Origin: Trichocoleus desertorum NBK24
GTDB lineage: Bacteria > Cyanobacteriota > Cyanobacteriia > FACHB-46
NCBI RefSeq assembly: GCF_030409055.1
Contig: NZ_CP116619.1
Location: 2,705,628-2,769,627, forward strand
Direction: 5' to 3'
DNA length: 64,000 nt
Positions 1 to 64,000 of the stretch are shown here, piece after piece (position 1 is the first letter of the stretch; each line of letters starts with the position of its first letter). The translations under genes were made by a program, and so were the position numbers. The notes below the pieces were generated by a model. The model was not told the DNA's origin. It saw only the letters and a program-made list of their open reading frames with translations, and did no database searches.

Positions 1-266
1 ACCAAATAATCGATCTTGGCTGGGTCTACGACTTGAGTTAGCGTCTCTAAGTAGAGTTGGCGGAACTTTTCGTGGGACGTATCGACCAGCGCAATCTTTT
101 CGCCTTTAATGACAAAAGAGTTGTAGGTCGTACCATTCTTCAGACCAAACTCGATGTCAAAGCGATCGCGGTCCCAATCTAATGAGCGAATCGTGGTGGT
201 TTCCGCAGCAATTTCGCTCGTTTGTATTGTCAGTCTACGTTGAGCCCGGTCAGTCAGCACTACCAT
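1..266 (-). CDS. Flavodiiron (diflavin flavoprotein) N-terminal fragment
   Basis: The first 88 or so codons of a gene that runs off the left edge of the window. The start is the ATG whose complement ends at 266. The visible protein contains RSLDWDRDRFDIEFGL, followed by a Thr-Tyr-Asn-Ser stretch and LVDTSHEKFRQLY. This is the N-terminal signature of cyanobacterial flavodiiron proteins (Flv1-Flv4 family), where it opens the metallo-beta-lactamase-like diiron domain. Family members reduce O2 to water at the acceptor side of photosystem I, or act in photosystem II photoprotection. The diiron ligands, flavodoxin and flavin reductase domains lie outside the window, so the paralogue cannot be assigned. 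It is divergent from coaX across about 130 bp. Confidence 0.88.
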   Translation of the reverse strand, partial: MVVLTDRAQRRLTIQTSEIAAETTTIRSLDWDRDRFDIEFGLKNGTTYNSFVIKGEKIALVDTSHEKFRQLYLETLTQVVDPAKIDYL

Positions 267-397
267 GTAAAATCTCCTCGTCAAACCTGGCTGAGGCGAT
301 CGCCTTTCCCTATTGTCACACGTTGATTTAAAAACCTGGGTTGAAAGACCTAATAGGTAAGTTAAGCAATTCTATATGTATTTATACCTAATCACCT

Positions 398-1240
398 GTG
401 GATAAAAGCTGGTTAGCTTTGATGATTGGCAATTCTCGGCTGCATTGGGCTTGGTTTGATGGAGACCAATTGCAATCAGCTTGGGATAGTGAGCATTTGC
501 CGAATTCTGAACCCCCTAAACCCCCAAATTTGGGGGGAATTTTGAAAACAGCTTCCCCTTTTCTTGAATGTCCGTTAGGGGTATGTATTGAAGGCTGGGA
601 GGGGGCTATAGAGCGATTGCGAGAAGAGAACCTTGACGAATTGGCGATTGTCTTAGCCTCTGTCGTTCCAGCCCAAACTGCTATTTGGCAAGACTATCCC
701 CAACTCCAAATCCTCACGCTTGCACAAATTCCCCTACAGCTCAGCTACCCCACTCTAGGAATCGATCGCGCCTTGGCTTTATGGGGAGCGGGAGAAGTGT
801 ACGGTTGGCCTACTCTGGTGATTGATTCGGGCACGGCGCTGACATTCACAGGTGGCAACACTGAGCGACAACTCGTTGGGGGGGCGATTCTGCCTGGATT
901 GAGTCTGCAAGTACGAGCTTTAGCTGACAAAACCGCAGCCTTACCTGCGATCGCCTTACTCGAAACCTTACCCAAGCGTTGGGCCAATGACACGCAAGAG
1001 GCGATCGCCAGTGGCATTATCCATACGGTTTTGGCGGGAGTTGTAGACTTTATCCAAGCTTGGTGGCAAGAGTTTCCGGGTAGTGCTGTAGTGATGACCG
1101 GGGGCGATCGCGTTCTACTCCACCAGTATTTGCAAGACCAGTATCCTGAACTGGCGGCTCAAATTACGGTTGACCCTAACTTAATTTTTTGGGGGATGCG
1201 AGCATGCCGAACCAAGCCTAGTTCAGCTCTAAGTGGGTGA
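398..1240 (+). CDS. coaX: Type III pantothenate kinase
   Basis: Probably phosphorylates pantothenate in the first step of coenzyme A synthesis, in the cytoplasm. The 280-residue product has the ASKHA-type motifs of type III enzymes: GNSRLHW near the N-terminus in place of the usual DxGNT, GIDRALALWGA around residue 120, and VIDSGTALTFTGG around residue 140. The start is GTG at 398; an ATG at 420 would remove the first conserved tryptophan. Residues 36-52 or so (PPKPPNLGG and following) are encoded by an interspersed repeat containing CCCCCAAATTTGGGGG, so the gene appears to have absorbed a repeat in frame. The 3' end overlaps the convergent hydrolase gene by 12 bp. Confidence 0.88.
   Translation: MDKSWLALMIGNSRLHWAWFDGDQLQSAWDSEHLPNSEPPKPPNLGGILKTASPFLECPLGVCIEGWEGAIERLREENLDELAIVLASVVPAQTAIWQDYPQLQILTLAQIPLQLSYPTLGIDRALALWGAGEVYGWPTLVIDSGTALTFTGGNTERQLVGGAILPGLSLQVRALADKTAALPAIALLETLPKRWANDTQEAIASGIIHTVLAGVVDFIQAWWQEFPGSAVVMTGGDRVLLHQYLQDQYPELAAQITVDPNLIFWGMRACRTKPSSALSG
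510..548 (+). repeat. Interspersed palindromic repeat inside coaX
   Basis: Contains the palindrome CCCCCAAATTTGGGGG at 521-536, preceded by CCCCCTAAA. A close relative, with an 18-bp version of the palindrome, lies in the non-coding gap at 56647-56664. Inside coaX the reading frame stays open and encodes Pro-Pro-Lys-Pro-Pro-Asn-Leu-Gly-Gly. Confidence 0.7.
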
Positions 1241-2041
1241 GACAAACTCCCGAATTTCTTGGGCAACGGCTGCTGGAGCTGTGAGCGGTAGTTCTTCACC
1301 ACCTTGCGGCACAATCCGCCAATTTGCGGTTGGTGTAAGTTCTGCGTAAGTTTGGCTCAGCAGCTTAGCCGCAAAGGCATCTTGTTCGCTTTGCAAGACT
1401 GTGACCGGAACCTTGAGCCAATCAAGCCTTCCCTGCAATTGCTCTGCTTGAATCTCAGCCCGTCGGCGTTGAAATAGCAAGCGACAGGCTACAGGAGATT
1501 GCAGCAGTTGTTTTCGCCATTGCAAAGTGCGTCCAACCCGCTTTTGCAGACCTAATAAAGGTGCAAAGGGCTGTAGCGATCGCAGCAACCAAAACAACAG
1601 CGGCGGTCGAGCGATTAACAACTTGGCCCACCACCAACGCCGCCCCACCTTCTGCACCTGAATCCCTTCTGGAGCCAATAACACCAAGCCACGTACCTGA
1701 TCCAAATACTTCAGGGCATAGCTCGCCGCCACCCAGGCTCCCAAAGAATGACCAATCAAATACACCTGCCGCAATCGCAAGCTCTCTAAATATTCTGCCA
1801 GCGTCTCTACTTGCAGCTCAATCGAGTAGTGCACATTGGGGCGTTCCGACTCCCCAACCCCCAACAGATCAGGTGCAAAACAGTGGTACTCCGTTCCTAA
1901 CTGCTCAAGCACTGGCACCCATTGGCTGCTATCACTCCAAGAGCCATGCAGAAACACAAGTGCATCTCCCTGACCGATTTCACGCCAGAAAATTTGCCCT
2001 TGAGACAGCTTCAATCGAGAATTACGCAGCGGTAGAGACAT
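1229..2041 (-). CDS. Alpha/beta hydrolase
   Basis: An alpha/beta-hydrolase fold enzyme of about 270 residues; the substrate is unknown. It shows the oxyanion-region motif FLHGSWSDSSQW near residue 35, the nucleophile elbow GHSLGAW around residue 100, and a C-terminal region where the catalytic acid and His would lie. The final His is not obvious: the C-terminus reads PQGGEELPLTAP where many relatives have GH. The ATG at 2041 is preferred over the TTG at 2050. It lies convergent to coaX, with the two 3' ends overlapping. The family includes esterases, lipases and haloperoxidase-like proteins, so the call stays general. Confidence 0.8.
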   Translation of the reverse strand: MSLPLRNSRLKLSQGQIFWREIGQGDALVFLHGSWSDSSQWVPVLEQLGTEYHCFAPDLLGVGESERPNVHYSIELQVETLAEYLESLRLRQVYLIGHSLGAWVAASYALKYLDQVRGLVLLAPEGIQVQKVGRRWWWAKLLIARPPLLFWLLRSLQPFAPLLGLQKRVGRTLQWRKQLLQSPVACRLLFQRRRAEIQAEQLQGRLDWLKVPVTVLQSEQDAFAAKLLSQTYAELTPTANWRIVPQGGEELPLTAPAAVAQEIREFVSPT

Positions 2042-2053
2042 TTTAATCAAGGA

Positions 2054-2257
2054 GGAAGGATGAGGGATGAAACAGGCAGGATGAGGAATGAATGGGGCTA
2101 ACTTTCATCCCTAGATTACGGCAGTGTTGTAAGTCCATTCAATTGCAATCCTTCCTGCCAACCGCCGGGAACGCTCAAGGCGTACATTCTTCTAAAACTA
2201 CGCAAGCACTGCAAAGCCATTCAATTTCATCCTTCCTGTTTCATCCCTCATCCTTCC
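2054..2257. repeat. Long inverted repeat built of GGATGA-type units
   Basis: The segments 2054-2084 and 2227-2257 are 31-nt inverted copies with one mismatch, built from units such as GGAAGGATGAGGGATGAAAC. They enclose 142 bp with no credible gene. The pair could fold into a long stem between the hydrolase start and the NUDIX stop. Related purine/pyrimidine-rich sequence is seen at 23576-23700. No transposase is present. Confidence 0.75.
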
Positions 2258-2272
2258 TACTTCATCCTTCCA

Positions 2273-2728
2273 CTACGCCAATGTCGTCAGGCCCTTCAAA
2301 TAATCTTGCAGTTGGCGATCGTGATCATGGGATAACGTGCCTGAAGGCAGAGCGTCGGGGGCAAAAGCTTGCACTTCTATCACTTCTAGGGTGTCTTGCG
2401 CCTGCATGGTTCCTTGCACTTCAGCTTCTACTACGACGCAGACTGAATGAATTCTAGGATCGCGATCGGGTGCCGAATAAACTCCCACTAACCGTCGAAT
2501 TTTGACTAGTTCTAGGCCCGTTTCTTCTGCTAGTTCTCGTTGTACTGTCTTGGGAATATCTTCGCCCCAGTCCACCATGCCACCGGGTAATCCCCATTTT
2601 CCATTGTCCTGCCGCCGAATCAGGACAATTCGACCATCGGGTAAGAGGGGGATGATACTAGTGCCAATAATGGGGTGCCGGAAGATCAATCCCAGTACAG
2701 TTTGAATCAGATGCCAGGATCGACGCAT
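2273..2728 (-). CDS. NUDIX hydrolase
   Basis: A 151-residue NUDIX-fold pyrophosphohydrolase. The full NUDIX box is present: GGMVDWGE, seven residues, RELAEETGL, matching Gx5Ex7REUXEExGU with the metal-binding glutamates. The preceding stretch IVLIRRQDNGKWGLPGG is typical of the fold. The N-terminus (RRSWHLIQTVLGLIFRHPIIG) is hydrophobic and may be a short membrane or packing helix. Family members clean up nucleoside diphosphate derivatives; the substrate cannot be read from the sequence. The ATG complement is at 2726-2728. It lies between the GGATGA inverted repeat and the peroxiredoxin gene. Confidence 0.85.
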   Translation of the reverse strand: MRRSWHLIQTVLGLIFRHPIIGTSIIPLLPDGRIVLIRRQDNGKWGLPGGMVDWGEDIPKTVQRELAEETGLELVKIRRLVGVYSAPDRDPRIHSVCVVVEAEVQGTMQAQDTLEVIEVQAFAPDALPSGTLSHDHDRQLQDYLKGLTTLA

Positions 2729-2818
2729 AAAGTAAGGCTGTCATACGAATGGAACGATGGAAGCCAAAAGCCAATGCAATTGAACCATGCACCCGTTCTT
2801 ATAGTTTCTAATCAGGTT

Positions 2819-3280
2819 CTAATCAGGCAAATCAGCCAGAATTTCCGTTGCATGAGCTTCTGGTTTTACCTTGCGGTAAATTTTCTCAATCGTACCATCT
2901 GAGCCGATCACAAAGGTCTGCCGATAAACGCCCATGAATTCCTTACCCATAAACTTTTTCAGCCCATAACTGCCATAGGCTTGGGCTACTGCTGCCTCTG
3001 GGTCGCACAGGAGGGGGAAAGGCAGTTGATACTTCGTCGTGAATTTGGCGTGGGACTTAGCATCATCGGTACTAATGCCCAAAACTATGACATCTTGGGC
3101 TTGGTAGTCTGAGTAGGCATCCCGAAAGCCACAAGCTTCCTTGGTGCAGCCAGGGGTGTTGTCTCGCGGGTAAAAGTACAACACGACTCGCTGACCTCTC
3201 AAGTCTGATAAGCGAACTAGATTACCTTGCGTATCCAGCAAGCTAAAGTCTGGCGCAAGATCGCCAAGTTGGAGAGACAT
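2819..3280 (-). CDS. Peroxiredoxin, BCP/PrxQ type
   Basis: A 153-residue thioredoxin-fold peroxidase expected to reduce hydrogen peroxide and organic hydroperoxides using thioredoxin. The peroxidatic cysteine lies in TPGCTKEACGFRD, with a second cysteine five residues later, the CxxxxC arrangement of PrxQ/BCP enzymes. YFYPRDNTPG and the downstream QTFVIGSDGTI are also family signatures. The length is normal for the family. It starts at an ATG preceded by a weak purine-rich site. In cyanobacteria these proteins protect photosynthetic cells from peroxide. Confidence 0.92.
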   Translation of the reverse strand: MSLQLGDLAPDFSLLDTQGNLVRLSDLRGQRVVLYFYPRDNTPGCTKEACGFRDAYSDYQAQDVIVLGISTDDAKSHAKFTTKYQLPFPLLCDPEAAVAQAYGSYGLKKFMGKEFMGVYRQTFVIGSDGTIEKIYRKVKPEAHATEILADLPD

Positions 3281-3380
3281 AGACAGGACTTATGGGATGA
3301 AACTTTATGGGATGAACTGTAATGAAAACTCGGTTAGCAGCGAGGGGCAAGCTGTGGGCTAAGCGCCAATAGGTACAAGC

Positions 3381-4796
3381 CTAATTTTGGTGCAGCCGTT
3401 GTTGTGCGACTTGCAAGGCTTTTCTCACTTGCTCGAAGCCAGTTCCTCCCGCGCTGTTCCGGGCTGCTACGACTTGACGAGGTGCGATCGCCTGATAAAT
3501 GTCTGCTTCAAAAGCAGGGTGTAAGGTTTGCCACTCGTCTAGGCTCAAGTCCTTCAGTAGCTTGTTGGCTGCTAAGCAAGTCCGCACCACTTTGCCCACT
3601 AGGTTGTAAGCTTCGCGGAAGGGTACGCCTTTAGCTGCCAGATAATCGGCTACATCCGTGGCATTGGAGAAGTCCTCTGCCACTGCTTCTGCTAGGCGAG
3701 CAGTCCGAAACTCTATCCCTTCTTGCAGCAGAATGGTCATGGCTTCTAGACAGGCACGGACGGTTTTGACGGCATCGAATAAAGCTTCTTTGTCTTCTTG
3801 CAAATCTTTGTTGTACGCCAAGGGTAAGCCTTTCATCAGCACCAACATGGCTTGCAAATGCCCAAACACTCGCCCAGTTTTGCCCCGTACTAGTTCTGGT
3901 ACATCGGGGTTCTTTTTCTGGGGCATGATGCTGGAACCTGTAGCACAGCTATCTTTCATGGTGACGAAGCTAAACTCTTGGGAAGCCCAAAGGATCACTT
4001 CTTCTGACAAACGGCTAAGGTGCATCATGATCAAGCTGGCTGCTGAGAGAAATTCGATCGCAAAGTCGCGATCGCTGACTCCGTCCAAGCTATTGGCATA
4101 GATGCCATCAAAGTTCAGTAATTCAGCCGTGTAGTGGCGATCGATCGGAAAGGTGGTTCCTGCCAGTGCCCCGCACCCTAAAGGCGACACATTCACCCGC
4201 CGATACACTTCTCCAAGCCGCTCCCAATCGCGTTGCGCCATCTCGAAGTAGGCCAGCAGATGATGGGCCAAACTAATTGGTTGAGCCCGCTGCAAGTGAG
4301 TGTACCCAGGAATCAAGGTTTCTACATGCTGCTCTGCTAGGTGAAACAAAGCGGTTTGAAACTCTCGCACCTGAGCGCGAATCTGCTCGATCTGCTCTCG
4401 GAGATATAGCCGGGTGTCAGTTCCAACTTGGTCGTTTCGCGATCGCGCCGTATGCAGCTTTTTACCGGTGTCTCCCAAAATTTGGGTTAAGCGGTGCTCA
4501 ACGGCAAAATGTACATCCTCTGCGTCAGTTCCAGGACGGAAGAAGCCTTGGCGGTACTCTTGGCGAATCTGCTCTAACCCCGTCACCAACTGTTCCCCTT
4601 CTTCGGGGGTAACAATGCCTGTGTAAGCGAGCATTTGCGCATGGGCTTGCGATCCGATGATGTCATATTCCACCAACTCAATATCAAAGCCAATACTGGC
4701 ATTGAATTGGGCGATCGCTGGGTGTAACGCGGTTTCAAATCGCTGACTCCAAGCTTGTGAGCTAGCAGCAGGTTGGGGTGGCAGTTCCGTATCCAA
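3381..4796 (-). CDS. argH: Argininosuccinate lyase
   Basis: Cleaves argininosuccinate to arginine and fumarate, the last step of arginine synthesis. The fumarase/aspartase superfamily signature [12 protein letters not shown] carries the catalytic serine loop, and [12 protein letters not shown] and [10 protein letters not shown] are also seen. The reading frame is open up to a TTG at 4829. No ATG lies near the conserved start of the lyase domain (WSQRFE). A TTG at 4796 preceded by AGGAAG at normal spacing looks the better start, giving about 471 residues. The gene lies alone, downstream of a short membrane-protein gene on the same strand. Confidence 0.95.
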
Positions 4797-4896
4797 GGTT
4801 ATCTTCCTGAATTCAATTGACAGCGTCAAAAACTCATCTTGACATGAGTGATACTTCCTAAAATGCAGTCCGAGCTACCAGCACTGAAGGATCATT

Positions 4897-4918
4897 TAGG
4901 AGGTAAAAGCTTATGTAA
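4897..4918 (+). other. Strong ribosome site with start-stop codon pair
   Basis: TAGGAGGT at 4897-4904 is followed at ideal spacing by ATG TAA (4913-4918), a one-codon reading frame. It faces away from argH and reads toward the antisense of the small membrane-protein gene. It may be chance. Confidence 0.3.
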
Positions 4919-4922
4919 ATCA

Positions 4923-4940
4923 AAACTCAGGCATGAGTTT
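4923..4940 (-). terminator. Small hairpin after the membrane-protein gene
   Basis: AAACTCA (4923-4929) and TGAGTTT (4934-4940) form a 7-bp stem with a GGCA loop at the 3' end of the gene ending at 4939. On the minus strand it is followed only by TGATTT, so termination would be weak. Confidence 0.35.
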
Positions 4941-5187
4941 AGAAGGCAGTCATGCTGCGAATCATGTAGCCCAAAATCACTCCAATTAATAAGGCCCATA
5001 CTTGGCCTGTTTTGACAAAGTTATTAAAGCCCTTCTGAATATCTCCCAAGATGTCTTGGTTATATTGTTGAGCTAACACTGTCCAGTCGTGGGGAACATG
5101 CCAAGCTAAGCCTTGCTGGAGCCAGTCACCCCAATGTGCGGTGTGATTTAGCCAAGTTGTCATGTCCTGCATTACGTGGATGACCAT
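4939..5187 (-). CDS. Small protein with C-terminal membrane helix
   Basis: Product of about 82 residues, not recognised. The N-terminal half is polar and rich in Trp and His (WLNHTAHWGDWLQQGLAWHV). The C-terminal 20 or so residues (VWALLIGVILGYMIRSMTAF) form one hydrophobic segment with a positive residue near the end, suggesting a tail-anchored or single-pass membrane protein. GAGGAG directly abuts the first ATG (5196) but is ideally spaced for the ATG at 5187, so the latter start is chosen. No signal peptide is visible. Confidence 0.6.
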   Translation of the reverse strand: MVIHVMQDMTTWLNHTAHWGDWLQQGLAWHVPHDWTVLAQQYNQDILGDIQKGFNNFVKTGQVWALLIGVILGYMIRSMTAF

Positions 5188-5361
5188 TGCTACCATCTCC
5201 TCATTAAGTGTTAGGGCTACTCAAAGGTTCAAGACCCAAATGCTAATCCGTAGCCAGCGCGATCGCAGATTTTTGGCGCGTTTTAAGCAGCTTAACTACT
5301 GCAATGAGCACGTACCCTATAGAGTCGCAGATTTTTGGCAATTGTAAAGCGAAAATGGGGA

Positions 5362-6786
5362 TTAATCTGGCGATTTGATCCGCATGACAATTAATGTCAT
5401 ATCATCACCGTTGCGATTATCTGCTCCAATAAACTGCTGCACTTGGGCAAACAAATGCTCCAGAATCTCTTGGGGGCTTTCGCAATGACGGCAAGCCCAA
5501 TGGAAGGCGCGAGTCAGATTGTCTTCATCGAAGCGATCGCCACTGCGGTTGGCTGCGTCCGTAAAGCCATCTGTGTAGTAGATCAGCGTATCACCCGGAT
5601 GCAGTTGGATCTGGGCATCTTGGTAGTGTGTATCTGCATCTAAGCCGATTAGCATCCCCAAAGTATCTAAGCGCTTAATCGCATCCGTCGAAGCTTGCCA
5701 CAGTAACGGTGGGTTGTGCGCGGCATTGCTGTAAGACAGTATCTGTGTTTGCGGCTCGTACTCCGAGTAAAACAGAGTCACAAACCGATTGGAATTTTCT
5801 AAATCTGCATACATCACTTGGTTAAGGTGTTGCAGAATCCGAGCGGGAGAATGACCATTGAGCACTTCTGCCCGCAACATGCCCCGCAGCATGGTCATGA
5901 TTAGCCCAGCAGGGACGCCCTTGCCCATGACATCGCCAATAGAGACGCTCCAACGCCCCGCCTCATTAGCGCCTGGTTTTACCGAACGTAACCGAGTGCG
6001 ATGGATGGGAATGAAATCGTAGTAGTCACCCCCGACTCGATTCGCCGTCTGACAACGCGCGGCCAGTTCTGCACCCTGAATTTTAGGGCACTGGCGCGGC
6101 AGAAGTTGCAATTGAATTTCGGCTCCAATTTCTAATTCGCGATCGAGCCTTTCTTTTTTGCGCAGCTCCACCGTCAGCTCGTCGTTTTCAATCGCTACAG
6201 CCGTTTGGTCGGCCACCAAGCGCACCAACTTTTGCCGCGTTTCTGTCCAGGTATAATCTACCGCTCGACTAAAAACATAGAGTCTGCCTCGCTCGGCATT
6301 TTTGACTAAGATTGCGGTGCCAAACAACTGTACATCTGGCCCCAAGTAATGACTGACTTGATGGTCGAGAGCCGCAGTCATCTTAGCAGGGGCGATCGCA
6401 CCTCCGGGAGTAGCCGCCGCAGCAGCTAACTGGCGTGTCGCAGTCTCTAAAGCCTTGCGAATATCGTGACACTGGCGGCTATCTTGACAGTGCAAGCGCT
6501 CTAGCCGCATTTGCCCATTTGGCTTGAACAGTACTAAGGCACCCCCATCCGCATCAGTCACCCGACTGGCCATCAGCGGAATCAGCTCTAAAAACTGGTT
6601 TAAGTTGTTGAAGCTCCGCAAGGCAAAGCTGAGAGAACTTAACAAGTCCTGAATTTTGTGCTGTTCCCGATGCAGGCGCGCCACCAGTTCTTTCAGGGCG
6701 AAAACTGGCGTCATGTCTGGAGAACTTCCGCCACTGGTGCGGTCGGAGGGTTGAGAGGGCTGTCGAGGAACAGGCACAGCAGTCAT
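5362..6786 (-). CDS. GAF-like domain PP2C/SpoIIE serine phosphatase
   Basis: A 474-residue regulatory phosphatase. An N-terminal proline/serine-rich tail (1-25) and a coiled-coil helix lead into a GAF-like sensor region (about 55-205), which contains the DADGGALVLF and DQTAVAIEND motifs. A SpoIIE-type PP2C catalytic domain follows (about 230-470). Metal-binding motifs are visible: GGDYYDF, SIGDVMGKGVPAGLIM, YYTDGFTDA and GDDMTLIVMR. Relatives (RsbU/IcfG type) dephosphorylate anti-sigma-factor antagonists. No sigma or anti-sigma partner lies nearby. It is downstream of ftsY after a 527-bp gap. Confidence 0.88.
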   Translation of the reverse strand: MTAVPVPRQPSQPSDRTSGGSSPDMTPVFALKELVARLHREQHKIQDLLSSLSFALRSFNNLNQFLELIPLMASRVTDADGGALVLFKPNGQMRLERLHCQDSRQCHDIRKALETATRQLAAAAATPGGAIAPAKMTAALDHQVSHYLGPDVQLFGTAILVKNAERGRLYVFSRAVDYTWTETRQKLVRLVADQTAVAIENDELTVELRKKERLDRELEIGAEIQLQLLPRQCPKIQGAELAARCQTANRVGGDYYDFIPIHRTRLRSVKPGANEAGRWSVSIGDVMGKGVPAGLIMTMLRGMLRAEVLNGHSPARILQHLNQVMYADLENSNRFVTLFYSEYEPQTQILSYSNAAHNPPLLWQASTDAIKRLDTLGMLIGLDADTHYQDAQIQLHPGDTLIYYTDGFTDAANRSGDRFDEDNLTRAFHWACRHCESPQEILEHLFAQVQQFIGADNRNGDDMTLIVMRIKSPD

Positions 6787-7313
6787 TAGAGCAAGGTTAA
6801 GTTGTCATCGAAAACCGAAAAATTGAAGAGCACTAACAGGTGAAGAAAAATAAATTCTCTGCCTGCAATTTGAGCAAATTACTGGAGAGACAGCTTATCA
6901 CTATTTGCAGAATTTACGCTCTAGTTGTGCCGATTTAAAGTTCAGCGAACTAGTGAGAATTAGTAAAGCATCTAACTCACTACAAAGTGGTGTGATTGTT
7001 TATCCTAAGACCAACTGCTTGGTACAAGAATCAACTTAATACCAGTAAGTTCCGCCAACGGTGTCAATGTTGGCATAAATTCTAATGAATTTGTTGATAC
7101 TAGCAGAATTGTTCTGAACCGGACTCAATCTTTTGTAGGCAATCCGCTGTAGGCAATCTGCTGGGTGAACTGCATCGTCTCAAGCGAGCAAATCTAGTTT
7201 TTGGTTGTTAGCGTTAATCTTGGTTTCTGCCAATGAGTTGAGCAAGCATTTCTCCAGCAGTGTGAAGAAAATAACTGCCCTACCTACCCTGAACGGCCTT
7301 AGCCTACGGTAAC
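6787..7313. other. Intergenic gap between ftsY and the phosphatase gene
   Basis: A 527-bp gap with no credible coding region. The only structure seen is a tandem 14-bp duplication, TGTAGGCAATC[C/T]GC, at 7134-7147 and 7148-7161. The promoter of the phosphatase gene presumably lies near 6790-6900. Confidence 0.5.
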
Positions 7314-9173
7314 TTAACCTGCTAGGAGAGCTTCCACAAACTCATAGCTAGAGAAAGGTCTGAGATCTTCAATTCCCTCACCCGCTCCAATAAAGCGAAT
7401 AGGTAGACCCAACTGCTGCACTACCGCCAGAGCAATCCCACCTTTGGCGGTGCCATCCAACTTGGTGAGAACAACGCCACTGAGTTGGGCGGCTTCTAGA
7501 AATACTTCAGCTTGCCGTAGTCCATTTTGGCCCAACGTAGCATCTAAGACCAACAAGGATTCAATTTTGGCATCACCTGCTTTCTTGTCGATAATGCGTC
7601 GAACTTTGCTCAATTCGTCCATCAAGTTTTTCTTGTTTTGCAAGCGTCCTGCCGTATCGACTAATAACAGCTCTGTCCCTCTAGATTGAGCAGAACCGAT
7701 GGCGTCAAAAACGACTGCTGCTGGGTCTGTATTTTGTCCAGGATTGGAAATCACTTCGACCCCACTCCGCTGTCCCCAAACCTTAACTTGCTCTACAGCG
7801 GCGGCCCGGAAAGTGTCGGCAGCAGCGATTAAACAGTTGTACTCCGATTTTTGAGCTAAGTGGGCTAGCTTCCCAATGGTGGTCGTTTTACCAGCGCCAT
7901 TCACGCCTGTAATCAACCAAATGTTTAAGGTATCTTTTTCGGGGGCAAAAGTAGGGTTATAGGATTTGCCCAAAGGCCGATCCAGCATGTCACGGAGAAT
8001 TGACTTTAGGTAAGCGATCGCCTGATCCGGAGGCAGTGCTTCTTCCCGCAGTTTTTTCTGGAGGGATTCAATAATTCGGTCTGTGGCGGCTACGCCCACA
8101 TCGGCTTGCAGTAAGAGCGCCTCAATTTCTTCAACGGCATCTTGGTTGAGTGGCCCTTGCCCAACGATCGCCTTGAGTTGGTTGACCAAGCTTCGACGAG
8201 TTTTGTCTAAGCCTTGGCGTAATCGTTTCAGCCAGGTGATTTCTTCAATCGAAATTTGGTCTGGACGGCGACCTTGGGCGGCGAGCACCTCTGCTGACCA
8301 CAAGAAACCTTCATCAAAGACGATTTCAGGTAACGTTTCTTGAACTGTGGCAGTCGGCTGAGCAACTTCCGGTTCAGGTTCTTCAATGGCAGTGGCTTTA
8401 AGCCTTTCTAGCCTCGCTTGCCGATCTGCTTCTGCCTGTGCCCAGAAAGGTAGTGGAGCCACCTCAGCGGTGGAGCTTGGATCTTCCGCTGGTGCTTCTA
8501 GGGATGTTTCTGGTGATGCTTCTGAGGCGATCGCGGCGGCTACTAGTTCTTCTGAAACTGTGGCTGCGACTGGCTCAGAGACTGGCTCAGCGATCGCTTC
8601 CTCAATGGCTACAGCGGGTTCAGGTTCAATTGTGGCAGGTTCTTCAGTGGGCGCGGGTTCAGCGACTTCAGGTTCAGCGACTTCGGCGGTAACTTCGGCA
8701 GTGGTTGAAGCGACCGCAGGTTCTTCTATAGGCTCTTCTAGCTGTTCTATAGAATCTTCAGCCTCTGTTTCTTCTACCGCCTCTGTTTCTTCTACCGCCT
8801 TTGTTTCTTCTACTACCTCTGCGACCTCTGGCGCTTCTGCTACAGGCACTTCAGCCACAGACGCTTCAGTTGCGAGTTCCTCTGGTGCTTCTGCTACAGG
8901 TGCTTCAACCGCCGCAGGCTCCTCGACAGCAGCTTCCTCCGGTGCTTCCTCTGGCTCGACCTGCTGCCGCTTTTGAATATTTTGGTAGGCTGCCTTGGCC
9001 CAGTTCAGGTAATCCTCTGCTACTTCTTCAGTCGCAGGTTCAGCTGCTTCTGGCTCACTCTGCTCGGACTCAGCCTGCTCCGCGTCAGATTCCTCCGACA
9101 TTGTTTCTGTCTGATCAACCTGAGACTTTTCTGACTGATCGTCAAATTGCCGACGGAACCAATTGAAAACCAT
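7314..9173 (-). CDS. ftsY: Signal recognition particle receptor FtsY
   Basis: The SRP receptor GTPase that docks SRP-ribosome complexes at the membrane. Residues 1-300 or so form a long acidic Glu/Ala/Val/Thr-rich extension (the A domain), which accounts for the 619-residue length. The NG domain occupies the last 310 residues: G1 GVNGAGKTTTIGKLA, the DTFRAAAVEQ insertion-box motif, G3 VDTAGRLQNK and G4 TKLDGTAKGG. The extension contains short in-frame tandem repeats, including an 18-bp unit repeated three times near 8763-8816. nusB lies 142 bp upstream on the same strand. The ATG complement is at 9171-9173. Confidence 0.96.
   Translation of the reverse strand: MVFNWFRRQFDDQSEKSQVDQTETMSEESDAEQAESEQSEPEAAEPATEEVAEDYLNWAKAAYQNIQKRQQVEPEEAPEEAAVEEPAAVEAPVAEAPEELATEASVAEVPVAEAPEVAEVVEETKAVEETEAVEETEAEDSIEQLEEPIEEPAVASTTAEVTAEVAEPEVAEPAPTEEPATIEPEPAVAIEEAIAEPVSEPVAATVSEELVAAAIASEASPETSLEAPAEDPSSTAEVAPLPFWAQAEADRQARLERLKATAIEEPEPEVAQPTATVQETLPEIVFDEGFLWSAEVLAAQGRRPDQISIEEITWLKRLRQGLDKTRRSLVNQLKAIVGQGPLNQDAVEEIEALLLQADVGVAATDRIIESLQKKLREEALPPDQAIAYLKSILRDMLDRPLGKSYNPTFAPEKDTLNIWLITGVNGAGKTTTIGKLAHLAQKSEYNCLIAAADTFRAAAVEQVKVWGQRSGVEVISNPGQNTDPAAVVFDAIGSAQSRGTELLLVDTAGRLQNKKNLMDELSKVRRIIDKKAGDAKIESLLVLDATLGQNGLRQAEVFLEAAQLSGVVLTKLDGTAKGGIALAVVQQLGLPIRFIGAGEGIEDLRPFSSYEFVEALLAG
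8655..8820 (-). repeat. In-frame minisatellite in the FtsY acidic domain
   Basis: At 8763-8816 an 18-bp unit (CTCTGTTTCTTCTACCGC and variants) occurs three times, encoding Ala/Thr-Val-Glu-Glu-Thr-Glu/Lys. At 8659-8690 a 15-bp unit TTCAGCGACTTCAGG occurs twice. Units are multiples of three, so changes in copy number would keep the frame. Confidence 0.7.
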
Positions 9174-9315
9174 TGCAATTTACCTAAAACTGCTACCTAA
9201 GGAAATATCGAGATCTCGATAGATCTCACTGTGAAGAAAATGTTTGTACTTAGAACTATCTGAACACTCAATTGAGTTTGCAGCAACTCAATCTGACTAG
9301 GTTCATGCTCCAAAG

Positions 9316-9939
9316 TTAGACAGATTGGGTTTTGATTTGATCCGTCACGCGCCGCAACACGCCATTGATGAAACGGTGCCCTTCGCTTCCGCTGTAGCGT
9401 TTGGCTAATTCTACAGCTTCGTTAATCGCGACTTTGTCTGGTACGCCCAAGTACATGATTTCGGTGACAGCAATGCGAAGAATATCGCGATCGATCCGAG
9501 CTAAGCGATTGAGTTGCCAATCTACTAAAGACTGGGTTAGCAATTCATCCACCGCTGCCGTATTGGCATTTAGGGTGCTGATCACTTGCAAAGTATAAGC
9601 TCGAACTTCTTTCTGATTGGTTAATTGAATCAGTTCTGGCAATTCAACTGCCATGCCCATGCGATTAATTGCGGTCTGGGCTAAGTCCAGTGCTTCTTGA
9701 ACCATCCCTCTAGCACTCTGGACATCACTGGCTCGCGTTTCGCTACTCAGCAAGCGATCGCTGCTTCGCTTAACTTCTGCTGCTGCGGTTTCTAGGGTCT
9801 CCTGAACTTCAGTTGTTAGAGTGCGAACAGCGGCCAGCATGATGTTTTGTAGTTGCTGCTCGTCCAGGCGGCCTTGGTTAGCAGGCAATTGGCTAATGCT
9901 GAGCAGGGAAAGTTCACGAGCGATTCGGCGAGCTTGCAT
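9316..9939 (-). CDS. nusB: Transcription antitermination factor NusB
   Basis: An RNA-binding all-helical factor for rRNA antitermination. The 207-residue protein opens with [17 protein letters not shown], the NusB N-terminal helix carrying the RNA-binding arginines. It ends with [29 protein letters not shown]-like sequence (split here at [10 protein letters not shown]), followed by FINGVLRRV, the family C-terminal signature. The central region is longer than in E. coli NusB (139 residues), as is common in cyanobacteria. It sits 52 bp below the DUF502 gene and 142 bp above ftsY, suggesting a shared operon. Confidence 0.93.
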
Positions 9940-9991
9940 GGAGAGTTAATTGTCCAGGTTCAGGAGCAGCTTGACTATCTTAACTCTTTCT

Positions 9992-10768
9992 TCACTCCTC
10001 TTCGAGCGGCAGCGTTAAGGCTTGCCATTGGGGTTCTGCCAGCGGGGGATCTAGTTTGCGATCGCTGGTAGGTTTCAAGGCCATCGTCGCTTGGGAGGTG
10101 GGACTGACAATACCGCCTGACACGATCACCTTAAAAGCATCTTCCACAGACAGCGAGAGATTAACGACTTCGTTCTCAGGTACCACTGCATACCAACCTG
10201 TAGTGGGGTTTGGTGTGGTGGGAATAAACACGCCCAGCATCGATCCAGGCAAATGCGTCTGAATGTCGCCGCTGATCATCCCTGTCACGAAGGCGATCGC
10301 CCAAATACCCCGACGGGGATACTCCACCAACACCACCCGACGAAAGCGATTATTAGAATCTTTGAGCAGCGTTTCTAGCAGTTGCTTCAAGGTTTTATAA
10401 ACCGCACCTGCTAACGGAATCGCTTGCAACAACCGCTCCCCAAAATCTAGCAACCATCGCCCTGCAATGTTTCGAGCCATTAAGCCAATCAGCAAAATCA
10501 AGAGCAATGGCACCGTTAGGCCCACAGCAAAGTTGAGGAAGTTGACCAGGATGGGGTGAAAGCCGTCAAAAGGGTTAAGTTGCTTTGGGATGCGTGTCAA
10601 AAAGTTGATCACCCAATTCGCAACGGTAATCGTCAACCAGATGGTGGTTGCTAAGGGGATGACAACGAGAAGACCTGCGATCAGATCATTCTTTAAGTCC
10701 TGCTTTAGGCGTTGGAACACAGACAACCCACTCTCCTTCAATCGGCTGGAAAATTTGGCTGCTATCAC
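9992..10768 (-). CDS. DUF502 family membrane protein
   Basis: A 258-residue protein with two strong membrane segments: around residues 30-52 (DLIAGLLVVIPLATTIWLTI) and 75-100 (ILVNFLNFAVGLTVPLLLILLIGL). ARNIAGRWLLDFGERLLQAIPLAGAVYKT-type sequence follows (motif split at LLDFGERLL), then the conserved VVLVEYPRRGIWAIAFVTG and FIPTTPNPTTGWYAVVP motifs of the DUF502 family. Molecular function is unknown; in plants the related COV proteins affect patterning and trafficking. The start is GTG at 10768. It is the first gene of the leftward nusB-ftsY block. Confidence 0.88.
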   Translation of the reverse strand: MIAAKFSSRLKESGLSVFQRLKQDLKNDLIAGLLVVIPLATTIWLTITVANWVINFLTRIPKQLNPFDGFHPILVNFLNFAVGLTVPLLLILLIGLMARNIAGRWLLDFGERLLQAIPLAGAVYKTLKQLLETLLKDSNNRFRRVVLVEYPRRGIWAIAFVTGMISGDIQTHLPGSMLGVFIPTTPNPTTGWYAVVPENEVVNLSLSVEDAFKVIVSGGIVSPTSQATMALKPTSDRKLDPPLAEPQWQALTLPLEEE

Positions 10769-11116
10769 TCAAGTTATGAATCAAACCGAACGGTAGGAGT
10801 TAAAGACCGAGATAGTCTATTCAGCCCAAGTTTTCAGGCAGTATTACTTCCATTGTGCTCTGTCGATTGATAACTCTGGTTGGTTTCCTGCGGGAAGGCC
10901 GACAACTCAGTGCCTTCCTCTATTTGTAAACCTTGTAAAAATTTGTTTCAAGGTTTAATGTCTACTCTAAGGTTCACGCTTGGAGCTTCACTCAGGCCAA
11001 CCCAGGGGATATCTTAGAGCAATTATTACTCGTTGTGGCCTGCTTTGTATCCGCAGATACTGCTTTTATTAATCTGGATATTGGTTTGATTTAAGACTGC
11101 CATAGCCATGGGATAG
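10769..11116. other. Intergenic gap with two hairpins
   Basis: A 348-bp gap. GGAAGGC and GCCTTCC (about 10893-10919) form one stem. AAACCTTG and CAAGGTTT (about 10929-10957) form an 8-bp stem. Either may end transcription from the glycosyltransferase gene reading leftward. No coding region is seen. Confidence 0.4.
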
Positions 11117-12004
11117 TCAATTGACAGTCACAGAATCTACTTCCGGAGGTTCAGCGATCGCCAAAACGGAACTTTCTGACACCACGGGCGGCGGCAAGTG
11201 CTTAATTTCCCAGGCTTTGAGCAAAATTAGGTATTCATAAAACGCTTGCAGGGTACACCAAGCAAACCCAGCTCGGCCATCTAGAATGCCGCCCAGCAAG
11301 AAGTACATGTAGAAAAAGCGAATGAGCGGCCTAAAGGGCAACCGTAAAGATAAGTCTTTGAGAGCCCGACGTCGTTCCACTTCGGACGAGCCGAAAAATA
11401 GATCCTGCCACTTGACGGTGCCCGTTTCTAGTTGCTTTAGAGTTTCTTGGGCTTCGTCGCTAGAGTAGCGGTTGTGCTTATCAATCCAGCGACTTAAGCC
11501 TTTACCGCAAGTGTAGTGCGGATAGGTTTCTTTGAGGAATCCGGTGGGGCCATTGCACACCTCGCGCTCGGTGTGGCCGTAGTCATCAAACCAAACTTGC
11601 TCGCGACGGAAAAGCCGCATTTGGTAGCGGGGATATTGCGTACTGCGTCGAATCCACTGCCCCATAAACATGACTCGCTCAGCCACGTAGTAGCCGATGT
11701 AGTCCTGACTTTGCATTGCTGTGAGGCATTCTTGAAACAGCTCTGGCGTCATCCGCTCATCTGCTTCTAGGATGTAAACCCACTCATGCTTGACCGGGAT
11801 TGATTGGAGCATCCAGGTGCGTTGCCGTCCGTGGCTCTCGAACCGATGCTGCACCACTCGAACGGGATAACGTTGGGCCACCTCTACTGTGCGATCGCTG
11901 CTCAAGGAATCGACCACAACCACATCATCTGAGAGCAAAGCTGACTCAATACAGGCAGCAATCTCAGTTTCTTCGTTGTAGGTCAGGATGTAAATCGAGA
12001 ACAT
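11117..12004 (-). CDS. Family 2 glycosyltransferase
   Basis: A 295-residue GT-A fold glycosyltransferase. It starts SIYILTYNEETEIAACIESA, the nucleotide-sugar binding entry of GT2 enzymes. VVVDSLSSDRTVEVA and EADERMTPE supply the acidic residues (a DxD-like site at EADE). The middle stretch MGQWIRRSTQYPRYQMRLFRR and the later RFFYMYFLLGGILDGRAGF resemble KdtX/WaaE-like enzymes of cell-surface polysaccharide or LPS core assembly. The latter segment is hydrophobic and may associate with the membrane. The acceptor is unknown. The HpsJ-like gene next door also fits a surface-polysaccharide role. Confidence 0.85.
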   Translation of the reverse strand: MFSIYILTYNEETEIAACIESALLSDDVVVVDSLSSDRTVEVAQRYPVRVVQHRFESHGRQRTWMLQSIPVKHEWVYILEADERMTPELFQECLTAMQSQDYIGYYVAERVMFMGQWIRRSTQYPRYQMRLFRREQVWFDDYGHTEREVCNGPTGFLKETYPHYTCGKGLSRWIDKHNRYSSDEAQETLKQLETGTVKWQDLFFGSSEVERRRALKDLSLRLPFRPLIRFFYMYFLLGGILDGRAGFAWCTLQAFYEYLILLKAWEIKHLPPPVVSESSVLAIAEPPEVDSVTVN

Positions 12005-12148
12005 AGCTCAGCTTTTTTGATGAGGGGAGATATAGTGCAGCAGAAACATTGCGTCGGTAGAGAGGCACCCCCCGTTTGAGGCATAGTCTTAGACATGGTT
12101 CTAGGCATGTCATTGCGCCTAAATGCAGACGACTCAGGCTACAAATTC

Positions 12149-12937
12149 CTAGCGAGCTGCTTTACGAGACCCTGCTCCTAGTTGTCGCAATCCAGTCCAC
12201 CCAACCGTAATGTACCCAATTGCTAGGAGCAAACTGCTCAGTCCTACTCGCAATCCAGACTTGAGAAACTCAGCGTTCGCCCGTTTTTCTAGATCGAGCC
12301 GACGAGTTCGGATTTGAGTTTGGGCATCTTTTGCTTTTTTGTCTAGCGCTTGAGGATCAGATTGGAGTTGTTGCTGAACTTGGCTCTTGAGAGCTTGAAC
12401 TTGCGCTAACTGTTCCCCTTTGAGCTGCCCGCTCTCGATCGCTTGATTTAGTTGAGAGTCACTTTTGACCAAGCTATTGATTTGTTGCAACTGTTGATTG
12501 AGCTGACCTTCCGCTTGGCCTGCTTCCTGGGAAATCTGGGCCCGAGTTTGCTGGTTCGCTCGATAGGTATTGCTGAAATGGAGAGGCGACAACACTAAAA
12601 AGACGAAACCTAGGAGACTCGCCAATAAGAGGGAGGCAAAGCTGATATTTTGCCAAGCTTTTTGCCGTTCTGGAGAGGCACCTGAAACACTGTCAACCCA
12701 AACCCCAGTGAATAAGAGGACAAAACCCAGTAGGGGTACAACACCGCGATCGACAATTTGACTGAAGAGAGCGATTTGCCATCTGAGTCCTTCCAAGCTG
12801 CTGAGTTTAGCGGGTACATCGGAGGGTACCAACATCACAGCATAGTCAATCAGAGCAGCCAGAATCAGAATGATTCCCACGTATTTGAGCGTTTGGGAGG
12901 CGATCGCAGAGAGTTGGCGGCTATCAGTTGCTTTCAT
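12149..12937 (-). CDS. HpsJ-like membrane protein
   Basis: A 262-residue protein with four predicted membrane helices: around residues 17-37, 60-82, 96-118 and 232-250. Between the third and fourth lies a Gln-rich coiled coil of about 100 residues (AEGQLNQQLQQINSLVKSD and following). The N-terminal ILILAALIDYAVMLVP and QIVDRGVVPLLGFVLLF resemble the HpsJ family, named for the hormogonium polysaccharide locus of filamentous cyanobacteria. That family is linked to secreted polysaccharide and gliding; direct biochemistry is lacking. No other hps genes or type IV pilus genes are in the window. Confidence 0.65.
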   Translation of the reverse strand: MKATDSRQLSAIASQTLKYVGIILILAALIDYAVMLVPSDVPAKLSSLEGLRWQIALFSQIVDRGVVPLLGFVLLFTGVWVDSVSGASPERQKAWQNISFASLLLASLLGFVFLVLSPLHFSNTYRANQQTRAQISQEAGQAEGQLNQQLQQINSLVKSDSQLNQAIESGQLKGEQLAQVQALKSQVQQQLQSDPQALDKKAKDAQTQIRTRRLDLEKRANAEFLKSGLRVGLSSLLLAIGYITVGWTGLRQLGAGSRKAAR

Positions 12938-13507
12938 TGGGCTTCAAAGTGAGTTTAGTGATGGTCTGTTTCAAGCTGAGCTAGATTCAGCATACTCGTT
13001 TGTTATCCCAGTTTACTGGTAGGCAAACAGGACGGTACGTCAAGTACAACCGCTAGCAAATTATTTCAGTCTAGGCAAGCCAAGGTTAGAAGCTTAAAGG
13101 AAAATCCAAATACGCAATAGCTGAAGTTTAAAGATTATTTATCTGTTCTAAGAAATTTTTAATTCTTCCTAAAATTGCCTTTAAACAATCATTAATTATT
13201 CATAGCTGGGTCAAATAAGATAAATTTGTAAAGAGCTGCTGCAACTTCTCTAAAGCTTTTGTAAAGCTACCCTGAAGACTGATAGCCATATTTTTTGGGG
13301 GAGGGCGATCGCTAATCTGGCTGATTCAACAGGCTGGTTTTATCTATAGTCCCTGGCATCTTTTTTAGGCACGGCTCAACAAAACGATTTAGCGAAAAAT
13401 ATTTTATAACTTTGAATTTCTTTTAATTTTTTTACTCTAAAGATCTCATCAATTTTTCATGAAAATTTTATCAAGACTAGTTTCGTACTAGTTCGGTTTA
13501 ATTTGAA
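12938..13507. other. AT-rich intergenic gap
   Basis: A 570-bp stretch, strongly AT-rich at 13120-13210 and 13390-13470, with no convincing reading frame. A small perfect hairpin ACTAGT-TTCGT-ACTAGT sits near 13475-13491, just past the cyclase stop on its transcribed strand, and may serve as a weak terminator. Confidence 0.4.
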
Positions 13508-14599
13508 TCAGTACTTTTTACCTTCAGCCCGCTGAAGATAGTGAACCACTACAGGATCATCAATTCCTTTAAGCATTAAATTCTCCTTCTGCCAGGTCCA
13601 GTCAGGGATGGTAAAAGATGGCTCTAAATCAGCGGTAATAGCATTGGTGACTGCAATATTATGGCCGCTGCTGGTTGCTTGCACCCGTGCTGCGGTGTTG
13701 ACTGTGATACCAAAGTAATCTAGGCGTTCATTCAGCGAAACATTGAGACAAGGGCCAGCATCAATCCCGACTTTGAGAATTAGCTGATCCTCAGGCAAGA
13801 GCGATAATTGTTGATTGAGTTGAGCCATCTGGTGGTGCATAGCGATCGCGGCTTGTAATGCCTGCATTGGCACTGTAAAAGCTCCCATGACAGCATCTCC
13901 AATGGTTTTAACCACCACACCGTGATGATCATCAATGACCCGAAATAGGATTTCAAAATGCTGGCGCACTAAGTTGTAAGCTCTGGTATCTCCTCGACGG
14001 GCGTACAGTGCCGTGGAGCCAGCTAAGTCTGTAAATAAAATTGCCACCCGTCGTACTAGCAAACTTTCGCTAGGCAAGAGCGTCTCGCGGGGAAACAAAT
14101 TGCGAAAGGCTTGTAGCGTCAGTAAGGTATGACCAGAAGTTGTCCCATAGCGGGCTTCTACCTGCGATCGAAAGCTCAAATCTTTCGCTTCAGGCCCCAA
14201 TTTTCGGAGTCGTTCATCAATGCTAAAAGTTACTTGTACCTGTTCATCGGCAATCGTAGCGTGCGTGTGTTGACAGGCGGGGCAGGTGTGATGGGTTCGT
14301 AGATCAGCTAAGCATTGAGGCTGCAAATCTAAGCTATTACAGACTGGACATTTAACTTCCCAATGCAGCGTTACTAATCCTTCTCGTAGCGCTATCACTA
14401 AAACATTTAGTGTTTCTCGCTCAGATAATTGCAGTCGCTGGGCAACGAAGAGGGGAGCAGCCCGGTGTAACTCTCGACTATCTTTCGTTTGAAAGAAGTC
14501 AGCTAGACGAGCTTGAATTAAGGTACTAACTGCATGTTTGCTTAAAGTTTTAACGGCTTTGGTAATCAGCCGTCTGCGGTTTTCAGCAAATCCCAGCAT
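13508..14599 (-). CDS. Class III adenylate/guanylate cyclase with zinc-ribbon region
   Basis: A nucleotide cyclase-domain protein of about 363 residues. An N-terminal helical region (1-75) precedes a zinc-ribbon-like CPVC...CPAC segment. The class III catalytic domain follows: VAILFTDLAGSTALYARRGD (first metal Asp), then VVKTIGDAVMGAF (second Asp), FGITVNTAARVQ and the C-terminal DPVVVHYL. It would make a cyclic nucleotide; ATP or GTP preference cannot be set with confidence. The frame is open to 14761, but the first 54 codons look non-native. The ATG at 14599, preceded by AGGAG, is preferred. No receptor domain is visible. Confidence 0.82.
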   Translation of the reverse strand: MLGFAENRRRLITKAVKTLSKHAVSTLIQARLADFFQTKDSRELHRAAPLFVAQRLQLSERETLNVLVIALREGLVTLHWEVKCPVCNSLDLQPQCLADLRTHHTCPACQHTHATIADEQVQVTFSIDERLRKLGPEAKDLSFRSQVEARYGTTSGHTLLTLQAFRNLFPRETLLPSESLLVRRVAILFTDLAGSTALYARRGDTRAYNLVRQHFEILFRVIDDHHGVVVKTIGDAVMGAFTVPMQALQAAIAMHHQMAQLNQQLSLLPEDQLILKVGIDAGPCLNVSLNERLDYFGITVNTAARVQATSSGHNIAVTNAITADLEPSFTIPDWTWQKENLMLKGIDDPVVVHYLQRAEGKKY

Positions 14600-14857
14600 A
14601 ATGGTTGTGCGCTCCTGACAGAGCTTCCTGGTGATTTTTCTTTTTTTGTGATCCGTTACTCGGATAGTCAGACCAAATTGAGGCACCCTCTGCCAGCAAC
14701 CTGTGAGCGATCGCCAACTATACTCTCTTCGTCCAAACTTAGTCCCAACTCCAGAATGCAATTAGATTAAACAGTGACTTGATTTCTTCGCGAACGCCAT
14801 AGACGCCCCATAGAGCCCCGTAGACGTTATAGATAGATCTGCTGCAATTAAAAACCA

Positions 14858-15580
14858 ATGAACAAAATTATAGAAGTTCTGCCAGATACCACAGCTCTGA
14901 TTCAGCGATCGCTGGAAGTAGTGGTCGAAAAAATTCGAGCGGCGATCGCAGAGCAGGGTCAATGCACCATCGCCCTCTCTGGTGGAAGTACGCCTAAGCC
15001 TCTATACGAAGCCCTAGCCACTCAAGATTTACCTTGGGACAAAATCCATGTGTTTTGGGGCGATGAGCGCTATGTTCCTGCCGATCACCCGGACAGCAAC
15101 CAGGGGATGGCTCGTAAAGCTTGGCTCGATCGCATCCAGATTCCTGCTAAGAATATTCATCCGATGCCAACCGAGGCTGCTGATCCTGCGATCGCGGCTC
15201 AAAACTATGAATCTCACTTACGAGAAGTGTTACAGGTTCAGGACAAATCCCTCCCTGCCTTAGATGTCATTCTCTTAGGGTTAGGCGATGATGGCCATAC
15301 AGCATCTTTGTTTCCGCACACAGAGGCTTTGCAGGTGCAAGATCAACTGATTACAGTCGGAAATAAAGATGGCCAACCGCGCCTCACCTTTACGGCTCCC
15401 TTGATTAATGCCGCCAGATGCGTGGCGTTTGTCGTCGCGGGGGCTAACAAGCAAGCTGCTCTGAAGGAAATTTTTGCTCCCACAGCCGATGCCATGACCT
15501 ATCCAGCTCGCTTAGTTCAACCGCAAGGAGAACTTTGGTGGTTATTTGATGCTGCCGCTGGGCAGGCCATAAATGGGTAA
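14858..15580 (+). CDS. pgl: 6-phosphogluconolactonase
   Basis: Hydrolyses 6-phosphogluconolactone in the oxidative pentose phosphate pathway. The 240-residue product shows the family motifs IALSGGSTPKPLYEAL (phosphate loop), VFWGDERYVPADHPDSN and LLGLGDDGHTASLFP, and the late VVAGANKQAAL. The length is normal. It is divergent from the cyclase gene. The short gap at 14770-14835 has loose repeats of a CCATAGACGCC-like unit. The oxidative branch supplies NADPH in the dark in cyanobacteria. Confidence 0.95.
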   Translation: MNKIIEVLPDTTALIQRSLEVVVEKIRAAIAEQGQCTIALSGGSTPKPLYEALATQDLPWDKIHVFWGDERYVPADHPDSNQGMARKAWLDRIQIPAKNIHPMPTEAADPAIAAQNYESHLREVLQVQDKSLPALDVILLGLGDDGHTASLFPHTEALQVQDQLITVGNKDGQPRLTFTAPLINAARCVAFVVAGANKQAALKEIFAPTADAMTYPARLVQPQGELWWLFDAAAGQAING

Positions 15581-15639
15581 GATTGAGTACTAGCTGTCTG
15601 GTTATCCCCTGACATGATTCCGGCAGAAGAGAAATTTTC

Positions 15640-16398
15640 ATGATTGTCTGTCCCAATTGCAACCACCAAAATCCTGAGGGCGCAGTGCAGTGCGAGGCTT
15701 GCTATACCCCGCTCCCTGCTACTGTCAACTGTTCTAACTGTGGTGCAACCGTACAGACAGACGCAAACTTCTGCGGTCAGTGCGGCTTTAACCTACGCAC
15801 CAATACCCCGCTCCCTAGTGTTGATGAAACCTCTATGCCCTCCTTTGTGGGAGCGGCCATGCCGGGTAGTAGCTCATCCGTTCAACCCGATCTGGAGCCA
15901 GATCTCTTTACAACCAACTTTCAGGAGCCAGGGGGCAATGAATTAGGCAATAGTTTTTCTGCTGCCCCGCTTCCTGCCTCGCTAGGTAAGGAACTGCCGC
16001 CACCTGTTGCAAGTGACTTTCCTGTGCCGCCTCCGGTTGCTTCTAACAACTCCAACACTCGGTTGCAACAGCAGACCGCAAAGCTACTGCATTTACGCAC
16101 CGATACGACTCTGGAATTGCCACCGCATTTGTCTCTGATTCACATTGGCAAGTGGAACGATCGCATTCCTCCAGACATTGACTTGTCTGGGTTTCCTGAC
16201 TCAGAAATTGTTTCTCGCATTCACGCAGATATTCGGGTGGAGGGAGACGCTTTTTACATTGAGGATGTGGGTAGCTCCAATGGCACTTACGTTAATAACC
16301 TGCTGCTGCCATTAGGCAACCGCCATCGTTTGCGCTCTGGCGATCGCATTTCTTTGGGTAAGGGCGATCGCGTCACCTTTTTGTTTCAGATTTCTTAA
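15640..16398 (+). CDS. Double zinc-ribbon FHA-domain protein
   Basis: A 252-residue adaptor. Two N-terminal zinc ribbons are visible: CPNC...CEAC (residues 4-21) and CSNC...CGQC (31-49). A low-complexity Pro/Ser-rich linker (55-145) leads to a C-terminal forkhead-associated domain (about 160-252). Its phosphothreonine-binding residues appear as SEIVSRIHADI and GSSNGTYVNN. FHA domains bind phosphothreonine peptides, so this may read out a Ser/Thr kinase. It follows pgl by 59 bp and precedes a second FHA protein carrying a kinase-like domain. Confidence 0.85.
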   Translation: MIVCPNCNHQNPEGAVQCEACYTPLPATVNCSNCGATVQTDANFCGQCGFNLRTNTPLPSVDETSMPSFVGAAMPGSSSSVQPDLEPDLFTTNFQEPGGNELGNSFSAAPLPASLGKELPPPVASDFPVPPPVASNNSNTRLQQQTAKLLHLRTDTTLELPPHLSLIHIGKWNDRIPPDIDLSGFPDSEIVSRIHADIRVEGDAFYIEDVGSSNGTYVNNLLLPLGNRHRLRSGDRISLGKGDRVTFLFQIS

Positions 16399-16655
16399 TG
16401 TCTTCTTAAGACTTTTGCAGAGTTCGAATTATTAAGGAGCTAGCTAACCAACACCTAGAACGCCTTAGTTTGGTTTGCAAACAATAAATAACTAACCTCT
16501 CATTTTGCCGACCATGAATTACCATCGATGGGTGAGAAAATCGTTGAACAAAATCGAGTTAAGGCCAGCATAGGATTTAGGATTGTAGAAAAGCTTTTAA
16601 GTTATTGCTGCTTCGGCCGCGATACTTCTGTTATTTCAGATCTAGCATCGCCAGT

Positions 16656-18101
16656 GTGATTACTCTGACTCTCCTCCATCCTCTCCAGCATATTCCGGTT
16701 CAAACCTGGGTCTTCGATCAAGAGCCAGTGATTCGAATCGGGCGGTCAACCGACAATCATGTCGTGCTCTACAGTGCGGTGGTTTCTCGCCACCATGTTG
16801 AAGTGCGGCGTAATGGCTCTAGTTGGGAAATCGTTAGCATCGGAACCAATGGTACTTACTTAGAGGGCAAGCGCATTACGCAAGCGCCTGTCATTGATGG
16901 GGTGATTATTCGTCTTGCCCGTTCTGGGCCGAATATTCAGATTCGCATTGGGGCCGAGGCAATGAAAGAACTGCCTAAAACGCTGTCTGGAGAGCGCACC
17001 TTGGCTCAACAAGCCCGCACTAAGCTAGACGAAGACTCTAGCGATGTTCTTGAGGAAACTAGCGCTCAAGCGGGTCCAATTCCTGTGCCACCGCATTTGC
17101 GTCTACCTGCTCCATCGGAGGAGCGCGATTCTGCTCAAACCGCTCGCGAGAGGAAGGTTTTCACTCTTTATAGAGAGCATAGAGAGCAGCAATCTAGAGA
17201 GCAGCAACCCAAATCTACTAAAGTCTCTACAATTCCGGTGACCGAGGTGCGTTGTCAGCATCAGCGGGCTGGCCCGGAGCTACGTTTTTGCCTAGACTGT
17301 GGTGAACCGCTGCAAATTCAGCAGCTCTTGGGCAAGTACCAAGTGTTGCAGACGCTGAATCACGGCGAAATGGGCATTACTTACTGGGCTTGGCGGGACG
17401 GGCAGAGTGTCGTTCTTAAAACCTTAAATTCAGAATGGTCGGATTATCCCCAAGCCAAAGATTTATTGGCGCAAGAAGTAAATCTACTTAAGCAATTTGA
17501 CCACCCTAGTTTGCCCCGGTTGATTAATACATTTGCGCTGTCAGGGCAGCCCTATTTGGCGATGGAGCTGATCCACGGTCAGAGCTTAGCTCAGGATGTA
17601 GCGACAAATGGCCCTGTCCCTCTGACTCAAGCGATCGCTTGGATGACAGAAATTTGTGAAGCGCTCGACTATCTCCACAACCTCACGCCTCCAGTTCTGC
17701 ATCGAGACTTACAACCCCAGAATTTAATTAGACGGACTGTTCCGGTGAATAGGCATGCACTTGCTTTAGTTGGGTTTGGGTCAGTGAAAGTTGCGGCAGC
17801 TGAACCTGGCAAACCCATCGGCACACCGGGGTATATGGCTCCAGAACAGGAATCAGGGGAAACCTCGATCGCGTCTGATTTATATGCTCTCGGCCCGCTC
17901 TTGATTTATTTACTTACCGGAGAAGACCCTAGCTTGTTTTACGGTCATCGAGATCAGGGTGCTAGGCTCTACGCAGAGTATGTCCCTGACTTACCGCCTG
18001 CTTTAATTCCCATCATTCGCACGCTTACCAATCCTCAGCCAGAAGAGCGCTACAAAACTGCGCGTGAGGTGGCAACGGCGATCGCAGAAATTGCAGTCTA
18101 G
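16656..18101 (+). CDS. FHA-domain Ser/Thr kinase-like protein with degenerate DFG
   Basis: Contains an N-terminal FHA domain (about residues 1-90: RIGRSTDNHVV, VVSRHHVEVRR, IGTNGTYLEG), a variable linker, a CxxC-type knuckle (HQRAGPELRFCLDCGEPL), then a protein-kinase fold. The ATP-lysine motif VVLKTL, the catalytic loop HRDLQPQNLI and the activation end GTPGYMAPEQ are intact. The DFG motif reads GFG (LVGFGSVKV), so the metal-binding Asp is missing and activity is doubtful. The frame is open from a TTG at 16605, but the GTG at 16656 begins directly at the FHA domain (ITLTLLHP). It lies in a signalling group with an upstream FHA protein and a downstream LRAT-like gene. Confidence 0.82.
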   Translation: MITLTLLHPLQHIPVQTWVFDQEPVIRIGRSTDNHVVLYSAVVSRHHVEVRRNGSSWEIVSIGTNGTYLEGKRITQAPVIDGVIIRLARSGPNIQIRIGAEAMKELPKTLSGERTLAQQARTKLDEDSSDVLEETSAQAGPIPVPPHLRLPAPSEERDSAQTARERKVFTLYREHREQQSREQQPKSTKVSTIPVTEVRCQHQRAGPELRFCLDCGEPLQIQQLLGKYQVLQTLNHGEMGITYWAWRDGQSVVLKTLNSEWSDYPQAKDLLAQEVNLLKQFDHPSLPRLINTFALSGQPYLAMELIHGQSLAQDVATNGPVPLTQAIAWMTEICEALDYLHNLTPPVLHRDLQPQNLIRRTVPVNRHALALVGFGSVKVAAAEPGKPIGTPGYMAPEQESGETSIASDLYALGPLLIYLLTGEDPSLFYGHRDQGARLYAEYVPDLPPALIPIIRTLTNPQPEERYKTAREVATAIAEIAV

Positions 18102-18145
18102 GATCGAATTGGCAGATCAGCAGTTCTAGACAGGGTATTTAGTTC

Positions 18146-18844
18146 ATGGCACGAGGAGATCAGATCTACGTGATGCGCGAGTTTATGGGGCTACCAGGTC
18201 TCTATGAGCATCACGGCATCGACTGTGGCGACGGCACGGTGATTCATTACCGCAAAACCGAAGTGGCTCGAATTTCGCGCACCTCAATGGCAGAGTTTGC
18301 GATGGGGCAACCCGTCTATGTAAAGCGGTATGCCACTTCCTATCTTCCCGATGTGGTAGTACAACGAGCCGAGAGCCGCATTGGGGAATCAGCTTACAAT
18401 CTCACGACCAACAATTGTGAGCACTTTACCACTTGGTGCAAAACCGGAGTGAATGAAAGTGCCCAACTCCGCAACTTTGGCTTAGATGCTGTCAGAATTA
18501 GCTTGCCTGGGACTGACAAGTTGATTCATGAGGCGATCGACAATTCATCTCCTGCTAAGTCTATGGAGCTGTACCGCCAAGCGCTAGACAATATTGCCTC
18601 GGCAGAAAGTACACTCCGACCGCAGCATCAACACGCCCAAAAGGAAGAGAATACTTGGCACCGTGTGGCCCTAGCGGCTCTGAAACAAGGCCGAGAGGAG
18701 TTAGCCCGTGCTGCTCTCTACCGTAAAGTCCAATGGAAAAAAACTGCCGCCGACTACAAATCTCAGATCGACTATCTAGAAACCCTCAAAGCCCAACTCA
18801 AACGCGATAGTTTGCCTTTACGACAAACAATTAGTAGCGGTTAG
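18146..18844 (+). CDS. LRAT-like (NlpC/P60 superfamily) domain protein
   Basis: The N-terminal 110 residues match the LRAT fold. HHGIDCGDGTVIHYRK supplies the His at 22/23 and a second His at 34, and TTNNCEHFTTWC holds the nucleophilic Cys91 in the NCEHF motif. LRAT/H-REV107 relatives are thiol acyltransferases or phospholipases acting at membranes; circularly permuted NlpC/P60 folds. The rest (120-232) is helical and charged and may be a coiled coil. The gene starts 44 bp after the FHA-kinase gene on the same strand, so co-transcription is likely. The substrate is unknown. Confidence 0.78.
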   Translation: MARGDQIYVMREFMGLPGLYEHHGIDCGDGTVIHYRKTEVARISRTSMAEFAMGQPVYVKRYATSYLPDVVVQRAESRIGESAYNLTTNNCEHFTTWCKTGVNESAQLRNFGLDAVRISLPGTDKLIHEAIDNSSPAKSMELYRQALDNIASAESTLRPQHQHAQKEENTWHRVALAALKQGREELARAALYRKVQWKKTAADYKSQIDYLETLKAQLKRDSLPLRQTISSG

Positions 18845-18853
18845 GGGAGTTTA

Positions 18854-18876
18854 GGGGAGCGATCGCTCCTCCCTTC
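18854..18876 (+). terminator. HIP1-centred hairpin after the LRAT-like gene
   Basis: GGAGCGATCGCTCC is a perfect 14-bp palindrome inside AGGGGAGCGATCGCTCCTCCCTT, located 10-30 bp past the stop. It lacks a long T-tract, so its role as a terminator is tentative. It also contains a HIP1 octamer. Confidence 0.4.
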
Positions 18877-18962
18877 TAAAGTAGCTACAACTATCCATTA
18901 GTTAAAGATTGATACGTGCCAAATTAATTCGCAAGGGAATAGTTTTGATTGGGCTCTCTAAG

Positions 18963-20090
18963 TTAATCCGTAAATGGCTGGGCCTTTTCTACCATGAATG
19001 GATCGGGGGGATTAGGCCGTCTTAATTGAGAATCATCAGTAGTAGATTTATTGTTCTTTTTGAAATCAGTTCTGGAATTAGCTGTAAGTTGCTCAAGAGC
19101 AGTAAGTTTTACTTTTAAGTTCTCTAAATCCTGTTGCTGATGTTCAATCCATGCCTTCTCTGCTTGGCGCTGAGCTATTGTCTCCTTTTGATACCGTACT
19201 TGCCGCTCTAAGAGGTCATTGTAGAATCTTACGATTCGCTCTAGGCTTTCTTTAGCAAAGGAATACTTTTTATCAAAGACTAGTTCAATTTTTTCCTCTA
19301 TTGCATCCAAAACCTGGTTGTTCAACTCTACAATATCATTCGCATAAACATCGCTTATTCTAGATTTCCAATCTTCTATAGTCGGTCTAAAGTCATCAAC
19401 TAGCCTAATATCATAACGGTTTGTGATTTTATTCCGTACATGCCTTACGTTCTCCACTAAATCATTAAACTCATCTTCTATGCTATTTCTACCATCCTCA
19501 TTTAACTCGTTTAGGAGCTCTTCAATAGTTCTTAGATTCCGATCACTTATCTCGTCAGATATTCTAGTTACACTCATCATTAAATCACTTTCTATTTCCT
19601 TAGATGAATGAAATAGCAAAGCATAAATTTCATTGCTAAAATTAATTTTTCCCGATCGCAAGATCTTCTTCTGCTTACTTTTCTCATCCAAATCATACTT
19701 AATCTTCAAAGCCTCGATTTTTTCTATCCAGACCCTCTTACTACTATTTATTAAACTGGATTTATCCTGACCAGCTAGAAAATTAATCTCAAAAAATATG
19801 CGACTTACTATAGCAACTTGATTCCATATTTGATGCTGCGGAATCATGGAAACTTTTGTTTTGTTATGCCAATCTTTAACTGCTTTTTCTAAAACGCTAA
19901 AGCATTCCTCCATTGAGTCTTTGAGAGACGTAGCAAATGAACGTATCTCTTCTATACAAGGCCACACCGCCTCCTGAAGCTCAGTGGCTGTCTGCTTGAT
20001 TTCATTTGAATTTACAGAATGGTATTGATCATCTATTAAATCTTCTGTAGAGCTTGTGATTTTCTGAAACATTTCTAAGTATTCATTCAC
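18963..20090 (-). CDS. Unrecognised AT-rich helical coiled-coil protein
   Basis: A 375-residue protein, almost wholly helical and charged, with long heptad-like stretches (ISDEISDRNLRTIEELLNEL, and about 290-340, ending in Gln/Lys/Glu-rich sequence). No membrane segment, signal peptide or catalytic motif is visible. The C-terminal tail is Pro/Asn-rich (RRPNPPDPFMVEKAQPF). Codon usage is markedly more AT-rich (many AAA, AAT, ATA, TTA) than in flanking genes, which suggests horizontal transfer. The start is GTG at 20090. It is divergent from the equally AT-rich gene at 20171, only 80 bp away, so the two share a control region. Function unknown. Confidence 0.7.
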   Translation of the reverse strand: MNEYLEMFQKITSSTEDLIDDQYHSVNSNEIKQTATELQEAVWPCIEEIRSFATSLKDSMEECFSVLEKAVKDWHNKTKVSMIPQHQIWNQVAIVSRIFFEINFLAGQDKSSLINSSKRVWIEKIEALKIKYDLDEKSKQKKILRSGKINFSNEIYALLFHSSKEIESDLMMSVTRISDEISDRNLRTIEELLNELNEDGRNSIEDEFNDLVENVRHVRNKITNRYDIRLVDDFRPTIEDWKSRISDVYANDIVELNNQVLDAIEEKIELVFDKKYSFAKESLERIVRFYNDLLERQVRYQKETIAQRQAEKAWIEHQQQDLENLKVKLTALEQLTANSRTDFKKNNKSTTDDSQLRRPNPPDPFMVEKAQPFTD

Positions 20091-20170
20091 ACTAATACCC
20101 CTTCATCAAAGTTCTATAAGAAAGGACATACAATACAAACTAACTCACAACACATCTATAGCTATCTATC

Positions 20171-21460
20171 ATGAATTATGAGTTTAGTATTGTCACTAAA
20201 GCACTTCTCGCACAAGGTAAACTAAAACAACTAAAAACCGTATCAGGCCAAGTCTTACCTTTCGCTATCGATCCAAAGACTCGAGCAATTACTGAGGTAG
20301 CTAAGGCTGTCGTAGGTTTTCAACTAAATCCAATCATAACCTCTGCAAAACTTCTATTGGATTTTGGACAAATAGTTCAAACCCATAGAGGATTTCAAAA
20401 GACCTACAAGATGATCGAACTTGTTCAACAGAGTGTAGGAGTTTTGCAAGCAACAACTGCTGTAATTGGGGTTGGTGTAGTTGGTAATATAGTTTTAACA
20501 GCAGTCAATCTTCATAACACATTAAAGCTTAGAGAAGATGTCAGACAATTAAGAGTAGAAATCAAAAATGGATTCACCGATCTAGAGTTTCTTATTAAAG
20601 AGAAAAATAAGGAGTTAAAATCTACTTTCAAATATTATAACGAAGAGTTAAAATCTTGGATTGACCATGTTGCTAAAGACACAAAGTTTGAAATACATCG
20701 TCTTAAATTAGTTGATGCTTACAGTCAGTTTCTAGCAGCTGTCAAGTTGATAAAGCTAGCTATATCTTGTGAGAATGAGATTACTAGAAATAATCATTTG
20801 GCAAATGCTATTTTTTCATTAGGAAATGCGTTGGAAACTTATAACTCCACAGAACTTCTGACCGAAGTATGTGCGCTTGGAAAATTACGGAGGCTGGAAT
20901 GTGCTTGGGCAATAGAGCAGGTAAGAGCTTTAGCATTTCAGCTACAAAATGAGCTAACTCCTGCTAGCCAATGTATCGAGCATCTTCAAGCAAGAATGAT
21001 TCAGGATCTACTTAATATTATTAGTATTTGTAATTCTCAAGATGAGTTGGATGTTTTATTTCCTGAAATCATGCGAATTTGCAAGCATGATTTATTGATA
21101 TTGAAGTTTTATAGAAACCAAATCAATTGGATCAAAGACTTGCCACCCGAGGAGCGTGAGATTCTTCTTAACGTAGATACCTCAAATTTTGATGAGGATA
21201 ACTATCAAGAAATTGATAGTGAGGCGATACCACAGGAACAAGTTATTTATGAGGAATTAAAATCAAAGTCTCATTTTTTATCTTTACGTGACCAGCTTAA
21301 ATTCATGGTTAAACAAGAACTTCGGCAAGAACATGAGGCGTATATCTCTCAACAAGCATATGTATTGGACTACAAAGCTTTTTCGTCAGCAAACTGGAAT
21401 GAAGTGCCAGACTTAACTATTGCAAATCTTTATTGGTACTTCAAAGCTCAAGCATCTTGA
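20171..21460 (+). CDS. Unrecognised AT-rich protein with hydrophobic helix pair
   Basis: A 429-residue protein, not recognised. After an amphipathic N-terminus, residues 95-120 (LQATTAVIGVGVVGNIVLTA) form a glycine-rich hydrophobic stretch able to insert in membranes. It is followed by a long charged coiled coil (RLRVEIKNGF region, 125-175) and further helices. The C-terminal third is acidic. One long hydrophobic segment flanked by long helices recalls membrane-active helical proteins, but this is only an analogy. Base composition is clearly lower in GC than in chlB or the FHA genes. It pairs divergently with the gene at 18963-20090 and is closed by a bidirectional terminator. Confidence 0.7.
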   Translation: MNYEFSIVTKALLAQGKLKQLKTVSGQVLPFAIDPKTRAITEVAKAVVGFQLNPIITSAKLLLDFGQIVQTHRGFQKTYKMIELVQQSVGVLQATTAVIGVGVVGNIVLTAVNLHNTLKLREDVRQLRVEIKNGFTDLEFLIKEKNKELKSTFKYYNEELKSWIDHVAKDTKFEIHRLKLVDAYSQFLAAVKLIKLAISCENEITRNNHLANAIFSLGNALETYNSTELLTEVCALGKLRRLECAWAIEQVRALAFQLQNELTPASQCIEHLQARMIQDLLNIISICNSQDELDVLFPEIMRICKHDLLILKFYRNQINWIKDLPPEEREILLNVDTSNFDEDNYQEIDSEAIPQEQVIYEELKSKSHFLSLRDQLKFMVKQELRQEHEAYISQQAYVLDYKAFSSANWNEVPDLTIANLYWYFKAQAS

Positions 21461-21464
21461 AGCT

Positions 21465-21504
21465 ACGAAAAGAGGATGCGTTTATGGGTACACCCTCTTT
21501 TCGT
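21465..21504. terminator. Bidirectional hairpin terminator
   Basis: ACGAAAAGAGG (21465-21475) pairs perfectly with CCTCTTTTCGT (21494-21504) around an 18-nt loop. It sits between two convergent genes, the 429-residue protein on the plus strand and chlB on the minus strand, and can serve both. Confidence 0.7.
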
Positions 21505-21522
21505 AAAATATAGTCTCGTAGA

Positions 21523-23049
21523 CTATGCGCCAACTGCTTCCTTGGCTGCGTAGAGAACTTCAGCGGTAATTTCGCCAATGCCACGTTCACGGGCGAATTT
21601 TTCGGTATTGCGCTTCACCTTGCCACGGACAAAACCGGGGATTTTGTTTAGTTCAGCTAGACCATCGCGGCTCCAACCGAGGTCAGAATCAGCGGAGATG
21701 CCCTTGGTGATCCCTTCCTTGGTGTCATGACCGCCGAAGATTTCTAGCAAGTGGTCTTCCATGCCCAGGGTGAAGGAGTTGTAGACCAAATCGACGACTT
21801 GGTTGGTGCCTTCGTAGCCGAGGAATGGTTTGTAGCCAATTGGGAAGTTTTGGATGTGGATGGGGGCGGCAATGACACCACAGGGAATATCGAGGCGTTT
21901 GCCGACGTGACGTTCCATTTGGGTGCCGAAGATGGCTGAGGGTTCTAGGCGGGCGATCGCATCTCCAATTGCACCATTGTCATCACTAATCAAGATTTCG
22001 TCACAGTACTCGCTAACCTGCTCACGGAACCAATCAGCATCGTACTTGCAATAGGTGCCTGCTAAGACTACGTGAATACCCATTTCGCGAGCCAGAATCT
22101 TGGTCATGGCGGCGGCGTGGGTATTGTCGCCAAAGACTACCGCTTTTTTGCCAGTGAGGTTTTGGCAGTCGATGGAGCGGGAGAACCAGGCAGCTTGCGA
22201 GACATGCAGGGTTTGCTCGTTGATAAAGCTTTCGTAGTCAACGTTTGCCCCTTGCTCGTTGAGCACTGCTTGAATCTTGCGGATGCAACGAGCTGTCTCT
22301 ACCACTCCCATCGGCGTGATATCGACATAAGGCGTGCCAAACTCTTGCTCCAGATAGCGAGCTGTCATCAAACCGAGTTCACGATAGGGAACCAAGTTAA
22401 ACCAAGCTTTGGGCAGGTTCTTGAGATTGAGGACGGATGCTCCTTCTGGAATGATTTCGTTGATCTCAATGCCCAAGTCAGCCATCAACCGCTTCAGCTC
22501 GGTGCAGTCGTGGTGGCTATGGAACGCCAGGGTGGAGATGCCAATGATGTTGACCGAGGGCTTGGCGGTTTTGCCTTCCGGGAGGTCGCCTTTTTTGCGG
22601 GCCTTCGCGATGTAGTACTGCACGATTTGCTCTAGGGTGCGATCGGCAGCCTGCATTTCGTTGAAGCGGTAATGGTTCACGTCAGCTAGCAGGACATCCG
22701 CTACTGAGGCTTCTTGGGCGCGATCGACGAAGTTTTGCAGGTCTTCTTGCAGAATGCTGGAGGTGCAGGTGGGAGTGAGCACAATCAGGTCAGGATGCTC
22801 TTCTGCGTCCTTGCGGGTGATGTTGTCTACTACTTTTTCTTGAGAGCCACGGGCTAAGACGTTGCGGTCTACGATGCTGGCGGTGACTGGGGTAAAGTCT
22901 CGCTCTCGCTCTAGCATCGATCGCATGACGTTGAAGTAGTCGTCTCCTAGGGGAGCATGCATGATGCCATGCACATTTTTAAAAGAACTGGCTATGCGGA
23001 GGGTGCCAATGTGGGCGGGGCCTGCATACATCCAGTAAGCCAATTTCAT
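21523..23049 (-). CDS. chlB: Light-independent protochlorophyllide reductase subunit B
   Basis: The catalytic B subunit of the dark-operative protochlorophyllide oxidoreductase, a nitrogenase-like ChlL/ChlN/ChlB complex that makes chlorophyllide in darkness. The 508-residue length is normal. Typical stretches are visible: [20 protein letters not shown] at the start, [20 protein letters not shown] with the cluster-ligand Cys, [27 protein letters not shown], and the C-terminal [20 protein letters not shown] domain. chlL and chlN are not in this window. The ATG complement is at 23047-23049. Confidence 0.98.
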
Positions 23050-23692
23050 ATCCGGTGCTCTCCCTTAATCTCGGTTGTCATCGACCACTCCGCTGAGGGA
23101 AATTGCAGAAGTCAAAACCTTTGGCAAAAAGTTCTTACACCTTCTGGCACCAAGGAAGTAACGGCTCAGCGATCGCAATCGTGGGGTGTGATGGGTTTTA
23201 TAGTGTGAGTCGCTTTTGATTGTCTCAAAGATGGTGGGAATGTGAGTGTGGGCGCATTGGGGTTGGAGAGATGGAGCGATCGCGTCAAACCCTTATCTGT
23301 CTTGAGATGGAGGGGCTATTTGTGTGGCTTAATCGGTGGAGAAGCCGCAATGATTTTTAACTGTTTGTGATTTGGCTTAAAACGACTGATGGGAGGGTTT
23401 TCTAGGTTTGGCCTTGTGAAATCCGAGCCTTGGGGGCACTCGCCCCCAAACCCCCGCTGAAGGACGGTTGCGTCCCTCAGACTCCCTCCAAACGAAGCTG
23501 ACTGTAGGTGTTTCGAGCCTGGGCTAGGGTTGGCTATTGCTGTTAAACGTTAACTGTTGGCCCCTACTTTCTAGCTCCTAACTCCTGACTTCTAGGCTTC
23601 TCACTCCTCACCTTTCATCCTTCCTCCCTCATCCTTTTTCCTCTTCACCCCTCACTCCTCTCCCCTCACTCCTCACTCTCCCCTCACTCCCC
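23050..23692. repeat. Intergenic region with interspersed hairpin repeat and pyrimidine tract
   Basis: A 643-bp gap between rph and chlB with no credible gene. At 23430-23449 TTGGGGGC-ACTC-GCCCCCAA forms a perfect 8-bp hairpin, followed by a second small stem GGACG-GTTG-CGTCC near 23463, a layout often seen in cyanobacterial interspersed repeats. From 23576 to 23700 the plus strand is almost pure pyrimidine apart from A in CTCCTCAC/CATCCTTCC units, reaching into the rph 3' end. The chlB promoter should lie at 23050-23150. Confidence 0.6.
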
Positions 23693-24442
23693 TCACCCTT
23701 CTTCCATCGCTTGTCGCTGAGCCTCAAACAACTCTTGAATGCCTTTTTCGGCTAGGTCCATCATTTGATTGAGGTGGGTGCGGCTGAAGGCTCCTTCTTC
23801 GGCGGTGCCTTGGACTTCGATCACGCCTAGCTGGTCGTTAAGGACGACGTTGAGGTCTACTTTGGCGGCTACGTCTTCTACGTAGTTAAGGTCTAGGATG
23901 GGTTGGTCTTCTAGCCAACCGACTGAGACTGCGGCGATTTGGTGGCGGATGGGCGATCGCTCTAGGTCTCCTTTTTGGATCAATTGGGCGATCGCGTCTT
24001 GGAGGGCGACGAAGCCTCCGGTGATGGCAGTGGTGCGGGTACCAGCGTCGGCTTGCAAGACATCTGCATCAATTGTGATTGTGCGTTCGCCTAGAGCTTC
24101 CATATCAAGAGCAGCTCGTAAGCTACGGCCAATTAAGCGCTGGATTTCTTGGGTGCGCCCAGACAGCTTAAGAAATTCTCGTTCGTGACGTTGAGGAGTG
24201 GCACCGGGCAGCATACGGTATTCTGCAGTCAGCCACCCTTGACCTTTGCCTTCCAAAAATCTGGGTACTTTGGGTTGAATCGTGACGGTACAAAGGACTT
24301 GGGTATCGCCACAACGGGTCAAGACGGAGCCAGCGGCAAACCGTGTAAAGTGACGCTCAAAGCTGATGGGCCGCAGTTGGTTGGGTTGGCGACCATCGGT
24401 TCGCTGGAAAGCCGTTTTTGTGAGAAGTGCTTCTGAATTCAC
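23693..24442 (-). CDS. rph: Ribonuclease PH
   Basis: A 3'-to-5' phosphorolytic exoribonuclease that trims tRNA 3' ends. The 249-residue protein carries the family motifs [37 protein letters not shown], and [20 protein letters not shown] with the phosphate-binding region, and ends with the conserved helix [20 protein letters not shown]. The start is GTG at 24442. adk lies 61 bp upstream on the same strand, so the two may be co-transcribed. The 3' end runs into a pyrimidine-rich tract. Confidence 0.96.
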
Positions 24443-24503
24443 GCCTTTGCCTCAAATGCCTCAGTTAGGATACTGCAATAGATGATTTGGAGTATCCTGC
24501 CGA

Positions 24504-25052
24504 TCATTGTAGGTGCTGCGAAATTTCCTGATGCACTTGTTCAATAGATTGGTTGCTGTTAATTTTCAGCAAGCGATCGCGGTGTTCGTAATAGTCCAGC
24601 ATTGGCATGGTGTAGTCTCGGAATGACTCAATCCGGTGCTGAATTACGTCTGGCTTATCGTCGCCGCGTTGCCGAGCGATCGAGCGGCTCATCAATACAT
24701 CATCTGGAGCGTCTAGCCAAATCGCCCAGTTCAGGTGCTGATTTAGATCTCCTAAGAGAAAATCCAATTCCTCGGCTTGAAAGGCGGTGCGTGGATGCCC
24801 TTCTAGCAACCACCCTTCCTGGGTATCCGCTTGCAAGAGGCGCTGCCGCATCAGTTGAATCATGATTTCGTCGGGAACCAGTTCGCCTTTTTCGACAAAA
24901 GACTGGACTTGTTGACCTAAAGAAGTTTGAGCTGCGATCGCCTGACGCAACATCTCCCCGGTAGAAATTAAGGGAATCTCAAAATGGCGGCATAGGTGCT
25001 GAGCCTGAGTCCCTTTCCCTGCTCCTGGCCCACCTAGAATTACCAATCTCAC
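24504..25052 (-). CDS. adk: Adenylate kinase, short and atypical
   Basis: Transfers phosphate between ATP and AMP. The 182-residue product has the P-loop LGGPGAGKGTQAQ, the AMP-site ISTGEMLRQAI and a nucleoside-binding region with R residues at RQRGDDKPDVIQHRIESF. It lacks the long LID domain found in E. coli Adk, as in short bacterial forms. The normally near-invariant DGFPR motif reads EGHPR, which is unusual and may indicate a divergent paralogue with changed substrate use. The start is GTG at 25052. UMP/CMP kinase-like specificity is an alternative. Confidence 0.85.
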   Translation of the reverse strand: MRLVILGGPGAGKGTQAQHLCRHFEIPLISTGEMLRQAIAAQTSLGQQVQSFVEKGELVPDEIMIQLMRQRLLQADTQEGWLLEGHPRTAFQAEELDFLLGDLNQHLNWAIWLDAPDDVLMSRSIARQRGDDKPDVIQHRIESFRDYTMPMLDYYEHRDRLLKINSNQSIEQVHQEISQHLQ

Positions 25053-25223
25053 GGCCCTGCGCTCCTATCTGCGTTGAGAATCAAATGTCCTCATTATTAG
25101 CTGAAAAGCTGCTTACCCTTTGGGCCTGTCGTCATAATCTGTCGTTGCTTGCTGCTTGTAACCTTAGCGCTTTGTCGGTTCCGAACTTTGCTCAAAACCC
25201 GTTGAGGATTGCTGGAAAAGCTA

Positions 25224-25301
25224 AAAATCACTCGAATGGGTGTTACTAATTAAAGTTAGCAAAAGCAGATTTTTGCTTGAAAATCACTCGAATGGGTGTT
25301 A
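25224..25301 (+). repeat. Two 22-bp direct repeats upstream of the 25484 gene
   Basis: Positions 25224-25245 and 25280-25301 are identical over 22 bp (core AATCACTCGAATGGGTGT), spaced 56 bp start to start. A partial inverted copy of the core (CGAGTGA) occurs near 25388. They lie in the 425-bp AT-rich gap between adk and the gene beginning at 25484. Each contains CACTCGAATGGGTG, an imperfect inverted arrangement that could bind a dimeric regulator. Confidence 0.6.
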
Positions 25302-25483
25302 TTTATGCTCGAATTGTTGATGCTTGAATAAAATAATTAATGGTTGATTTAAATATAAATTAGATTAATTAAAAATTGATTGAAATATCCGAGTGACTAA
25401 CCGGAAAGACTTAATTCTTGTTTGTAGGTTATTGATGTAAGCCGCTAAGAAAACATTAGCAACCTACATCTGGAGAAGTGATT

Positions 25484-26119
25484 ATGGAAGTTTCAACTTT
25501 TGAATTGTTGGTTAAAGCGATTGCACCTCGCAAGCCTTCTAACCCTGTTACAGATGAAGTTGCGCGTCGAGTTGTTCAGGGCTATTTCCTGACAGTATCT
25601 AACCTGGAGAACCAAGACCTCAAGCTTCAAATCGAGTTCTACATCAGCCTACCAACCAAAGCGAATCCTAACCCTAAGCCCAGGCTGCTAGAAGCCAATA
25701 CGATTTTGGTTTATGACATTGCGTTTGATCCAAACATCAAATTGGATATTAAGCGAGTCGATACGGGCAGCAAGAAAGTAGGTAAGTACATCGGCGAGTT
25801 TGATTTGCCTGCGGGGCAAACGGCTTCGGTGCAACTCCTGCCAGACCTGGCTAATGGCATTCTCGGCGATCCTGATCCACAACTCGAAATTCGTGGCTAT
25901 GCATCCTTGGTAAATGTCACTCCTTCCAAGGATAAATCCCCCGTAAAAGTGCTGCTCAGCCCAGAAATTCGGGGTACTTTTCTCCCTAATGTGCTCGAAC
26001 CTGGCAAGCCTTTAGACTTTGATCAAATTGCTTACTCGTTACCTCTGGCTAGTGGTAAAGCCCTGAATCTCATTGAGTATGCAAGCTCCAAGGATAAGCC
26101 CAACGAACCCAAGGTTTAG
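25484..26119 (+). CDS. Uncharacterised protein, beta-rich
   Basis: A 211-residue protein, not recognised as a named family. Alternating hydrophobic/polar sequence such as RVVQGYFLTVSNLENQDLKL and VKVLLSPEIRGTFLPNV suggests a beta-sandwich. No signal peptide or membrane helix is visible. It looks soluble and is proline/lysine-rich near the C-terminus. CTGGAGAAGTGATT directly before ATG 25484 gives a good ribosome site and decides the start over the GTG six bases upstream. The upstream gap carries two perfect 22-bp direct repeats, hinting at regulated expression. Composition matches the host. Confidence 0.6.
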   Translation: MEVSTFELLVKAIAPRKPSNPVTDEVARRVVQGYFLTVSNLENQDLKLQIEFYISLPTKANPNPKPRLLEANTILVYDIAFDPNIKLDIKRVDTGSKKVGKYIGEFDLPAGQTASVQLLPDLANGILGDPDPQLEIRGYASLVNVTPSKDKSPVKVLLSPEIRGTFLPNVLEPGKPLDFDQIAYSLPLASGKALNLIEYASSKDKPNEPKV

Positions 26120-26303
26120 TGCTGCTTCAACTCGGAAGCTGCTGAATGGTTTTGGCAATAGATCGAGCCTTTAAATATAGCTACTGGCTAATTAGTCTCA
26201 TGACACCTTTAGTCAGTAGCTTAATTCCTAAAAATACTTTGTTCTTAGAAAGACTAACACTAAGAATAAAAACTTGTTATATCTGAAATTGGAGTTCGTT
26301 TCA

Positions 26304-27248
26304 ATGGAAGTTGAGTTTAAATTTCAACCTGTTTCTTTTAGTTGGGTAGCCTTACACCCAGAACCGAAAGGTGTGGTTCAGTTTATTGGAGGTGCTTTCT
26401 TTGGAACCTTCCCCACTGTTTTTTATCGCTACTTTTTAAGAAAAGTATTTGAGCAAGGCTACACGATTGTCGCTTTACCTTTTCGGTTTAGTTTTCGACA
26501 CTGGGCGATCGCAGCTAGTTTATTTGCTGAACAAAGCAGATTACGCACAGAATTAACTGCTTTGGCACAGCGCTCTGGCTATCAACACCAAATTTATCAA
26601 GACGACTCTTGCTACTTCTGGGTGGGGCATAGCTTGGGTTGCAAGTACGTAGCGCTGCTAGAGTTTCTGAGCGGCGATCGCTGGCAGGAAATTGTGCAGC
26701 AGTGCGTCAGTGCTCAAGAAGCTAAACGAATTGAGCGCGTGATTGCCGAGATCGTGCCCTCAGAGAAACTGTCTATTAAGGGTCAGCCTTCCTTGCTGTT
26801 AGCTCCCGACATCAGCAACACCGAAAGCGCCATTCCAATTCGGGCTGTGGCTCGTTGGTTAGATAAGCTCAAGTTAGGGGTACTGCCTACTCGCGAACAA
26901 ACTCAATGCTGTGTCGCGTCCAGCAGCTTGTTTAACTTGACGGCTCTGGTTTCTTTCGAAAAAGATACGGTCGCAGGAAATTTAGGAGATAAAGACAGAA
27001 GCGAAGAAATCCAAAAAAATAGTGATGTCCTGTGGTTCTTTCAGCAGCTCCAAAATCGGCAAGCGTCGCTACTATGCCAAGAATTACCTGGTAAACATTT
27101 GGAGCCAGTAGGGGTGCAGGTAGGCCCGTATGTAGTTGACCTCAATCCCTCAGATAAATTCATCGAACCGATCGCTCAACGTTGGTTAGAGAGAGTAGCA
27201 ACTGAATTTCTTAGCAAGTTGCGACAACGAGAGCAAAACTTGTCCTAG
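26304..27248 (+). CDS. DUF1350 family protein
   Basis: About 314 residues. The start WVALHPEPKGVVQFIGGAFFG-like segment, FYRYFLRKVFEQGYTIVALPF and the serine-bearing WVGHSLGCKYVALLEFL place it in the DUF1350 family of cyanobacteria and chloroplasts, which has an alpha/beta-hydrolase-like core. GHSLG may be the nucleophile elbow; activity is untested. The frame is open from 26274, but GGAG spaced nine bases before ATG 26304 (MEVEFKFQP) decides the start. It stands alone between the gene at 25484 and the Rieske gene. Confidence 0.8.
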   Translation: MEVEFKFQPVSFSWVALHPEPKGVVQFIGGAFFGTFPTVFYRYFLRKVFEQGYTIVALPFRFSFRHWAIAASLFAEQSRLRTELTALAQRSGYQHQIYQDDSCYFWVGHSLGCKYVALLEFLSGDRWQEIVQQCVSAQEAKRIERVIAEIVPSEKLSIKGQPSLLLAPDISNTESAIPIRAVARWLDKLKLGVLPTREQTQCCVASSSLFNLTALVSFEKDTVAGNLGDKDRSEEIQKNSDVLWFFQQLQNRQASLLCQELPGKHLEPVGVQVGPYVVDLNPSDKFIEPIAQRWLERVATEFLSKLRQREQNLS

Positions 27249-27508
27249 AACGGGTGCCAGTCAGCCTACGACTACACAAGCCCCAATCGCTTGGGAGCGC
27301 ACTATTGAGCCGCAGAACCTAAGATAAAAATAATTCAATCTTTTGCGGCTATAACTCTAAATAAGAAGTAGGCGCGATCGGCGTGGAACCTTAGCAAAGC
27401 TACCTTAGATTTAGTCAATCCTCAGACATGGACGCAAGATTGATGAACTGAGGAGCTAAAAGCTAAACAAGTTCCCAGGGTAGGCAGTAGAGGCAGAGGG
27501 CACAGTGA

Positions 27509-28663
27509 ATGGAATTGACGACAACCTTAAAAGGGCAGACGGTTCGGAATGCAGTACGAGAAGTTGGCATCAACCCTGACTACTGGTATGCCGTAGGTTG
27601 GGCTAACAAGCTGAAGCCGAACGAAGTCATGCCCGTCGAAATTTGGCAGCAGGCGATCGCAGTTTACCGAGATGCGACAGGCCAGCTCCATGCCCTCGAA
27701 GATGCCTGTCCCCACAAAGGTGTAGCGCTACATAAAGGCAAAGTGCATGGCACTAACTTGGCTTGTCGCTATCACGGTTGGGAGTTTGATGGCCAAGGCG
27801 ACTGCGTCAAAATTCCTTATTTTCCGCCTGAGCAAAAATTGCCCTGTGCCCAAGCTCGTAGCTACCCGATTCAAGAGAAGTACAACATTATTTGGATTTT
27901 TCCGGGCGATCCAGCGCTAGCTGAAACTTGTTCTCCACCCGATATTCCAGAATTTGACCATCCTGACTTTTTCATGGTGCCCGTGACAGGACACTTTAAG
28001 TCTCATTTCTCTATCTGCAACGAAAACTCAATGGATGTATTTCATGGGTTTTTGCACGAAAATTTGCAGGGTTGGTTCGATCCCATCCTGACCAGCTTGA
28101 GAGAAACTGAAAACAGCGTCTGTGCCGATTATCAAGTGTCTTATAAAGGAAAGCTGGCGAAATTTCTGGGTTTGGCTGAGGAAGCTGAGCAAGTGACGAC
28201 TAAGACCGTTTCTGTGGAATATCGTTATCCGCATTATCAAAGCTCCCTAGAGGGCGTTTCTAGTCTCTATCTGATGCGATTGCCGATTGGCTCGACCCAG
28301 AGCGCTTCCTTTGCCATGTTTTTTTTGCGGGTGAAGTTGCCCAAGTGGTTTTTGCGATCGCTAGAGCCTGTGCTACAGCCCTTGCTAGAGCAGCACGTGT
28401 TCATGAAATTTCTCAATCAAGATATTGAGATGATGGAAAGTGAGCAGCGTCGTTACCTAGACAACCCGCAGCGCCGCTATGTGGAAGTAAATCCAGCCAT
28501 CATCGCAGTGCAGCGATTAATTGTCCGGCAGTATGAGAAATTTGTGCAAAAATCTAGTCAATCACCAGATCCCGAAAGTGGGAACTCAGATAAGCTTGTT
28601 TCTTTCTCTAAGGCTATGGCTTCTAGCCCAGCCGAACTAACTACAGAAAGCCCAGTCGGATGA
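27509..28663 (+). CDS. Rieske 2Fe-2S oxygenase, alpha-subunit type
   Basis: A 384-residue non-haem iron oxygenase. The Rieske domain (about 25-125) has CPHKGVALHKG and CRYHGWEFDG, giving the CxH...CxxH cluster ligands. The catalytic domain carries ENSMDVFHGFLHE, matching the NxxDxxHxxxxH mononuclear-iron site. The C-terminal third includes FFLRVKLPKWFLRSLEP, possibly membrane-associated as in pheophorbide-a oxygenase-like proteins. The substrate is unknown. A PLP enzyme/acyltransferase/SDR operon begins 229 bp downstream on the same strand, so a lipid substrate is conceivable. A Ser/Pro-rich tail ends the protein. Confidence 0.88.
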   Translation: MELTTTLKGQTVRNAVREVGINPDYWYAVGWANKLKPNEVMPVEIWQQAIAVYRDATGQLHALEDACPHKGVALHKGKVHGTNLACRYHGWEFDGQGDCVKIPYFPPEQKLPCAQARSYPIQEKYNIIWIFPGDPALAETCSPPDIPEFDHPDFFMVPVTGHFKSHFSICNENSMDVFHGFLHENLQGWFDPILTSLRETENSVCADYQVSYKGKLAKFLGLAEEAEQVTTKTVSVEYRYPHYQSSLEGVSSLYLMRLPIGSTQSASFAMFFLRVKLPKWFLRSLEPVLQPLLEQHVFMKFLNQDIEMMESEQRRYLDNPQRRYVEVNPAIIAVQRLIVRQYEKFVQKSSQSPDPESGNSDKLVSFSKAMASSPAELTTESPVG

Positions 28664-28892
28664 AGGCAACTATACCAGCCGTTCCTCAAACAGATGTAAT
28701 CCGGAACTGTACTCTAGCCTCTACCCAGTACTTTGGGTCACAAACAAGTTGGTTGCATAAAGTAGTCCAGACGCTCTGGATTGCTTGCATTTGGTGTTGT
28801 ATTAGACCTGGATGAGGGGTACTTTGCTAGGAAAATACACTGTTATGCCAGAGACGATAGACTATCTGGGAATAAGGTGAGGGGAGTTTACT

Positions 28893-30173
28893 GTGCAAGT
28901 TATTAAAGAATATGTTCAGCGCTGGTATGAGAGCGAACTTGAACCGGATGAATACATCTGCCACGCCAAACAAGGAAATTTAGTTGAACTTGAAGATGCC
29001 AAAACAGGCGATCGCCGCACCGCTTTAACCTTCTGCACCAATGATGTCCTGGGGCTGGTTCAAGCAGAGTCCGTCAGACAGGCGGCGATCGATAGCATTC
29101 TGCAATACGGCACTTCCAACAGTTCTTGCTCCGTCTTGAGTGGTCGCATTGATTTGCATCGGCAGCTCGAAGATGAAATTTCGGCCTTCAAGCATTTGCC
29201 TCACACTCAACTATTCCTAAATGCTTGGATGGCAATGCAGGCGCTCATGGACGCTTTCTGTCATCTAGCCATTCCTGTGCCCGGTTTTCAGCATACCCGA
29301 GAAACATTAATTCTCACCGATGTCCTGAACCACGGTTGCATTGTGTCTGCAATCTCGAATGCAGGGACTCGCTCTGGCAAGCTGTTTGGTCATAGCCCGC
29401 GTGTGCGAGTGCGTGCCTACCGCCACTGCGATGTCAACGATTTGGCCACCAAACTGCGCCGTTATGCTAGACCCGAAGACCGCATCATGGTGGTCTCGGA
29501 TGCAGTGTTCTCGATGGATGGCGATATTGCTCCCCTGCCCGACATTCTCGACGTGATGCAGAATTACGAAGGCAGCGTCCTAATGATGGATGAAGCCCAT
29601 GCTAGCGGTGCGATCGGTGCCACTGGGCGAGGTATCTATGAGCACTTCAATCTCACCCCTCAGCAAGCGATTGAGCAGGGTGTGGTGCCGCTGATCATGA
29701 CAACTTTTTCTAAGTTTGCGGCGTCGGCTGGAGCAGCAATTAGTAGTCACGTTGCTGAACTAAAGCCATTGTTGAATGTGTCACCCACTTCAATTGGCAC
29801 CATTTCTCTGCCCCCACCGCTTACCGCTGCGGCTTTAGAGAGCATCAAAATAGTGCGACGGGAGCCAGAACGGGTGCGTCAGTTGCAGGAAAACACAGCT
29901 TACTTGCGATCGCGCTTGGCTGAGCAAGATTTTCTAGCGATCGGCGAAACCAACGTTGTTCCCATCATTCTGCCGTCCGAAATCAACCCGAAGCTATTTG
30001 GTCGGTTGTTGCTAGAAAACTACGGCATTTGGGTATCTCCGATTTGGTTCATTGCTAAGCCTCGTCTCCGGGTCACTGTCAACGCCCTCCATACCAAAGA
30101 GGAAATGGATCGATTGGTGGCGGGGTTAGTAGCAACTCGAAATGTGTTGTATAAACCCACAATCAGTGCTTAG
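28893..30173 (+). CDS. AONS/serine palmitoyltransferase-like PLP enzyme
   Basis: A 426-residue alpha-oxoamine synthase-family enzyme, which condenses an amino acid with an acyl thioester. Visible features: SNSSCSVLSGRIDLHRQLE (cf. the AONS substrate loop), VSDAVFSMDGDIAPLPDI, the PLP aspartate in MMDEAHASGAIG (D233, H236) and the Schiff-base Lys274 in TTFSKFAASAG. The family contains BioF, KBL, HemA and serine palmitoyltransferase. BioF is less likely because no biotin genes are near, while a GNAT-like acyltransferase and an SDR follow, as in bacterial ceramide synthesis. The start is GTG at 28893 after GGGGAG. Confidence 0.82.
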   Translation: MQVIKEYVQRWYESELEPDEYICHAKQGNLVELEDAKTGDRRTALTFCTNDVLGLVQAESVRQAAIDSILQYGTSNSSCSVLSGRIDLHRQLEDEISAFKHLPHTQLFLNAWMAMQALMDAFCHLAIPVPGFQHTRETLILTDVLNHGCIVSAISNAGTRSGKLFGHSPRVRVRAYRHCDVNDLATKLRRYARPEDRIMVVSDAVFSMDGDIAPLPDILDVMQNYEGSVLMMDEAHASGAIGATGRGIYEHFNLTPQQAIEQGVVPLIMTTFSKFAASAGAAISSHVAELKPLLNVSPTSIGTISLPPPLTAAALESIKIVRREPERVRQLQENTAYLRSRLAEQDFLAIGETNVVPIILPSEINPKLFGRLLLENYGIWVSPIWFIAKPRLRVTVNALHTKEEMDRLVAGLVATRNVLYKPTISA

Positions 30174-30248
30174 TTCGATAAAATACTGCAAGGGTAGAAA
30201 AAACATTCTACTCTTGCCATAAAATTTTTAGTTTCAAAAGTTAAAAAA

Positions 30249-31400
30249 ATGGTGGCTACTCAGGCGTCGACGTATCAGGTTCGAGCGGTTACGACACCAG
30301 CAGATCAAGACTTGTTTCTGGATGTGCCAGCGCGAGTTTATGCCAATGATCCGAACTGGGTGCCACCTTTACGTAGCAGTGTTGCCAAGCAATTCGCATC
30401 CAGTAACCCGTTCTTGCAGTACGGCAAGTGGCAACAGTTTGTAGCAGTGGCTGAGGGAGCCAAAGGGCCAGAGGCGGTAGGACGTGTGGTAGCAGCGGTG
30501 AATCAGCGCCTGATTGAGCGGGAAGGGCAGCAAATTGGCCTGTTTGGTTTTTTTGAGTGCATTGCTGATTTTGCGATCGCCGAAGCTTTGTTCGATGCTG
30601 CCTGCGAGTGGTTACGTCAGCAAGGTATGACGGCAGTGCGGGGGCCGATTGATCTTTCAACCCATAACAGTTGCCTGTGGTTGGTGGATGGCTTTGACTC
30701 ACCGCCAATGGTGATGATGCCCTACAACCCCGCTCATTATCCCGAATTTGCTGAGCGGTTGGGCTGGCAAAAGGCCAAAGATGCCTATGCTTACAACTTT
30801 CCTCTAGATAAACCGTTACCCACCGAGTTCGAGAAAGCCTATCGTATCGCTTGTAAGTCAGGTGTAACCTTCCGCTCTCTACGAACGAAAGGGGAAGGCT
30901 TTGAGCAAGATTGCCTTAGTCTCTACTGCTTGTTCACAACAGCCTTTGCTGGTAATTGGAGTTCTACGCCCCGAACCCAAGAAGAATTCCTAGAAGAAGC
31001 CAAAGAGCTGCAAAGCTTAGTTGATCCGGATGTCTTCCCAGTCGCGGAATATAACGGCGAAATGATTGGTTTTTTTATGGGCTTGCCCGACTACAACATT
31101 CCCCTTAAGCAGGTGGGCGGCAAGCTGAATTGGCTAGGCATTCTCAAGTTTCTTTGGTATCGGCGACAAATCAACCAAGGCCGAGTCATTGCTATCTGCT
31201 CCTTGCCAGAATATCGTCGCAAGATGGTGCCTTTAGCTTTGATTTACTTAGGTATGAGCGGTGGTATTCAAAAAGGCAAACCCTATCAGCGAGCTGAACT
31301 GTCCTGGGTGTACGAAGATAACTTCCCGTCGCGCAAGCTGATTGAAGCATCAGGTGGCAAGATTTATAAGACGTACCGCATCTACGAAAAAGCATTATGA
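30249..31400 (+). CDS. GNAT-like N-acyltransferase (candidate ceramide synthase type)
   Basis: A 383-residue protein of the long GNAT-like acyltransferase group. Family stretches include DVPARVYANDPNWVPPLRS, IGLFGFFECIADFAIAEALF, RGPIDLSTHNSCLWLVDGFD and MMPYNPAHYPEFAERLGW. The C-terminal half forms a second GNAT-like lobe. Proteins of this type occur beside AONS/SPT-like genes and an SDR in many bacteria, and a GNAT-type acyltransferase performs the N-acylation step of bacterial ceramide synthesis; the role here is inferred from that. It overlaps the next gene by four bases (ATGA), indicating translational coupling. Confidence 0.78.
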   Translation: MVATQASTYQVRAVTTPADQDLFLDVPARVYANDPNWVPPLRSSVAKQFASSNPFLQYGKWQQFVAVAEGAKGPEAVGRVVAAVNQRLIEREGQQIGLFGFFECIADFAIAEALFDAACEWLRQQGMTAVRGPIDLSTHNSCLWLVDGFDSPPMVMMPYNPAHYPEFAERLGWQKAKDAYAYNFPLDKPLPTEFEKAYRIACKSGVTFRSLRTKGEGFEQDCLSLYCLFTTAFAGNWSSTPRTQEEFLEEAKELQSLVDPDVFPVAEYNGEMIGFFMGLPDYNIPLKQVGGKLNWLGILKFLWYRRQINQGRVIAICSLPEYRRKMVPLALIYLGMSGGIQKGKPYQRAELSWVYEDNFPSRKLIEASGGKIYKTYRIYEKAL

Positions 31401-32368
31401 AGGCGCTAGTCACCGGGGCAAATGGCTTTACCGGATCTCACCTGGTTCGCCTATTAGAGCAGCGAGGCGATACGGTCGTTGGGCTGGTTCGCAAATCGAG
31501 CAGTCTGTCGCGGTTGGCTGACACTCAAGTGCAACTGGTTTATGGCGACCTCAGCGATCGCGAAGCCTTACGGACTGCCATGCAAGGGGTAGACACGGTA
31601 TTTCACACCGCTGCCTATGTGGAGCTTGGGTTAGTCAATGCGGTTGAAATGGAGCGCGTGAATGTGGAAGGCACCCGCGCTGTCATGGAAGTTGCTAAAG
31701 AAATGAGTGTGGGTAAAATTGTCTATTGCAGCACCATTGGCGTATTTGGCGACACCCAAGGGCAAGTAGTAGATGAAACCTTTCAGCGCACTCAGAAAGA
31801 TTTTTCTTCGGCCTACGATCGCACCAAGTATGACGCGCAAGTATTGGTGGATCAAATGGCGCAGCAAGGATTACCAGTCGTGAGTGTCATGCCCTCTGGA
31901 ATTTTCGGTGCAGATGATCCACACTTCATCCCAGTACTGCGGCAGTTTCTTAAAGGTGGACTGAAACTCTGGGCAGGAGGCGATCGCGTCACCGGAGTGG
32001 TTCACGTTGATGACCTGGCGATGGCTATGATCTTGGCGGCAGAAAAAGCTCCAACTGGGGAGCACTACATTGTTTCTGCTGGGGATTTAACCACGCGAGA
32101 GATGTTCCAAATTGTGGGCCAACAGGCTGGTGTTCCTGCTCCAGCCGAAGCTCCCAAAGCGCTCGTAAGACTGGTAGGAAATATCTTAGACCCCATCGGA
32201 CGACTGTTCTCCTGGCAACCCCCCCTAAGTCGGGAACGGGTGCATTACGTCTACGATCGCTGTGTCCGAGTGGATGCTGCTAAAGCCCGACGCGATTTGA
32301 ATTGGCAACCCCGCTCAGTTGCAGACACCTTGACTGAAATCGCTCAAGCAGTGCAGAAGACGCTTTAG
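31397..32368 (+). CDS. Extended SDR (NAD-dependent epimerase/reductase)
   Basis: A 323-residue extended short-chain dehydrogenase. The N-terminal Rossmann motif is VTGANGFTGSHLVRLL. VDTVFHTAAYV and the catalytic YDRTK (YxxxK) are present. The proline-containing MPSGIFGADD follows, and HVDDLAMAMILA is also typical. It resembles dihydroflavonol-reductase/hopanoid-associated epimerase-like proteins and, by context, the ceramide reductase of bacterial sphingolipid pathways. Start codon overlaps the stop of the acyltransferase gene, so the two are translated together. The substrate is unproven. Confidence 0.85.
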   Translation: MKALVTGANGFTGSHLVRLLEQRGDTVVGLVRKSSSLSRLADTQVQLVYGDLSDREALRTAMQGVDTVFHTAAYVELGLVNAVEMERVNVEGTRAVMEVAKEMSVGKIVYCSTIGVFGDTQGQVVDETFQRTQKDFSSAYDRTKYDAQVLVDQMAQQGLPVVSVMPSGIFGADDPHFIPVLRQFLKGGLKLWAGGDRVTGVVHVDDLAMAMILAAEKAPTGEHYIVSAGDLTTREMFQIVGQQAGVPAPAEAPKALVRLVGNILDPIGRLFSWQPPLSRERVHYVYDRCVRVDAAKARRDLNWQPRSVADTLTEIAQAVQKTL

Positions 32369-32730
32369 CCTCGGTAATGCTTCCGCTTTGGAATCACCCC
32401 TGGTTTCGATTAAATTTCTAGGAAACGCTGACTATTGGGGATGATCCCTATGAGGAGTGGGTAGATTGCCGCTATGCGATCGCCTCTCTTACCAGTGAGA
32501 ATACAGATATAACAAAGCAGCCAATTGGCATTTAACACACCAAGCCTCACTTAATATAGAGGCTGATAGTAATTATGACGAGGTTAACCTGTTGTCTTCG
32601 CTAATCGGAGCAGCAACAAGCAACAGGTTCTCGACAAACTGTATGGAATAAATCACGGGTAGGGGCGCAGCATTCTGTGCCCCTATCTAGTTTTAAATCG
32701 CATGAAAGTTGCATGAGCTAGAACGTGGAG
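32369..32730. other. Intergenic gap between convergent genes
   Basis: A 362-bp gap. AACCTGTTG and CAACAGGTT (about 32586-32632) can form a 9-bp stem with a long loop, and a strong hairpin terminator follows at 32660-32685. No coding region is seen. Confidence 0.45.
32660..32685. terminator. Hairpin terminator between convergent genes
   Basis: TAGGGGCGCAG (32660-32670), loop CATT, CTGTGCCCCTA (32675-32685): an 11-bp stem with one G-T pair, then TCTAGTTTT. It could end transcription from either side. This GTAGGGGC...GCCCCTA form is also a common cyanobacterial dispersed repeat. Confidence 0.6.
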
Positions 32731-33504
32731 CTAGGCAGCGTATTGCTGATTAAGCATGCCGTCTTCCAGGTTCACCACTTGGTCTGCTACATCCATGATG
32801 CGTGGGTCATGAGTCACCATCAGCACTGTACGACCGCCCTCTTTGGCTAGGTTTCGCAGTAGCTCGATCACCGCATGGCCGCTACGAGAGTCTAGAGCCG
32901 CAGTGGGTTCATCCGCCATAATTAAGGGTGGGTCGCCTGCCAAAGCCCGCGCGATCGCCACTCGTTGTTGCTGTCCACCCGATAGCTCACGAGGGAGCAG
33001 TCTCACTTTATCTTGCAGACCCACCTGTTCTAGTAAGTATTGAGCCTGATGGCGGCGATTATTGCGTCCCCGCAGACCCTTGACCTTGAGTGCCAATTCC
33101 ACATTCTCAAGAGCAGTTAGGGCAGGAAACAGATTAAATCCTTGAAAAATAAAACCAATATTCTCCAAGCGGAACTGAGCCAATTGGGTACGAGACATTT
33201 TCGTGATTTCTTGTCCCAACAGGTGAACACTGCCACGGCTAGGTGTTAAAATCCCCGCTAGGATAGAGAGCAGTGTGGTTTTTCCAGAGCCGGAAGGCCC
33301 CATCAACAGGTAGATATCCCCTCTCTGAATATCTAGATCAATATCTTTGAGGGCGTAAAAGCGTTCAGCACCAGACTGGAAGACCATTTCCACCCCACGG
33401 GCAGTAATGGCATTTGTTTTGACATGGGTAGAGCCTAGTGCGGTAGAAGCAACCTGACTCTGAACCTGGGCATATTCAGGAATACGAATTTGAGAAGCAG
33501 TCAT
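32731..33504 (-). CDS. DevA-like ABC transporter ATPase
   Basis: A 257-residue ATP-binding subunit. It has Walker A GPSGSGKTTLL, Q-loop FIFQGFNLFP, signature LSGGQQQRVAIARAL, Walker B PLIMADEPTAALD and the switch His in MVTHDPR. It is of the LolD/MacB/DevA class. An N-terminal 30-residue extension precedes the domain. With the permease gene upstream on the same strand it forms a DevA/DevC-like exporter. In heterocystous cyanobacteria DevBCA exports glycolipids through TolC; the DevB membrane-fusion partner is not present here. Confidence 0.88.
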   Translation of the reverse strand: MTASQIRIPEYAQVQSQVASTALGSTHVKTNAITARGVEMVFQSGAERFYALKDIDLDIQRGDIYLLMGPSGSGKTTLLSILAGILTPSRGSVHLLGQEITKMSRTQLAQFRLENIGFIFQGFNLFPALTALENVELALKVKGLRGRNNRRHQAQYLLEQVGLQDKVRLLPRELSGGQQQRVAIARALAGDPPLIMADEPTAALDSRSGHAVIELLRNLAKEGGRTVLMVTHDPRIMDVADQVVNLEDGMLNQQYAA

Positions 33505-33686
33505 CCGCTTAGGTTTTTAATCAACATTGGTTAAATGAAAAGGAGTGGAGTGCGAACTTTTGGCAGTGATGCATTGGCAGATTCGGATGCTTAGATGCCG
33601 AATCGAGATCTCATCGCTGTAAAGTCATACTATCTAGTGTATCCAGGTTCCTTAAGTTCTCCGTATTCCTATCGTGAAGTTTAAGG

Positions 33687-34946
33687 TTATGCCTTAAACA
33701 CGATGGCAGGGTCAACTCGTGTCACTTTCTGAATGGCAAACAGTGCGGAGCTGACGCACATCACGATTGTGATGCCAAAAACTCCAAAGGCTGTTGCGGG
33801 TGTAATTAAAATCAGGATTCCTTGAGTTGCCGATGTCCACGTACTCACTCCAAAGCACAGGACTAAGCTAGGAAGATAGCCTAAAACAGCCATCCATAAG
33901 GCTTGTTCGACAATCACGCTGTATATTACCCAATCTGACGCTCCCATCGCTTTGAGAGTTCCAAATTCTCGTAAGTGATCCGAGACAGAGGAGTAGAGAA
34001 TTTGGCCCACAATCACGACCCCCACAATGATGCCAACGGCGGCTCCTAGACCGAGAACAAAGCCAATACCAGTGCGTTTTTGCCAATAATTACGGGTTTT
34101 TGCAGCCATTTCAGCCCGCGTATAGGCATGGGTATTTGGCAGTGTAGTTTCCAGCCGTTTTTTAAGAACCCCTAGATCTTGGTTGGGTTGAGCGCGAATC
34201 AAGATATAGGTGATGGGGTCGCCAAGGTTTAGGCGTCGGGGTGTTGTAGGAGAAGCATTGAGCGGGCCAGCGCCAGCAGGGGCGGTTTCATAGGTGTTGG
34301 TGCATTGCACTTCATCAGAGCCAGTCTGCGATCGGCATTGCAAGTTAGAACTAACGGGAGCATTCACATAGGCATTGGCATTTTCTAGAGAGGTAAATAG
34401 GAAGCTACTAGACACCATTGACTGGGTGCCGCGAGTGAGGCCGATGAGTCGAGCTGGAAGTGATCCGATCGCGCCTTGAGCGTTCAGGGCTTTGAGCTTT
34501 AGAGAATCTGCGTTGGTTTCATCCACCATGACCGAAAAAGGCTGTTTGAGGGCGCTGAGGTTGCCTTGGATGATGTTTTGCGGTGCAAACAACTGTCCCT
34601 GGGGATCAAATCCGACAACTCGTACCGGGGCAATCTCGTCTTGAGAGTTGCGCCAAAGAGCTGGCCTAAAGATCAAGGCTTCCGCTCGCCCTACTCCGGT
34701 GACTTGCTGCGCGACTCTAAGCTGATCAACTGCAAGGGGCAACGTTAGCTCAACCTGCACCATATCCTTGGAAGCAACCCAAAGATCAGCCTGGGATTGG
34801 TCAATTAAGAGGGTGGTAGAACGAGTAAACCCTCTGAGAATCCCAGTTTGAATGGTGACTAGGCTGACCGCAAACATGATGCCAGCTTGCGCGACCAGGA
34901 ATCGAGGAATATCCTCAAACAGATTTTTGCGGGCGATGGAAGCCAT
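33687..34946 (-). CDS. DevC-like FtsX-family permease
   Basis: A membrane subunit of about 419 residues. It has an N-terminal membrane helix (LVAQAGIMFAVSLVTIQTG), a large periplasmic domain of about 230 residues, then three C-terminal helices (GIGFVLGLGAAVGIIVGVVI and two more) with the FtsX/MacB motif LREFGTLKAMGASDW. This topology fits DevC/MacB-type permeases. The ATG at 34946 (MASIARKNLFED) is preferred to an upstream TTG at 34994. It sits 182 bp above the ATPase gene. The exported substrate is unknown. Confidence 0.86.
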   Translation of the reverse strand: MASIARKNLFEDIPRFLVAQAGIMFAVSLVTIQTGILRGFTRSTTLLIDQSQADLWVASKDMVQVELTLPLAVDQLRVAQQVTGVGRAEALIFRPALWRNSQDEIAPVRVVGFDPQGQLFAPQNIIQGNLSALKQPFSVMVDETNADSLKLKALNAQGAIGSLPARLIGLTRGTQSMVSSSFLFTSLENANAYVNAPVSSNLQCRSQTGSDEVQCTNTYETAPAGAGPLNASPTTPRRLNLGDPITYILIRAQPNQDLGVLKKRLETTLPNTHAYTRAEMAAKTRNYWQKRTGIGFVLGLGAAVGIIVGVVIVGQILYSSVSDHLREFGTLKAMGASDWVIYSVIVEQALWMAVLGYLPSLVLCFGVSTWTSATQGILILITPATAFGVFGITIVMCVSSALFAIQKVTRVDPAIVFKA

Positions 34947-35019
34947 GAAGGGAGTAACAATTGAGTGCCTTATTATCAGCCTAAGAGATGGCAAGGCAAA
35001 CTTCTGCCAAACAAACCAC

Positions 35020-36930
35020 TTACTCGACCGTCACAGATTTGGCAAGGTTTCTTGGCTGGTCTACATCTAAGCCGCGACGGGCCGCGATGTGATAGGCCAG
35101 CAACTGTAGCGGAATCACGGCCAAAATTGGCGAGAGTAACTCTTCCACAACTGGCACAGGCAGCAAGTCATCAAAGATCTCGGCAGATTCGCTGGCTTCT
35201 AAAGGAGTCACCCCAATCAGGCGGGCATCTCTAGCTTTGGCTTCTTGAGCGTTGGAAAGCACTTTTTCGTAGACTAGACCGGGAGTGGCGATCGCGACGA
35301 CAGGCACCTTAGCATCCAGCAGCGCGATCGGCCCATGCTTCATTTCACCCGCAGGATAGCCTTCGGCATGAATGTAGCTGATTTCTTTGAGTTTTAAGGC
35401 TCCCTCTAAGGCGATCGGGAAGTTGATCCCCCGTCCTAAGAAGATAAAGTCTTGAGTTTCCGCGAAGTCGTGGGCCAGTTCTTCGATGTAGCGCTCTTGG
35501 CTCTCTAGAATTAGCTCAATTTGTGCCGGAAGCTGCCGCAATCCCAGCAAGATTTGTTCTAAACGAGTGGGAGATAGGGTTTGTTGGTGGTAAGCCAAAT
35601 CTAAAGCTAGGGCGTAGAAGGCCATCAACTGCGCCACAAAAGTTTTAGTTGCAGCCACCCCAATCTCGATCCCCGCGTGGGTGTCAATCACTTGAGGCAC
35701 CATGTGGCCCAAAGAGCTTTCGGGACGGTTGGTGATGCCGAGCAAGCGCGCCTCGAACCGGGGTGATTGACCCGCTCGACGCTGCTTTTCCATTTCTAGA
35801 GCCGCTAGTGTATCTGCCGTTTCCCCAGACTGCGTCACGCCAATGGTGAGAGTGTTGGGAGTCAGAGGCGAAGGTGCGTACCGAAACTCTGAGGCATATT
35901 GCACCATTGTCGGAATCCCAGCCAACTGCTCGATCAAGTATTTGCCGACCAAGCTAGCGTGCCAACTGGTGCCACAAGCGACAATTTGTACCTGTTTCAA
36001 ATCGCTGTACAGTTCCGGAGCTAGGTTAAGTTTAATGGGTGACGTGGCAGACTCAGGACTCCAACTGGTGTCTAGGTAAGCTTCTAGGCAAGCCCGGACT
36101 ACCCCTGGTTGCTCATAGATTTCTTTGAGCATGAAGTGTTTAAAGCCCTGCTTCTCTACCATGACAGGGTTCCAGTTGAGGGTGCGAGGAGTTTTCCGCA
36201 AGCGATCGCCCGCAAAGCTGTATACCTCAACTCCCAGCGGAGTTAGACGGGCCAGTTCACCATTTTCTAGGGTCAGGACGGCGCGAGTGTGGGGCACTAA
36301 AGCAGGAGTATCGGAAGCGCAGAAGAATTCTCCTTGACCGAAACCGATTGAAAGCGGTGCTTGCTGTCGCGCCACAATTAGTTCATCTGGGAAGTCAGCA
36401 CTGATGACCGCGATCGCAAAGGCTCCTTCTAATTGGGTGACCGCTTGACGAACCGCCTCTAGTAAAGGCGAATGCTGGGCCAACGCAGGCATCGAACTAG
36501 GATCAGCTTTTAATTTCTCTAGCAGTTCAGCAATCAGATGCGGGATTACTTCTGTGTCGGTGTCAGAGCGGAAGGTGTGGCCTCTGGCAATGAGTCCTTC
36601 CCTCAGCTCTCGGTAGTTCTCGATAATGCCGTTTTGTACCACAGCCAAACGGCGGGCTGTGTCCATGTGGGGGTGGGCATTATATTCTTCTGGTTTGCCG
36701 TGAGTCGCCCAACGGGTGTGACCGATGCCAAGCTGAGCGGGGTTCTCAATGCCTTCTAGTTTTTCTTGAAGATTGTGCAGCTTGCCCTTGGCGCGGACGC
36801 AGTGGATCTCGCCTTCTAAAACGGTTGCGATCCCCGCAGAATCGTAGCCGCGATACTCCAGTTTCTGTAACCCTGCCAACAAAATGTCACTTGCTGCTTG
36901 GGTACCGATATAGCCAACAATTCCGCACAT
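35020..36930 (-). CDS. glmS: Glutamine-fructose-6-phosphate aminotransferase
   Basis: Makes glucosamine-6-phosphate for peptidoglycan and LPS. The 636-residue protein begins MCGIVGYIG, so Cys2 becomes the N-terminal glutaminase nucleophile. GHTRWATHG and the NAHPH-type region complete the glutaminase domain (1-240). Two SIS isomerase domains follow, with [13 protein letters not shown] and the late [19 protein letters not shown]. The C-terminus [11 protein letters not shown] is the usual fructose-6-phosphate/substrate-gating tail. No glmS ribozyme is expected or seen in the upstream gap. Confidence 0.97.
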
Positions 36931-37238
36931 TTAACCCACAACTCCTGCCAAGCGATTACGGTTTAGGTGCCATCTGCCTTTCAGCGTCTTGGCTGTAGTG
37001 CGATCGCGCGATCGCTCCTTCAGACAGATAAAACGCGAATATAACAGTCTTTAACGATCAACAGTGATGCATCAAGTACGGAAATATCTACGCTCACCCG
37101 ATCAATCCAACGGGAAAAACGCTGCACCTTGGTATGTAAATCACCAAAAAAATAGGGAGGTATTCAGCCTCCCCGGTTTTTGAACCCAAGTATATCGATA
37201 AACGCAGGATAAAAAAATGATGCGTTTAATGTCAGTTT
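36931..37238. other. Gap between psaC and glmS
   Basis: A 308-bp gap holding the glmS promoter region, with overlapping HIP1 cores near 37001-37012, and at its right end the psaC terminator hairpin. No gene is seen. Confidence 0.5.
37146..37174 (-). terminator. Rho-independent terminator of psaC
   Basis: On the minus strand GGGAGG-CTGAATA-CCTCCC is followed by TATTTTTTT. The stem lies at 37155-37160 and 37168-37173, about 65 bp past the psaC stop. The other side carries GGTTTTT, so weak bidirectional use is possible. Confidence 0.8.
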
Positions 37239-37792
<554 letters not shown>

Positions 37793-38698
37793 CTATACAC
37801 CGAGCTTTTCCAAAACTGAGCGAGTAGAAACGATGTGATGGCTTAAGCCCAACTTTTCTGGGGCAATTCCTAAAGCCAATGCGACGAGTTGAGGCAGGTG
37901 TAAAACTGGCAAGCCCAGCTTTTGGCCGATTACTTGTTCGACTTCCGGTTGGCGAGAGTCAAGATTGAGGTGACACAAGGGGCAAGGGGTGACCAAACAA
38001 TCGGCTCCAGCCGCGATCGCTTCTTGAATATGATTTCCCGCCATCTGAAATGCCTGATCGGTGGCGTAACTAGAGAGCGGCCAACCACAGCACTGAGTTC
38101 GTCCTCGGTAGTAAATCGGTGTAGCGCCGATCGCCCGGAAGACGTTTTCCATTGATTCTGGCTGGAACGGGTCGTCAAAAGGAATCGAAGTTTGTGCCCG
38201 GAGCAAATAGCAGCCATAGAAGGCAGCACACTTCAGTCCCGCTAGTTTCCGGGTTACTTTTGCTTGCAGCGCCTCTAAGCCGTAGTCTCCCACCAAGGCC
38301 CATAACAAATGTTTCACCTCAGTACTGCCCTTATAGGGTGAGCAGCCTTCTTGCTTCAATAAGCCATTGATTTGGTCAATATAGTCAGGATTATTTTGTT
38401 GGGATTTTTTTAACCGTTCATCTACATGACCGATTACCCCTTGGCAAGTGCTGCAATGCGTAAGTAGGGGTAAACTTAATTCTTCTGCTAAAGCAATATT
38501 GCGAGCATTGACGCTGTCTTCTAAAAGAGCGGATTCTTCCTTAAAGGTACCGGAGCCACAGCAAGAAGCTTTTTTTAATTCGACTAGCTCAATGCCTAGG
38601 GCTGTAGTTAAGGCCGCGGTTGAGAGATAAAGCTCCCGGCAGGCTCCTTGAGCCACACAGCCAGGGAAATAAGCGTACTTCAAAGACGGAGATGGCAT
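37793..38698 (-). CDS. HdrB-like CCG-domain protein
   Basis: A 301-residue protein with two CCG domains, as in heterodisulfide reductase subunit B and related redox subunits. YAYFPGCVAQG opens the first, which closes with KASCCGSGTFKE; HCSTCQGV follows. The second holds FYGCYLLRAQ, RTQCCGWPLSSYA and TPCPLCHLNLDSRQ. The cysteines would bind non-canonical iron-sulfur clusters. Cyanobacteria lack methanogenic heterodisulfide reductase, so the electron partner is unknown; a SdhE-like role in succinate:quinone reductase is an alternative. No HdrA/HdrC or sdh gene is adjacent. Confidence 0.85.
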   Translation of the reverse strand: MPSPSLKYAYFPGCVAQGACRELYLSTAALTTALGIELVELKKASCCGSGTFKEESALLEDSVNARNIALAEELSLPLLTHCSTCQGVIGHVDERLKKSQQNNPDYIDQINGLLKQEGCSPYKGSTEVKHLLWALVGDYGLEALQAKVTRKLAGLKCAAFYGCYLLRAQTSIPFDDPFQPESMENVFRAIGATPIYYRGRTQCCGWPLSSYATDQAFQMAGNHIQEAIAAGADCLVTPCPLCHLNLDSRQPEVEQVIGQKLGLPVLHLPQLVALALGIAPEKLGLSHHIVSTRSVLEKLGV

Positions 38699-39078
38699 AG
38701 CTAAGCATGACTGAATGAACGTTCAGCTCCAGCAAACTTCAATCTTGGGCTAAACGTAAGTCTGCCTAAAATTGAGGAGCTAACTCGCGACTGACTCTTC
38801 CATCATCGCTTTTTCAGCTTAGGACTGTGGCGATCGCAGTTAACTTTTCGTTGAGTTTTAGCTTGCAATGTGTCAGTTAGGGAAAGCGCCTATCCAACGC
38901 GATCGCCGTCACGCTTTCAGATAAGATAAGAAATGCTTAGAGCTGATGTCTGTCTGGGATCAAATCCCAGCGAATTCATCTGTAATTTGGCAGCCCTTCT
39001 AGAGTAATTTTTTCTAGAGCGCACCGACAAAGGCTCAAACCACTCAGTAAGTCCTAAAATAAGAAGCTAGGGGTTGTC
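38699..39078. other. Divergent gap upstream of acpP
   Basis: A 380-bp divergent promoter region. CTGGGAT-CAA-ATCCCAG (38954-38970) is a perfect 7-bp hairpin about 110 bp upstream of acpP, possibly in its leader. No gene is seen. Confidence 0.5.
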
Positions 39079-39324
39079 ATGAATCAAGAAGAAATTTTTG
39101 CTAAAGTTCAAAAAATTGTTTCCGAGCAATTAGGGGTTGAAGCGAGTGAAGTTAAGCCAGCAGCTAGCTTTGCTAACGATCTCGGTGCTGACTCGCTCGA
39201 CACTGTAGAACTCGTAATGGCTCTAGAAGAAGAATTCGACATCGAAATTCCTGATGAAGCGGCGGAAGAAATTGCCACTGTGCAAAATGCCGTTGATTAC
39301 ATCAGCAACAAAGCAGCAGCTTAG
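39079..39324 (+). CDS. acpP: Acyl carrier protein
   Basis: An 81-residue acidic four-helix carrier for fatty-acid synthesis. The phosphopantetheine attachment Ser is in [19 protein letters not shown]. The start [19 protein letters not shown] is typical. It is followed by fabF with 129 bp between, an ordinary cyanobacterial order. A perfect 9-bp hairpin begins at the last base of the stop codon and may set the ratio of acpP to fabF message. Confidence 0.98.
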
Positions 39325-39344
39325 ATCTATCTATTAGATAGATC
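39324..39344 (+). terminator. Hairpin directly after acpP
   Basis: GATCTATCT-ATT-AGATAGATC, a perfect 9-bp stem with a three-base loop, starts on the last base of the acpP stop codon. It is A/T-rich and has no T-tract, so it may protect the 3' end or partly attenuate rather than stop transcription fully. Confidence 0.45.
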
Positions 39345-39453
39345 CATCTAAACAATTGGCAACTAGACACCGTACCGAGTCTGGGGGTGGGAAGATGTCA
39401 ACTCAAAACCTGTATTCTGCGTTCTGGGCTAGAAAGCCCTTGAATTTTACATC

Positions 39454-40707
39454 ATGACAAATTCTGACCGTAAGCGCGTTGTTGTAACGGGTCTCGGCGC
39501 GGTTACACCCATTGGCAACACCTTGTCAGAGTATTGGGAAGGGTTGGTGAGTGGACGCAATGGAATTGGCCCAATCACTCTGTTTGATCCATCTCGGCAC
39601 GACTGCCGAATTGCTGGAGAAGTTAAAGCATTTGATCCCTTCCAGTACCTAGACCGTAAGGATGCGAAGCGGATGGATCGGTTTGCTCAGTTTGCGGTGG
39701 CAGCGAGTAAACAAGCGATCGCTGATGCTCAATTTGTCATCAACGACCTGAACGCAGAACAGGTGGGTGTCATCATCGGTTCCGGGGTCGGTGGCATCAA
39801 AGTTCTGGAAGACCAGCAGGAAGTTTATCTGACCAAAGGCCCAGATCGCTGTAGCCCCTTCATGGTGCCGATGATGATCGCCAATATGGCAGCGGGTCTG
39901 ACCGCGATTCATGTTGGTGCAAAAGGCCCAAACTCTTGCCCCGTAACTGCCTGTGCTTCTGGTTCTAATGCAATTGGCGATGCCTTCCGTTTGATTCAAG
40001 GTGGCTATGCCCAAGCCATGATCTGCGGTGGTGCGGAAGCAGCCATTACTCCCCTGTCAGTGGCAGGTTTTGCCTCAGCTCGGACGCTTTCCACCCGGAA
40101 TGATGACCCTGCTCATGCGAGTCGTCCTTTTGATCGCGATCGCAACGGTTTTGTGATGGGAGAAGGGTCAGGAGTTCTGTTGCTAGAGGAATTAGAGCAT
40201 GCTCTTAGCCGGGGAGCCCGCATCTACGCCGAGATGATTGGCTATGGCATGACCTGCGATGCTTACCACATGACTTCCCCCGTTCCCGGTGGCGAAGGTG
40301 CGGCACGAGCGATTCAACTTGCCATGAAAGATGCTGGGATTACGCCAGAGCAAGTGAGCTACATCAATGCTCATGGCACTAGCACCCCAATGAACGACCC
40401 TAATGAGACAAAAGCCATTAAGACTGCTTTGGGCGACCATGCTTACAAAGTGGCAGTCAGCTCTACCAAGTCGATGACGGGACACTTACTGGGTGGTTCA
40501 GGTGGCATTGAAGGCGTGGCTACCGCTCTGGCTGTGGCTCACGACCAACTGCCGCCAACCATTAATTTGGAAAATCCCGATCCTGCTTGTGACCTAGACT
40601 ATGTACCAAATCACAGCCGATCCCATAAAGTTGATGTAGCTTTATCCAACTCCTTTGGGTTTGGTGGTCACAACGTTACGGTAGCATTTAGAAAGTACGT
40701 TGGCTGA
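39454..40707 (+). CDS. fabF: 3-oxoacyl-ACP synthase II
   Basis: A KAS II condensing enzyme for fatty-acid elongation. The 417-residue protein carries the Cys-His-His triad: TACASGSNAIGDAF with the nucleophile Cys, NAHGTSTPMNDPNE, and SFGFGGHNVTVAF. The Lys motif SSTKSMTGHLLGGSGG is present. It starts with the conserved RKRVVVTGLGAVTPIGN. Downstream of acpP; a strong hairpin follows the stop. Confidence 0.97.
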   Translation: MTNSDRKRVVVTGLGAVTPIGNTLSEYWEGLVSGRNGIGPITLFDPSRHDCRIAGEVKAFDPFQYLDRKDAKRMDRFAQFAVAASKQAIADAQFVINDLNAEQVGVIIGSGVGGIKVLEDQQEVYLTKGPDRCSPFMVPMMIANMAAGLTAIHVGAKGPNSCPVTACASGSNAIGDAFRLIQGGYAQAMICGGAEAAITPLSVAGFASARTLSTRNDDPAHASRPFDRDRNGFVMGEGSGVLLLEELEHALSRGARIYAEMIGYGMTCDAYHMTSPVPGGEGAARAIQLAMKDAGITPEQVSYINAHGTSTPMNDPNETKAIKTALGDHAYKVAVSSTKSMTGHLLGGSGGIEGVATALAVAHDQLPPTINLENPDPACDLDYVPNHSRSHKVDVALSNSFGFGGHNVTVAFRKYVG

Positions 40708-40739
40708 GCTTGTAAAATTTAACCCAGTCTTTGGGATCG

Positions 40740-40777
40740 CGGGGAAACTCAGGTCTATAAATACCTGGGTTTCCCCG
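40740..40777 (+). terminator. Hairpin after fabF
   Basis: CGGGGAAACTCAGGT (40740-40754) and ACCTGGGTTTCCCCG (40763-40777) form a 15-bp stem with one G-T pair and an 8-nt loop, 33 bp past the fabF stop. There is no T-run right after it, so rho-independent strength is uncertain. Confidence 0.65.
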
Positions 40778-40918
40778 TTAGGAGTTATTACCTATCCATT
40801 GCCATTATCAGCTACCATAATTGGTAATTCAGTAGGTATATAAGCTTAGGGTGACCCGGAGCAACGTCACGATCGCTCACCCAGTCCAGTGCTAACCGTA
40901 GTTCAATACAAGAGATTT

Positions 40919-42928
40919 ATGGCTGTCGCAACCCAACAATCACTCGACGAGCTTTGTATTAATTCCATCCGCTTTCTGGCGATTGACGCTGTAGAAAAGG
41001 CAAAATCTGGTCACCCAGGGTTGCCGATGGGCGCTGCTCCGATGGCATACGTGCTCTGGGATCGCTTTATGCGGTTCAATCCCAAAAACCCTTACTGGTT
41101 CAACCGCGATCGCTTCGTATTGTCGGCAGGCCACGGTTCCATGCTGCAATACGCCCTGCTCCATTTGGCTGGGTACGATAGCGTTACAATCGAAGACATC
41201 AAGCAATTCCGCCAGTTGGACTCCAAGACTCCAGGTCACCCCGAAAACTTCATGACTCCTGGAGTTGAAGTCACCACGGGTCCTCTAGGTCAGGGGATTT
41301 GTAATGGTGTGGGCTTAGCGATGGCAGAAGCTCACTTGGCAGGTAAGTTCAACAAGCCTGATGCCACCTTGGTTGACCACTACACCTATGTCATCCTCGG
41401 TGATGGCTGCAACATGGAAGGGATTTCTGGCGAAGCTTGCTCCTTGGCTGGACACCTCGGCCTCGGTAAGTTGATTGCCCTCTATGACGACAACCATATC
41501 TCGATCGACGGTTCTACCGACGTTTCCTTTACTGAAGATGTCTCGAAGCGTTTTGAAGCTTACGGTTGGCATGTACTGCATGTTGCTGATGGCAACACCG
41601 ACCTAGATGGCATCGCCAAGGCTATTGAAGAAGCGAAGAAAGTCACTGACAAGCCTTCTTTCATTAAAGTCACGACCACTATTGGTTATGGCTCTCCTAA
41701 CAAAGCCAACACTGCTGGCGTTCACGGTGCGGCGCTCGGTGCCGATGAAATCAAGCTGACTCGTGAAAAGTTGGGCTGGAGCTACGAGCCGTTTGAAGTA
41801 CCCCAAGATGCACTCAACCACTGGCGCAAAGCTATAGAGCGGGGTGCTCAGCTAGAAGATGAGTGGAATCAAGTTTTGGCTCAATACCGAGCTAAGTACG
41901 CGGGTGAAGCGGCAGAATTTGAGCGCTTTATTAGTAACAAGTTGCCCGAAGGTTGGGAAAAGTCTCTACCTGTTTACACTCCCGAAGACAAAGCGATCGC
42001 GACTCGCCAAACTTCTGAGAAGACTTTGAATGCGATCGCCCCTGCGCTGCCTGAGTTGATTGGTGGTTCTGCTGACTTAACTCACTCCAACCTCACCTAT
42101 ATCAAAGTATCGGGTGACTTCCAGAAAGGTGCTTACGAAAACCGTAACCTCCGCTTCGGGGTGCGTGAGCACGGCATGGGCGCCATCTGTAACGGGATTG
42201 CTCTGCACAACTCTGGTTTGATTCCTTACTGCGCCACCTTCTTGGTCTTCGCAGACTACATGCGGGCAGCGATTCGTCTCTCTGCTCTGTCTCAAGCGGG
42301 TGTCATTTATGTCATGACCCACGACTCGATCGCCTTGGGTGAAGACGGTCCTACCCACCAACCCATTGAAACGATCGCATCCCTACGCGCAATTCCTAAC
42401 TTGCTAGTCATGCGCCCAGCGGACGGTAACGAAACCTCTGGTGCTTACAAAGTTGCGGTAGAAGAGCGTAAGCGTCCAACCCTGATGGCTTTGTCGCGCC
42501 AAGCACTGCCCCAACTAAATGGTTCTTCAATTGAAGGCGTGGCTAAGGGTGCATACATCTTGTCTGACAGCGAAGGCACCCCTGACCTGATCTTGCTGGC
42601 TACTGGCAGCGAAGTGCAACTTTGCGTCAAGGCTGCTGAGCAGCTCCGGGCAGAAGGCAAGAACGTCCGCGTAGTTTCTATGCCTTGCTGGGAACTGTTT
42701 GATGAGCAAGATGCAGCATATCGCGAGTCAGTGCTTCCCAAAGCCGTGACCAAGCGTTTGGCCGTAGAAGCAGCCTCCAGCTTTGGTTGGTGCCGCTATA
42801 CTGGCACCGAAGGCGACATGATTAGCGTTGAGCGCTTTGGGGTGTCGGCTCCCGGTAATGTAGCGCTAGAGAAGTTTGGTTACACCGTAGACAACGTAGT
42901 CACCAGAGCGAAAGCACTGTTGGGCTAA
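40919..42928 (+). CDS. tkt: Transketolase
   Basis: A thiamine-diphosphate enzyme that transfers two-carbon units in the Calvin cycle and pentose phosphate pathway. About 669 residues. Motifs: [18 protein letters not shown], the ThDP-binding [29 protein letters not shown], and the C-terminal domain with [16 protein letters not shown]. The frame extends to a GTG at 40889, but ATG 40919 ([13 protein letters not shown]) matches the family start. Downstream is an intrinsic terminator at 43016-43044. Confidence 0.97.
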
Positions 42929-43015
42929 CCTCTCCTAACCCTTCTTCATCAGAGGAGGGGGCTGTGAGTAGAGTTAGGTGTGACTTAGTTCAGATTGCCT
43001 CATAAAGTGAACTTT

Positions 43016-43044
43016 TGGCTCCTTAGAAATAAGGGGCCATTTTT
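43016..43044 (+). terminator. Rho-independent terminator of tkt
   Basis: TGGCTCCTTA (43016-43025), GAAA loop, TAAGGGGCCA (43030-43039), then TTTTT. A 10-bp stem with one G-T pair and a stable tetraloop. It separates tkt from the convergent gvp cluster. Confidence 0.85.
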
Positions 43045-43064
43045 ATACCAACTTACGGAAGACT

Positions 43065-43316
43065 TCAGTCTGCTTGAGCCGCTTTTGCTTCGTCTTCTAG
43101 CGCTTGGATGGCTAGTAGCAACTCTTCTTCTTGCGCTTCAAAGTCTTCTTCAGACACGTCGCCCATGTCAAACGCCAATTGCAGAGCCAGTAACCGCTTA
43201 CTCAGATTTTCTTTATCGTCCCACTCCGCGTTTACCCGTTCTTGAATTTGTGAGCCTAGCCAGGTTAGACCTGCCAGGGGGCCAGTAATGGGTGCTAATA
43301 GCAAGTCAAAAAACAT
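43065..43316 (-). CDS. gvpG: Gas vesicle protein GvpG
   Basis: An 83-residue accessory protein of gas-vesicle assembly. It begins FFDLLLAPITGPLAGLTWLG, the family hydrophobic start, followed by an acidic amphipathic helix (EEDFEAQEEELLLAIQALE). It is the last gene of the leftward gvp cluster, 11 bp after gvpF. In other organisms GvpG interacts with GvpF/L and is needed for early shell assembly. Confidence 0.9.
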   Translation of the reverse strand: MFFDLLLAPITGPLAGLTWLGSQIQERVNAEWDDKENLSKRLLALQLAFDMGDVSEEDFEAQEEELLLAIQALEDEAKAAQAD

Positions 43317-43327
43317 AACAAGTTAGC

Positions 43328-44071
43328 CTAATTGGATGAGTCAAGTTGAGCGAAGTTGTAGGGAGCGGTGAAGTTGTTGTAGCGAATCCGCAAACGGCCC
43401 TCAAATTGCAAATCCAAAGCTTCTACTTCTTCACTAAAGGTTGGCTCATCATCCCAAGCAATTAGATAAGCTGCGTTGTAGATCATGGCTTCTGTGAGCG
43501 GATCATTTTCTGAGGTGGTGCTTGCTAGAGGATTTAAGGTGGCTCGAAATACTTGAATAATGCTTTGCTTGCGAGCTTCTACCGCTTGTTCGATCGCCTG
43601 ACCAATCCGAATTACCTCATCCATGCTGAGAGATTTACCCTCTAAGCGATCGCGTTCGGTGCGTAGCTGTTCGTTCTGAGCTAACAGGGCTTGTACCTCA
43701 GCCTCAGCGTCCCAAAATATTTTTACACCAACTTCTCTTCTGCCATCTAGTTTGTGGAACAATTGTTCTAATTTGGGTCCCTGAGTTGCAGTAAGTTGTT
43801 CTGTGACGGTGCGCCAATCTTCCACAATCAGACCAAACTGTAGGGGCAAAAGCGTCCGGTGGCCTGCATGCATAGCTTGTTCCAGCACTTTCTCATGATC
43901 CAGCAAGTTGCGACGACTGGCTAAATAACGTTCTTGCTGGGCTTCAGAATAGAGAAATGTAAACCCGTCTAGAACATGGGTATGAACAGGTTGTTTATCT
44001 AAACCCTGGGTTTCTAGATGCTGGGGGCCAGGGGTAGGGAAGATGCCATACAAATACAATCCAGTTCCCAT
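43328..44071 (-). CDS. gvpF: Gas vesicle protein GvpF/GvpL
   Basis: A 247-residue GvpL/F-family protein with two subdomains, as in the GvpF crystal fold. It starts GLYLYGIFPTPGP, then LASRRNLLDHEKVLEQAMHA and TLLPLQFGLIVEDW, the family core. A coiled coil at about 130-165 (NEQLRTERDRLEGKSLSMDE) follows and SLVNAAYLIAWDDE-type sequence closes the fold (here YNAAYLIAWDDEPTF). It binds GvpA before assembly in related systems. 56 bp after gvpK. A second GvpL/F gene lies at 51964. Confidence 0.93.
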   Translation of the reverse strand: MGTGLYLYGIFPTPGPQHLETQGLDKQPVHTHVLDGFTFLYSEAQQERYLASRRNLLDHEKVLEQAMHAGHRTLLPLQFGLIVEDWRTVTEQLTATQGPKLEQLFHKLDGRREVGVKIFWDAEAEVQALLAQNEQLRTERDRLEGKSLSMDEVIRIGQAIEQAVEARKQSIIQVFRATLNPLASTTSENDPLTEAMIYNAAYLIAWDDEPTFSEEVEALDLQFEGRLRIRYNNFTAPYNFAQLDSSN

Positions 44072-44127
44072 TGACTTTCCTTTGCCTACTGCAATGTTTG
44101 ATTACTGAGTGAAATTAATGGCGTTTT

Positions 44128-44589
44128 TTATAGAGGTTGAGAAGTTAAAACTAGCTTCAGTTTTGCTTGGATTAAATTGAGTTGAGCCAGTCCCAAATCC
44201 ACGCTACCTTCCACGACTACCCCTGTATTTAGCAGGCGATCCAATAACTCTAAAATGGAAGGATTTGTGGAGGTTTCACCTGGGTAGTAGCCTCCAGCTT
44301 TAGGCAGCAGATTGCCAATTTCTCCCAAGTCAATGTTGAGGTCTGCGGGATCGACTTCAAAGATTTCGCAGAGGTGAACCACTTGTTCTTCTAACTTGCG
44401 GAGGCTGGTAGCAGCTCGGTCTAGATCTTCGTCATTCAGGCGTCCTGCTTCCATTCGCCGAATCACTTGGGCTTCCATTAGTTGCCGCACTAGCTCAACC
44501 ACAGTCAGGAGTAACGGCGCTAAACCAGAATCTTTACTCGATTTCTGAGGCTCTAGTAATACGGGAGGTGGGGGGTCGGATAAGGGCAT
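44128..44589 (-). CDS. gvpK: Gas vesicle protein GvpK
   Basis: A 153-residue helical accessory protein. The family core LVRQLMEAQVIRRMEAGRL, the acidic helix with LRKLEEQVVHLCEIFEV, and the late region VDLGLAQLNLIQAKLKLVL are visible. It is required for gas-vesicle formation in studied species; its exact role is unclear. Between gvpJ and gvpK lies a strong minus-strand terminator (44675-44701), so its expression probably depends on read-through. Confidence 0.93.
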   Translation of the reverse strand: MPLSDPPPPVLLEPQKSSKDSGLAPLLLTVVELVRQLMEAQVIRRMEAGRLNDEDLDRAATSLRKLEEQVVHLCEIFEVDPADLNIDLGEIGNLLPKAGGYYPGETSTNPSILELLDRLLNTGVVVEGSVDLGLAQLNLIQAKLKLVLTSQPL

Positions 44590-44674
44590 GGCTTGACCCT
44601 AGGGCTACGAGTTCAGTATGCCCAGCGCGATCGCTATCCTCCCATTTCACCCTGATCCATAAAACTCTTATCCA

Positions 44675-44701
44675 CAAAAAAAGTGGGCACGAAGCCCACT
44701 T
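44675..44701 (-). terminator. Intrinsic terminator between gvpJ and gvpK
   Basis: On the minus strand AAGTGGGC-TTCGT-GCCCACTT is followed by TTTTTTG. Stem at 44681-44688 and 44694-44701; T-tract from 44675. It lies 39 bp past the gvpJ stop, inside the cluster. Confidence 0.8.
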
Positions 44702-44739
44702 GGAGAGGGAGAGTCTATGGCAGAGGAAAAACTATATTT

Positions 44740-45111
44740 CTAAGCAGGAGCTGTGGGAAATGCGGCGGGAGTGGCGCGTAAGGCTCGCAATTCTGTTTCT
44801 AGACCCTCGATCCGTTGGAGGAGTTGCTGATTGGCTTCCATCAGGCTGTGGGTTTGGCTACTGAGATGAGGATCGCTTTCCCACCAGTTGATGCCAATTT
44901 CCTTCGCCTTATCTACCGAAGAAATCAACAAGCGAATCCGAATACTCAGCAGTTCGGTAGAGCCAACTGAAACGGAAATGTCTCCCGCAATCACAATGCC
45001 TTTATCTAAAACTCGTTCTAGGACATCGGCTAAGGTTGAGCCTTGAGTAGCGGTGGCGATCGCACCACGGTTAGAACTGCTAGGGGCGGGCATTTGGGGG
45101 AAAGTAGTCAC
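44740..45111 (-). CDS. gvpJ: Gas vesicle protein GvpJ
   Basis: A 123-residue GvpA-like minor shell or nucleation protein. The core LADVLERVLDKGIVIAGDIS and LLSIRIRLLISSVDKAKEIG matches GvpA's amphipathic fold. It carries an extra N-terminal 25 residues and a C-terminal coiled coil (LMEANQQLLQRIEGLETELRA-like, split) plus an Ala/Pro tail. The start is GTG at 45111, with GAGGAA upstream at good spacing. It is 12 bp downstream of gvpN. GvpJ is thought to shape the vesicle tips in relatives. Confidence 0.92.
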   Translation of the reverse strand: MTTFPQMPAPSSSNRGAIATATQGSTLADVLERVLDKGIVIAGDISVSVGSTELLSIRIRLLISSVDKAKEIGINWWESDPHLSSQTHSLMEANQQLLQRIEGLETELRALRATPAAFPTAPA

Positions 45112-45123
45112 AGTGGGGCTTCC

Positions 45124-46383
45124 TCAGGAAGTGACGTAGAGGCGATTGTTGCGTTGAGCTAGGATTCCCTTTTGAGCTAGGGAACGTAACGCATTCACCG
45201 CCTGAAATCGATTCATGCTTAAGGCTGCTTCAATTTCTGAGACTCGCGCCCCACTGGCCTGACGCAAATAGGTATACACTTCTGCCTCATCTAACCCCAG
45301 TTGATCTTGGTCGCTAATCTCAGGTTCCGCGATCGCAGTAGTGGGTTCAGTCGTAGCCTGAGGAGCAGCCTGAAGTTCAGCAGCCTTTACAGTGGCTGGC
45401 TCGAGTGCAATTGAGGTGGTTGTGATGGTCACGGTGCGATCGGCATACTCTGTTCGTGGCGGTGCAGTCGTGGGTATGGGTGCGATCGCCTTAGGTTCAC
45501 GGCAAACGAGTTCGTTGAGGAGTTCCCAAAGCAGGGTGGTAGATTCCTGTAGAGGCAGGCTGGTGCGGGAGAGCAGCACATCCATACAGATATCTCGGAA
45601 GTCAGCATCCTCCGCCATGACAGGAATATTATGCTCCTGGCAAACTTTGGCGATCGCAATGCCAGAGCGTAAACCAGAAGATTTCTCACCCCCAGATTTA
45701 AGCCGAAAAGCTTTGACCAACTGGGTGATTAAGATGGCGCTTTCTCGCTCGATCTCGGTTTTTTGGACTAAAATCTCTTGCTGAGTCAGCTCATCTGGCT
45801 CTGGCATGTTGATTGTGACCAGACGATCCATCAAGGCATCTTGAGTGGAATGCACCCCACAGTATTCTTCTGGATTGGAGGTGAAGATGGCCCGGAATTG
45901 AGGATTTACTCGCACATATTCGGGACGGTTGCCGCTAGGTGGCAAAGCCAAAATCTTTTCTTCTAAGGCAGAGAGTAAAACATTGTTGACTTCGGGGCGA
46001 GAGCGGTTGAACTCGTCGTAGACCAAGGTGAAACCTTCGCGGCAAGCCAAGGTGAGGCGCGAGTCTACCCAGTTTTGCTTGAGTTCATCCTCAACTTTGA
46101 CGACGCTGTGGATGAAGTTGTCTACAACTTTTTTGCGGGTATAACCCAATTGGTTGCCAATTAAGTCTGAAGTTTTGAACTCGTCATCGCCAAAGACCAA
46201 CATAATGGGCCGAGTCAAAAGGTCAGCCAAGTGTAAAGCCAGAGTGGTTTTACCTGTGCCAGCAGGGCCACGCAGATGCACGGAAAATCCAGATTGCAGG
46301 TAGCGCAAAGCTCTAGCAGCTACACGCTCGACGGCGGGAGTGCTGACAAATCGACGGGGGCGGGCTTGTAGAACGGTACTCAC
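45124..46383 (-). CDS. gvpN: Gas vesicle AAA+ ATPase GvpN with winged-helix tail
   Basis: A 419-residue MoxR-type AAA+ ATPase of gas-vesicle assembly. Residues about 38-50 hold Walker A ([13 protein letters not shown]), with Walker B at [20 protein letters not shown] and sensor 1 at [14 protein letters not shown]. The AAA+ core ends around residue 290. An extra acidic/Thr-Ala linker then leads to a C-terminal module (about 365-417: [20 protein letters not shown] and on) that looks like a winged helix. The same module ends GvpC here, which is unusual. The start GTG overlaps the gvpC stop by four bases (GTGA). Confidence 0.92.
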
Positions 46384-47486
46384 AGGTTAAATTCCTCTTG
46401 GGTGTAATAGACGCGATCGCGCTGCGTAATTAAACCTTTGGTGATTAAGGAGCGGAGCACATCGACGGCTTGAATTCGATTAATCGTTAAAGCAGTTTCT
46501 AGTTCTGCTAAACGAGCTCCTTGAACTTGATGGATGTAGTTGTAAACTTCTTTTTCGATGTCTACAGGTTTGGGTTGAGCAGGGGGAATTGGAGCGCTAG
46601 TAGGCTCTGAATTTGACCTCTGCCCGTCTGTGGCCCCCCTCTTCTGTAGGAGAGGGAATGGGGGAGAGGTTTGGCTTTGAGTTAATTGATTTTCTAAATC
46701 TGCGCCCCAAACAGAAGTTCGCAAGTTGGTGCAATGTTGCTGTAGTTCAGTGCGAAAGGTGTCGAAGCGTTGGAACAGCGCTGCGACATGGGCTTGGCGA
46801 TCGCTTTTACTTTGGCTGAGGGTTTGTTGCAGTTGTTGGGCTCGGTCTTCTCGTAGTAGCTCCAGCTCCCACAAATAGCTCTGCACATCAGCACTAAGTT
46901 TCTCGACAAAGGTAGTGAGTTCTTTTGCTTGTTGGGTTCGCATTAAAACCCGTTCATGCTGACTGGTTGATAAGAGCGCTTGAGTTTCTTGTTGAAGCGT
47001 AGAAACTTGCGTTTGAATCTCTTGGCGCAGCAGGGTAACACTGGCATTTAGCTCGGAGTGGAATTGGCGTAGTTCTTGGGCTAATTGCTCAGCCATCAGC
47101 GATCGCTCTATGGCAGTCAGTGATAAAAACTCAGCCGTCTGCTCTTGGAGCTTTTGTACAAAACTATCTAGCTGCTCAGCTAGCTCCTCAGCTTGGATTT
47201 GACGCTCTAAGCGACTGTAAGCCAGAAAATTCTGGGTTTCTTGTTGCAACGCCTGGACTGACTGTTGCAGTTGCAGCCGGAACAGATGTTGGTTGGCTTG
47301 CCAAAGTTCACTCTCTTCCGTTAAATCAGCGCGAAATGCAGCGAGGTTGTTATGAACCTGGGCTGCTCGGACTTGGCGTTGTTGCCGCGTTGCCGCTAAA
47401 GCTGCTTGTACTTGTTGCTGGCGCTGAGCTAGTTGCTGCTGGCGCTGCCGCCGCTGTTCTTGCCATAAGTTTCTCAGAGCAACCAT
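46380..47486 (-). CDS. gvpC: Gas vesicle shell-strengthening protein GvpC fused to a winged-helix module
   Basis: About 368 residues. An N-terminal Gln/Arg-rich coiled coil precedes GvpC repeats of about 33 residues. The clearest start [32 protein letters not shown] and [16 protein letters not shown], each ending in an [F/L]xxF/[K/E] turn. The region closes at LRTSVWG, as GvpC normally ends. A linker containing [15 protein letters not shown], the translation of an interspersed repeat, leads to a C-terminal module (about 320-368: [20 protein letters not shown] and on) nearly the same as that of GvpN. Start: ATG 47486 behind GGAAGGA; the frame is open to 47570. Confidence 0.87.
46631..46680 (+). 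repeat. Interspersed repeat within gvpC linker
   Basis: CCCCCCTCTTCTGTAGGAG followed by AGGGAATGGGGGAGAGGT has the look of a common cyanobacterial dispersed hairpin repeat. Here it is in frame and encodes the [11 protein letters not shown] segment between the GvpC repeats and the winged-helix module. Confidence 0.55.
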
Positions 47487-47541
47487 TGCGAGTTTCCTTC
47501 CACAAGCCGAGAGATCAGCCGAAATAAAAATGGGCGAAATG

Positions 47542-47568
47542 AAAAAAGGGGAGTCAGCAAGACTCCCC
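47542..47568 (-). terminator. Intrinsic terminator between gvpA and gvpC
   Basis: On the minus strand GGGGAGTC-TTGCT-GACTCCCC is followed by TTTTTT. Stem at 47548-47555 and 47561-47568. Located 10 bp past the gvpA stop and about 60 bp before the gvpC ATG, it should make gvpA message far more abundant than the rest of the cluster. Confidence 0.88.
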
Positions 47569-47578
47569 AAGCTAGCTA

Positions 47579-47797
47579 CTAAGCAGCAGGAACCGCAGCT
47601 TGAGTGGTCAAACCTACTGCTTCGGCATACTTTAGGTAGGTTTCAACGGAAGCAATTACAACCCGTGCCTCGATTGCCAACAGTTCGATTCCTACTAGGG
47701 AAACGCGAACCCAAGCATCAATGACAATACCTTTGTCGAGGATGCGGTCAATCACTTCAGCCAAACTAGAGGAGGAGTTTACTTTCTCAACAGCCAT
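47579..47797 (-). CDS. gvpA: Major gas vesicle structural protein GvpA
   Basis: The small hydrophobic protein that builds the ribs of the vesicle wall. The 72-residue sequence [20 protein letters not shown], followed by [20 protein letters not shown] and [20 protein letters not shown], is the near-invariant GvpA fold. Only one copy is present, whereas several cyanobacteria have tandem gvpA genes. TAGGAAA precedes the ATG at fair spacing. It is the first gene of the leftward gvp cluster and is followed by its own terminator. Confidence 0.98.
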
Positions 47798-48164
47798 GAT
47801 GATTTCCTAGGTGTATTAATTGATAAATTTTTGGGGCCTGAAACACCACAGCCTTTTCATAGCAAGGGTTTGATGGAGCTGTGGGTACAAGGCTAGAATA
47901 AGTATTTAAGGTATTAAAAAGGCCAGCATAAACACGGAAAATCTGCCTCAGCAATTTTTGCTGTTGAGAGAAGTACTGAGGACAGTGCGTGAAGCTCGGA
48001 AAAGTTTTTGCAATGAATTGATTCAGTGATGCGATCGCTCCCACTTCAAAAATAAGCAGCACTTCATTACTAAAATGCTGCCTATAGGAACCTGCTTTCT
48101 TTGAGAAACTGCACTCCATGCTCCTGAGAACCTATACGAAAGGGTATGGAGCGAGCGGAAAGAG
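47798..48164. promoter_or_regulatory. gvpA upstream region
   Basis: A 367-bp gap between the CDC48-like gene and gvpA, both on the minus strand. It must hold the gvpA promoter, but no clear -35/-10 pair could be chosen. CCACAGC (47846-47852) and GCTGTGG (47878-47884) form an inverted repeat about 50-90 bp upstream of the gvpA start and may be an operator or leader stem. A weaker GCAGCA/TGCTGC stem lies near 48055-48081. Confidence 0.4.
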
Positions 48165-49991
48165 TTATGGGGTTTGTCTTTGGGCAGCGAGAGCTTGATA
48201 AGCAGAGGCAAACTCATCGTTACTAATCCGAATTTGGGTAGGATCGGCAAGTCCTGTGGCTCGGTAATGTCGAACAGCTTCTAAAGCGGCTTGATTACTC
48301 AGAAGGGCCAAATCTGCACCGTTCCAACCTTCCGTTTGTGCGGCCCAAGATGCTAGGTCTACGCCTTTTAAGGGTCGATCTTGGTTATGTACTTGCAAAA
48401 TGGCGAGGCGACTGGCTTGATCCGGTAGATCGACTTTGAGTTGTAAATCTAAGCGTCCCGCTCGTAGGAGGGCAGGGTCGAGGGCATCGGGGCGATTGGT
48501 CGCTCCAATCAGCAACACATTCGGGCAGCCTTGCAAGCCATCTAGTTCAGTTAAAAGTTGACCCACGACGCGATCGCTGACTCCAGAATCTCCATTAAAG
48601 CGGCCTCGTGCTGGAGCCAGGGTGTCAATCTCATCCACAAACACGACACAAGGAGCCGCTTGACGAGCCTTGCCGAATAATTCCCGCACGGCTTGTTCGG
48701 CAGCACCGACCCAACGGCTCAATAATTCTGGGCCATTAACGGCGATGAAGTTGGCTCTAGCTTGAGACGCCACGGCTTTAGCAAGGAGCGTTTTACCTGT
48801 ACCTGGTGGTCCCCAAAGCAGAATGCCGCGTGGCGCTTTGGCTCCCGTTTGTTGATAGAGTTCTGGGTAAAGCAGTGCCCCTTCCACAGATTCTTGGAGC
48901 GTTCGCTTCAGGTCATCTAGTCCGCCAATGTCATCCCAAGCTACGTCCGGGGACTCAATCTCTACCGAGCGCAGAACGGCGGGCTTGACTTCTTTGATGG
49001 CTTGCAGGAAGTCTTGCTGTGTTAAGGTCATTTCTTCGGGCGGGGGTTCATCTAAAGAAGGGACTAAGCGGCGCAAGGCACTGTAGGCAGCTTTTTGGCA
49101 AAGGGCTTTTAGGTCTGCACCGACTAGGCCAACTGCCAAGTCAGCGATCGCCCCTAAGTCCACTGAATCTAAGGGCATGGACTGGGTGAGAATCTGCAAA
49201 ATCTCTAATCGGCCATCGCGATCGGGCACTCGAAATTGAACTTCGCGATCGAAGCGACCAGGACGACGCAGTGCTGGGTCAAGATGATCGGGGCGGTTGG
49301 TGGCCGCGAGAACAATTACACCCTCGGTTTTGGCAAAGCCATCCATTAGCCCTAACAGTTGGGCGACCAGACGCTTCTCGACTTCCCCTTCCACTTTGCT
49401 GCGATCGGGAGCGAGGCTATCAATTTCATCAATAAACACCAGGCAGGGAGCAGACTTAGCGGCTTTGTCAAAAATGGCTCGCAATCGACCTTCGGCTTCC
49501 CCGTAATATTTCCCCATGACTTCGGGGCCAACGATCGCGATGTAGTTGACTCCTAAGTCTTCGGCTAAGGCGCGGGCAGTTAAAGTCTTACCTGTTCCGG
49601 GTGGTCCGACTAGCAACACACCTTTAGTGGGTTCCAAACCCAACCGTTGCAACAACTCTGGACGCTTGAGGGGAATTTCTACCAGTTCTCGCAGTTCCTT
49701 GAGGACAGGCGCTAGCCCACCCACGGTCTGTAGCGGTGGGGCTTTGGAGTCGCGGATCGGTGGCGTGACGGTGACTTCGGGGGTTGGGGCAGATGTCGCA
49801 TCAGCGCCAGGAGAAGTGACAGGGCCACGACGCACGCCCATACCTGAGGGGATGTTTCCTTGTCGGGGAATACTACTTAAACTGCGGGAGCGAAACTGAA
49901 TATCTGTCTTGATTTCTCCCTGTTCTGCCTTTTCTTCTAGGGCTTTGGCGAGTTCTATCAGTTGCTCAAACCCTTTGAATAAGTTGTCCAT
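48165..49991 (-). CDS. CDC48-type double AAA+ ATPase
   Basis: A 608-residue protein with two AAA+ domains (about 100-325 and 355-590). Walker A: GPPGTGKTLTARALAE and GPPGTGKTLLAKAVAS. Walker B: LVFIDEIDSLAPDR and VVFVDEIDTLAPAR. Both second-region-of-homology arginines (RRPGRFDREV, LRAGRLDLQL) are present. The N-terminal 95 residues are low-complexity and lack the classic CDC48 double-psi barrel. Such ATPases remodel or extract proteins. It is codirectional with gvpA downstream and divergent, across 95 bp, from the ArsA-like gene, so a gas-vesicle chaperone role is inferred. Confidence 0.88.
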   Translation of the reverse strand: MDNLFKGFEQLIELAKALEEKAEQGEIKTDIQFRSRSLSSIPRQGNIPSGMGVRRGPVTSPGADATSAPTPEVTVTPPIRDSKAPPLQTVGGLAPVLKELRELVEIPLKRPELLQRLGLEPTKGVLLVGPPGTGKTLTARALAEDLGVNYIAIVGPEVMGKYYGEAEGRLRAIFDKAAKSAPCLVFIDEIDSLAPDRSKVEGEVEKRLVAQLLGLMDGFAKTEGVIVLAATNRPDHLDPALRRPGRFDREVQFRVPDRDGRLEILQILTQSMPLDSVDLGAIADLAVGLVGADLKALCQKAAYSALRRLVPSLDEPPPEEMTLTQQDFLQAIKEVKPAVLRSVEIESPDVAWDDIGGLDDLKRTLQESVEGALLYPELYQQTGAKAPRGILLWGPPGTGKTLLAKAVASQARANFIAVNGPELLSRWVGAAEQAVRELFGKARQAAPCVVFVDEIDTLAPARGRFNGDSGVSDRVVGQLLTELDGLQGCPNVLLIGATNRPDALDPALLRAGRLDLQLKVDLPDQASRLAILQVHNQDRPLKGVDLASWAAQTEGWNGADLALLSNQAALEAVRHYRATGLADPTQIRISNDEFASAYQALAAQRQTP

Positions 49992-50086
49992 GCTTGTGCT
50001 GCCAGTTGGGTGATGCCAGTGAGGTGATGCAAGATAGCGATCGGTTCCAGGCCCATTGATTCAGGTGTAACAATCTTTACGAGCCT

Positions 50087-51955
50087 ATGCATCAGTATGA
50101 TTCCCTGCAACTCGCTCTCTTTAGCGGCAAAGGGGGTGTCGGTAAAACCACACTTTCCTGCGGTTTCGCTCGCCGCTGGGCCAAACAGTTTCCTGAGCAA
50201 ACAATTCTTTTAGTTTCCACTGATCCAGCTCATTCCTTGGGCGATGTGCTGCAAACAGAAACCAGTAATACGTCCCATGCCTTAGCCGATTTACCCAACT
50301 TGCAGGTGCGATCGCTGGATGCTGCGGCCCTTCTCCAAGACTTTAAAGCTCGGTATGGTCAGGTTTTAGAGCTTTTAGTAGAGCGAGGCAGTTTTGTTCA
50401 GGGAGAAGATCTATCTCCGGTTTGGAACTTAAGCTGGCCAGGGCTGGATGAGTTGATGGGCATTCTGGAAATCCAACGCCTCTTGCGAGAAGGAGAAGCT
50501 GATCGCGTGGTGGTGGATATGGCACCCAGCGGCCATACGATTAACTTGTTTAAGTTGATGGATTTCTTGGATGAGTTGCTGACGGCGTTGGAACTGTTTC
50601 AAGAAAAACATCGAGTTCTGAGCCAAAGTTTTACCGGACGTTACACCGCTGATGATGCCGATGCTTTTCTCTATGAGATGAAAGCAGAGCTATTGGCTGG
50701 GCGATCGCTTTTGCAAAACCCTGACTGCACCGCTTGTCTGGTAGTAGCGATCGCGGAACCGATGAGCTTTTTGGAAACTCAGCGGTTTTTAGAGGCACTG
50801 AACCAACTGCAAATTCCCTTGGGTGGACTGCTGGTGAATCACATTCTTACGCCGCTTGAGGATGGCGATCGCTACTATGAGCAGCAGGAGATTTTAGGCA
50901 AGTTTCAAACCCTGGGTGATCAGCCGATTTTCACTGTCCCCCAGCAACTTGAAGAACCTGTCGGCTCAGCCCCGCTCGATCATCTGGTGGCTCAGATCAC
51001 GCCTTTAGAAGTTGTGTTTTCTACTCCGCCAGTGGTGGTGCAATGGCCTACCAAAGTTTCTCCCAGTTTTGAGGATTTTATGGCGGCAGATCGGCAACTT
51101 TTACTCGTTGGGGGCAAAGGAGGAGTGGGCAAAACCACAGTCGCCGCTGCGATCGCTTGGGGTATGGCTGAACGACATCCCGATCGCCAAGTGCGAGTCA
51201 TTTCCATAGACCCCGCTCATTCTTTAGGCGATGCCTTTGGGCAACCGTTAGGACATCAGCCGACAGCATTAACCCACAACTTAACCGGGCAGGAAATTGA
51301 TGCCAGCGAAGTTCTAAACCAGTTCCGAGAGGAGTACCTGTGGGAACTGGCGGAGATGATGAGTGGGGATAGTTCCGAGGGCGATCGATCGCTCAGCATT
51401 GCCTACGGCCCCGAAGCATGGCGACGGATTGCCGCTCAAGCGTTACCAGGCATTGATGAGATGTTGTCGCTGATCACGGTGATCGATTTGCTGGAGCGGC
51501 AAGAGCAAGATTTGATTATTTTGGATACCGCTCCAACTGGACACTTGCTCCGCTTCCTCGAAATGCCTACCGCTCTGGGAGATTGGCTAGCCTGGATTTT
51601 TAAGCTGTGGATCAAGTATCAGGATGTGTTGGGGCGAACTGAGTTTATGGGGCGTCTGCGATCGCTGCGGCAACGGGTGATGCAAGCGCAAAAACGGCTC
51701 CAAGACCCGAAATATACCGAGTTTATTTTGGTGTTACAAGCGCAGTCGGCCATTGTGGCCGAGGGTCAGCGTTTAGCTCAGTCCTTAGCGGAGATGGGGG
51801 TGTCTCAACGCTACGTGGTTCATAACCGCTTTGAACCAGAACTCCTGCTGCCTGCTGATGCTTTACCTCAGCACACCACCATTCATCTGCCAGTCTTGCC
51901 CCGCTCCGTGACTCCCCTCGCTCGGATTCAAGGTGCAGCGGAGTTGTTGTTCTAA
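50087..51955 (+). CDS. Tandem ArsA/Get3-like ATPase
   Basis: A 622-residue protein with two ArsA-type domains. P-loops: SGKGGVGKTTLSC (about residue 13) and GGKGGVGKTTVAA (about 343). Switch motifs: DPAHSLGD in both halves, DMAPSGHTINLF and DTAPTGHLLRFLEMP. This is the tandem layout of bacterial ArsA (arsenite pump ATPase), but no ArsB, ArsD or ArsR gene lies near and no conserved metal-binding Cys triad is evident. A Get3-like role in handling hydrophobic proteins, such as GvpA, is possible given its position among gas-vesicle genes. The ATG at 50087 is firm. Confidence 0.85.
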   Translation: MHQYDSLQLALFSGKGGVGKTTLSCGFARRWAKQFPEQTILLVSTDPAHSLGDVLQTETSNTSHALADLPNLQVRSLDAAALLQDFKARYGQVLELLVERGSFVQGEDLSPVWNLSWPGLDELMGILEIQRLLREGEADRVVVDMAPSGHTINLFKLMDFLDELLTALELFQEKHRVLSQSFTGRYTADDADAFLYEMKAELLAGRSLLQNPDCTACLVVAIAEPMSFLETQRFLEALNQLQIPLGGLLVNHILTPLEDGDRYYEQQEILGKFQTLGDQPIFTVPQQLEEPVGSAPLDHLVAQITPLEVVFSTPPVVVQWPTKVSPSFEDFMAADRQLLLVGGKGGVGKTTVAAAIAWGMAERHPDRQVRVISIDPAHSLGDAFGQPLGHQPTALTHNLTGQEIDASEVLNQFREEYLWELAEMMSGDSSEGDRSLSIAYGPEAWRRIAAQALPGIDEMLSLITVIDLLERQEQDLIILDTAPTGHLLRFLEMPTALGDWLAWIFKLWIKYQDVLGRTEFMGRLRSLRQRVMQAQKRLQDPKYTEFILVLQAQSAIVAEGQRLAQSLAEMGVSQRYVVHNRFEPELLLPADALPQHTTIHLPVLPRSVTPLARIQGAAELLF

Positions 51956-51963
51956 AGCTCAAG

Positions 51964-52641
51964 CTAAACGAAATGATAGGGAGGAAGCGCTTCACTGAGA
52001 GTCAGTTCCCAATGAGGGCATTGAATTTGCCAGGTTTGTAAGTGTTCGTAAAGTTGGGGGCCTTCCTGAGCATTCACTAACAGATACACTCGTTGGCTGC
52101 CATCTTGTGCTTCACCTAAGACTGGCCCCGGATAGATTTGGGCGATCGCTTGCACCAAGGTCTGCCACTCAGCCGTCTGCTGCTGTTGCTGTTCGTACTG
52201 ACTTTGGAAACGGCGTTTTTTCGCTAAAAAATATTCTCGCCCCTGCGCCTCTGTTGGCAAGGTGGCTTCGATCTCCAAGACTAAGGGAGTTAACTTCAGG
52301 GTGTATTCGGCTTTCCCAGTCACCCTGGCTAACTTCTCCAGATATTCCTGGCTGTGGGTTTGCAAATGAGCTAGCAATCCTTCAGTGGATAAAAACCGAG
52401 TGCCAAACCGCAGGGGCAGTAAAGCGGTCTGCTCAAACAATTCTCGAATCACGCGATCGTGGGTCAACACTGCTTGAACTAACTGAGCGTCATGATCTTG
52501 TAGCGTTTCAAAAGACAACTCAGGTTCGATTAGGGCAGAGAGGCGATCGCAAGTCACTAGCTCCAAAGCACTCACAATTCCAGATGGTAGTTCGATGGCA
52601 CTTGTGGGTGTGTTGAGGAAAGCATAGGTGTACATCGGCAT
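51964..52641 (-). CDS. Second GvpL/GvpF family protein
   Basis: A 225-residue GvpL/F protein. YTYAFLNTPTSAIELPSGI, the SALIEPELSFETLQDHDAQL region, VLTHDRVIRELFEQTALLPL and RFGTRFLSTEGLLAHL match the family. A charged coiled coil (KKRRFQSQYEQQQQQTAEWQ) follows, and PPYHFV closes the protein as in GvpF. It is the last gene of the leftward KGK-HNH-MazG-like operon, 90 bp after the repeat protein, and ends 8 bp from the convergent ArsA-like gene. It gives the operon its direct link to gas vesicles. Confidence 0.9.
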   Translation of the reverse strand: MPMYTYAFLNTPTSAIELPSGIVSALELVTCDRLSALIEPELSFETLQDHDAQLVQAVLTHDRVIRELFEQTALLPLRFGTRFLSTEGLLAHLQTHSQEYLEKLARVTGKAEYTLKLTPLVLEIEATLPTEAQGREYFLAKKRRFQSQYEQQQQQTAEWQTLVQAIAQIYPGPVLGEAQDGSQRVYLLVNAQEGPQLYEHLQTWQIQCPHWELTLSEALPPYHFV

Positions 52642-52731
52642 CTAGGCGAGCTTGAAGCAGCCAGGTTACTTCAGGCAGGACGTGGTGAACAAAGGCGGCA
52701 TTTTCCTGCTTTATTTATCCACTTTAAGCCC

Positions 52732-54330
52732 CTAGGTGACGGAATCTGAAATCAGCTCAAGACCAATTTTGAGTTGCAGGCGTCCAGCAGACCAAGCATC
52801 GCTCACGGGTGGTTGTAGGGCGATGGGAGTGCCTTGAAGGAGTTGTTGCAAGAGTGGTGTATTAGCTTCAATCGGCTGAAGTAGTTGGGTGAGGAAGGTG
52901 GCTGCGGGTTGCAAGTCTTTCCCACCTGCACCGGAACTGACTCGAAGTAAGGTTTGGGTCGCCAAAGCATTGGGAAGGGTTTTGAGTACTTGTCCAGTTG
53001 ACAGATCGAATAGCCAGTTTAGGTGGGGAGCGCTAACATCGAGCACGGCAAACAACCGCAGAGTCCCTGTCAGCCAAGGCTCATCGGGTTGCAGTACCTC
53101 CGCTGGTATGCCGCCTACAAGGTGCATTGTCTGATAAGCGCTGCTGGTAAGTTGCCAAAGCAACTGTGGGAGCCAGCGATCGACACAAATTTCTGGCTGA
53201 AATGGCCCATCCGGTGCTAGCTCAGTGGCATTGGGTATTTCCTTTGCGATCGCCTCAGCAGTTGCTACAACGCTGGGTAGCAGTACAGCAGGGAGATCAG
53301 TAGAGGCTGGATCGGCTTCAGGCGCAGCAGTTGCATGAGCGATCGCCACACTCAGGGTTTGTAGCTGAGTTTGAAAGTAGGCTTGCGCGATCGTTGGCTC
53401 GGTTAGCTTGACCTTTAAAGCTGTCCCAAATGCTGATATGCCGTTGGGGGCTGTGAGATCCGTGAGGGTTGTGCCCTCGGTAAATTCAAACGCAAACTGC
53501 AACTGTAAAGTGCCCGACTGCCAAGCCTGTCCGGGTTGGAGACAATCGACTGCGGTAGGCTCAGTAAAACGCTGCATTTCTGGCGTCACGGTCTGCATTT
53601 GCTGGAGCAACTGCTGGGTAAAGCGCTGTGCCCAAGTGGGTTGATTGCAGAAATTTTCGCCCTCAGTCTGAATCAGGGCTTGATGCGTCAGGTTGTTGGC
53701 AGGTGGCTGATTGGTGGCTAAATCTAACGCCCATTCTTCATGGGGCAACTTCAGCGTTAGCAAGGCCACGAGACGTAAAGCCCCCGTTTGCCAACCTTGT
53801 CCAGGCTGAAACACTTTTGCTTCAACGCCACAAAGCAGGCGCATTAAGTCGTAGGAGCTTTTGGCAATGTACCAAAGCCACTGCGGAATTAAGTCTTCAA
53901 TCAAAAAATAGTCTGGTAGGGTCGCCGTTGCAGCGGGTGCGACTGGCCCAGAAGATGAACCTAGAGAGCTGGTTTGTAGCGCTTCCAAGAGTTCGTAGGC
54001 TTCTTCTGTGACGTAAGGAATCAAGTTTTCAATCGTTGGCTCCAAGTCGGTCGGCCAGCCACTCTGGGGCGATCGCAACTTGGCTACGATTGCCACCAAT
54101 CGCTGCATCGTTTCTAGAACGGGCTGAGCAACTGGCTGAGCTAAGACTAGTGGCTGCGAGTTGCTCTCAATGGCGGTTGGCTCACTCAACTTCAAAACTG
54201 TTTTGGCGATCGCGGCAAAGTCAAATTTGGGGTCAAACTCCTCGGCTTCAGCCACCAACTCTCCTTCTAGGCACTCGATTGCCTCAGAAGCTAGCATCGG
54301 CACCACTAGAGAAGATTGAGGTTGGGTCAT
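52732..54330 (-). CDS. MazG-like/KGK-like repeat protein
   Basis: About 532 residues; not a named family. After an acidic N-terminus, residues 74-119 resemble the MazG pyrophosphohydrolase start (TMQRLVAIVAKLRSPQSGWP, then LIPYVTEEAYELLEAL), but the later ExxD half is absent, so catalysis is unlikely. Two tandem units of about 150 residues follow (from about 139 and 378), each starting with PQ[W/L]LW plus a helix. Each carries two KGK-like motifs: FQPGQGWQTGALRL, LQPGQAWQSGTLQL, LQPDEPWLTGTLRL and a looser fourth near 503. The five upstream paralogues share that core. ATG 54330, 20 bp past the HNH stop, is preferred over 54411. Confidence 0.7.
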   Translation of the reverse strand: MTQPQSSLVVPMLASEAIECLEGELVAEAEEFDPKFDFAAIAKTVLKLSEPTAIESNSQPLVLAQPVAQPVLETMQRLVAIVAKLRSPQSGWPTDLEPTIENLIPYVTEEAYELLEALQTSSLGSSSGPVAPAATATLPDYFLIEDLIPQWLWYIAKSSYDLMRLLCGVEAKVFQPGQGWQTGALRLVALLTLKLPHEEWALDLATNQPPANNLTHQALIQTEGENFCNQPTWAQRFTQQLLQQMQTVTPEMQRFTEPTAVDCLQPGQAWQSGTLQLQFAFEFTEGTTLTDLTAPNGISAFGTALKVKLTEPTIAQAYFQTQLQTLSVAIAHATAAPEADPASTDLPAVLLPSVVATAEAIAKEIPNATELAPDGPFQPEICVDRWLPQLLWQLTSSAYQTMHLVGGIPAEVLQPDEPWLTGTLRLFAVLDVSAPHLNWLFDLSTGQVLKTLPNALATQTLLRVSSGAGGKDLQPAATFLTQLLQPIEANTPLLQQLLQGTPIALQPPVSDAWSAGRLQLKIGLELISDSVT

Positions 54331-54350
54331 GGCTGTCTCTGCTGGAGTGT

Positions 54351-54596
54351 CTAGAGGTTGAAGTGGCGCTGAAATCGCGGATCGAGATAATGCTGTTTCT
54401 GCTGATTGCAAGGCAGACAGAGCGTTTGCAGGTTACTAATGTCGTTAGACCCGCCTCGCGCCAATGGAATGATGTGGTCGATACTGAGATGCACCTCTAC
54501 TTGAGTCTGCCCACAGCTTCGGCATTGATAGCGATCGCGCTCAAACACATATTTCCGAACTTCTGGCGGAATCCGAATTCGCGGGGTTTTGCTCAT
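54351..54596 (-). CDS. HNH endonuclease
   Basis: An 81-residue HNH nuclease. The structural zinc ligands CRSC and CLPC flank the catalytic LSIDHIIPLARGGSNDISNL (D-H...N...H-type site). Very small stand-alone HNH proteins of this type nick or cut DNA; some belong to phage packaging or mobile elements, others have no known role. It sits inside the KGK/GvpL-F operon, between the last KGK gene and the MazG-like protein, in the same direction and with short spacing. No intron or intein is evident nearby. Confidence 0.87.
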   Translation of the reverse strand: MSKTPRIRIPPEVRKYVFERDRYQCRSCGQTQVEVHLSIDHIIPLARGGSNDISNLQTLCLPCNQQKQHYLDPRFQRHFNL

Positions 54597-54620
54597 AATG
54601 TTTTTCTTACGGCTTTTTGC

Positions 54621-54953
54621 TCACGAAGGGTCTTGCCAGACATCGTTAGGAATCGCTTGACGAATATCATCCAAGGGTGACTTCATTTCGTCGGGAAGAA
54701 ATTCCAAGCTGACTCTAATTTTGCCTTTACGCCAACCCTGTCCATCAAACTTGAGGGCTTCACATTCCATGCCTTCAGCAAAGACACTAATTTCTTGATC
54801 GGAAGGTAGAGATTTCTCGGCGATCGCTTCGATAAATTCAACAACTCTAAGGGTCCGAGGTAATTCTAAATAGTCCGAGATGTCTTCGGAGTAAATCGAA
54901 AGGACTTCATCATATTTCAAGGCTTGAAATTTGTTGTTCTCGCTATTTTCCAT
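54621..54953 (-). CDS. KGK-family protein 5
   Basis: A 110-residue member of the Pfam KGK family. Shared core: CEALKFDGQGWRKGKIRVSL, then EFLPDE, and the tail KSPLDDIRQ. The N-terminus (FQALKYDEVLSIYSEDISDY) is diverged but keeps the paralogue pattern of an acidic start and a helix with EFIEAI. Molecular function of KGK proteins is unknown. It follows KGK protein 4 by 3 bp, and the HNH gene starts 24 bp downstream. Confidence 0.8.
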   Translation of the reverse strand: MENSENNKFQALKYDEVLSIYSEDISDYLELPRTLRVVEFIEAIAEKSLPSDQEISVFAEGMECEALKFDGQGWRKGKIRVSLEFLPDEMKSPLDDIRQAIPNDVWQDPS

Positions 54954-54956
54954 AAG

Positions 54957-55262
54957 TTAATCGCGATCGCCTTCTTCTGAAATTTGTTGACGAATATCAT
55001 CAAGCGGTGATTCTACTTCATCAGGACAGAAAGCCAAGCTAATTTTGACTTTACCCTTTCGCCAGCCTTTAGAAGGGCTTAAAACCTCACAACTAATACC
55101 TTTGCTCAACCATCCTTCAGCTTCATCAGAATATAAATAATCTCGTTGCAAAAGCTCAAGAAACTCACCAGCTTTAAAAGTCGTATGAGAGACTACTATT
55201 TGGTCAGCCTCTTCTACAGAAATTACTTCGGTATCCGATAAGACTTGGAATTGATTATTCAT
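54957..55262 (-). CDS. KGK-family protein 4
   Basis: About 101 residues. The conserved module reads CEVLSPSKGWRKGKVKISLA, FCPDE, then the tail ESPLDDIRQ. The N-terminal part has FKAGEFLELLQRDYLY, equivalent to FKVEEFL in its sister. The frame is open to 55322, but ATG 55262 (MNNQFQVLSDTEVISV) matches the starts of the other paralogues. It lies 31 bp after KGK protein 3 and 3 bp before KGK protein 5. Confidence 0.8.
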   Translation of the reverse strand: MNNQFQVLSDTEVISVEEADQIVVSHTTFKAGEFLELLQRDYLYSDEAEGWLSKGISCEVLSPSKGWRKGKVKISLAFCPDEVESPLDDIRQQISEEGDRD

Positions 55263-55293
55263 TCTTTCCTGTTCCTGGATTCGTTTATGTAAA

Positions 55294-55674
55294 TTAGTGA
55301 GATTGCATCTGGCGAATATCATCCAGGGACGATTTTACTTGCTCATTTAATAAACCAATGCCTTCAGTTACTTCTTCTGCTTCATCAGGACAGAACTCAA
55401 CTGCTATCCTAATTCTAAGCTTTCCTTTTTTCCATCCTTTAGCATCAGTTCGCAAGATTTCACAATCTATTCCTTTGCTAAACCAATCTCGCCAACTTCC
55501 TGGTATACCTCCTTTAGGGTTTAAGGCTGTGGAAAAAGCTTGATAACCAGGGTGCGGGAATGTTTCTTGAATCTTTGACAAGAATTCTTCTACCTTAAAC
55601 ATAGAACTAGAAAACATTAGGGCAGCATCTTTATCAAGAGATTGAGTATTAAGCTCCCGAAAATCATTACTCAT
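55294..55674 (-). CDS. KGK-family protein 3
   Basis: About 126 residues. Core: CEILRTDAKGWKKGKLRIRI, EFCPDE, then a longer acidic spacer and the tail KSSLDDIRQ. FKVEEFLSKIQETF precedes it. ATG 55674 (MSNDFRELNTQSLDKD) is preferred; the frame opens further upstream to 55731 with non-matching sequence. The preceding gene ends 74 bp away, the largest gap in the series. Confidence 0.8.
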   Translation of the reverse strand: MSNDFRELNTQSLDKDAALMFSSSMFKVEEFLSKIQETFPHPGYQAFSTALNPKGGIPGSWRDWFSKGIDCEILRTDAKGWKKGKLRIRIAVEFCPDEAEEVTEGIGLLNEQVKSSLDDIRQMQSH

Positions 55675-55748
55675 GGATATTTCTGTGTTAGATGGATATT
55701 GAGAAGAAGATAGTTTTTGCCGTGTACACATTATTCAGCTTGCAGCAA

Positions 55749-56144
55749 CTATTCATTAATCATTTGGCGAATATCATCCAGGGTTGATTCTGTCTGATCA
55801 TTTTCTGTTTCATCAGGACAAAATTCTAAATCTACTTTCACTCTGATTCGAATTTTCCCCTTCTGCCAGCCTTGAGGCCCAGGTCTGAGAACTTCACAAT
55901 TTCCTCCTTCACTAAACCACCATTCATTGGATTCCTCGCGATAAGCATCGCTAAAACTTCGGGTATCAATTGGGACATTCTGTTGGGCCAAAGCTTCATA
56001 TAGGTAGGGGCCAACATATCTTGAATTAAATGCATTTTTGAGGGCTTCTGTTAACTGCTCCACCTTAAACAACCGAGAATCAAAAGAAACAATATCCTTG
56101 CTGTCAAAATCATTTAGGCTGTATCGATTATTCATATCTTCCAT
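55749..56144 (-). CDS. KGK-family protein 2
   Basis: About 131 residues. Core: CEVLRPGPQGWQKGKIRIRV, LEFCPDE, then the tail ESTLDDIRQ. The N-terminal part FDSRLFKVEQLTEALKNAF fits the family helix. ATG 56144 is used, with 56135 as an alternative; the frame is open to 56186. It begins 7 bp after the stop of KGK protein 1. Confidence 0.8.
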   Translation of the reverse strand: MEDMNNRYSLNDFDSKDIVSFDSRLFKVEQLTEALKNAFNSRYVGPYLYEALAQQNVPIDTRSFSDAYREESNEWWFSEGGNCEVLRPGPQGWQKGKIRIRVKVDLEFCPDETENDQTESTLDDIRQMINE

Positions 56145-56151
56145 TGGAATT

Positions 56152-56484
56152 TTAGTTTTCCTCAGCGATTGCTTGCCGAATATCATCGAGTGGGGATTCT
56201 GTTATTTCAGGCTCATCGGGGCAGAATTCTACACTGGCTCTGATTTTGATTTTTCCCTTCTGCCAAGATTTATCACCAAGCCTCAAAATTTCGCAAGATA
56301 CACCTTCTTCAAGCCACTTTTCCGAAGAAACTCCTAGATTGGTATTAAATTTTATTGGCACCCAATTTCGATCCATGAATGTGTTTTTTGCAACATTTTT
56401 GAATTTACCTGTTTTATGCAAAACAGAATCAAATGCAATCACATCTTCATGACCAAACTCAGATAGAAAATCTTGATTTTCCAT
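56152..56484 (-). CDS. KGK-family protein 1
   Basis: A 110-residue KGK protein and the first gene of the leftward operon. Core: CEILRLGDKSWQKGKIKIRA, EFCPDE, then the tail ESPLDDIRQAIAEE. The N-terminus FGHEDVIAFDSVLHKTGKFK is like that of KGK protein 2. AGGAG upstream at good spacing supports ATG 56484. The upstream 200 bp hold dispersed palindromic repeats and probably the operon promoter. Confidence 0.82.
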   Translation of the reverse strand: MENQDFLSEFGHEDVIAFDSVLHKTGKFKNVAKNTFMDRNWVPIKFNTNLGVSSEKWLEEGVSCEILRLGDKSWQKGKIKIRASVEFCPDEPEITESPLDDIRQAIAEEN

Positions 56485-56574
56485 GTAACTTTTTAACTCC
56501 TGAAGTTCTTGGGGACGGGTGTCGGATGTTGCTTTAAGCGGTCTTGACTGTGCTTTTTGAAGCTCTGCGTTAGC

Positions 56575-56675
56575 CCCCTCAGTCCCCCAATACTGGGGGA
56601 AGCTAAGAGTTCAGTTCTCTACTTAGGGAAGGCTAAGAATCTAGTTCCCCCCAAATTTGGGGGGCTAGGGGAGCC
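56575..56675. repeat. Pair of palindromic dispersed repeats
   Basis: CCCCCA-ATAC-TGGGGG (56584-56599) and the perfect 18-bp palindrome CCCCCCAAATTTGGGGGG (56647-56664) lie in the 199-bp gap between the dynamin stop and KGK protein 1. The second closely matches the repeat embedded in coaX. Either hairpin may end dynamin transcription. Confidence 0.7.
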
Positions 56676-56683
56676 TTTTACAC

Positions 56684-59170
56684 CTAAGCCAAATTAGCGT
56701 TGGTCTCAGTCACACTAGTTTGAGTCCCATTACTTGAACCGAAATCAAAAGTTTCTGAGTTGTAAGCAGCAGGAACCGTTTGATCGAAGTCAGGAGTAGA
56801 GATAAAAGGGAGCTGGCGATCGCGTAATTGCATCGCTTGTAAGCAACCATTGATCGCTTCAACTGCTTGGTTATAAGTCGCAATATTGTGATCAACTTCT
56901 GTAAGGAGACGTTGATTGCGGAGGATTTTTTCTTCCGCTTCCTTCTCCAGCGTTTGCTCCAAATAAGCGCGAGCATGGTCATATTGCTGGAAGATGGCAT
57001 CTGCTTGTTGCTCTGCCATTGGTAACAAGTGAGTTTTCAGCGTTTGGTTGAGCGTTTGACGGAAGTTGCGGCGGATGGTCGCTGACACCTTCGGTTCAAA
57101 ATCTAGCTTCAGCAATTGGCGAATCGCGGGTTCTGCCTCAGCCATACTTTCGCAGTCATACCCTTGAGACGTTTGTTGCAAGGTTTGGCGCAGTTGGAAA
57201 AAGAACGGGGAATCGCCAAAAAACTGGGGAGTTTCGCGCACATAGCGATCGCATTCAATTCGAGCTTGGTTCGCGATCGCGTGTCGGACTTGCGCTTCCA
57301 GGTGCTTCAGTTGGGCTTCAATGCCGCCATCATTGCCCAATAAGCGATAGAGCTTGCGGTAGTAGTCTGACTTGCGAACCTGCTCCGTTAAGTATTGGAA
57401 AAAGGCAGTCACCACCGCTTGAGATGCCTCAACCAAAACGGTTTCCAGCTCATTTGCCAAGTAGTAAAACGCTTCTACTAAAATCGCCATCAGAGGGGCT
57501 GTGGCATTGCGGGGATGGCTGAGCGTGGCCCGACTGTAAGCATCCGCCACCGAGAACGTATTCAGCAACTCATCCAAGCGGCTCACCATGCGGGCTTTTA
57601 GCTTGATAAATGCTGCCTCAAACGTGGTGTTGGTGACATCTCCGGCGATCGCATTCACTTCCTGGGCGATCGCTTGAGAGAAATCCGCTCCAATCTGCTT
57701 CAGCTCATGTCCTAGATGCTCCAGTTCACGAGCTTTCATCGCGTCGATCGCGCGGGGTTGGCTGTCTAGCTCTCGTCGAGCGGTGAGGTAGTGATTGCGG
57801 AGATTGATGCAGAGCGGTTGCAAATCATCGGCTAAGTTAGCGAACAGTTGTGGTCGCTTTTCTTCAGTCAGGTAGCGGGTGATGGCAATGCGGAATTCCT
57901 CAATGCCGCTATCTTGAATCAACTGCTCCACCAGAGGCGCACCCGACTCTTGCAGAATCCGCACATAGTTCTCGTTGGGCGTTTCGTAGCTGTTAACCGA
58001 GATGCGGAAGCGGCTAGAGGCGAGTTTGCCAGAGTTGGCACAGTAGCGGTTGAATTCGTTCACAAACTGCGGCGTTTCTTCCTGCCCATCCAAGCCTTTG
58101 ATGCTCTCAGCAAAGACAGAATCCAGGCCAAAGCGATCGCCAACCTTAGTTTGCTTAATCTGGCTACCATAAAAGCCCAACAAACCACTGGTCTTGTAGA
58201 CTCTGGTGGAATCCCGGAACTGAGCTTGCACTAGATCATCCAACCGTTGCCGCAGTTGGCTGTTGTACCAAGTTTCGTCAATCCGGTTGAACACATAGAA
58301 GACGCGATCGCGAATGCCGATATTGCTCCGCATCTTCTCTAGAAGTTCTGTTTCTTCGGTGGTCATGTCTCCCGCTGCCGCAGGTTTCAGGACGCAAACC
58401 ACGGCTGAGGTGTCCGAGTCTTCAATTTTGCGGTAGGTCAGCTCGGCATCTTTTTTCACCGGGGCATCAATTCCGGGCATGTCTACCAAAACGTTGCCAT
58501 CTTGCAAGAGGGGGTGATGGCAGTAGTACTCGATCCGCCTCAGAACCGAGCTGTTGCTACCCCGACGGGCAAAACTAGCGGCTTCTTTGAGGCTGGAGAA
58601 GTTGAACTGCTCCATTGAGTAAGTCGCGTGATTGGTGGGGTGTAGGCGATCGCGGTTAGCCGCAAACCCTTCCAATAACAAAATCAGCGCTTTGGCTTGC
58701 TTAGCTCGCTCAGATTTACTTTCACCGCCTTCCTGCTGAATGATCGCCTGACAGCCTTGATGCAGCAGCCCCATCACTTCTGGCTGATCGATATTGTCTC
58801 TTGCCGATAAACCTAACTTCTGACACAGAGCGTTTGCCTGTTCTCGGATTTCGGCTTCACTGAGGAACGTGAGCACGACTCGCTCCTGATCTGACTCGGC
58901 GTACTCGACATAGCACTCAGTTCCGGTGGCGTGACCTTCGGCGCTATAGAGCAATTCTCGCTCCAGCAAGGCGTTGATCAGCATTGACTTCCCGGCACTA
59001 AATGCCCCTGCAAACACGATCTGGAATTTCGGGGCGATCGCTTTTTTCAGAGACGATTGGATGACGGTGACATCTTGCTGGGCACGTAACGACGGTTCTT
59101 GGTGCAACAGTTGCAGCAGAGAATCGACCTGTTCTGGCAGGCTCTGACACTGGAGGGGCATTTGAGTCAT
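56684..59170 (-). CDS. Dynamin-like GTPase
   Basis: An 828-residue bacterial dynamin-like protein. G1 is GAFSAGKSMLINALL (P-loop about 55-62), a switch threonine lies in GHATGTECYVEY, G3 is DMPGID and G4 is NRID. The rest (about 420-800) is predicted long helices, forming the stalk, with hydrophobic stretches near LMAILVEAFYYLANELETVL that may act as a membrane paddle. Bacterial dynamins remodel membranes and some aid phage resistance or membrane repair. It lies on the same strand as the KGK operon, upstream of it, with a repeat-rich gap between. Whether it belongs to the system is unproven. Confidence 0.85.
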   Translation of the reverse strand: MTQMPLQCQSLPEQVDSLLQLLHQEPSLRAQQDVTVIQSSLKKAIAPKFQIVFAGAFSAGKSMLINALLERELLYSAEGHATGTECYVEYAESDQERVVLTFLSEAEIREQANALCQKLGLSARDNIDQPEVMGLLHQGCQAIIQQEGGESKSERAKQAKALILLLEGFAANRDRLHPTNHATYSMEQFNFSSLKEAASFARRGSNSSVLRRIEYYCHHPLLQDGNVLVDMPGIDAPVKKDAELTYRKIEDSDTSAVVCVLKPAAAGDMTTEETELLEKMRSNIGIRDRVFYVFNRIDETWYNSQLRQRLDDLVQAQFRDSTRVYKTSGLLGFYGSQIKQTKVGDRFGLDSVFAESIKGLDGQEETPQFVNEFNRYCANSGKLASSRFRISVNSYETPNENYVRILQESGAPLVEQLIQDSGIEEFRIAITRYLTEEKRPQLFANLADDLQPLCINLRNHYLTARRELDSQPRAIDAMKARELEHLGHELKQIGADFSQAIAQEVNAIAGDVTNTTFEAAFIKLKARMVSRLDELLNTFSVADAYSRATLSHPRNATAPLMAILVEAFYYLANELETVLVEASQAVVTAFFQYLTEQVRKSDYYRKLYRLLGNDGGIEAQLKHLEAQVRHAIANQARIECDRYVRETPQFFGDSPFFFQLRQTLQQTSQGYDCESMAEAEPAIRQLLKLDFEPKVSATIRRNFRQTLNQTLKTHLLPMAEQQADAIFQQYDHARAYLEQTLEKEAEEKILRNQRLLTEVDHNIATYNQAVEAINGCLQAMQLRDRQLPFISTPDFDQTVPAAYNSETFDFGSSNGTQTSVTETNANLA

Positions 59171-59281
59171 AGTGCGAATACTGGAGAGAATTGCTCTGGA
59201 CGCGGAATCGTGCTAACCACATCCCCCAGAGTTCCCATTCCTCGCTTGTCGGCAGCACCATACCCTCTAGCCGCTATGTCG

Positions 59282-60583
59282 TCATGAGATGTCTCGTGGA
59301 GGTTGCTGGCTGATGGTGAGTAATGTGACTGGGTTGAGTGGCGCGAAACGGGTCAGCGGCCCCACGGGAACCGATCGCGAGAGTTGCACTTGCAGGAGAC
59401 GATGTTGCCAAGTCTGTGATTGAAGCAATAGAGCGTTTTGCTGTTCTAGCCAAGTCAAAGCTTGATTCAGGTGCTCTAGGGTGGCTAGGGCTAAAACTAA
59501 AACTCCTCTAGCCGCTAAACGGGCTGCACAAATATCGAGAATGGAGTGCAAGTTGCCGCCACTGCCCCCAATGAAAATGCGATCGGGATGGGGAAGAGTT
59601 TGCAAAGCGATGGGAGCCGCCCCGTGAATTGCGGTGATGTTTTGCAGTTGAAAGCGATCGCGGTTTTGCTGGATTAAACTAGCGCCGATCGCGGTTTTTT
59701 CAATCGCGTAGATCTGGACATCGGGCACTAAGCGAGCTATCTCAACCGAGACGGAACCTGTCCCCGCGCCAATATCCCAAATCACTTGTTTAGGTTGGAG
59801 GGCTAATTCTGTCAGCACTAAAGTCCGCACCTCGCGCTTGGTCATCAGGTTGGGGCGATCGCTAAAGCTAAGAAATGCGGCATCTGGTAGCCCCAGCAGC
59901 GGTAAAGTTTTGCAGTCTAGAGGTTCTGTCTGGCTGTCTGAGCGCAGCAAAATCACCACATTAAGCGGAGCAAAGGTTTCTTGCTGCAACGCTTTTAGCG
60001 ACCAAGCTTGGACTCGTTCGTCAGCGCTACCTAAGTTCTCGCACACCCAAACTTGATAGCGCTGGGGTAGATCAAGATTTTGCAGCAGACGGGCGATCGC
60101 AGCGGGGGAATGAATGTTGTCTGTGAGGACAGCAATTTTGGCGGCACCTTGTTGAATCGCCTGAGTTAGCTCATCCAAAGAGCGTCCATGAGCGCTAATG
60201 ATCCGAGCATCTTGCCAGGGCACTTTGACGCGGTTAAAGGCAAGTTGTACAGAGCTGAGATGGGGGTGAAAAGTTAATTGTTCTACTGGCAATTCGGCTA
60301 GCAGCAACCGTCCTAAGCCAAAAAAGAGCGGATCGCCAGAAGTTAAAACCACAACCTGAGGAGAAGGTGTTGCGGTTGCGGTTGTCGCGAGGTGCTGGCG
60401 GATGGTGGCGATCGCAGAGGTAAAATCTCCCAACTTTAGTTTTTCGGCGGGGTGCTCTGGAAAATAGCTTAAATGGCGATCGCTGCCAACCAATAGTGTC
60501 GCTTCTGCAATGATTGTTTGAATGGCAGGAGTCAGACCAGCGGCTCCATCTAAGCCGATTCCGACGACATGGATGGGGCTCAT
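59282..60583 (-). CDS. cobL: Precorrin-6Y C5,15-methyltransferase (CbiE-CbiT fusion)
   Basis: A bifunctional cobalamin-pathway enzyme that methylates precorrin-6Y at C5 and C15 and decarboxylates it. The N-terminal CbiE domain (about 1-205) starts IHVVGIGLDGAAGLTPAIQT and contains VVVLTSGDPLFFGLGRLL. The C-terminal CbiT domain (about 235-420) has the SAM motif VIWDIGAGTGSVSVEIARL and IFIGGSGGNLHSIL. The 433-residue length fits the fused form. It starts 10 bp after cobH, so the two form an operon. Confidence 0.95.
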   Translation of the reverse strand: MSPIHVVGIGLDGAAGLTPAIQTIIAEATLLVGSDRHLSYFPEHPAEKLKLGDFTSAIATIRQHLATTATATPSPQVVVLTSGDPLFFGLGRLLLAELPVEQLTFHPHLSSVQLAFNRVKVPWQDARIISAHGRSLDELTQAIQQGAAKIAVLTDNIHSPAAIARLLQNLDLPQRYQVWVCENLGSADERVQAWSLKALQQETFAPLNVVILLRSDSQTEPLDCKTLPLLGLPDAAFLSFSDRPNLMTKREVRTLVLTELALQPKQVIWDIGAGTGSVSVEIARLVPDVQIYAIEKTAIGASLIQQNRDRFQLQNITAIHGAAPIALQTLPHPDRIFIGGSGGNLHSILDICAARLAARGVLVLALATLEHLNQALTWLEQQNALLLQSQTWQHRLLQVQLSRSVPVGPLTRFAPLNPVTLLTISQQPPRDIS

Positions 60584-60593
60584 TGGCTGGTGA

Positions 60594-61289
60594 TTAGTGG
60601 GGTTGGCTAGAGGGATGAATTGGGGCTGGTGCTTCAGTTTGCTGTTCCCAGGCCAATACCATCAGGGCATTGAGAATCGCGGCAGCAACCGGAGAGCCAC
60701 CCTTCCGACCCTCTACCCGAATCTGGGGTACAGGGGTGACAGCGAGAGCAGCCTTCGACTCCACCACAGAAATAAACCCAACCGGAGCACCAATCACCAG
60801 AGCGGGCGCTAAAACCGCACTACTTGAATTGGCTAATGTCCGCTGATCCTGCATTTGCTGATTTTGCATTTGTTGGCAGAGCGCAAGCAAAGCAGTCGGG
60901 GCATTCCCAATCACCACGATCGCTTGGGGAAACTGTTGCAGACATTTGAGCAGCCCAGTTTCGGTTCGAGTTTTGCCAGGAAGCGCCTCGCTCACTTGCT
61001 CCACAGCACTGATCAGCGGATTGCCAAAGGTTTGCGCCACCATATTGGCAACCCCCTGCTTCACCATGCCGACATCAGTAATGATCGGGCAGCGTTGCTG
61101 GAGTGCTGCGATCGCGGTCGTAATGGCTCCGGGGCTAAAGCGGAGCAACTGCTGGAAGTCGAAGTCAGCTGTACTATGAATCACCCGTCGCACGATCGCA
61201 TACTCAGCCGCGCTAAAGCTGTGATCGCCAACTTCCTGGTCAATCACCGCAAAGCTCTGCTGCATAATGGGGTGCATCGGTAGATTCAT
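60594..61289 (-). CDS. cobH: Precorrin-8X methylmutase
   Basis: Moves the methyl group from C11 to C12 of precorrin-8X, giving hydrogenobyrinate (or the cobalt form) in cobalamin synthesis. The 231-residue protein has the catalytic His in RRVIHSTADFDF, then TDVGMVKQGV, VVIGNAPTALLAL and VIGAPVGFISVVESK, all family signatures, and RKGGSPVAAAILNAL near the end. A Gln-rich insertion (QQMQNQQMQDQRT) is unusual. It lies 20 bp below the 2H phosphoesterase gene and above cobL, on the same strand. Confidence 0.95.
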   Translation of the reverse strand: MNLPMHPIMQQSFAVIDQEVGDHSFSAAEYAIVRRVIHSTADFDFQQLLRFSPGAITTAIAALQQRCPIITDVGMVKQGVANMVAQTFGNPLISAVEQVSEALPGKTRTETGLLKCLQQFPQAIVVIGNAPTALLALCQQMQNQQMQDQRTLANSSSAVLAPALVIGAPVGFISVVESKAALAVTPVPQIRVEGRKGGSPVAAAILNALMVLAWEQQTEAPAPIHPSSQPH

Positions 61290-61309
61290 AAAGCAGCTAG
61301 TGTAAACGA

Positions 61310-62098
61310 CTAAACTTCAAGCACAGGCCAATCCGGTTCTCGATAATAGCGCGTCATGTTATCAAATTTTCGCAGCTCGCCTCGGTAGGCCCACATCTCC
61401 TGAGGCTCACCTGTGATCCACTGCTGATTGAGCTGACTGAACTGTTCGCTGAGACGCTCGCGATCGAGTTCTGGCGGAATGCTGCCAAAATAGCCCAGGG
61501 TGACATGGCCTGTGAAGTGGTACTGCTGCTCAATTCCTAAAGCCATCAAGTCAGGATTTTGATAGATGGCTCGGCGCAGTTGCAGGAGCCGTTCGTAGGC
61601 TACTTCCTCCTTGGGAACTAAACCCACTCCAATGGCTCGTGGCATCACGATTAAGCCTACTGCTTGTAAGCGCACCGGATGGGGCTGGGGGTGCATGCGC
61701 TGATACTGGCGAAAGCTCTCACCCATGCGATCGCGCAACTGCTGCTCAAACTCTGGATTTTTGGCCGCATCGCGATAGGCATGATCCCAAATCACGTCTG
61801 CCAGGGTGAGGTGGAAGCTCTCCGGTGGGAGGGGAATGAATAGATCCGAATCAAACTGCTGTTGCAGTTGGGCTTGGAGCGCTTGTAGATTGGCATAGAA
61901 AGCCTGATTCTCTGTTTCTTCGCCCGCCGGAGGGGTCACTACGGTATAACCCGGAAATGCCACTGGCTGCCGCTCGCCTCCCACTTCTTGTAGTTGGAAC
62001 TTGGGAGACTCTTGAATGTTTTGCAGCTGAGATTTATAAGTCTCTGGCAGGGGTAGCCGTAACACTCGATTTACATACGTCTGATAATTATCGTCCAA
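61310..62098 (-). CDS. DUF1868-type 2H phosphoesterase
   Basis: About 262 residues. Two HxT motifs of the 2H superfamily are visible: PESFHLTLADVIWDHAYRDA (first) and FTGHVTLGYFG (second), matching LigT-like cyclic phosphodiesterases. The natural substrate is unknown. The frame is open to 62275, overlapping holA, but homologous-looking sequence begins at DDNYQTYVNRVLRLPLPETY. A TTG at 62098 just before it is the likely start and clears holA. It may share the cobH operon (20-bp gap). Confidence 0.8.
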   Translation of the reverse strand: MDDNYQTYVNRVLRLPLPETYKSQLQNIQESPKFQLQEVGGERQPVAFPGYTVVTPPAGEETENQAFYANLQALQAQLQQQFDSDLFIPLPPESFHLTLADVIWDHAYRDAAKNPEFEQQLRDRMGESFRQYQRMHPQPHPVRLQAVGLIVMPRAIGVGLVPKEEVAYERLLQLRRAIYQNPDLMALGIEQQYHFTGHVTLGYFGSIPPELDRERLSEQFSQLNQQWITGEPQEMWAYRGELRKFDNMTRYYREPDWPVLEV

Positions 62099-62131
62099 CT
62101 CTCGATCGCCTCGCGCTCTCAGGTGCTCTGT

Positions 62132-63115
62132 ATGCCAATTTACCTCTATTGGGGAGAAGATGACTTTGCGATCGCAAAAGCTGTTACAAGCCTGCGCGAT
62201 CGGACCCTTGATCCAGATTGGACTAGCTTCAACTTTGACAAAATTTCGGCAGAGCAAACCAATGCAGTACTTCAAGCCTTGACGCAGGCCATGACCCCCC
62301 CGTTTGGTATGGGCAAACGCTTGGTTTGGCTAGAAAACACCAATATTGGTCAGCAATGCCCAGAGGCGGTTTTGGCTGAGCTAGAGCGCACCTTACCTGC
62401 CATTCCAGAGACCTCAGTGCTGTTGCTAACTGCTCGTAACAAACCTGATGGCCGCTTGAAGTCCAGCAAGCTGTTGCAGAAATATGCCGAAATTAAAGAA
62501 TTTTCACCGATTCCGCCCTGGAAAACAGATCAACTTATCCACCAAGTACGACAAATCGCCCAAACTGTAGGCGTAACCCTCACGCAGCCCAGCATAGAGC
62601 TACTGGCTGAGTCCGTGGGCAATAACTCCCGCCAGCTTTACAGTGAGTTAGAAAAATTACGGCTGTACGCAGGCGATCGCCAACAACCCTTAGAAGCAGA
62701 AGTCGTGGCTAGCTTGGTGGTTGCTAACACCCAAAACAGTCTGCAATTGGCAGCCGCCATCCGTCAGGGCCAAGTCGGAGAGGCATTGGAACTCGTTGCG
62801 GGACTCTTGAGTCTCAATGAACCAGCGTTACGGGTTGTAGCAACCTTAATTGGTCAGTTCCGCACTTGGTTGTGGATAAAATTAATGCAGGAGGCTGGAG
62901 AAAGGGATGAGCGGGCGATCGCTCAAGCCGCCGAAGTCAGCAATCCTAAACGTATTTATTTTCTCCAACAAGAAGTGCGTGGCCTGTCTGCGCAGCAACT
63001 CCAACAAACCTTGCCCCTGTTGTTGGAATTAGAAGTGAGCCTGAAGCAAGGCGCAGAAGAGCTTTCAACTTTGCAAACTAAAGTCGTTGAACTTTGCCAA
63101 ATCTATCAGCGCTAG
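62132..63115 (+). CDS. holA: DNA polymerase III subunit delta
   Basis: The clamp-loader delta subunit that opens the beta clamp. About 327 residues. The N-terminus PIYLYWGEDDFAIAKAVTSL is the cyanobacterial HolA start. KRLVWLENTNIG, LLTARNKPDGRLKSSKLLQK, and the three-helix collar region (LAAAIRQGQVGEALELVAGL and on) follow. ATG 62132 is used although the frame opens at a GTG 9 bp earlier. It is divergent from the 2H phosphoesterase gene. Confidence 0.93.
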   Translation: MPIYLYWGEDDFAIAKAVTSLRDRTLDPDWTSFNFDKISAEQTNAVLQALTQAMTPPFGMGKRLVWLENTNIGQQCPEAVLAELERTLPAIPETSVLLLTARNKPDGRLKSSKLLQKYAEIKEFSPIPPWKTDQLIHQVRQIAQTVGVTLTQPSIELLAESVGNNSRQLYSELEKLRLYAGDRQQPLEAEVVASLVVANTQNSLQLAAAIRQGQVGEALELVAGLLSLNEPALRVVATLIGQFRTWLWIKLMQEAGERDERAIAQAAEVSNPKRIYFLQQEVRGLSAQQLQQTLPLLLELEVSLKQGAEELSTLQTKVVELCQIYQR

Positions 63116-63262
63116 GTAACTTTATTTGTAAGTTTGTTTAGACCCTGACATTAACCAAAATGGGTTAAATGTCTGCCCTACAGCTGGAACTTAGGCTCTA
63201 TAAAATAGTTCAACAAGAATAGATTTGGGATTGTTCTAGTTTTTGTTCTGTCACATCGGATT

Positions 63263-63802
63263 ATGATGAACTCTTGCCGTTCCCTCGTGCCCTCTCATTC
63301 TCAAATGCTTCGCAACTTTGCGGCTAAACTACAGCAGCCCCGCATGCAATTGGTTTCCCAGTCTTTCGCCATTGGTTTCTTAGCCGCTGTTGGTCTTGCT
63401 TCGGGATGGGTTCCTAGCTTATCGGAGCGATCGCCCGCCCAAATGTTTAGTACCGCTGCTGTGGCTCAATCGGCACCCAGTGAAGCAGAACTCAAAAGTT
63501 ACGCTCGCGCTGTGTTAGCGGTCGAAGAAGTGCGTCAGGTCTCTTATCGAGACATTAAAAAAATTGTCGGCTCTAGCGGCATCCCAGCGATCGCTTGTCA
63601 TAAACCCAAGAGCTTACAAGGATTGTCCCAGAACGTTCGGGGAATTGCGGTTGAGTACTGCAACAAATCTAAAAAGATTGTTGAGAGTAATGGCCTCACC
63701 ATTGATAAATTCAACGCCATTACGATGAGTGTTCAGGGCGATCCGAACTTAGAAAAGCGAGTGCAAGCTGAGTTGTTGGAGCTTCAAAAGCCTACTAGAT
63801 AA
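63263..63802 (+). CDS. DUF4168 exported protein
   Basis: A 179-residue protein. A long N-terminus with a hydrophobic segment (FAIGFLAAVGLASGWVPSL, about 37-55) and a possible signal-peptidase site after AAVAQS suggests export or membrane anchoring. The C-terminal 110 residues form the DUF4168 helical domain (SEAELKSYARAVLAVEEVRQ, FNAITMSVQGDPNLEKRV). Two Cys (AC.. and EYC..) could pair. Function unknown; found in cyanobacteria and proteobacteria, often periplasmic. Confidence 0.82.
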   Translation: MMNSCRSLVPSHSQMLRNFAAKLQQPRMQLVSQSFAIGFLAAVGLASGWVPSLSERSPAQMFSTAAVAQSAPSEAELKSYARAVLAVEEVRQVSYRDIKKIVGSSGIPAIACHKPKSLQGLSQNVRGIAVEYCNKSKKIVESNGLTIDKFNAITMSVQGDPNLEKRVQAELLELQKPTR

Positions 63803-63904
63803 ACTGGGGGCACCTGCGAAATTTGCCCTAGCTCCATGACAGAGCTGTAAATGCTCACCCAGTTAGTTGTGTCGATGTGCCGGGAAGGATGAACAATCTT
63901 TGAC

Positions 63905-63939
63905 GAGGGGATTTGAGGCTGTTTTCAGTCAATCCCCTC
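63905..63939 (+). terminator. Hairpin after the DUF4168 gene
   Basis: GAGGGGATT (63905-63913) and AATCCCCTC (63931-63939) form a perfect 9-bp stem with a 17-nt loop about 100 bp past the stop. No T-run follows. The rest of 63803-64000 shows no gene. Confidence 0.5.
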
Positions 63940-64000
63940 AAACCCGAAATTGAGTTGGCTCCCACACTTACATAAGAAAAAATTAAAATAAAGCCCGTTG

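Follow-up and report, generated by a model that had tools for sequence, protein, structure and literature searches.

The eight minus-strand genes at 51964-56484 of the window (the whole 64,000-nucleotide stretch of the Trichocoleus desertorum NBK24 genome analysed here) are, with a probability of about 0.72 that includes the roles proposed below, two conserved modules lying end to end rather than a single gas-vesicle operon. Module 1 is a dynamin-like protein (DLP) gene followed by one to seven KGK genes and an HNH gene, as seen in gene order and homologies; module 2 is the gene pair MK-L2, as seen in co-occurrence and adjacency statistics. The two modules would be functionally separate sets that came to adjoin each other in this lineage.

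Bloom-forming cyanobacteria owe their buoyancy to gas vesicles, which also serve as acoustic reporters; to our knowledge the accessory protein set of cyanobacterial gas vesicles is incompletely described. What does the two-module reading add? The partner of the KGK array is corrected to dynamin from gas vesicles, MK becomes a specific new candidate for gas-vesicle assembly, and KGK, a domain of unknown function, receives two hypotheses: bacterial dynamin adaptor and scaffold for a GvpL/F protein.

Layout of the gene run

All eight open reading frames of the initial annotation are present, and Pfam bears out their identities. The five small proteins exceed the PF08872 gathering cut-off of 25.6 bits (48.7-106.8 bits), and the HNH protein, the MazG-like/KGK-like protein (KGK 32.2 bits and a sub-threshold MazG match) and the second GvpL/F protein are likewise recovered.

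56684-59170, minus: DLP, dynamin-like protein of 828 aa, orthologous to SynDLP/Slr0869; opens module 1 (phmmer, Pfam Dynamin_N)
56510-56683, no strand: DLP-KGK1 spacer with the palindromic genome repeat CCCCCCAAATTTGGGGGGAACTAG (genome repeat count)
56152-56484, minus: KGK1, 110 aa (PF08872, 89.4 bits)
55749-56186, minus: KGK2, 145 aa by longest ORF (PF08872, 106.8 bits)
55294-55731, minus: KGK3, 145 aa by longest ORF (PF08872, 93.6 bits)
54957-55322, minus: KGK4, 121 aa by longest ORF (PF08872, 53.1 bits)
54621-54953, minus: KGK5, 110 aa (PF08872, 48.7 bits)
54351-54596, minus: HNH protein of 81 aa; conserved, closes module 1 (HNH_5, 76.5 bits)
52732-54330, minus: MK, 532 aa, first gene of module 2 (profiles, homologues)
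51964-52641, minus: L2, second GvpL/GvpF protein, 225 aa, last gene of the run (PF06386, 109.2 bits)

Most junctions have the spacing of 3 to about 90 bp first described, while two pairs overlap when the longest ORFs are used (56152-56186 and 55294-55322). The DLP gene, 200 bp upstream of the run and on the same strand, lay outside the interval of the initial annotation. The listed TTG start of MK (54411) overlaps the HNH gene; the ATG at 54330, which gives 532 aa, lies about 20 bp past the HNH stop and is the more likely start. The main gvp cluster occupies 43065-47797, and all KGK genes of the 5.46-Mb genome are in the run. A minus-strand scan found no terminator-like sites between the genes of the run; this is a weak test because such sites were no commoner than in shuffled sequence. 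The repeat in the DLP-KGK1 spacer has seven genome copies at two or fewer mismatches and none in a reversed-pattern control, and Rfam reported no RNA elements in 42900-60000.

The KGK array and its dynamin neighbour

With which genes does the KGK array keep company? The initial annotation called KGK a family with no known role and suggested a buoyancy function, to be checked by a survey of gene neighbourhoods. A partner is already published: two reports link KGK genes to the gene of a KGK-clade dynamin (PMC5827413, PMC10104851), and the former names this dynamin as the KGK partner. The window has the same arrangement, its dynamin gene being an orthologue that immediately precedes the KGK genes. 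Its DLP matches the 'Slr0869 protein' of PDB 7zw6 over residues 2-797 (1121.6 bits, phmmer) and contains both cysteines of the BSE disulfide, Cys8 and Cys776, which correspond to the C8-C777 pair of KGK-clade DLPs.

In a survey of 291 genomes of the class Cyanobacteriia, stratified by family, KGK tracks DLP and not gas vesicles. Co-occurrence of KGK with DLP was observed in 54 genomes with 37.7 expected within families (P=4e-12), and among the 72 genomes with strong KGK matches, 53 have KGK within 8 kb of a KGK-clade DLP, 26 of these lacking gvp. For KGK and gvp, the family-stratified count was 45 observed to 46 expected (P=0.76). The raw KGK-gvp association (odds ratio 4.1) disappears on family stratification and is therefore phylogenetic. 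The DLP-KGK-HNH order repeats in genomes of many families, gvp-negative ones included (L067-L079), and an HNH gene follows KGK in most of the DLP-KGK loci that were fetched.

These results bear on the possibility that the run is one functional gas-vesicle operon, in which KGK proteins and MK alike would, in this lineage, act on vesicles by binding GvpL/F or the shell. Such an operon would fit the common strand, the short spacing and the lack of a terminator, the KGK-like repeats of MK, which make it a KGK relative linked to gas vesicles, the retention of the module junction in three congeners and G049, and the position of DLP-KGK in genome G006, roughly 10 kb away from gvpG. It is nonetheless unlikely: KGK occurs, often in tandem arrays, in 35 gvp-negative genomes of the 291, its association with gvp within families is nil, and of the 43 genomes in which both genes were located, just four place it 20 kb or less from the main gvpF, three of the four belonging to one genus. 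With dynamin as the known partner and no stratified link to gvp, the buoyancy reading of the array fails its own test, and we reject the array as a gas-vesicle component on co-occurrence and distance. In the literature collection searched, no paper ties gas vesicles to dynamin, to KGK or to an accessory protein resembling MazG.

Compared with the published KGK-clade DLPs (PMC5827413; SynDLP, PMC10104851), the window differs in its fast-evolving five-copy KGK array ending in an HNH gene; neither the HNH member nor the tandem expansion is mentioned in the available portions of those accounts. Among congeners the array members turn over fast while the flanks stay 88-99% identical, and two KGK copies are broken in one congener. 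KGK5 is the best-kept member in two congeners, at 93-96% identity. In a tree of 65 KGK proteins, short and divergent sequences that leave many forks unsupported, the window copies are scattered and most pair with copies of a congener. From this scatter and pairing we infer that the array is older than the genus.

Rapid turnover is also what would be expected if DLP-KGK-HNH were an anti-phage or stress-defence operon, with KGK changing through conflict and the gvp neighbourhood incidental. The nuclease-type HNH protein, the broken copies between well-conserved flanks and the response of Synechocystis slr0868-slr0871 to loss of LexA (all, including the dynamin gene slr0869, are raised 6- to 16-fold when lexA is mutated; PMC4759255) agree with this. 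The shared rise of slr0868-slr0871 counts in favour of the two-module reading as well. We consider it very unlikely, since PADLOC returned only weak sub-domain matches to DLP (LeoA, 39 bits) and generic HNH matches, and SynDLP is described as acting on thylakoid lipids (PMC10104851). In the absence of a strong PADLOC match, identity with a defence system was rejected.

Under the two-module reading, the KGK proteins would instead be adaptors or regulators of a SynDLP-type dynamin GTPase. The constant C-terminal part (the GWxKGK segment and ESPLDDIRQ tail) would bind one shared partner, most likely the dynamin, with the choice of membrane or protein targets left to the variable N-terminal part. 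A structure model built from five paralogues was too poor (pLDDT 48) to be read beyond strands flanking the KGK motif and a helix at the C-terminus.

MK, L2 and gas vesicles

The suggested tie between KGK and gas vesicles, which fails for the array, is supported in another form, by occurrence and adjacency, for the protein with KGK-like repeats. MK homologues occur in 74 of the 291 genomes, and 73 of the 74 are gvp-positive, an association that survives stratification by family (P=2e-7) and by genus (P=0.004). MK adjoins L2 in 42 genomes from seven families and 18 genera, nearly always on the same strand, and does so also where the main gvp cluster sits elsewhere. MK and L2 are apart in 31 MK placements, 24 of them on different contigs, partly from fragmented assemblies. 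MK is present in about half of the sampled gvp-positive genomes; since many lack it, including the whole families f23, f31 and f5, it is not a core Gvp. The KGK relative tied to gas vesicles thus does seem to be MK and not the KGK array, and this makes MK a good candidate accessory protein of gas vesicles, one that has not been described.

Judged from its sequence, MK is a degenerate MazG N-terminus followed by four KGK-like repeats.

53968-54108, minus: MazG-like segment, aa 75-121 (PRK09562 match; EExxE helix kept, ExxD lost)
53770-53829, minus: KGK-like repeat 1, aa 168-187 (KGK-core HMM, 11.3 bits)
53482-53541, minus: KGK-like repeat 2, aa 264-283 (KGK-core HMM, 7.7 bits; hhalign)
53053-53115, minus: KGK-like repeat 3, aa 406-426 (KGK-core HMM, 5.6 bits)
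52744-52803, minus: KGK-like repeat 4, aa 510-529 (KGK-core HMM, 5.1 bits)

Shuffled sequences gave 0.001 KGK-core matches of at least 2 bits per sequence, and hhalign of the family profiles aligned repeat 2 with KGK at a probability of 94.5% (E 7.6e-8). The PF08872 match is above the cut-off and partial, covering profile positions 27-93 of 119. MK shares with the KGK family these four degenerate copies of the core; unlike KGK proteins, it is four to five times longer, starts with a MazG-like part and contains neither the KGK triplet nor the tail ESPLDDIRQ. Residues 75-121 resemble the N-terminus of MazG pyrophosphohydrolase (NCBIfam PRK09562, 37 bits, far below its cut-off; PDB 3cra by profile), whereas the fold match is limited to about the first 47 aa and the rest is unmatched. 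The EExxE(12-28)ExxD motif, found twice in a MazG control, is absent even in relaxed form from 16 of 17 MK proteins, the remaining one having a chance-like variant. Active MazG was rejected on loss of this motif, and the MazG-like N-terminus is probably catalytically dead. Scanning named genomes with MK returned true MazG genes only. Neither Pfam nor NCBIfam has a family for MK itself, and a structure model of MK alone was too poor to interpret (pLDDT 35).

L2 matches the GvpL/GvpF family over residues 3-225 and only reaches 19 bits against the curated GvpL equivalog, whose cut-off is 200. Almost all gvp-positive genomes carry a pair of GvpL/F genes, as with gvpF and gvpW, and in loci L062 and L064 L2 lies beyond gvpG, like gvpW. 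L2 is probably gvpW, a name suggested by position only; it differs from cyanobacterial gvpW in being separated from the main gvp cluster and paired with MK.

In haloarchaea GvpL is a hub to which almost every other Gvp binds (PMC9501494). MK would assist gas-vesicle assembly together with L2, as an accessory protein of the scaffold or chaperone kind. We give even odds to the fuller proposal, that MK is an undescribed accessory Gvp of many cyanobacteria, a pseudo-MazG serving as a multivalent scaffold for L2 through its four KGK-type repeats. If so, the KGK domain would gain a gas-vesicle role through a repurposed dynamin-associated family.

The junction of the two modules

Why are the modules side by side here? 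Among the fetched loci, the full order DLP-KGK-HNH-MK-L2 occurs only in Trichocoleus, where three congeners have it, and in a single genome from a second family (G049, L050). The modules could be distinct and their junction kept because shared transcription links the membrane work of dynamin to gas-vesicle synthesis, for example with both under the same stress. Conservation of the junction in two families (f1 and f27) is consistent with such coupling, as is a distance of 50 kb or less between KGK and gvpF in three families (f1, f7 and f27). The lineages are few, however, the modules lie far apart in other gvp-positive genomes, and shared ancestry alone can explain the retention, so that we regard lineage-specific coupling as rather improbable and prefer two modules that are functionally separate. 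The eight genes may still be one transcript in this genome, given that the run has no obvious internal terminator and that its order is kept in the congeners and G049.

Gene content of the run

The initial annotation described eight leftward ORFs, all of which are present. By Pfam content they encode five KGK proteins (KGK1–KGK5 in gene order), one HNH_5 protein, the repeat protein MK and one GvpL/GvpF protein, L2, the second GvpL/F of the region.

43065–47797: main gvp cluster (gvpG, F, K, J, N, C, A)
48165-49991: CDC48-like AAA ATPase, after the main gvp cluster
50087-51955: double ArsA-type ATPase, after the CDC48-like gene
51964–56484, minus strand: the eight ORFs
56684–59170, minus strand: dynamin-like protein (DLP), directly upstream of the eight ORFs

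Along almost all of its length, DLP matches the Synechocystis protein SynDLP (Slr0869), scoring 1121.6 bits against PDB 7zw6, and it keeps both cysteines of the SynDLP disulfide. The 200-bp spacer between DLP and KGK1 carries a palindromic repeat, CCCCCCAAATTTGGGGGGAACTAG, at 56620-56670, with seven genome copies at no more than two mismatches. Since a search between the genes of the run in this window found no terminator, co-transcription of DLP–KGK–HNH–MK–L2 is possible in this lineage. The full order occurs in the three genomes of the window's genus and in one of another family (G049). In another genome (G006), some 10 kb separate DLP–KGK from gvpG, and MK–L2 is elsewhere.

Genomic associations of the KGK genes

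Are the KGK proteins tied to gas vesicles or buoyancy, as had been proposed? We searched 291 genomes of the class, each at least 90% complete and many in fragmented assemblies, with KGK (PF08872), GvpL/F (PF06386), MK, L2 and DLP as queries; gene-to-gene distances refer to the strongest hits among the roughly 150 matches listed. Of these genomes, 130 carried KGK and 159 carried gvp; 95 had both and 35 had KGK without gvp. The crude association, with an odds ratio of 4.1, does not survive stratification by family (observed 45 versus expected 46.1, P=0.76). Among the matches listed, 43 genomes had both KGK and the main gvpF located, and in four of them the two were no more than 20 kb apart; three of the four belong to the window's genus. 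By the initial annotation's own test, co-occurrence and proximity within 20 kb, the general hypothesis is not supported.

KGK and DLP co-occur within families (54 observed versus 37.7 expected, P=4e-12). Among the matches listed, KGK lies within 8 kb of DLP in 53 of 72 strong-KGK genomes, 26 of the 53 lacking gvp. DLP–KGK(1–7)–HNH is the order in most fetched loci, gvp-negative genomes (L067–L079) included. The DLP–KGK link already appears in two publications (PMC5827413, PMC10104851). In a Synechocystis lexA mutant, the neighbouring slr0868–slr0871, among them the dynamin gene slr0869, rise together 6- to 16-fold (PMC4759255); the KGK gene there would be slr0870 or slr0871.

Two features mark the KGK consensus: the segment GxxCEILxxGxxGWQKGKxRIxxxLEFCPDE and, at the C-terminus, the tail ESPLDDIRQ. 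Within the genus, DLP, HNH, MK and L2 are 88–99% identical and KGK5 93–96%, while KGK2–KGK4 vary in number and mostly diverge strongly; one genome (G024) has seven KGK copies. In-frame stops in two KGK genes of a congener (G039, L082:6648-7357) indicate that its array is decaying while the neighbouring genes stay intact. Such turnover around a constant tail is compatible with the KGK proteins being a set of adaptors that would share one common partner.

MK and L2

What kind of protein is MK? Its likeliest start is the ATG at 54330, giving 532 aa. In Pfam, MK matches KGK partially and MazG below threshold, and neither Pfam nor NCBIfam has a family describing MK as such. Residues 75–121 resemble the MazG N-terminus (37 bits in NCBIfam; PDB 3cra by profile); the EExxE(12-28)ExxD active-site motif is missing from MK and occurs twice in a MazG control. 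The remainder contains four KGK-core-related repeats (aa 168–187, 264–283, 406–426 and 510–529) with HMM scores of 5–11 bits; shuffled sequences gave about 0.001 hits of at least 2 bits each. Profile–profile comparison relates the MK and KGK families (probability 94.5%, E 7.6e-8), and the MK profile independently picked up KGK proteins. We propose that MK would act as a scaffold.

Homologues, called by E-value and span and required to extend past the MazG-like part, occur in 74 of the 291 genomes, 73 of them gvp-positive; the exception (G220) is a 700-contig assembly with a gvp-positive congener. The association persists under stratification by family (P=2e-7) and by genus (P=0.004), with only three informative strata in each. 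Among the matches listed, MK adjoins L2 in 42 genomes (7 families, 18 genera), nearly always on the same strand; this adjacency notwithstanding, L2 is often distant from the main gvp cluster. When 52 further genomes, 48 of which are gvp-positive, were searched with a profile, one missed full-length MK was recovered, in the gvp-positive G012; the other matches were ordinary MazG and KGK-type ones. MK therefore counts as an accessory in some lineages, outside the core Gvp set.

Gas-vesicle genes around L2

In two loci of another family (L062 and L064), L2 lies on the far side of gvpG, separated from it by a small gene on the opposite strand. As this layout agrees with the published order FG + V + W, L2 is probably gvpW, an assignment based on gene position in these loci. 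The small ORF (L062:4913-5254, L064:5656-5973), which is coiled-coil-like, is probably gvpV. The CDC48-like and double ArsA ATPase genes also adjoin the second GvpL/F gene in these loci, and so may be further gas-vesicle associated genes.

Within the main cluster, GvpK (44128-44589) carries a C-terminal GvpA/J-type Gas_vesicle domain at residues 111-149, a GvpK-GvpA/J fusion. The GvpC-like protein (46380-47570) and GvpN (45124-46383) have similar C-terminal segments of about 50 aa that weakly match TrmB-type winged-helix domains; it looks as though these two adjacent genes had each acquired a helix-turn-helix-like domain.
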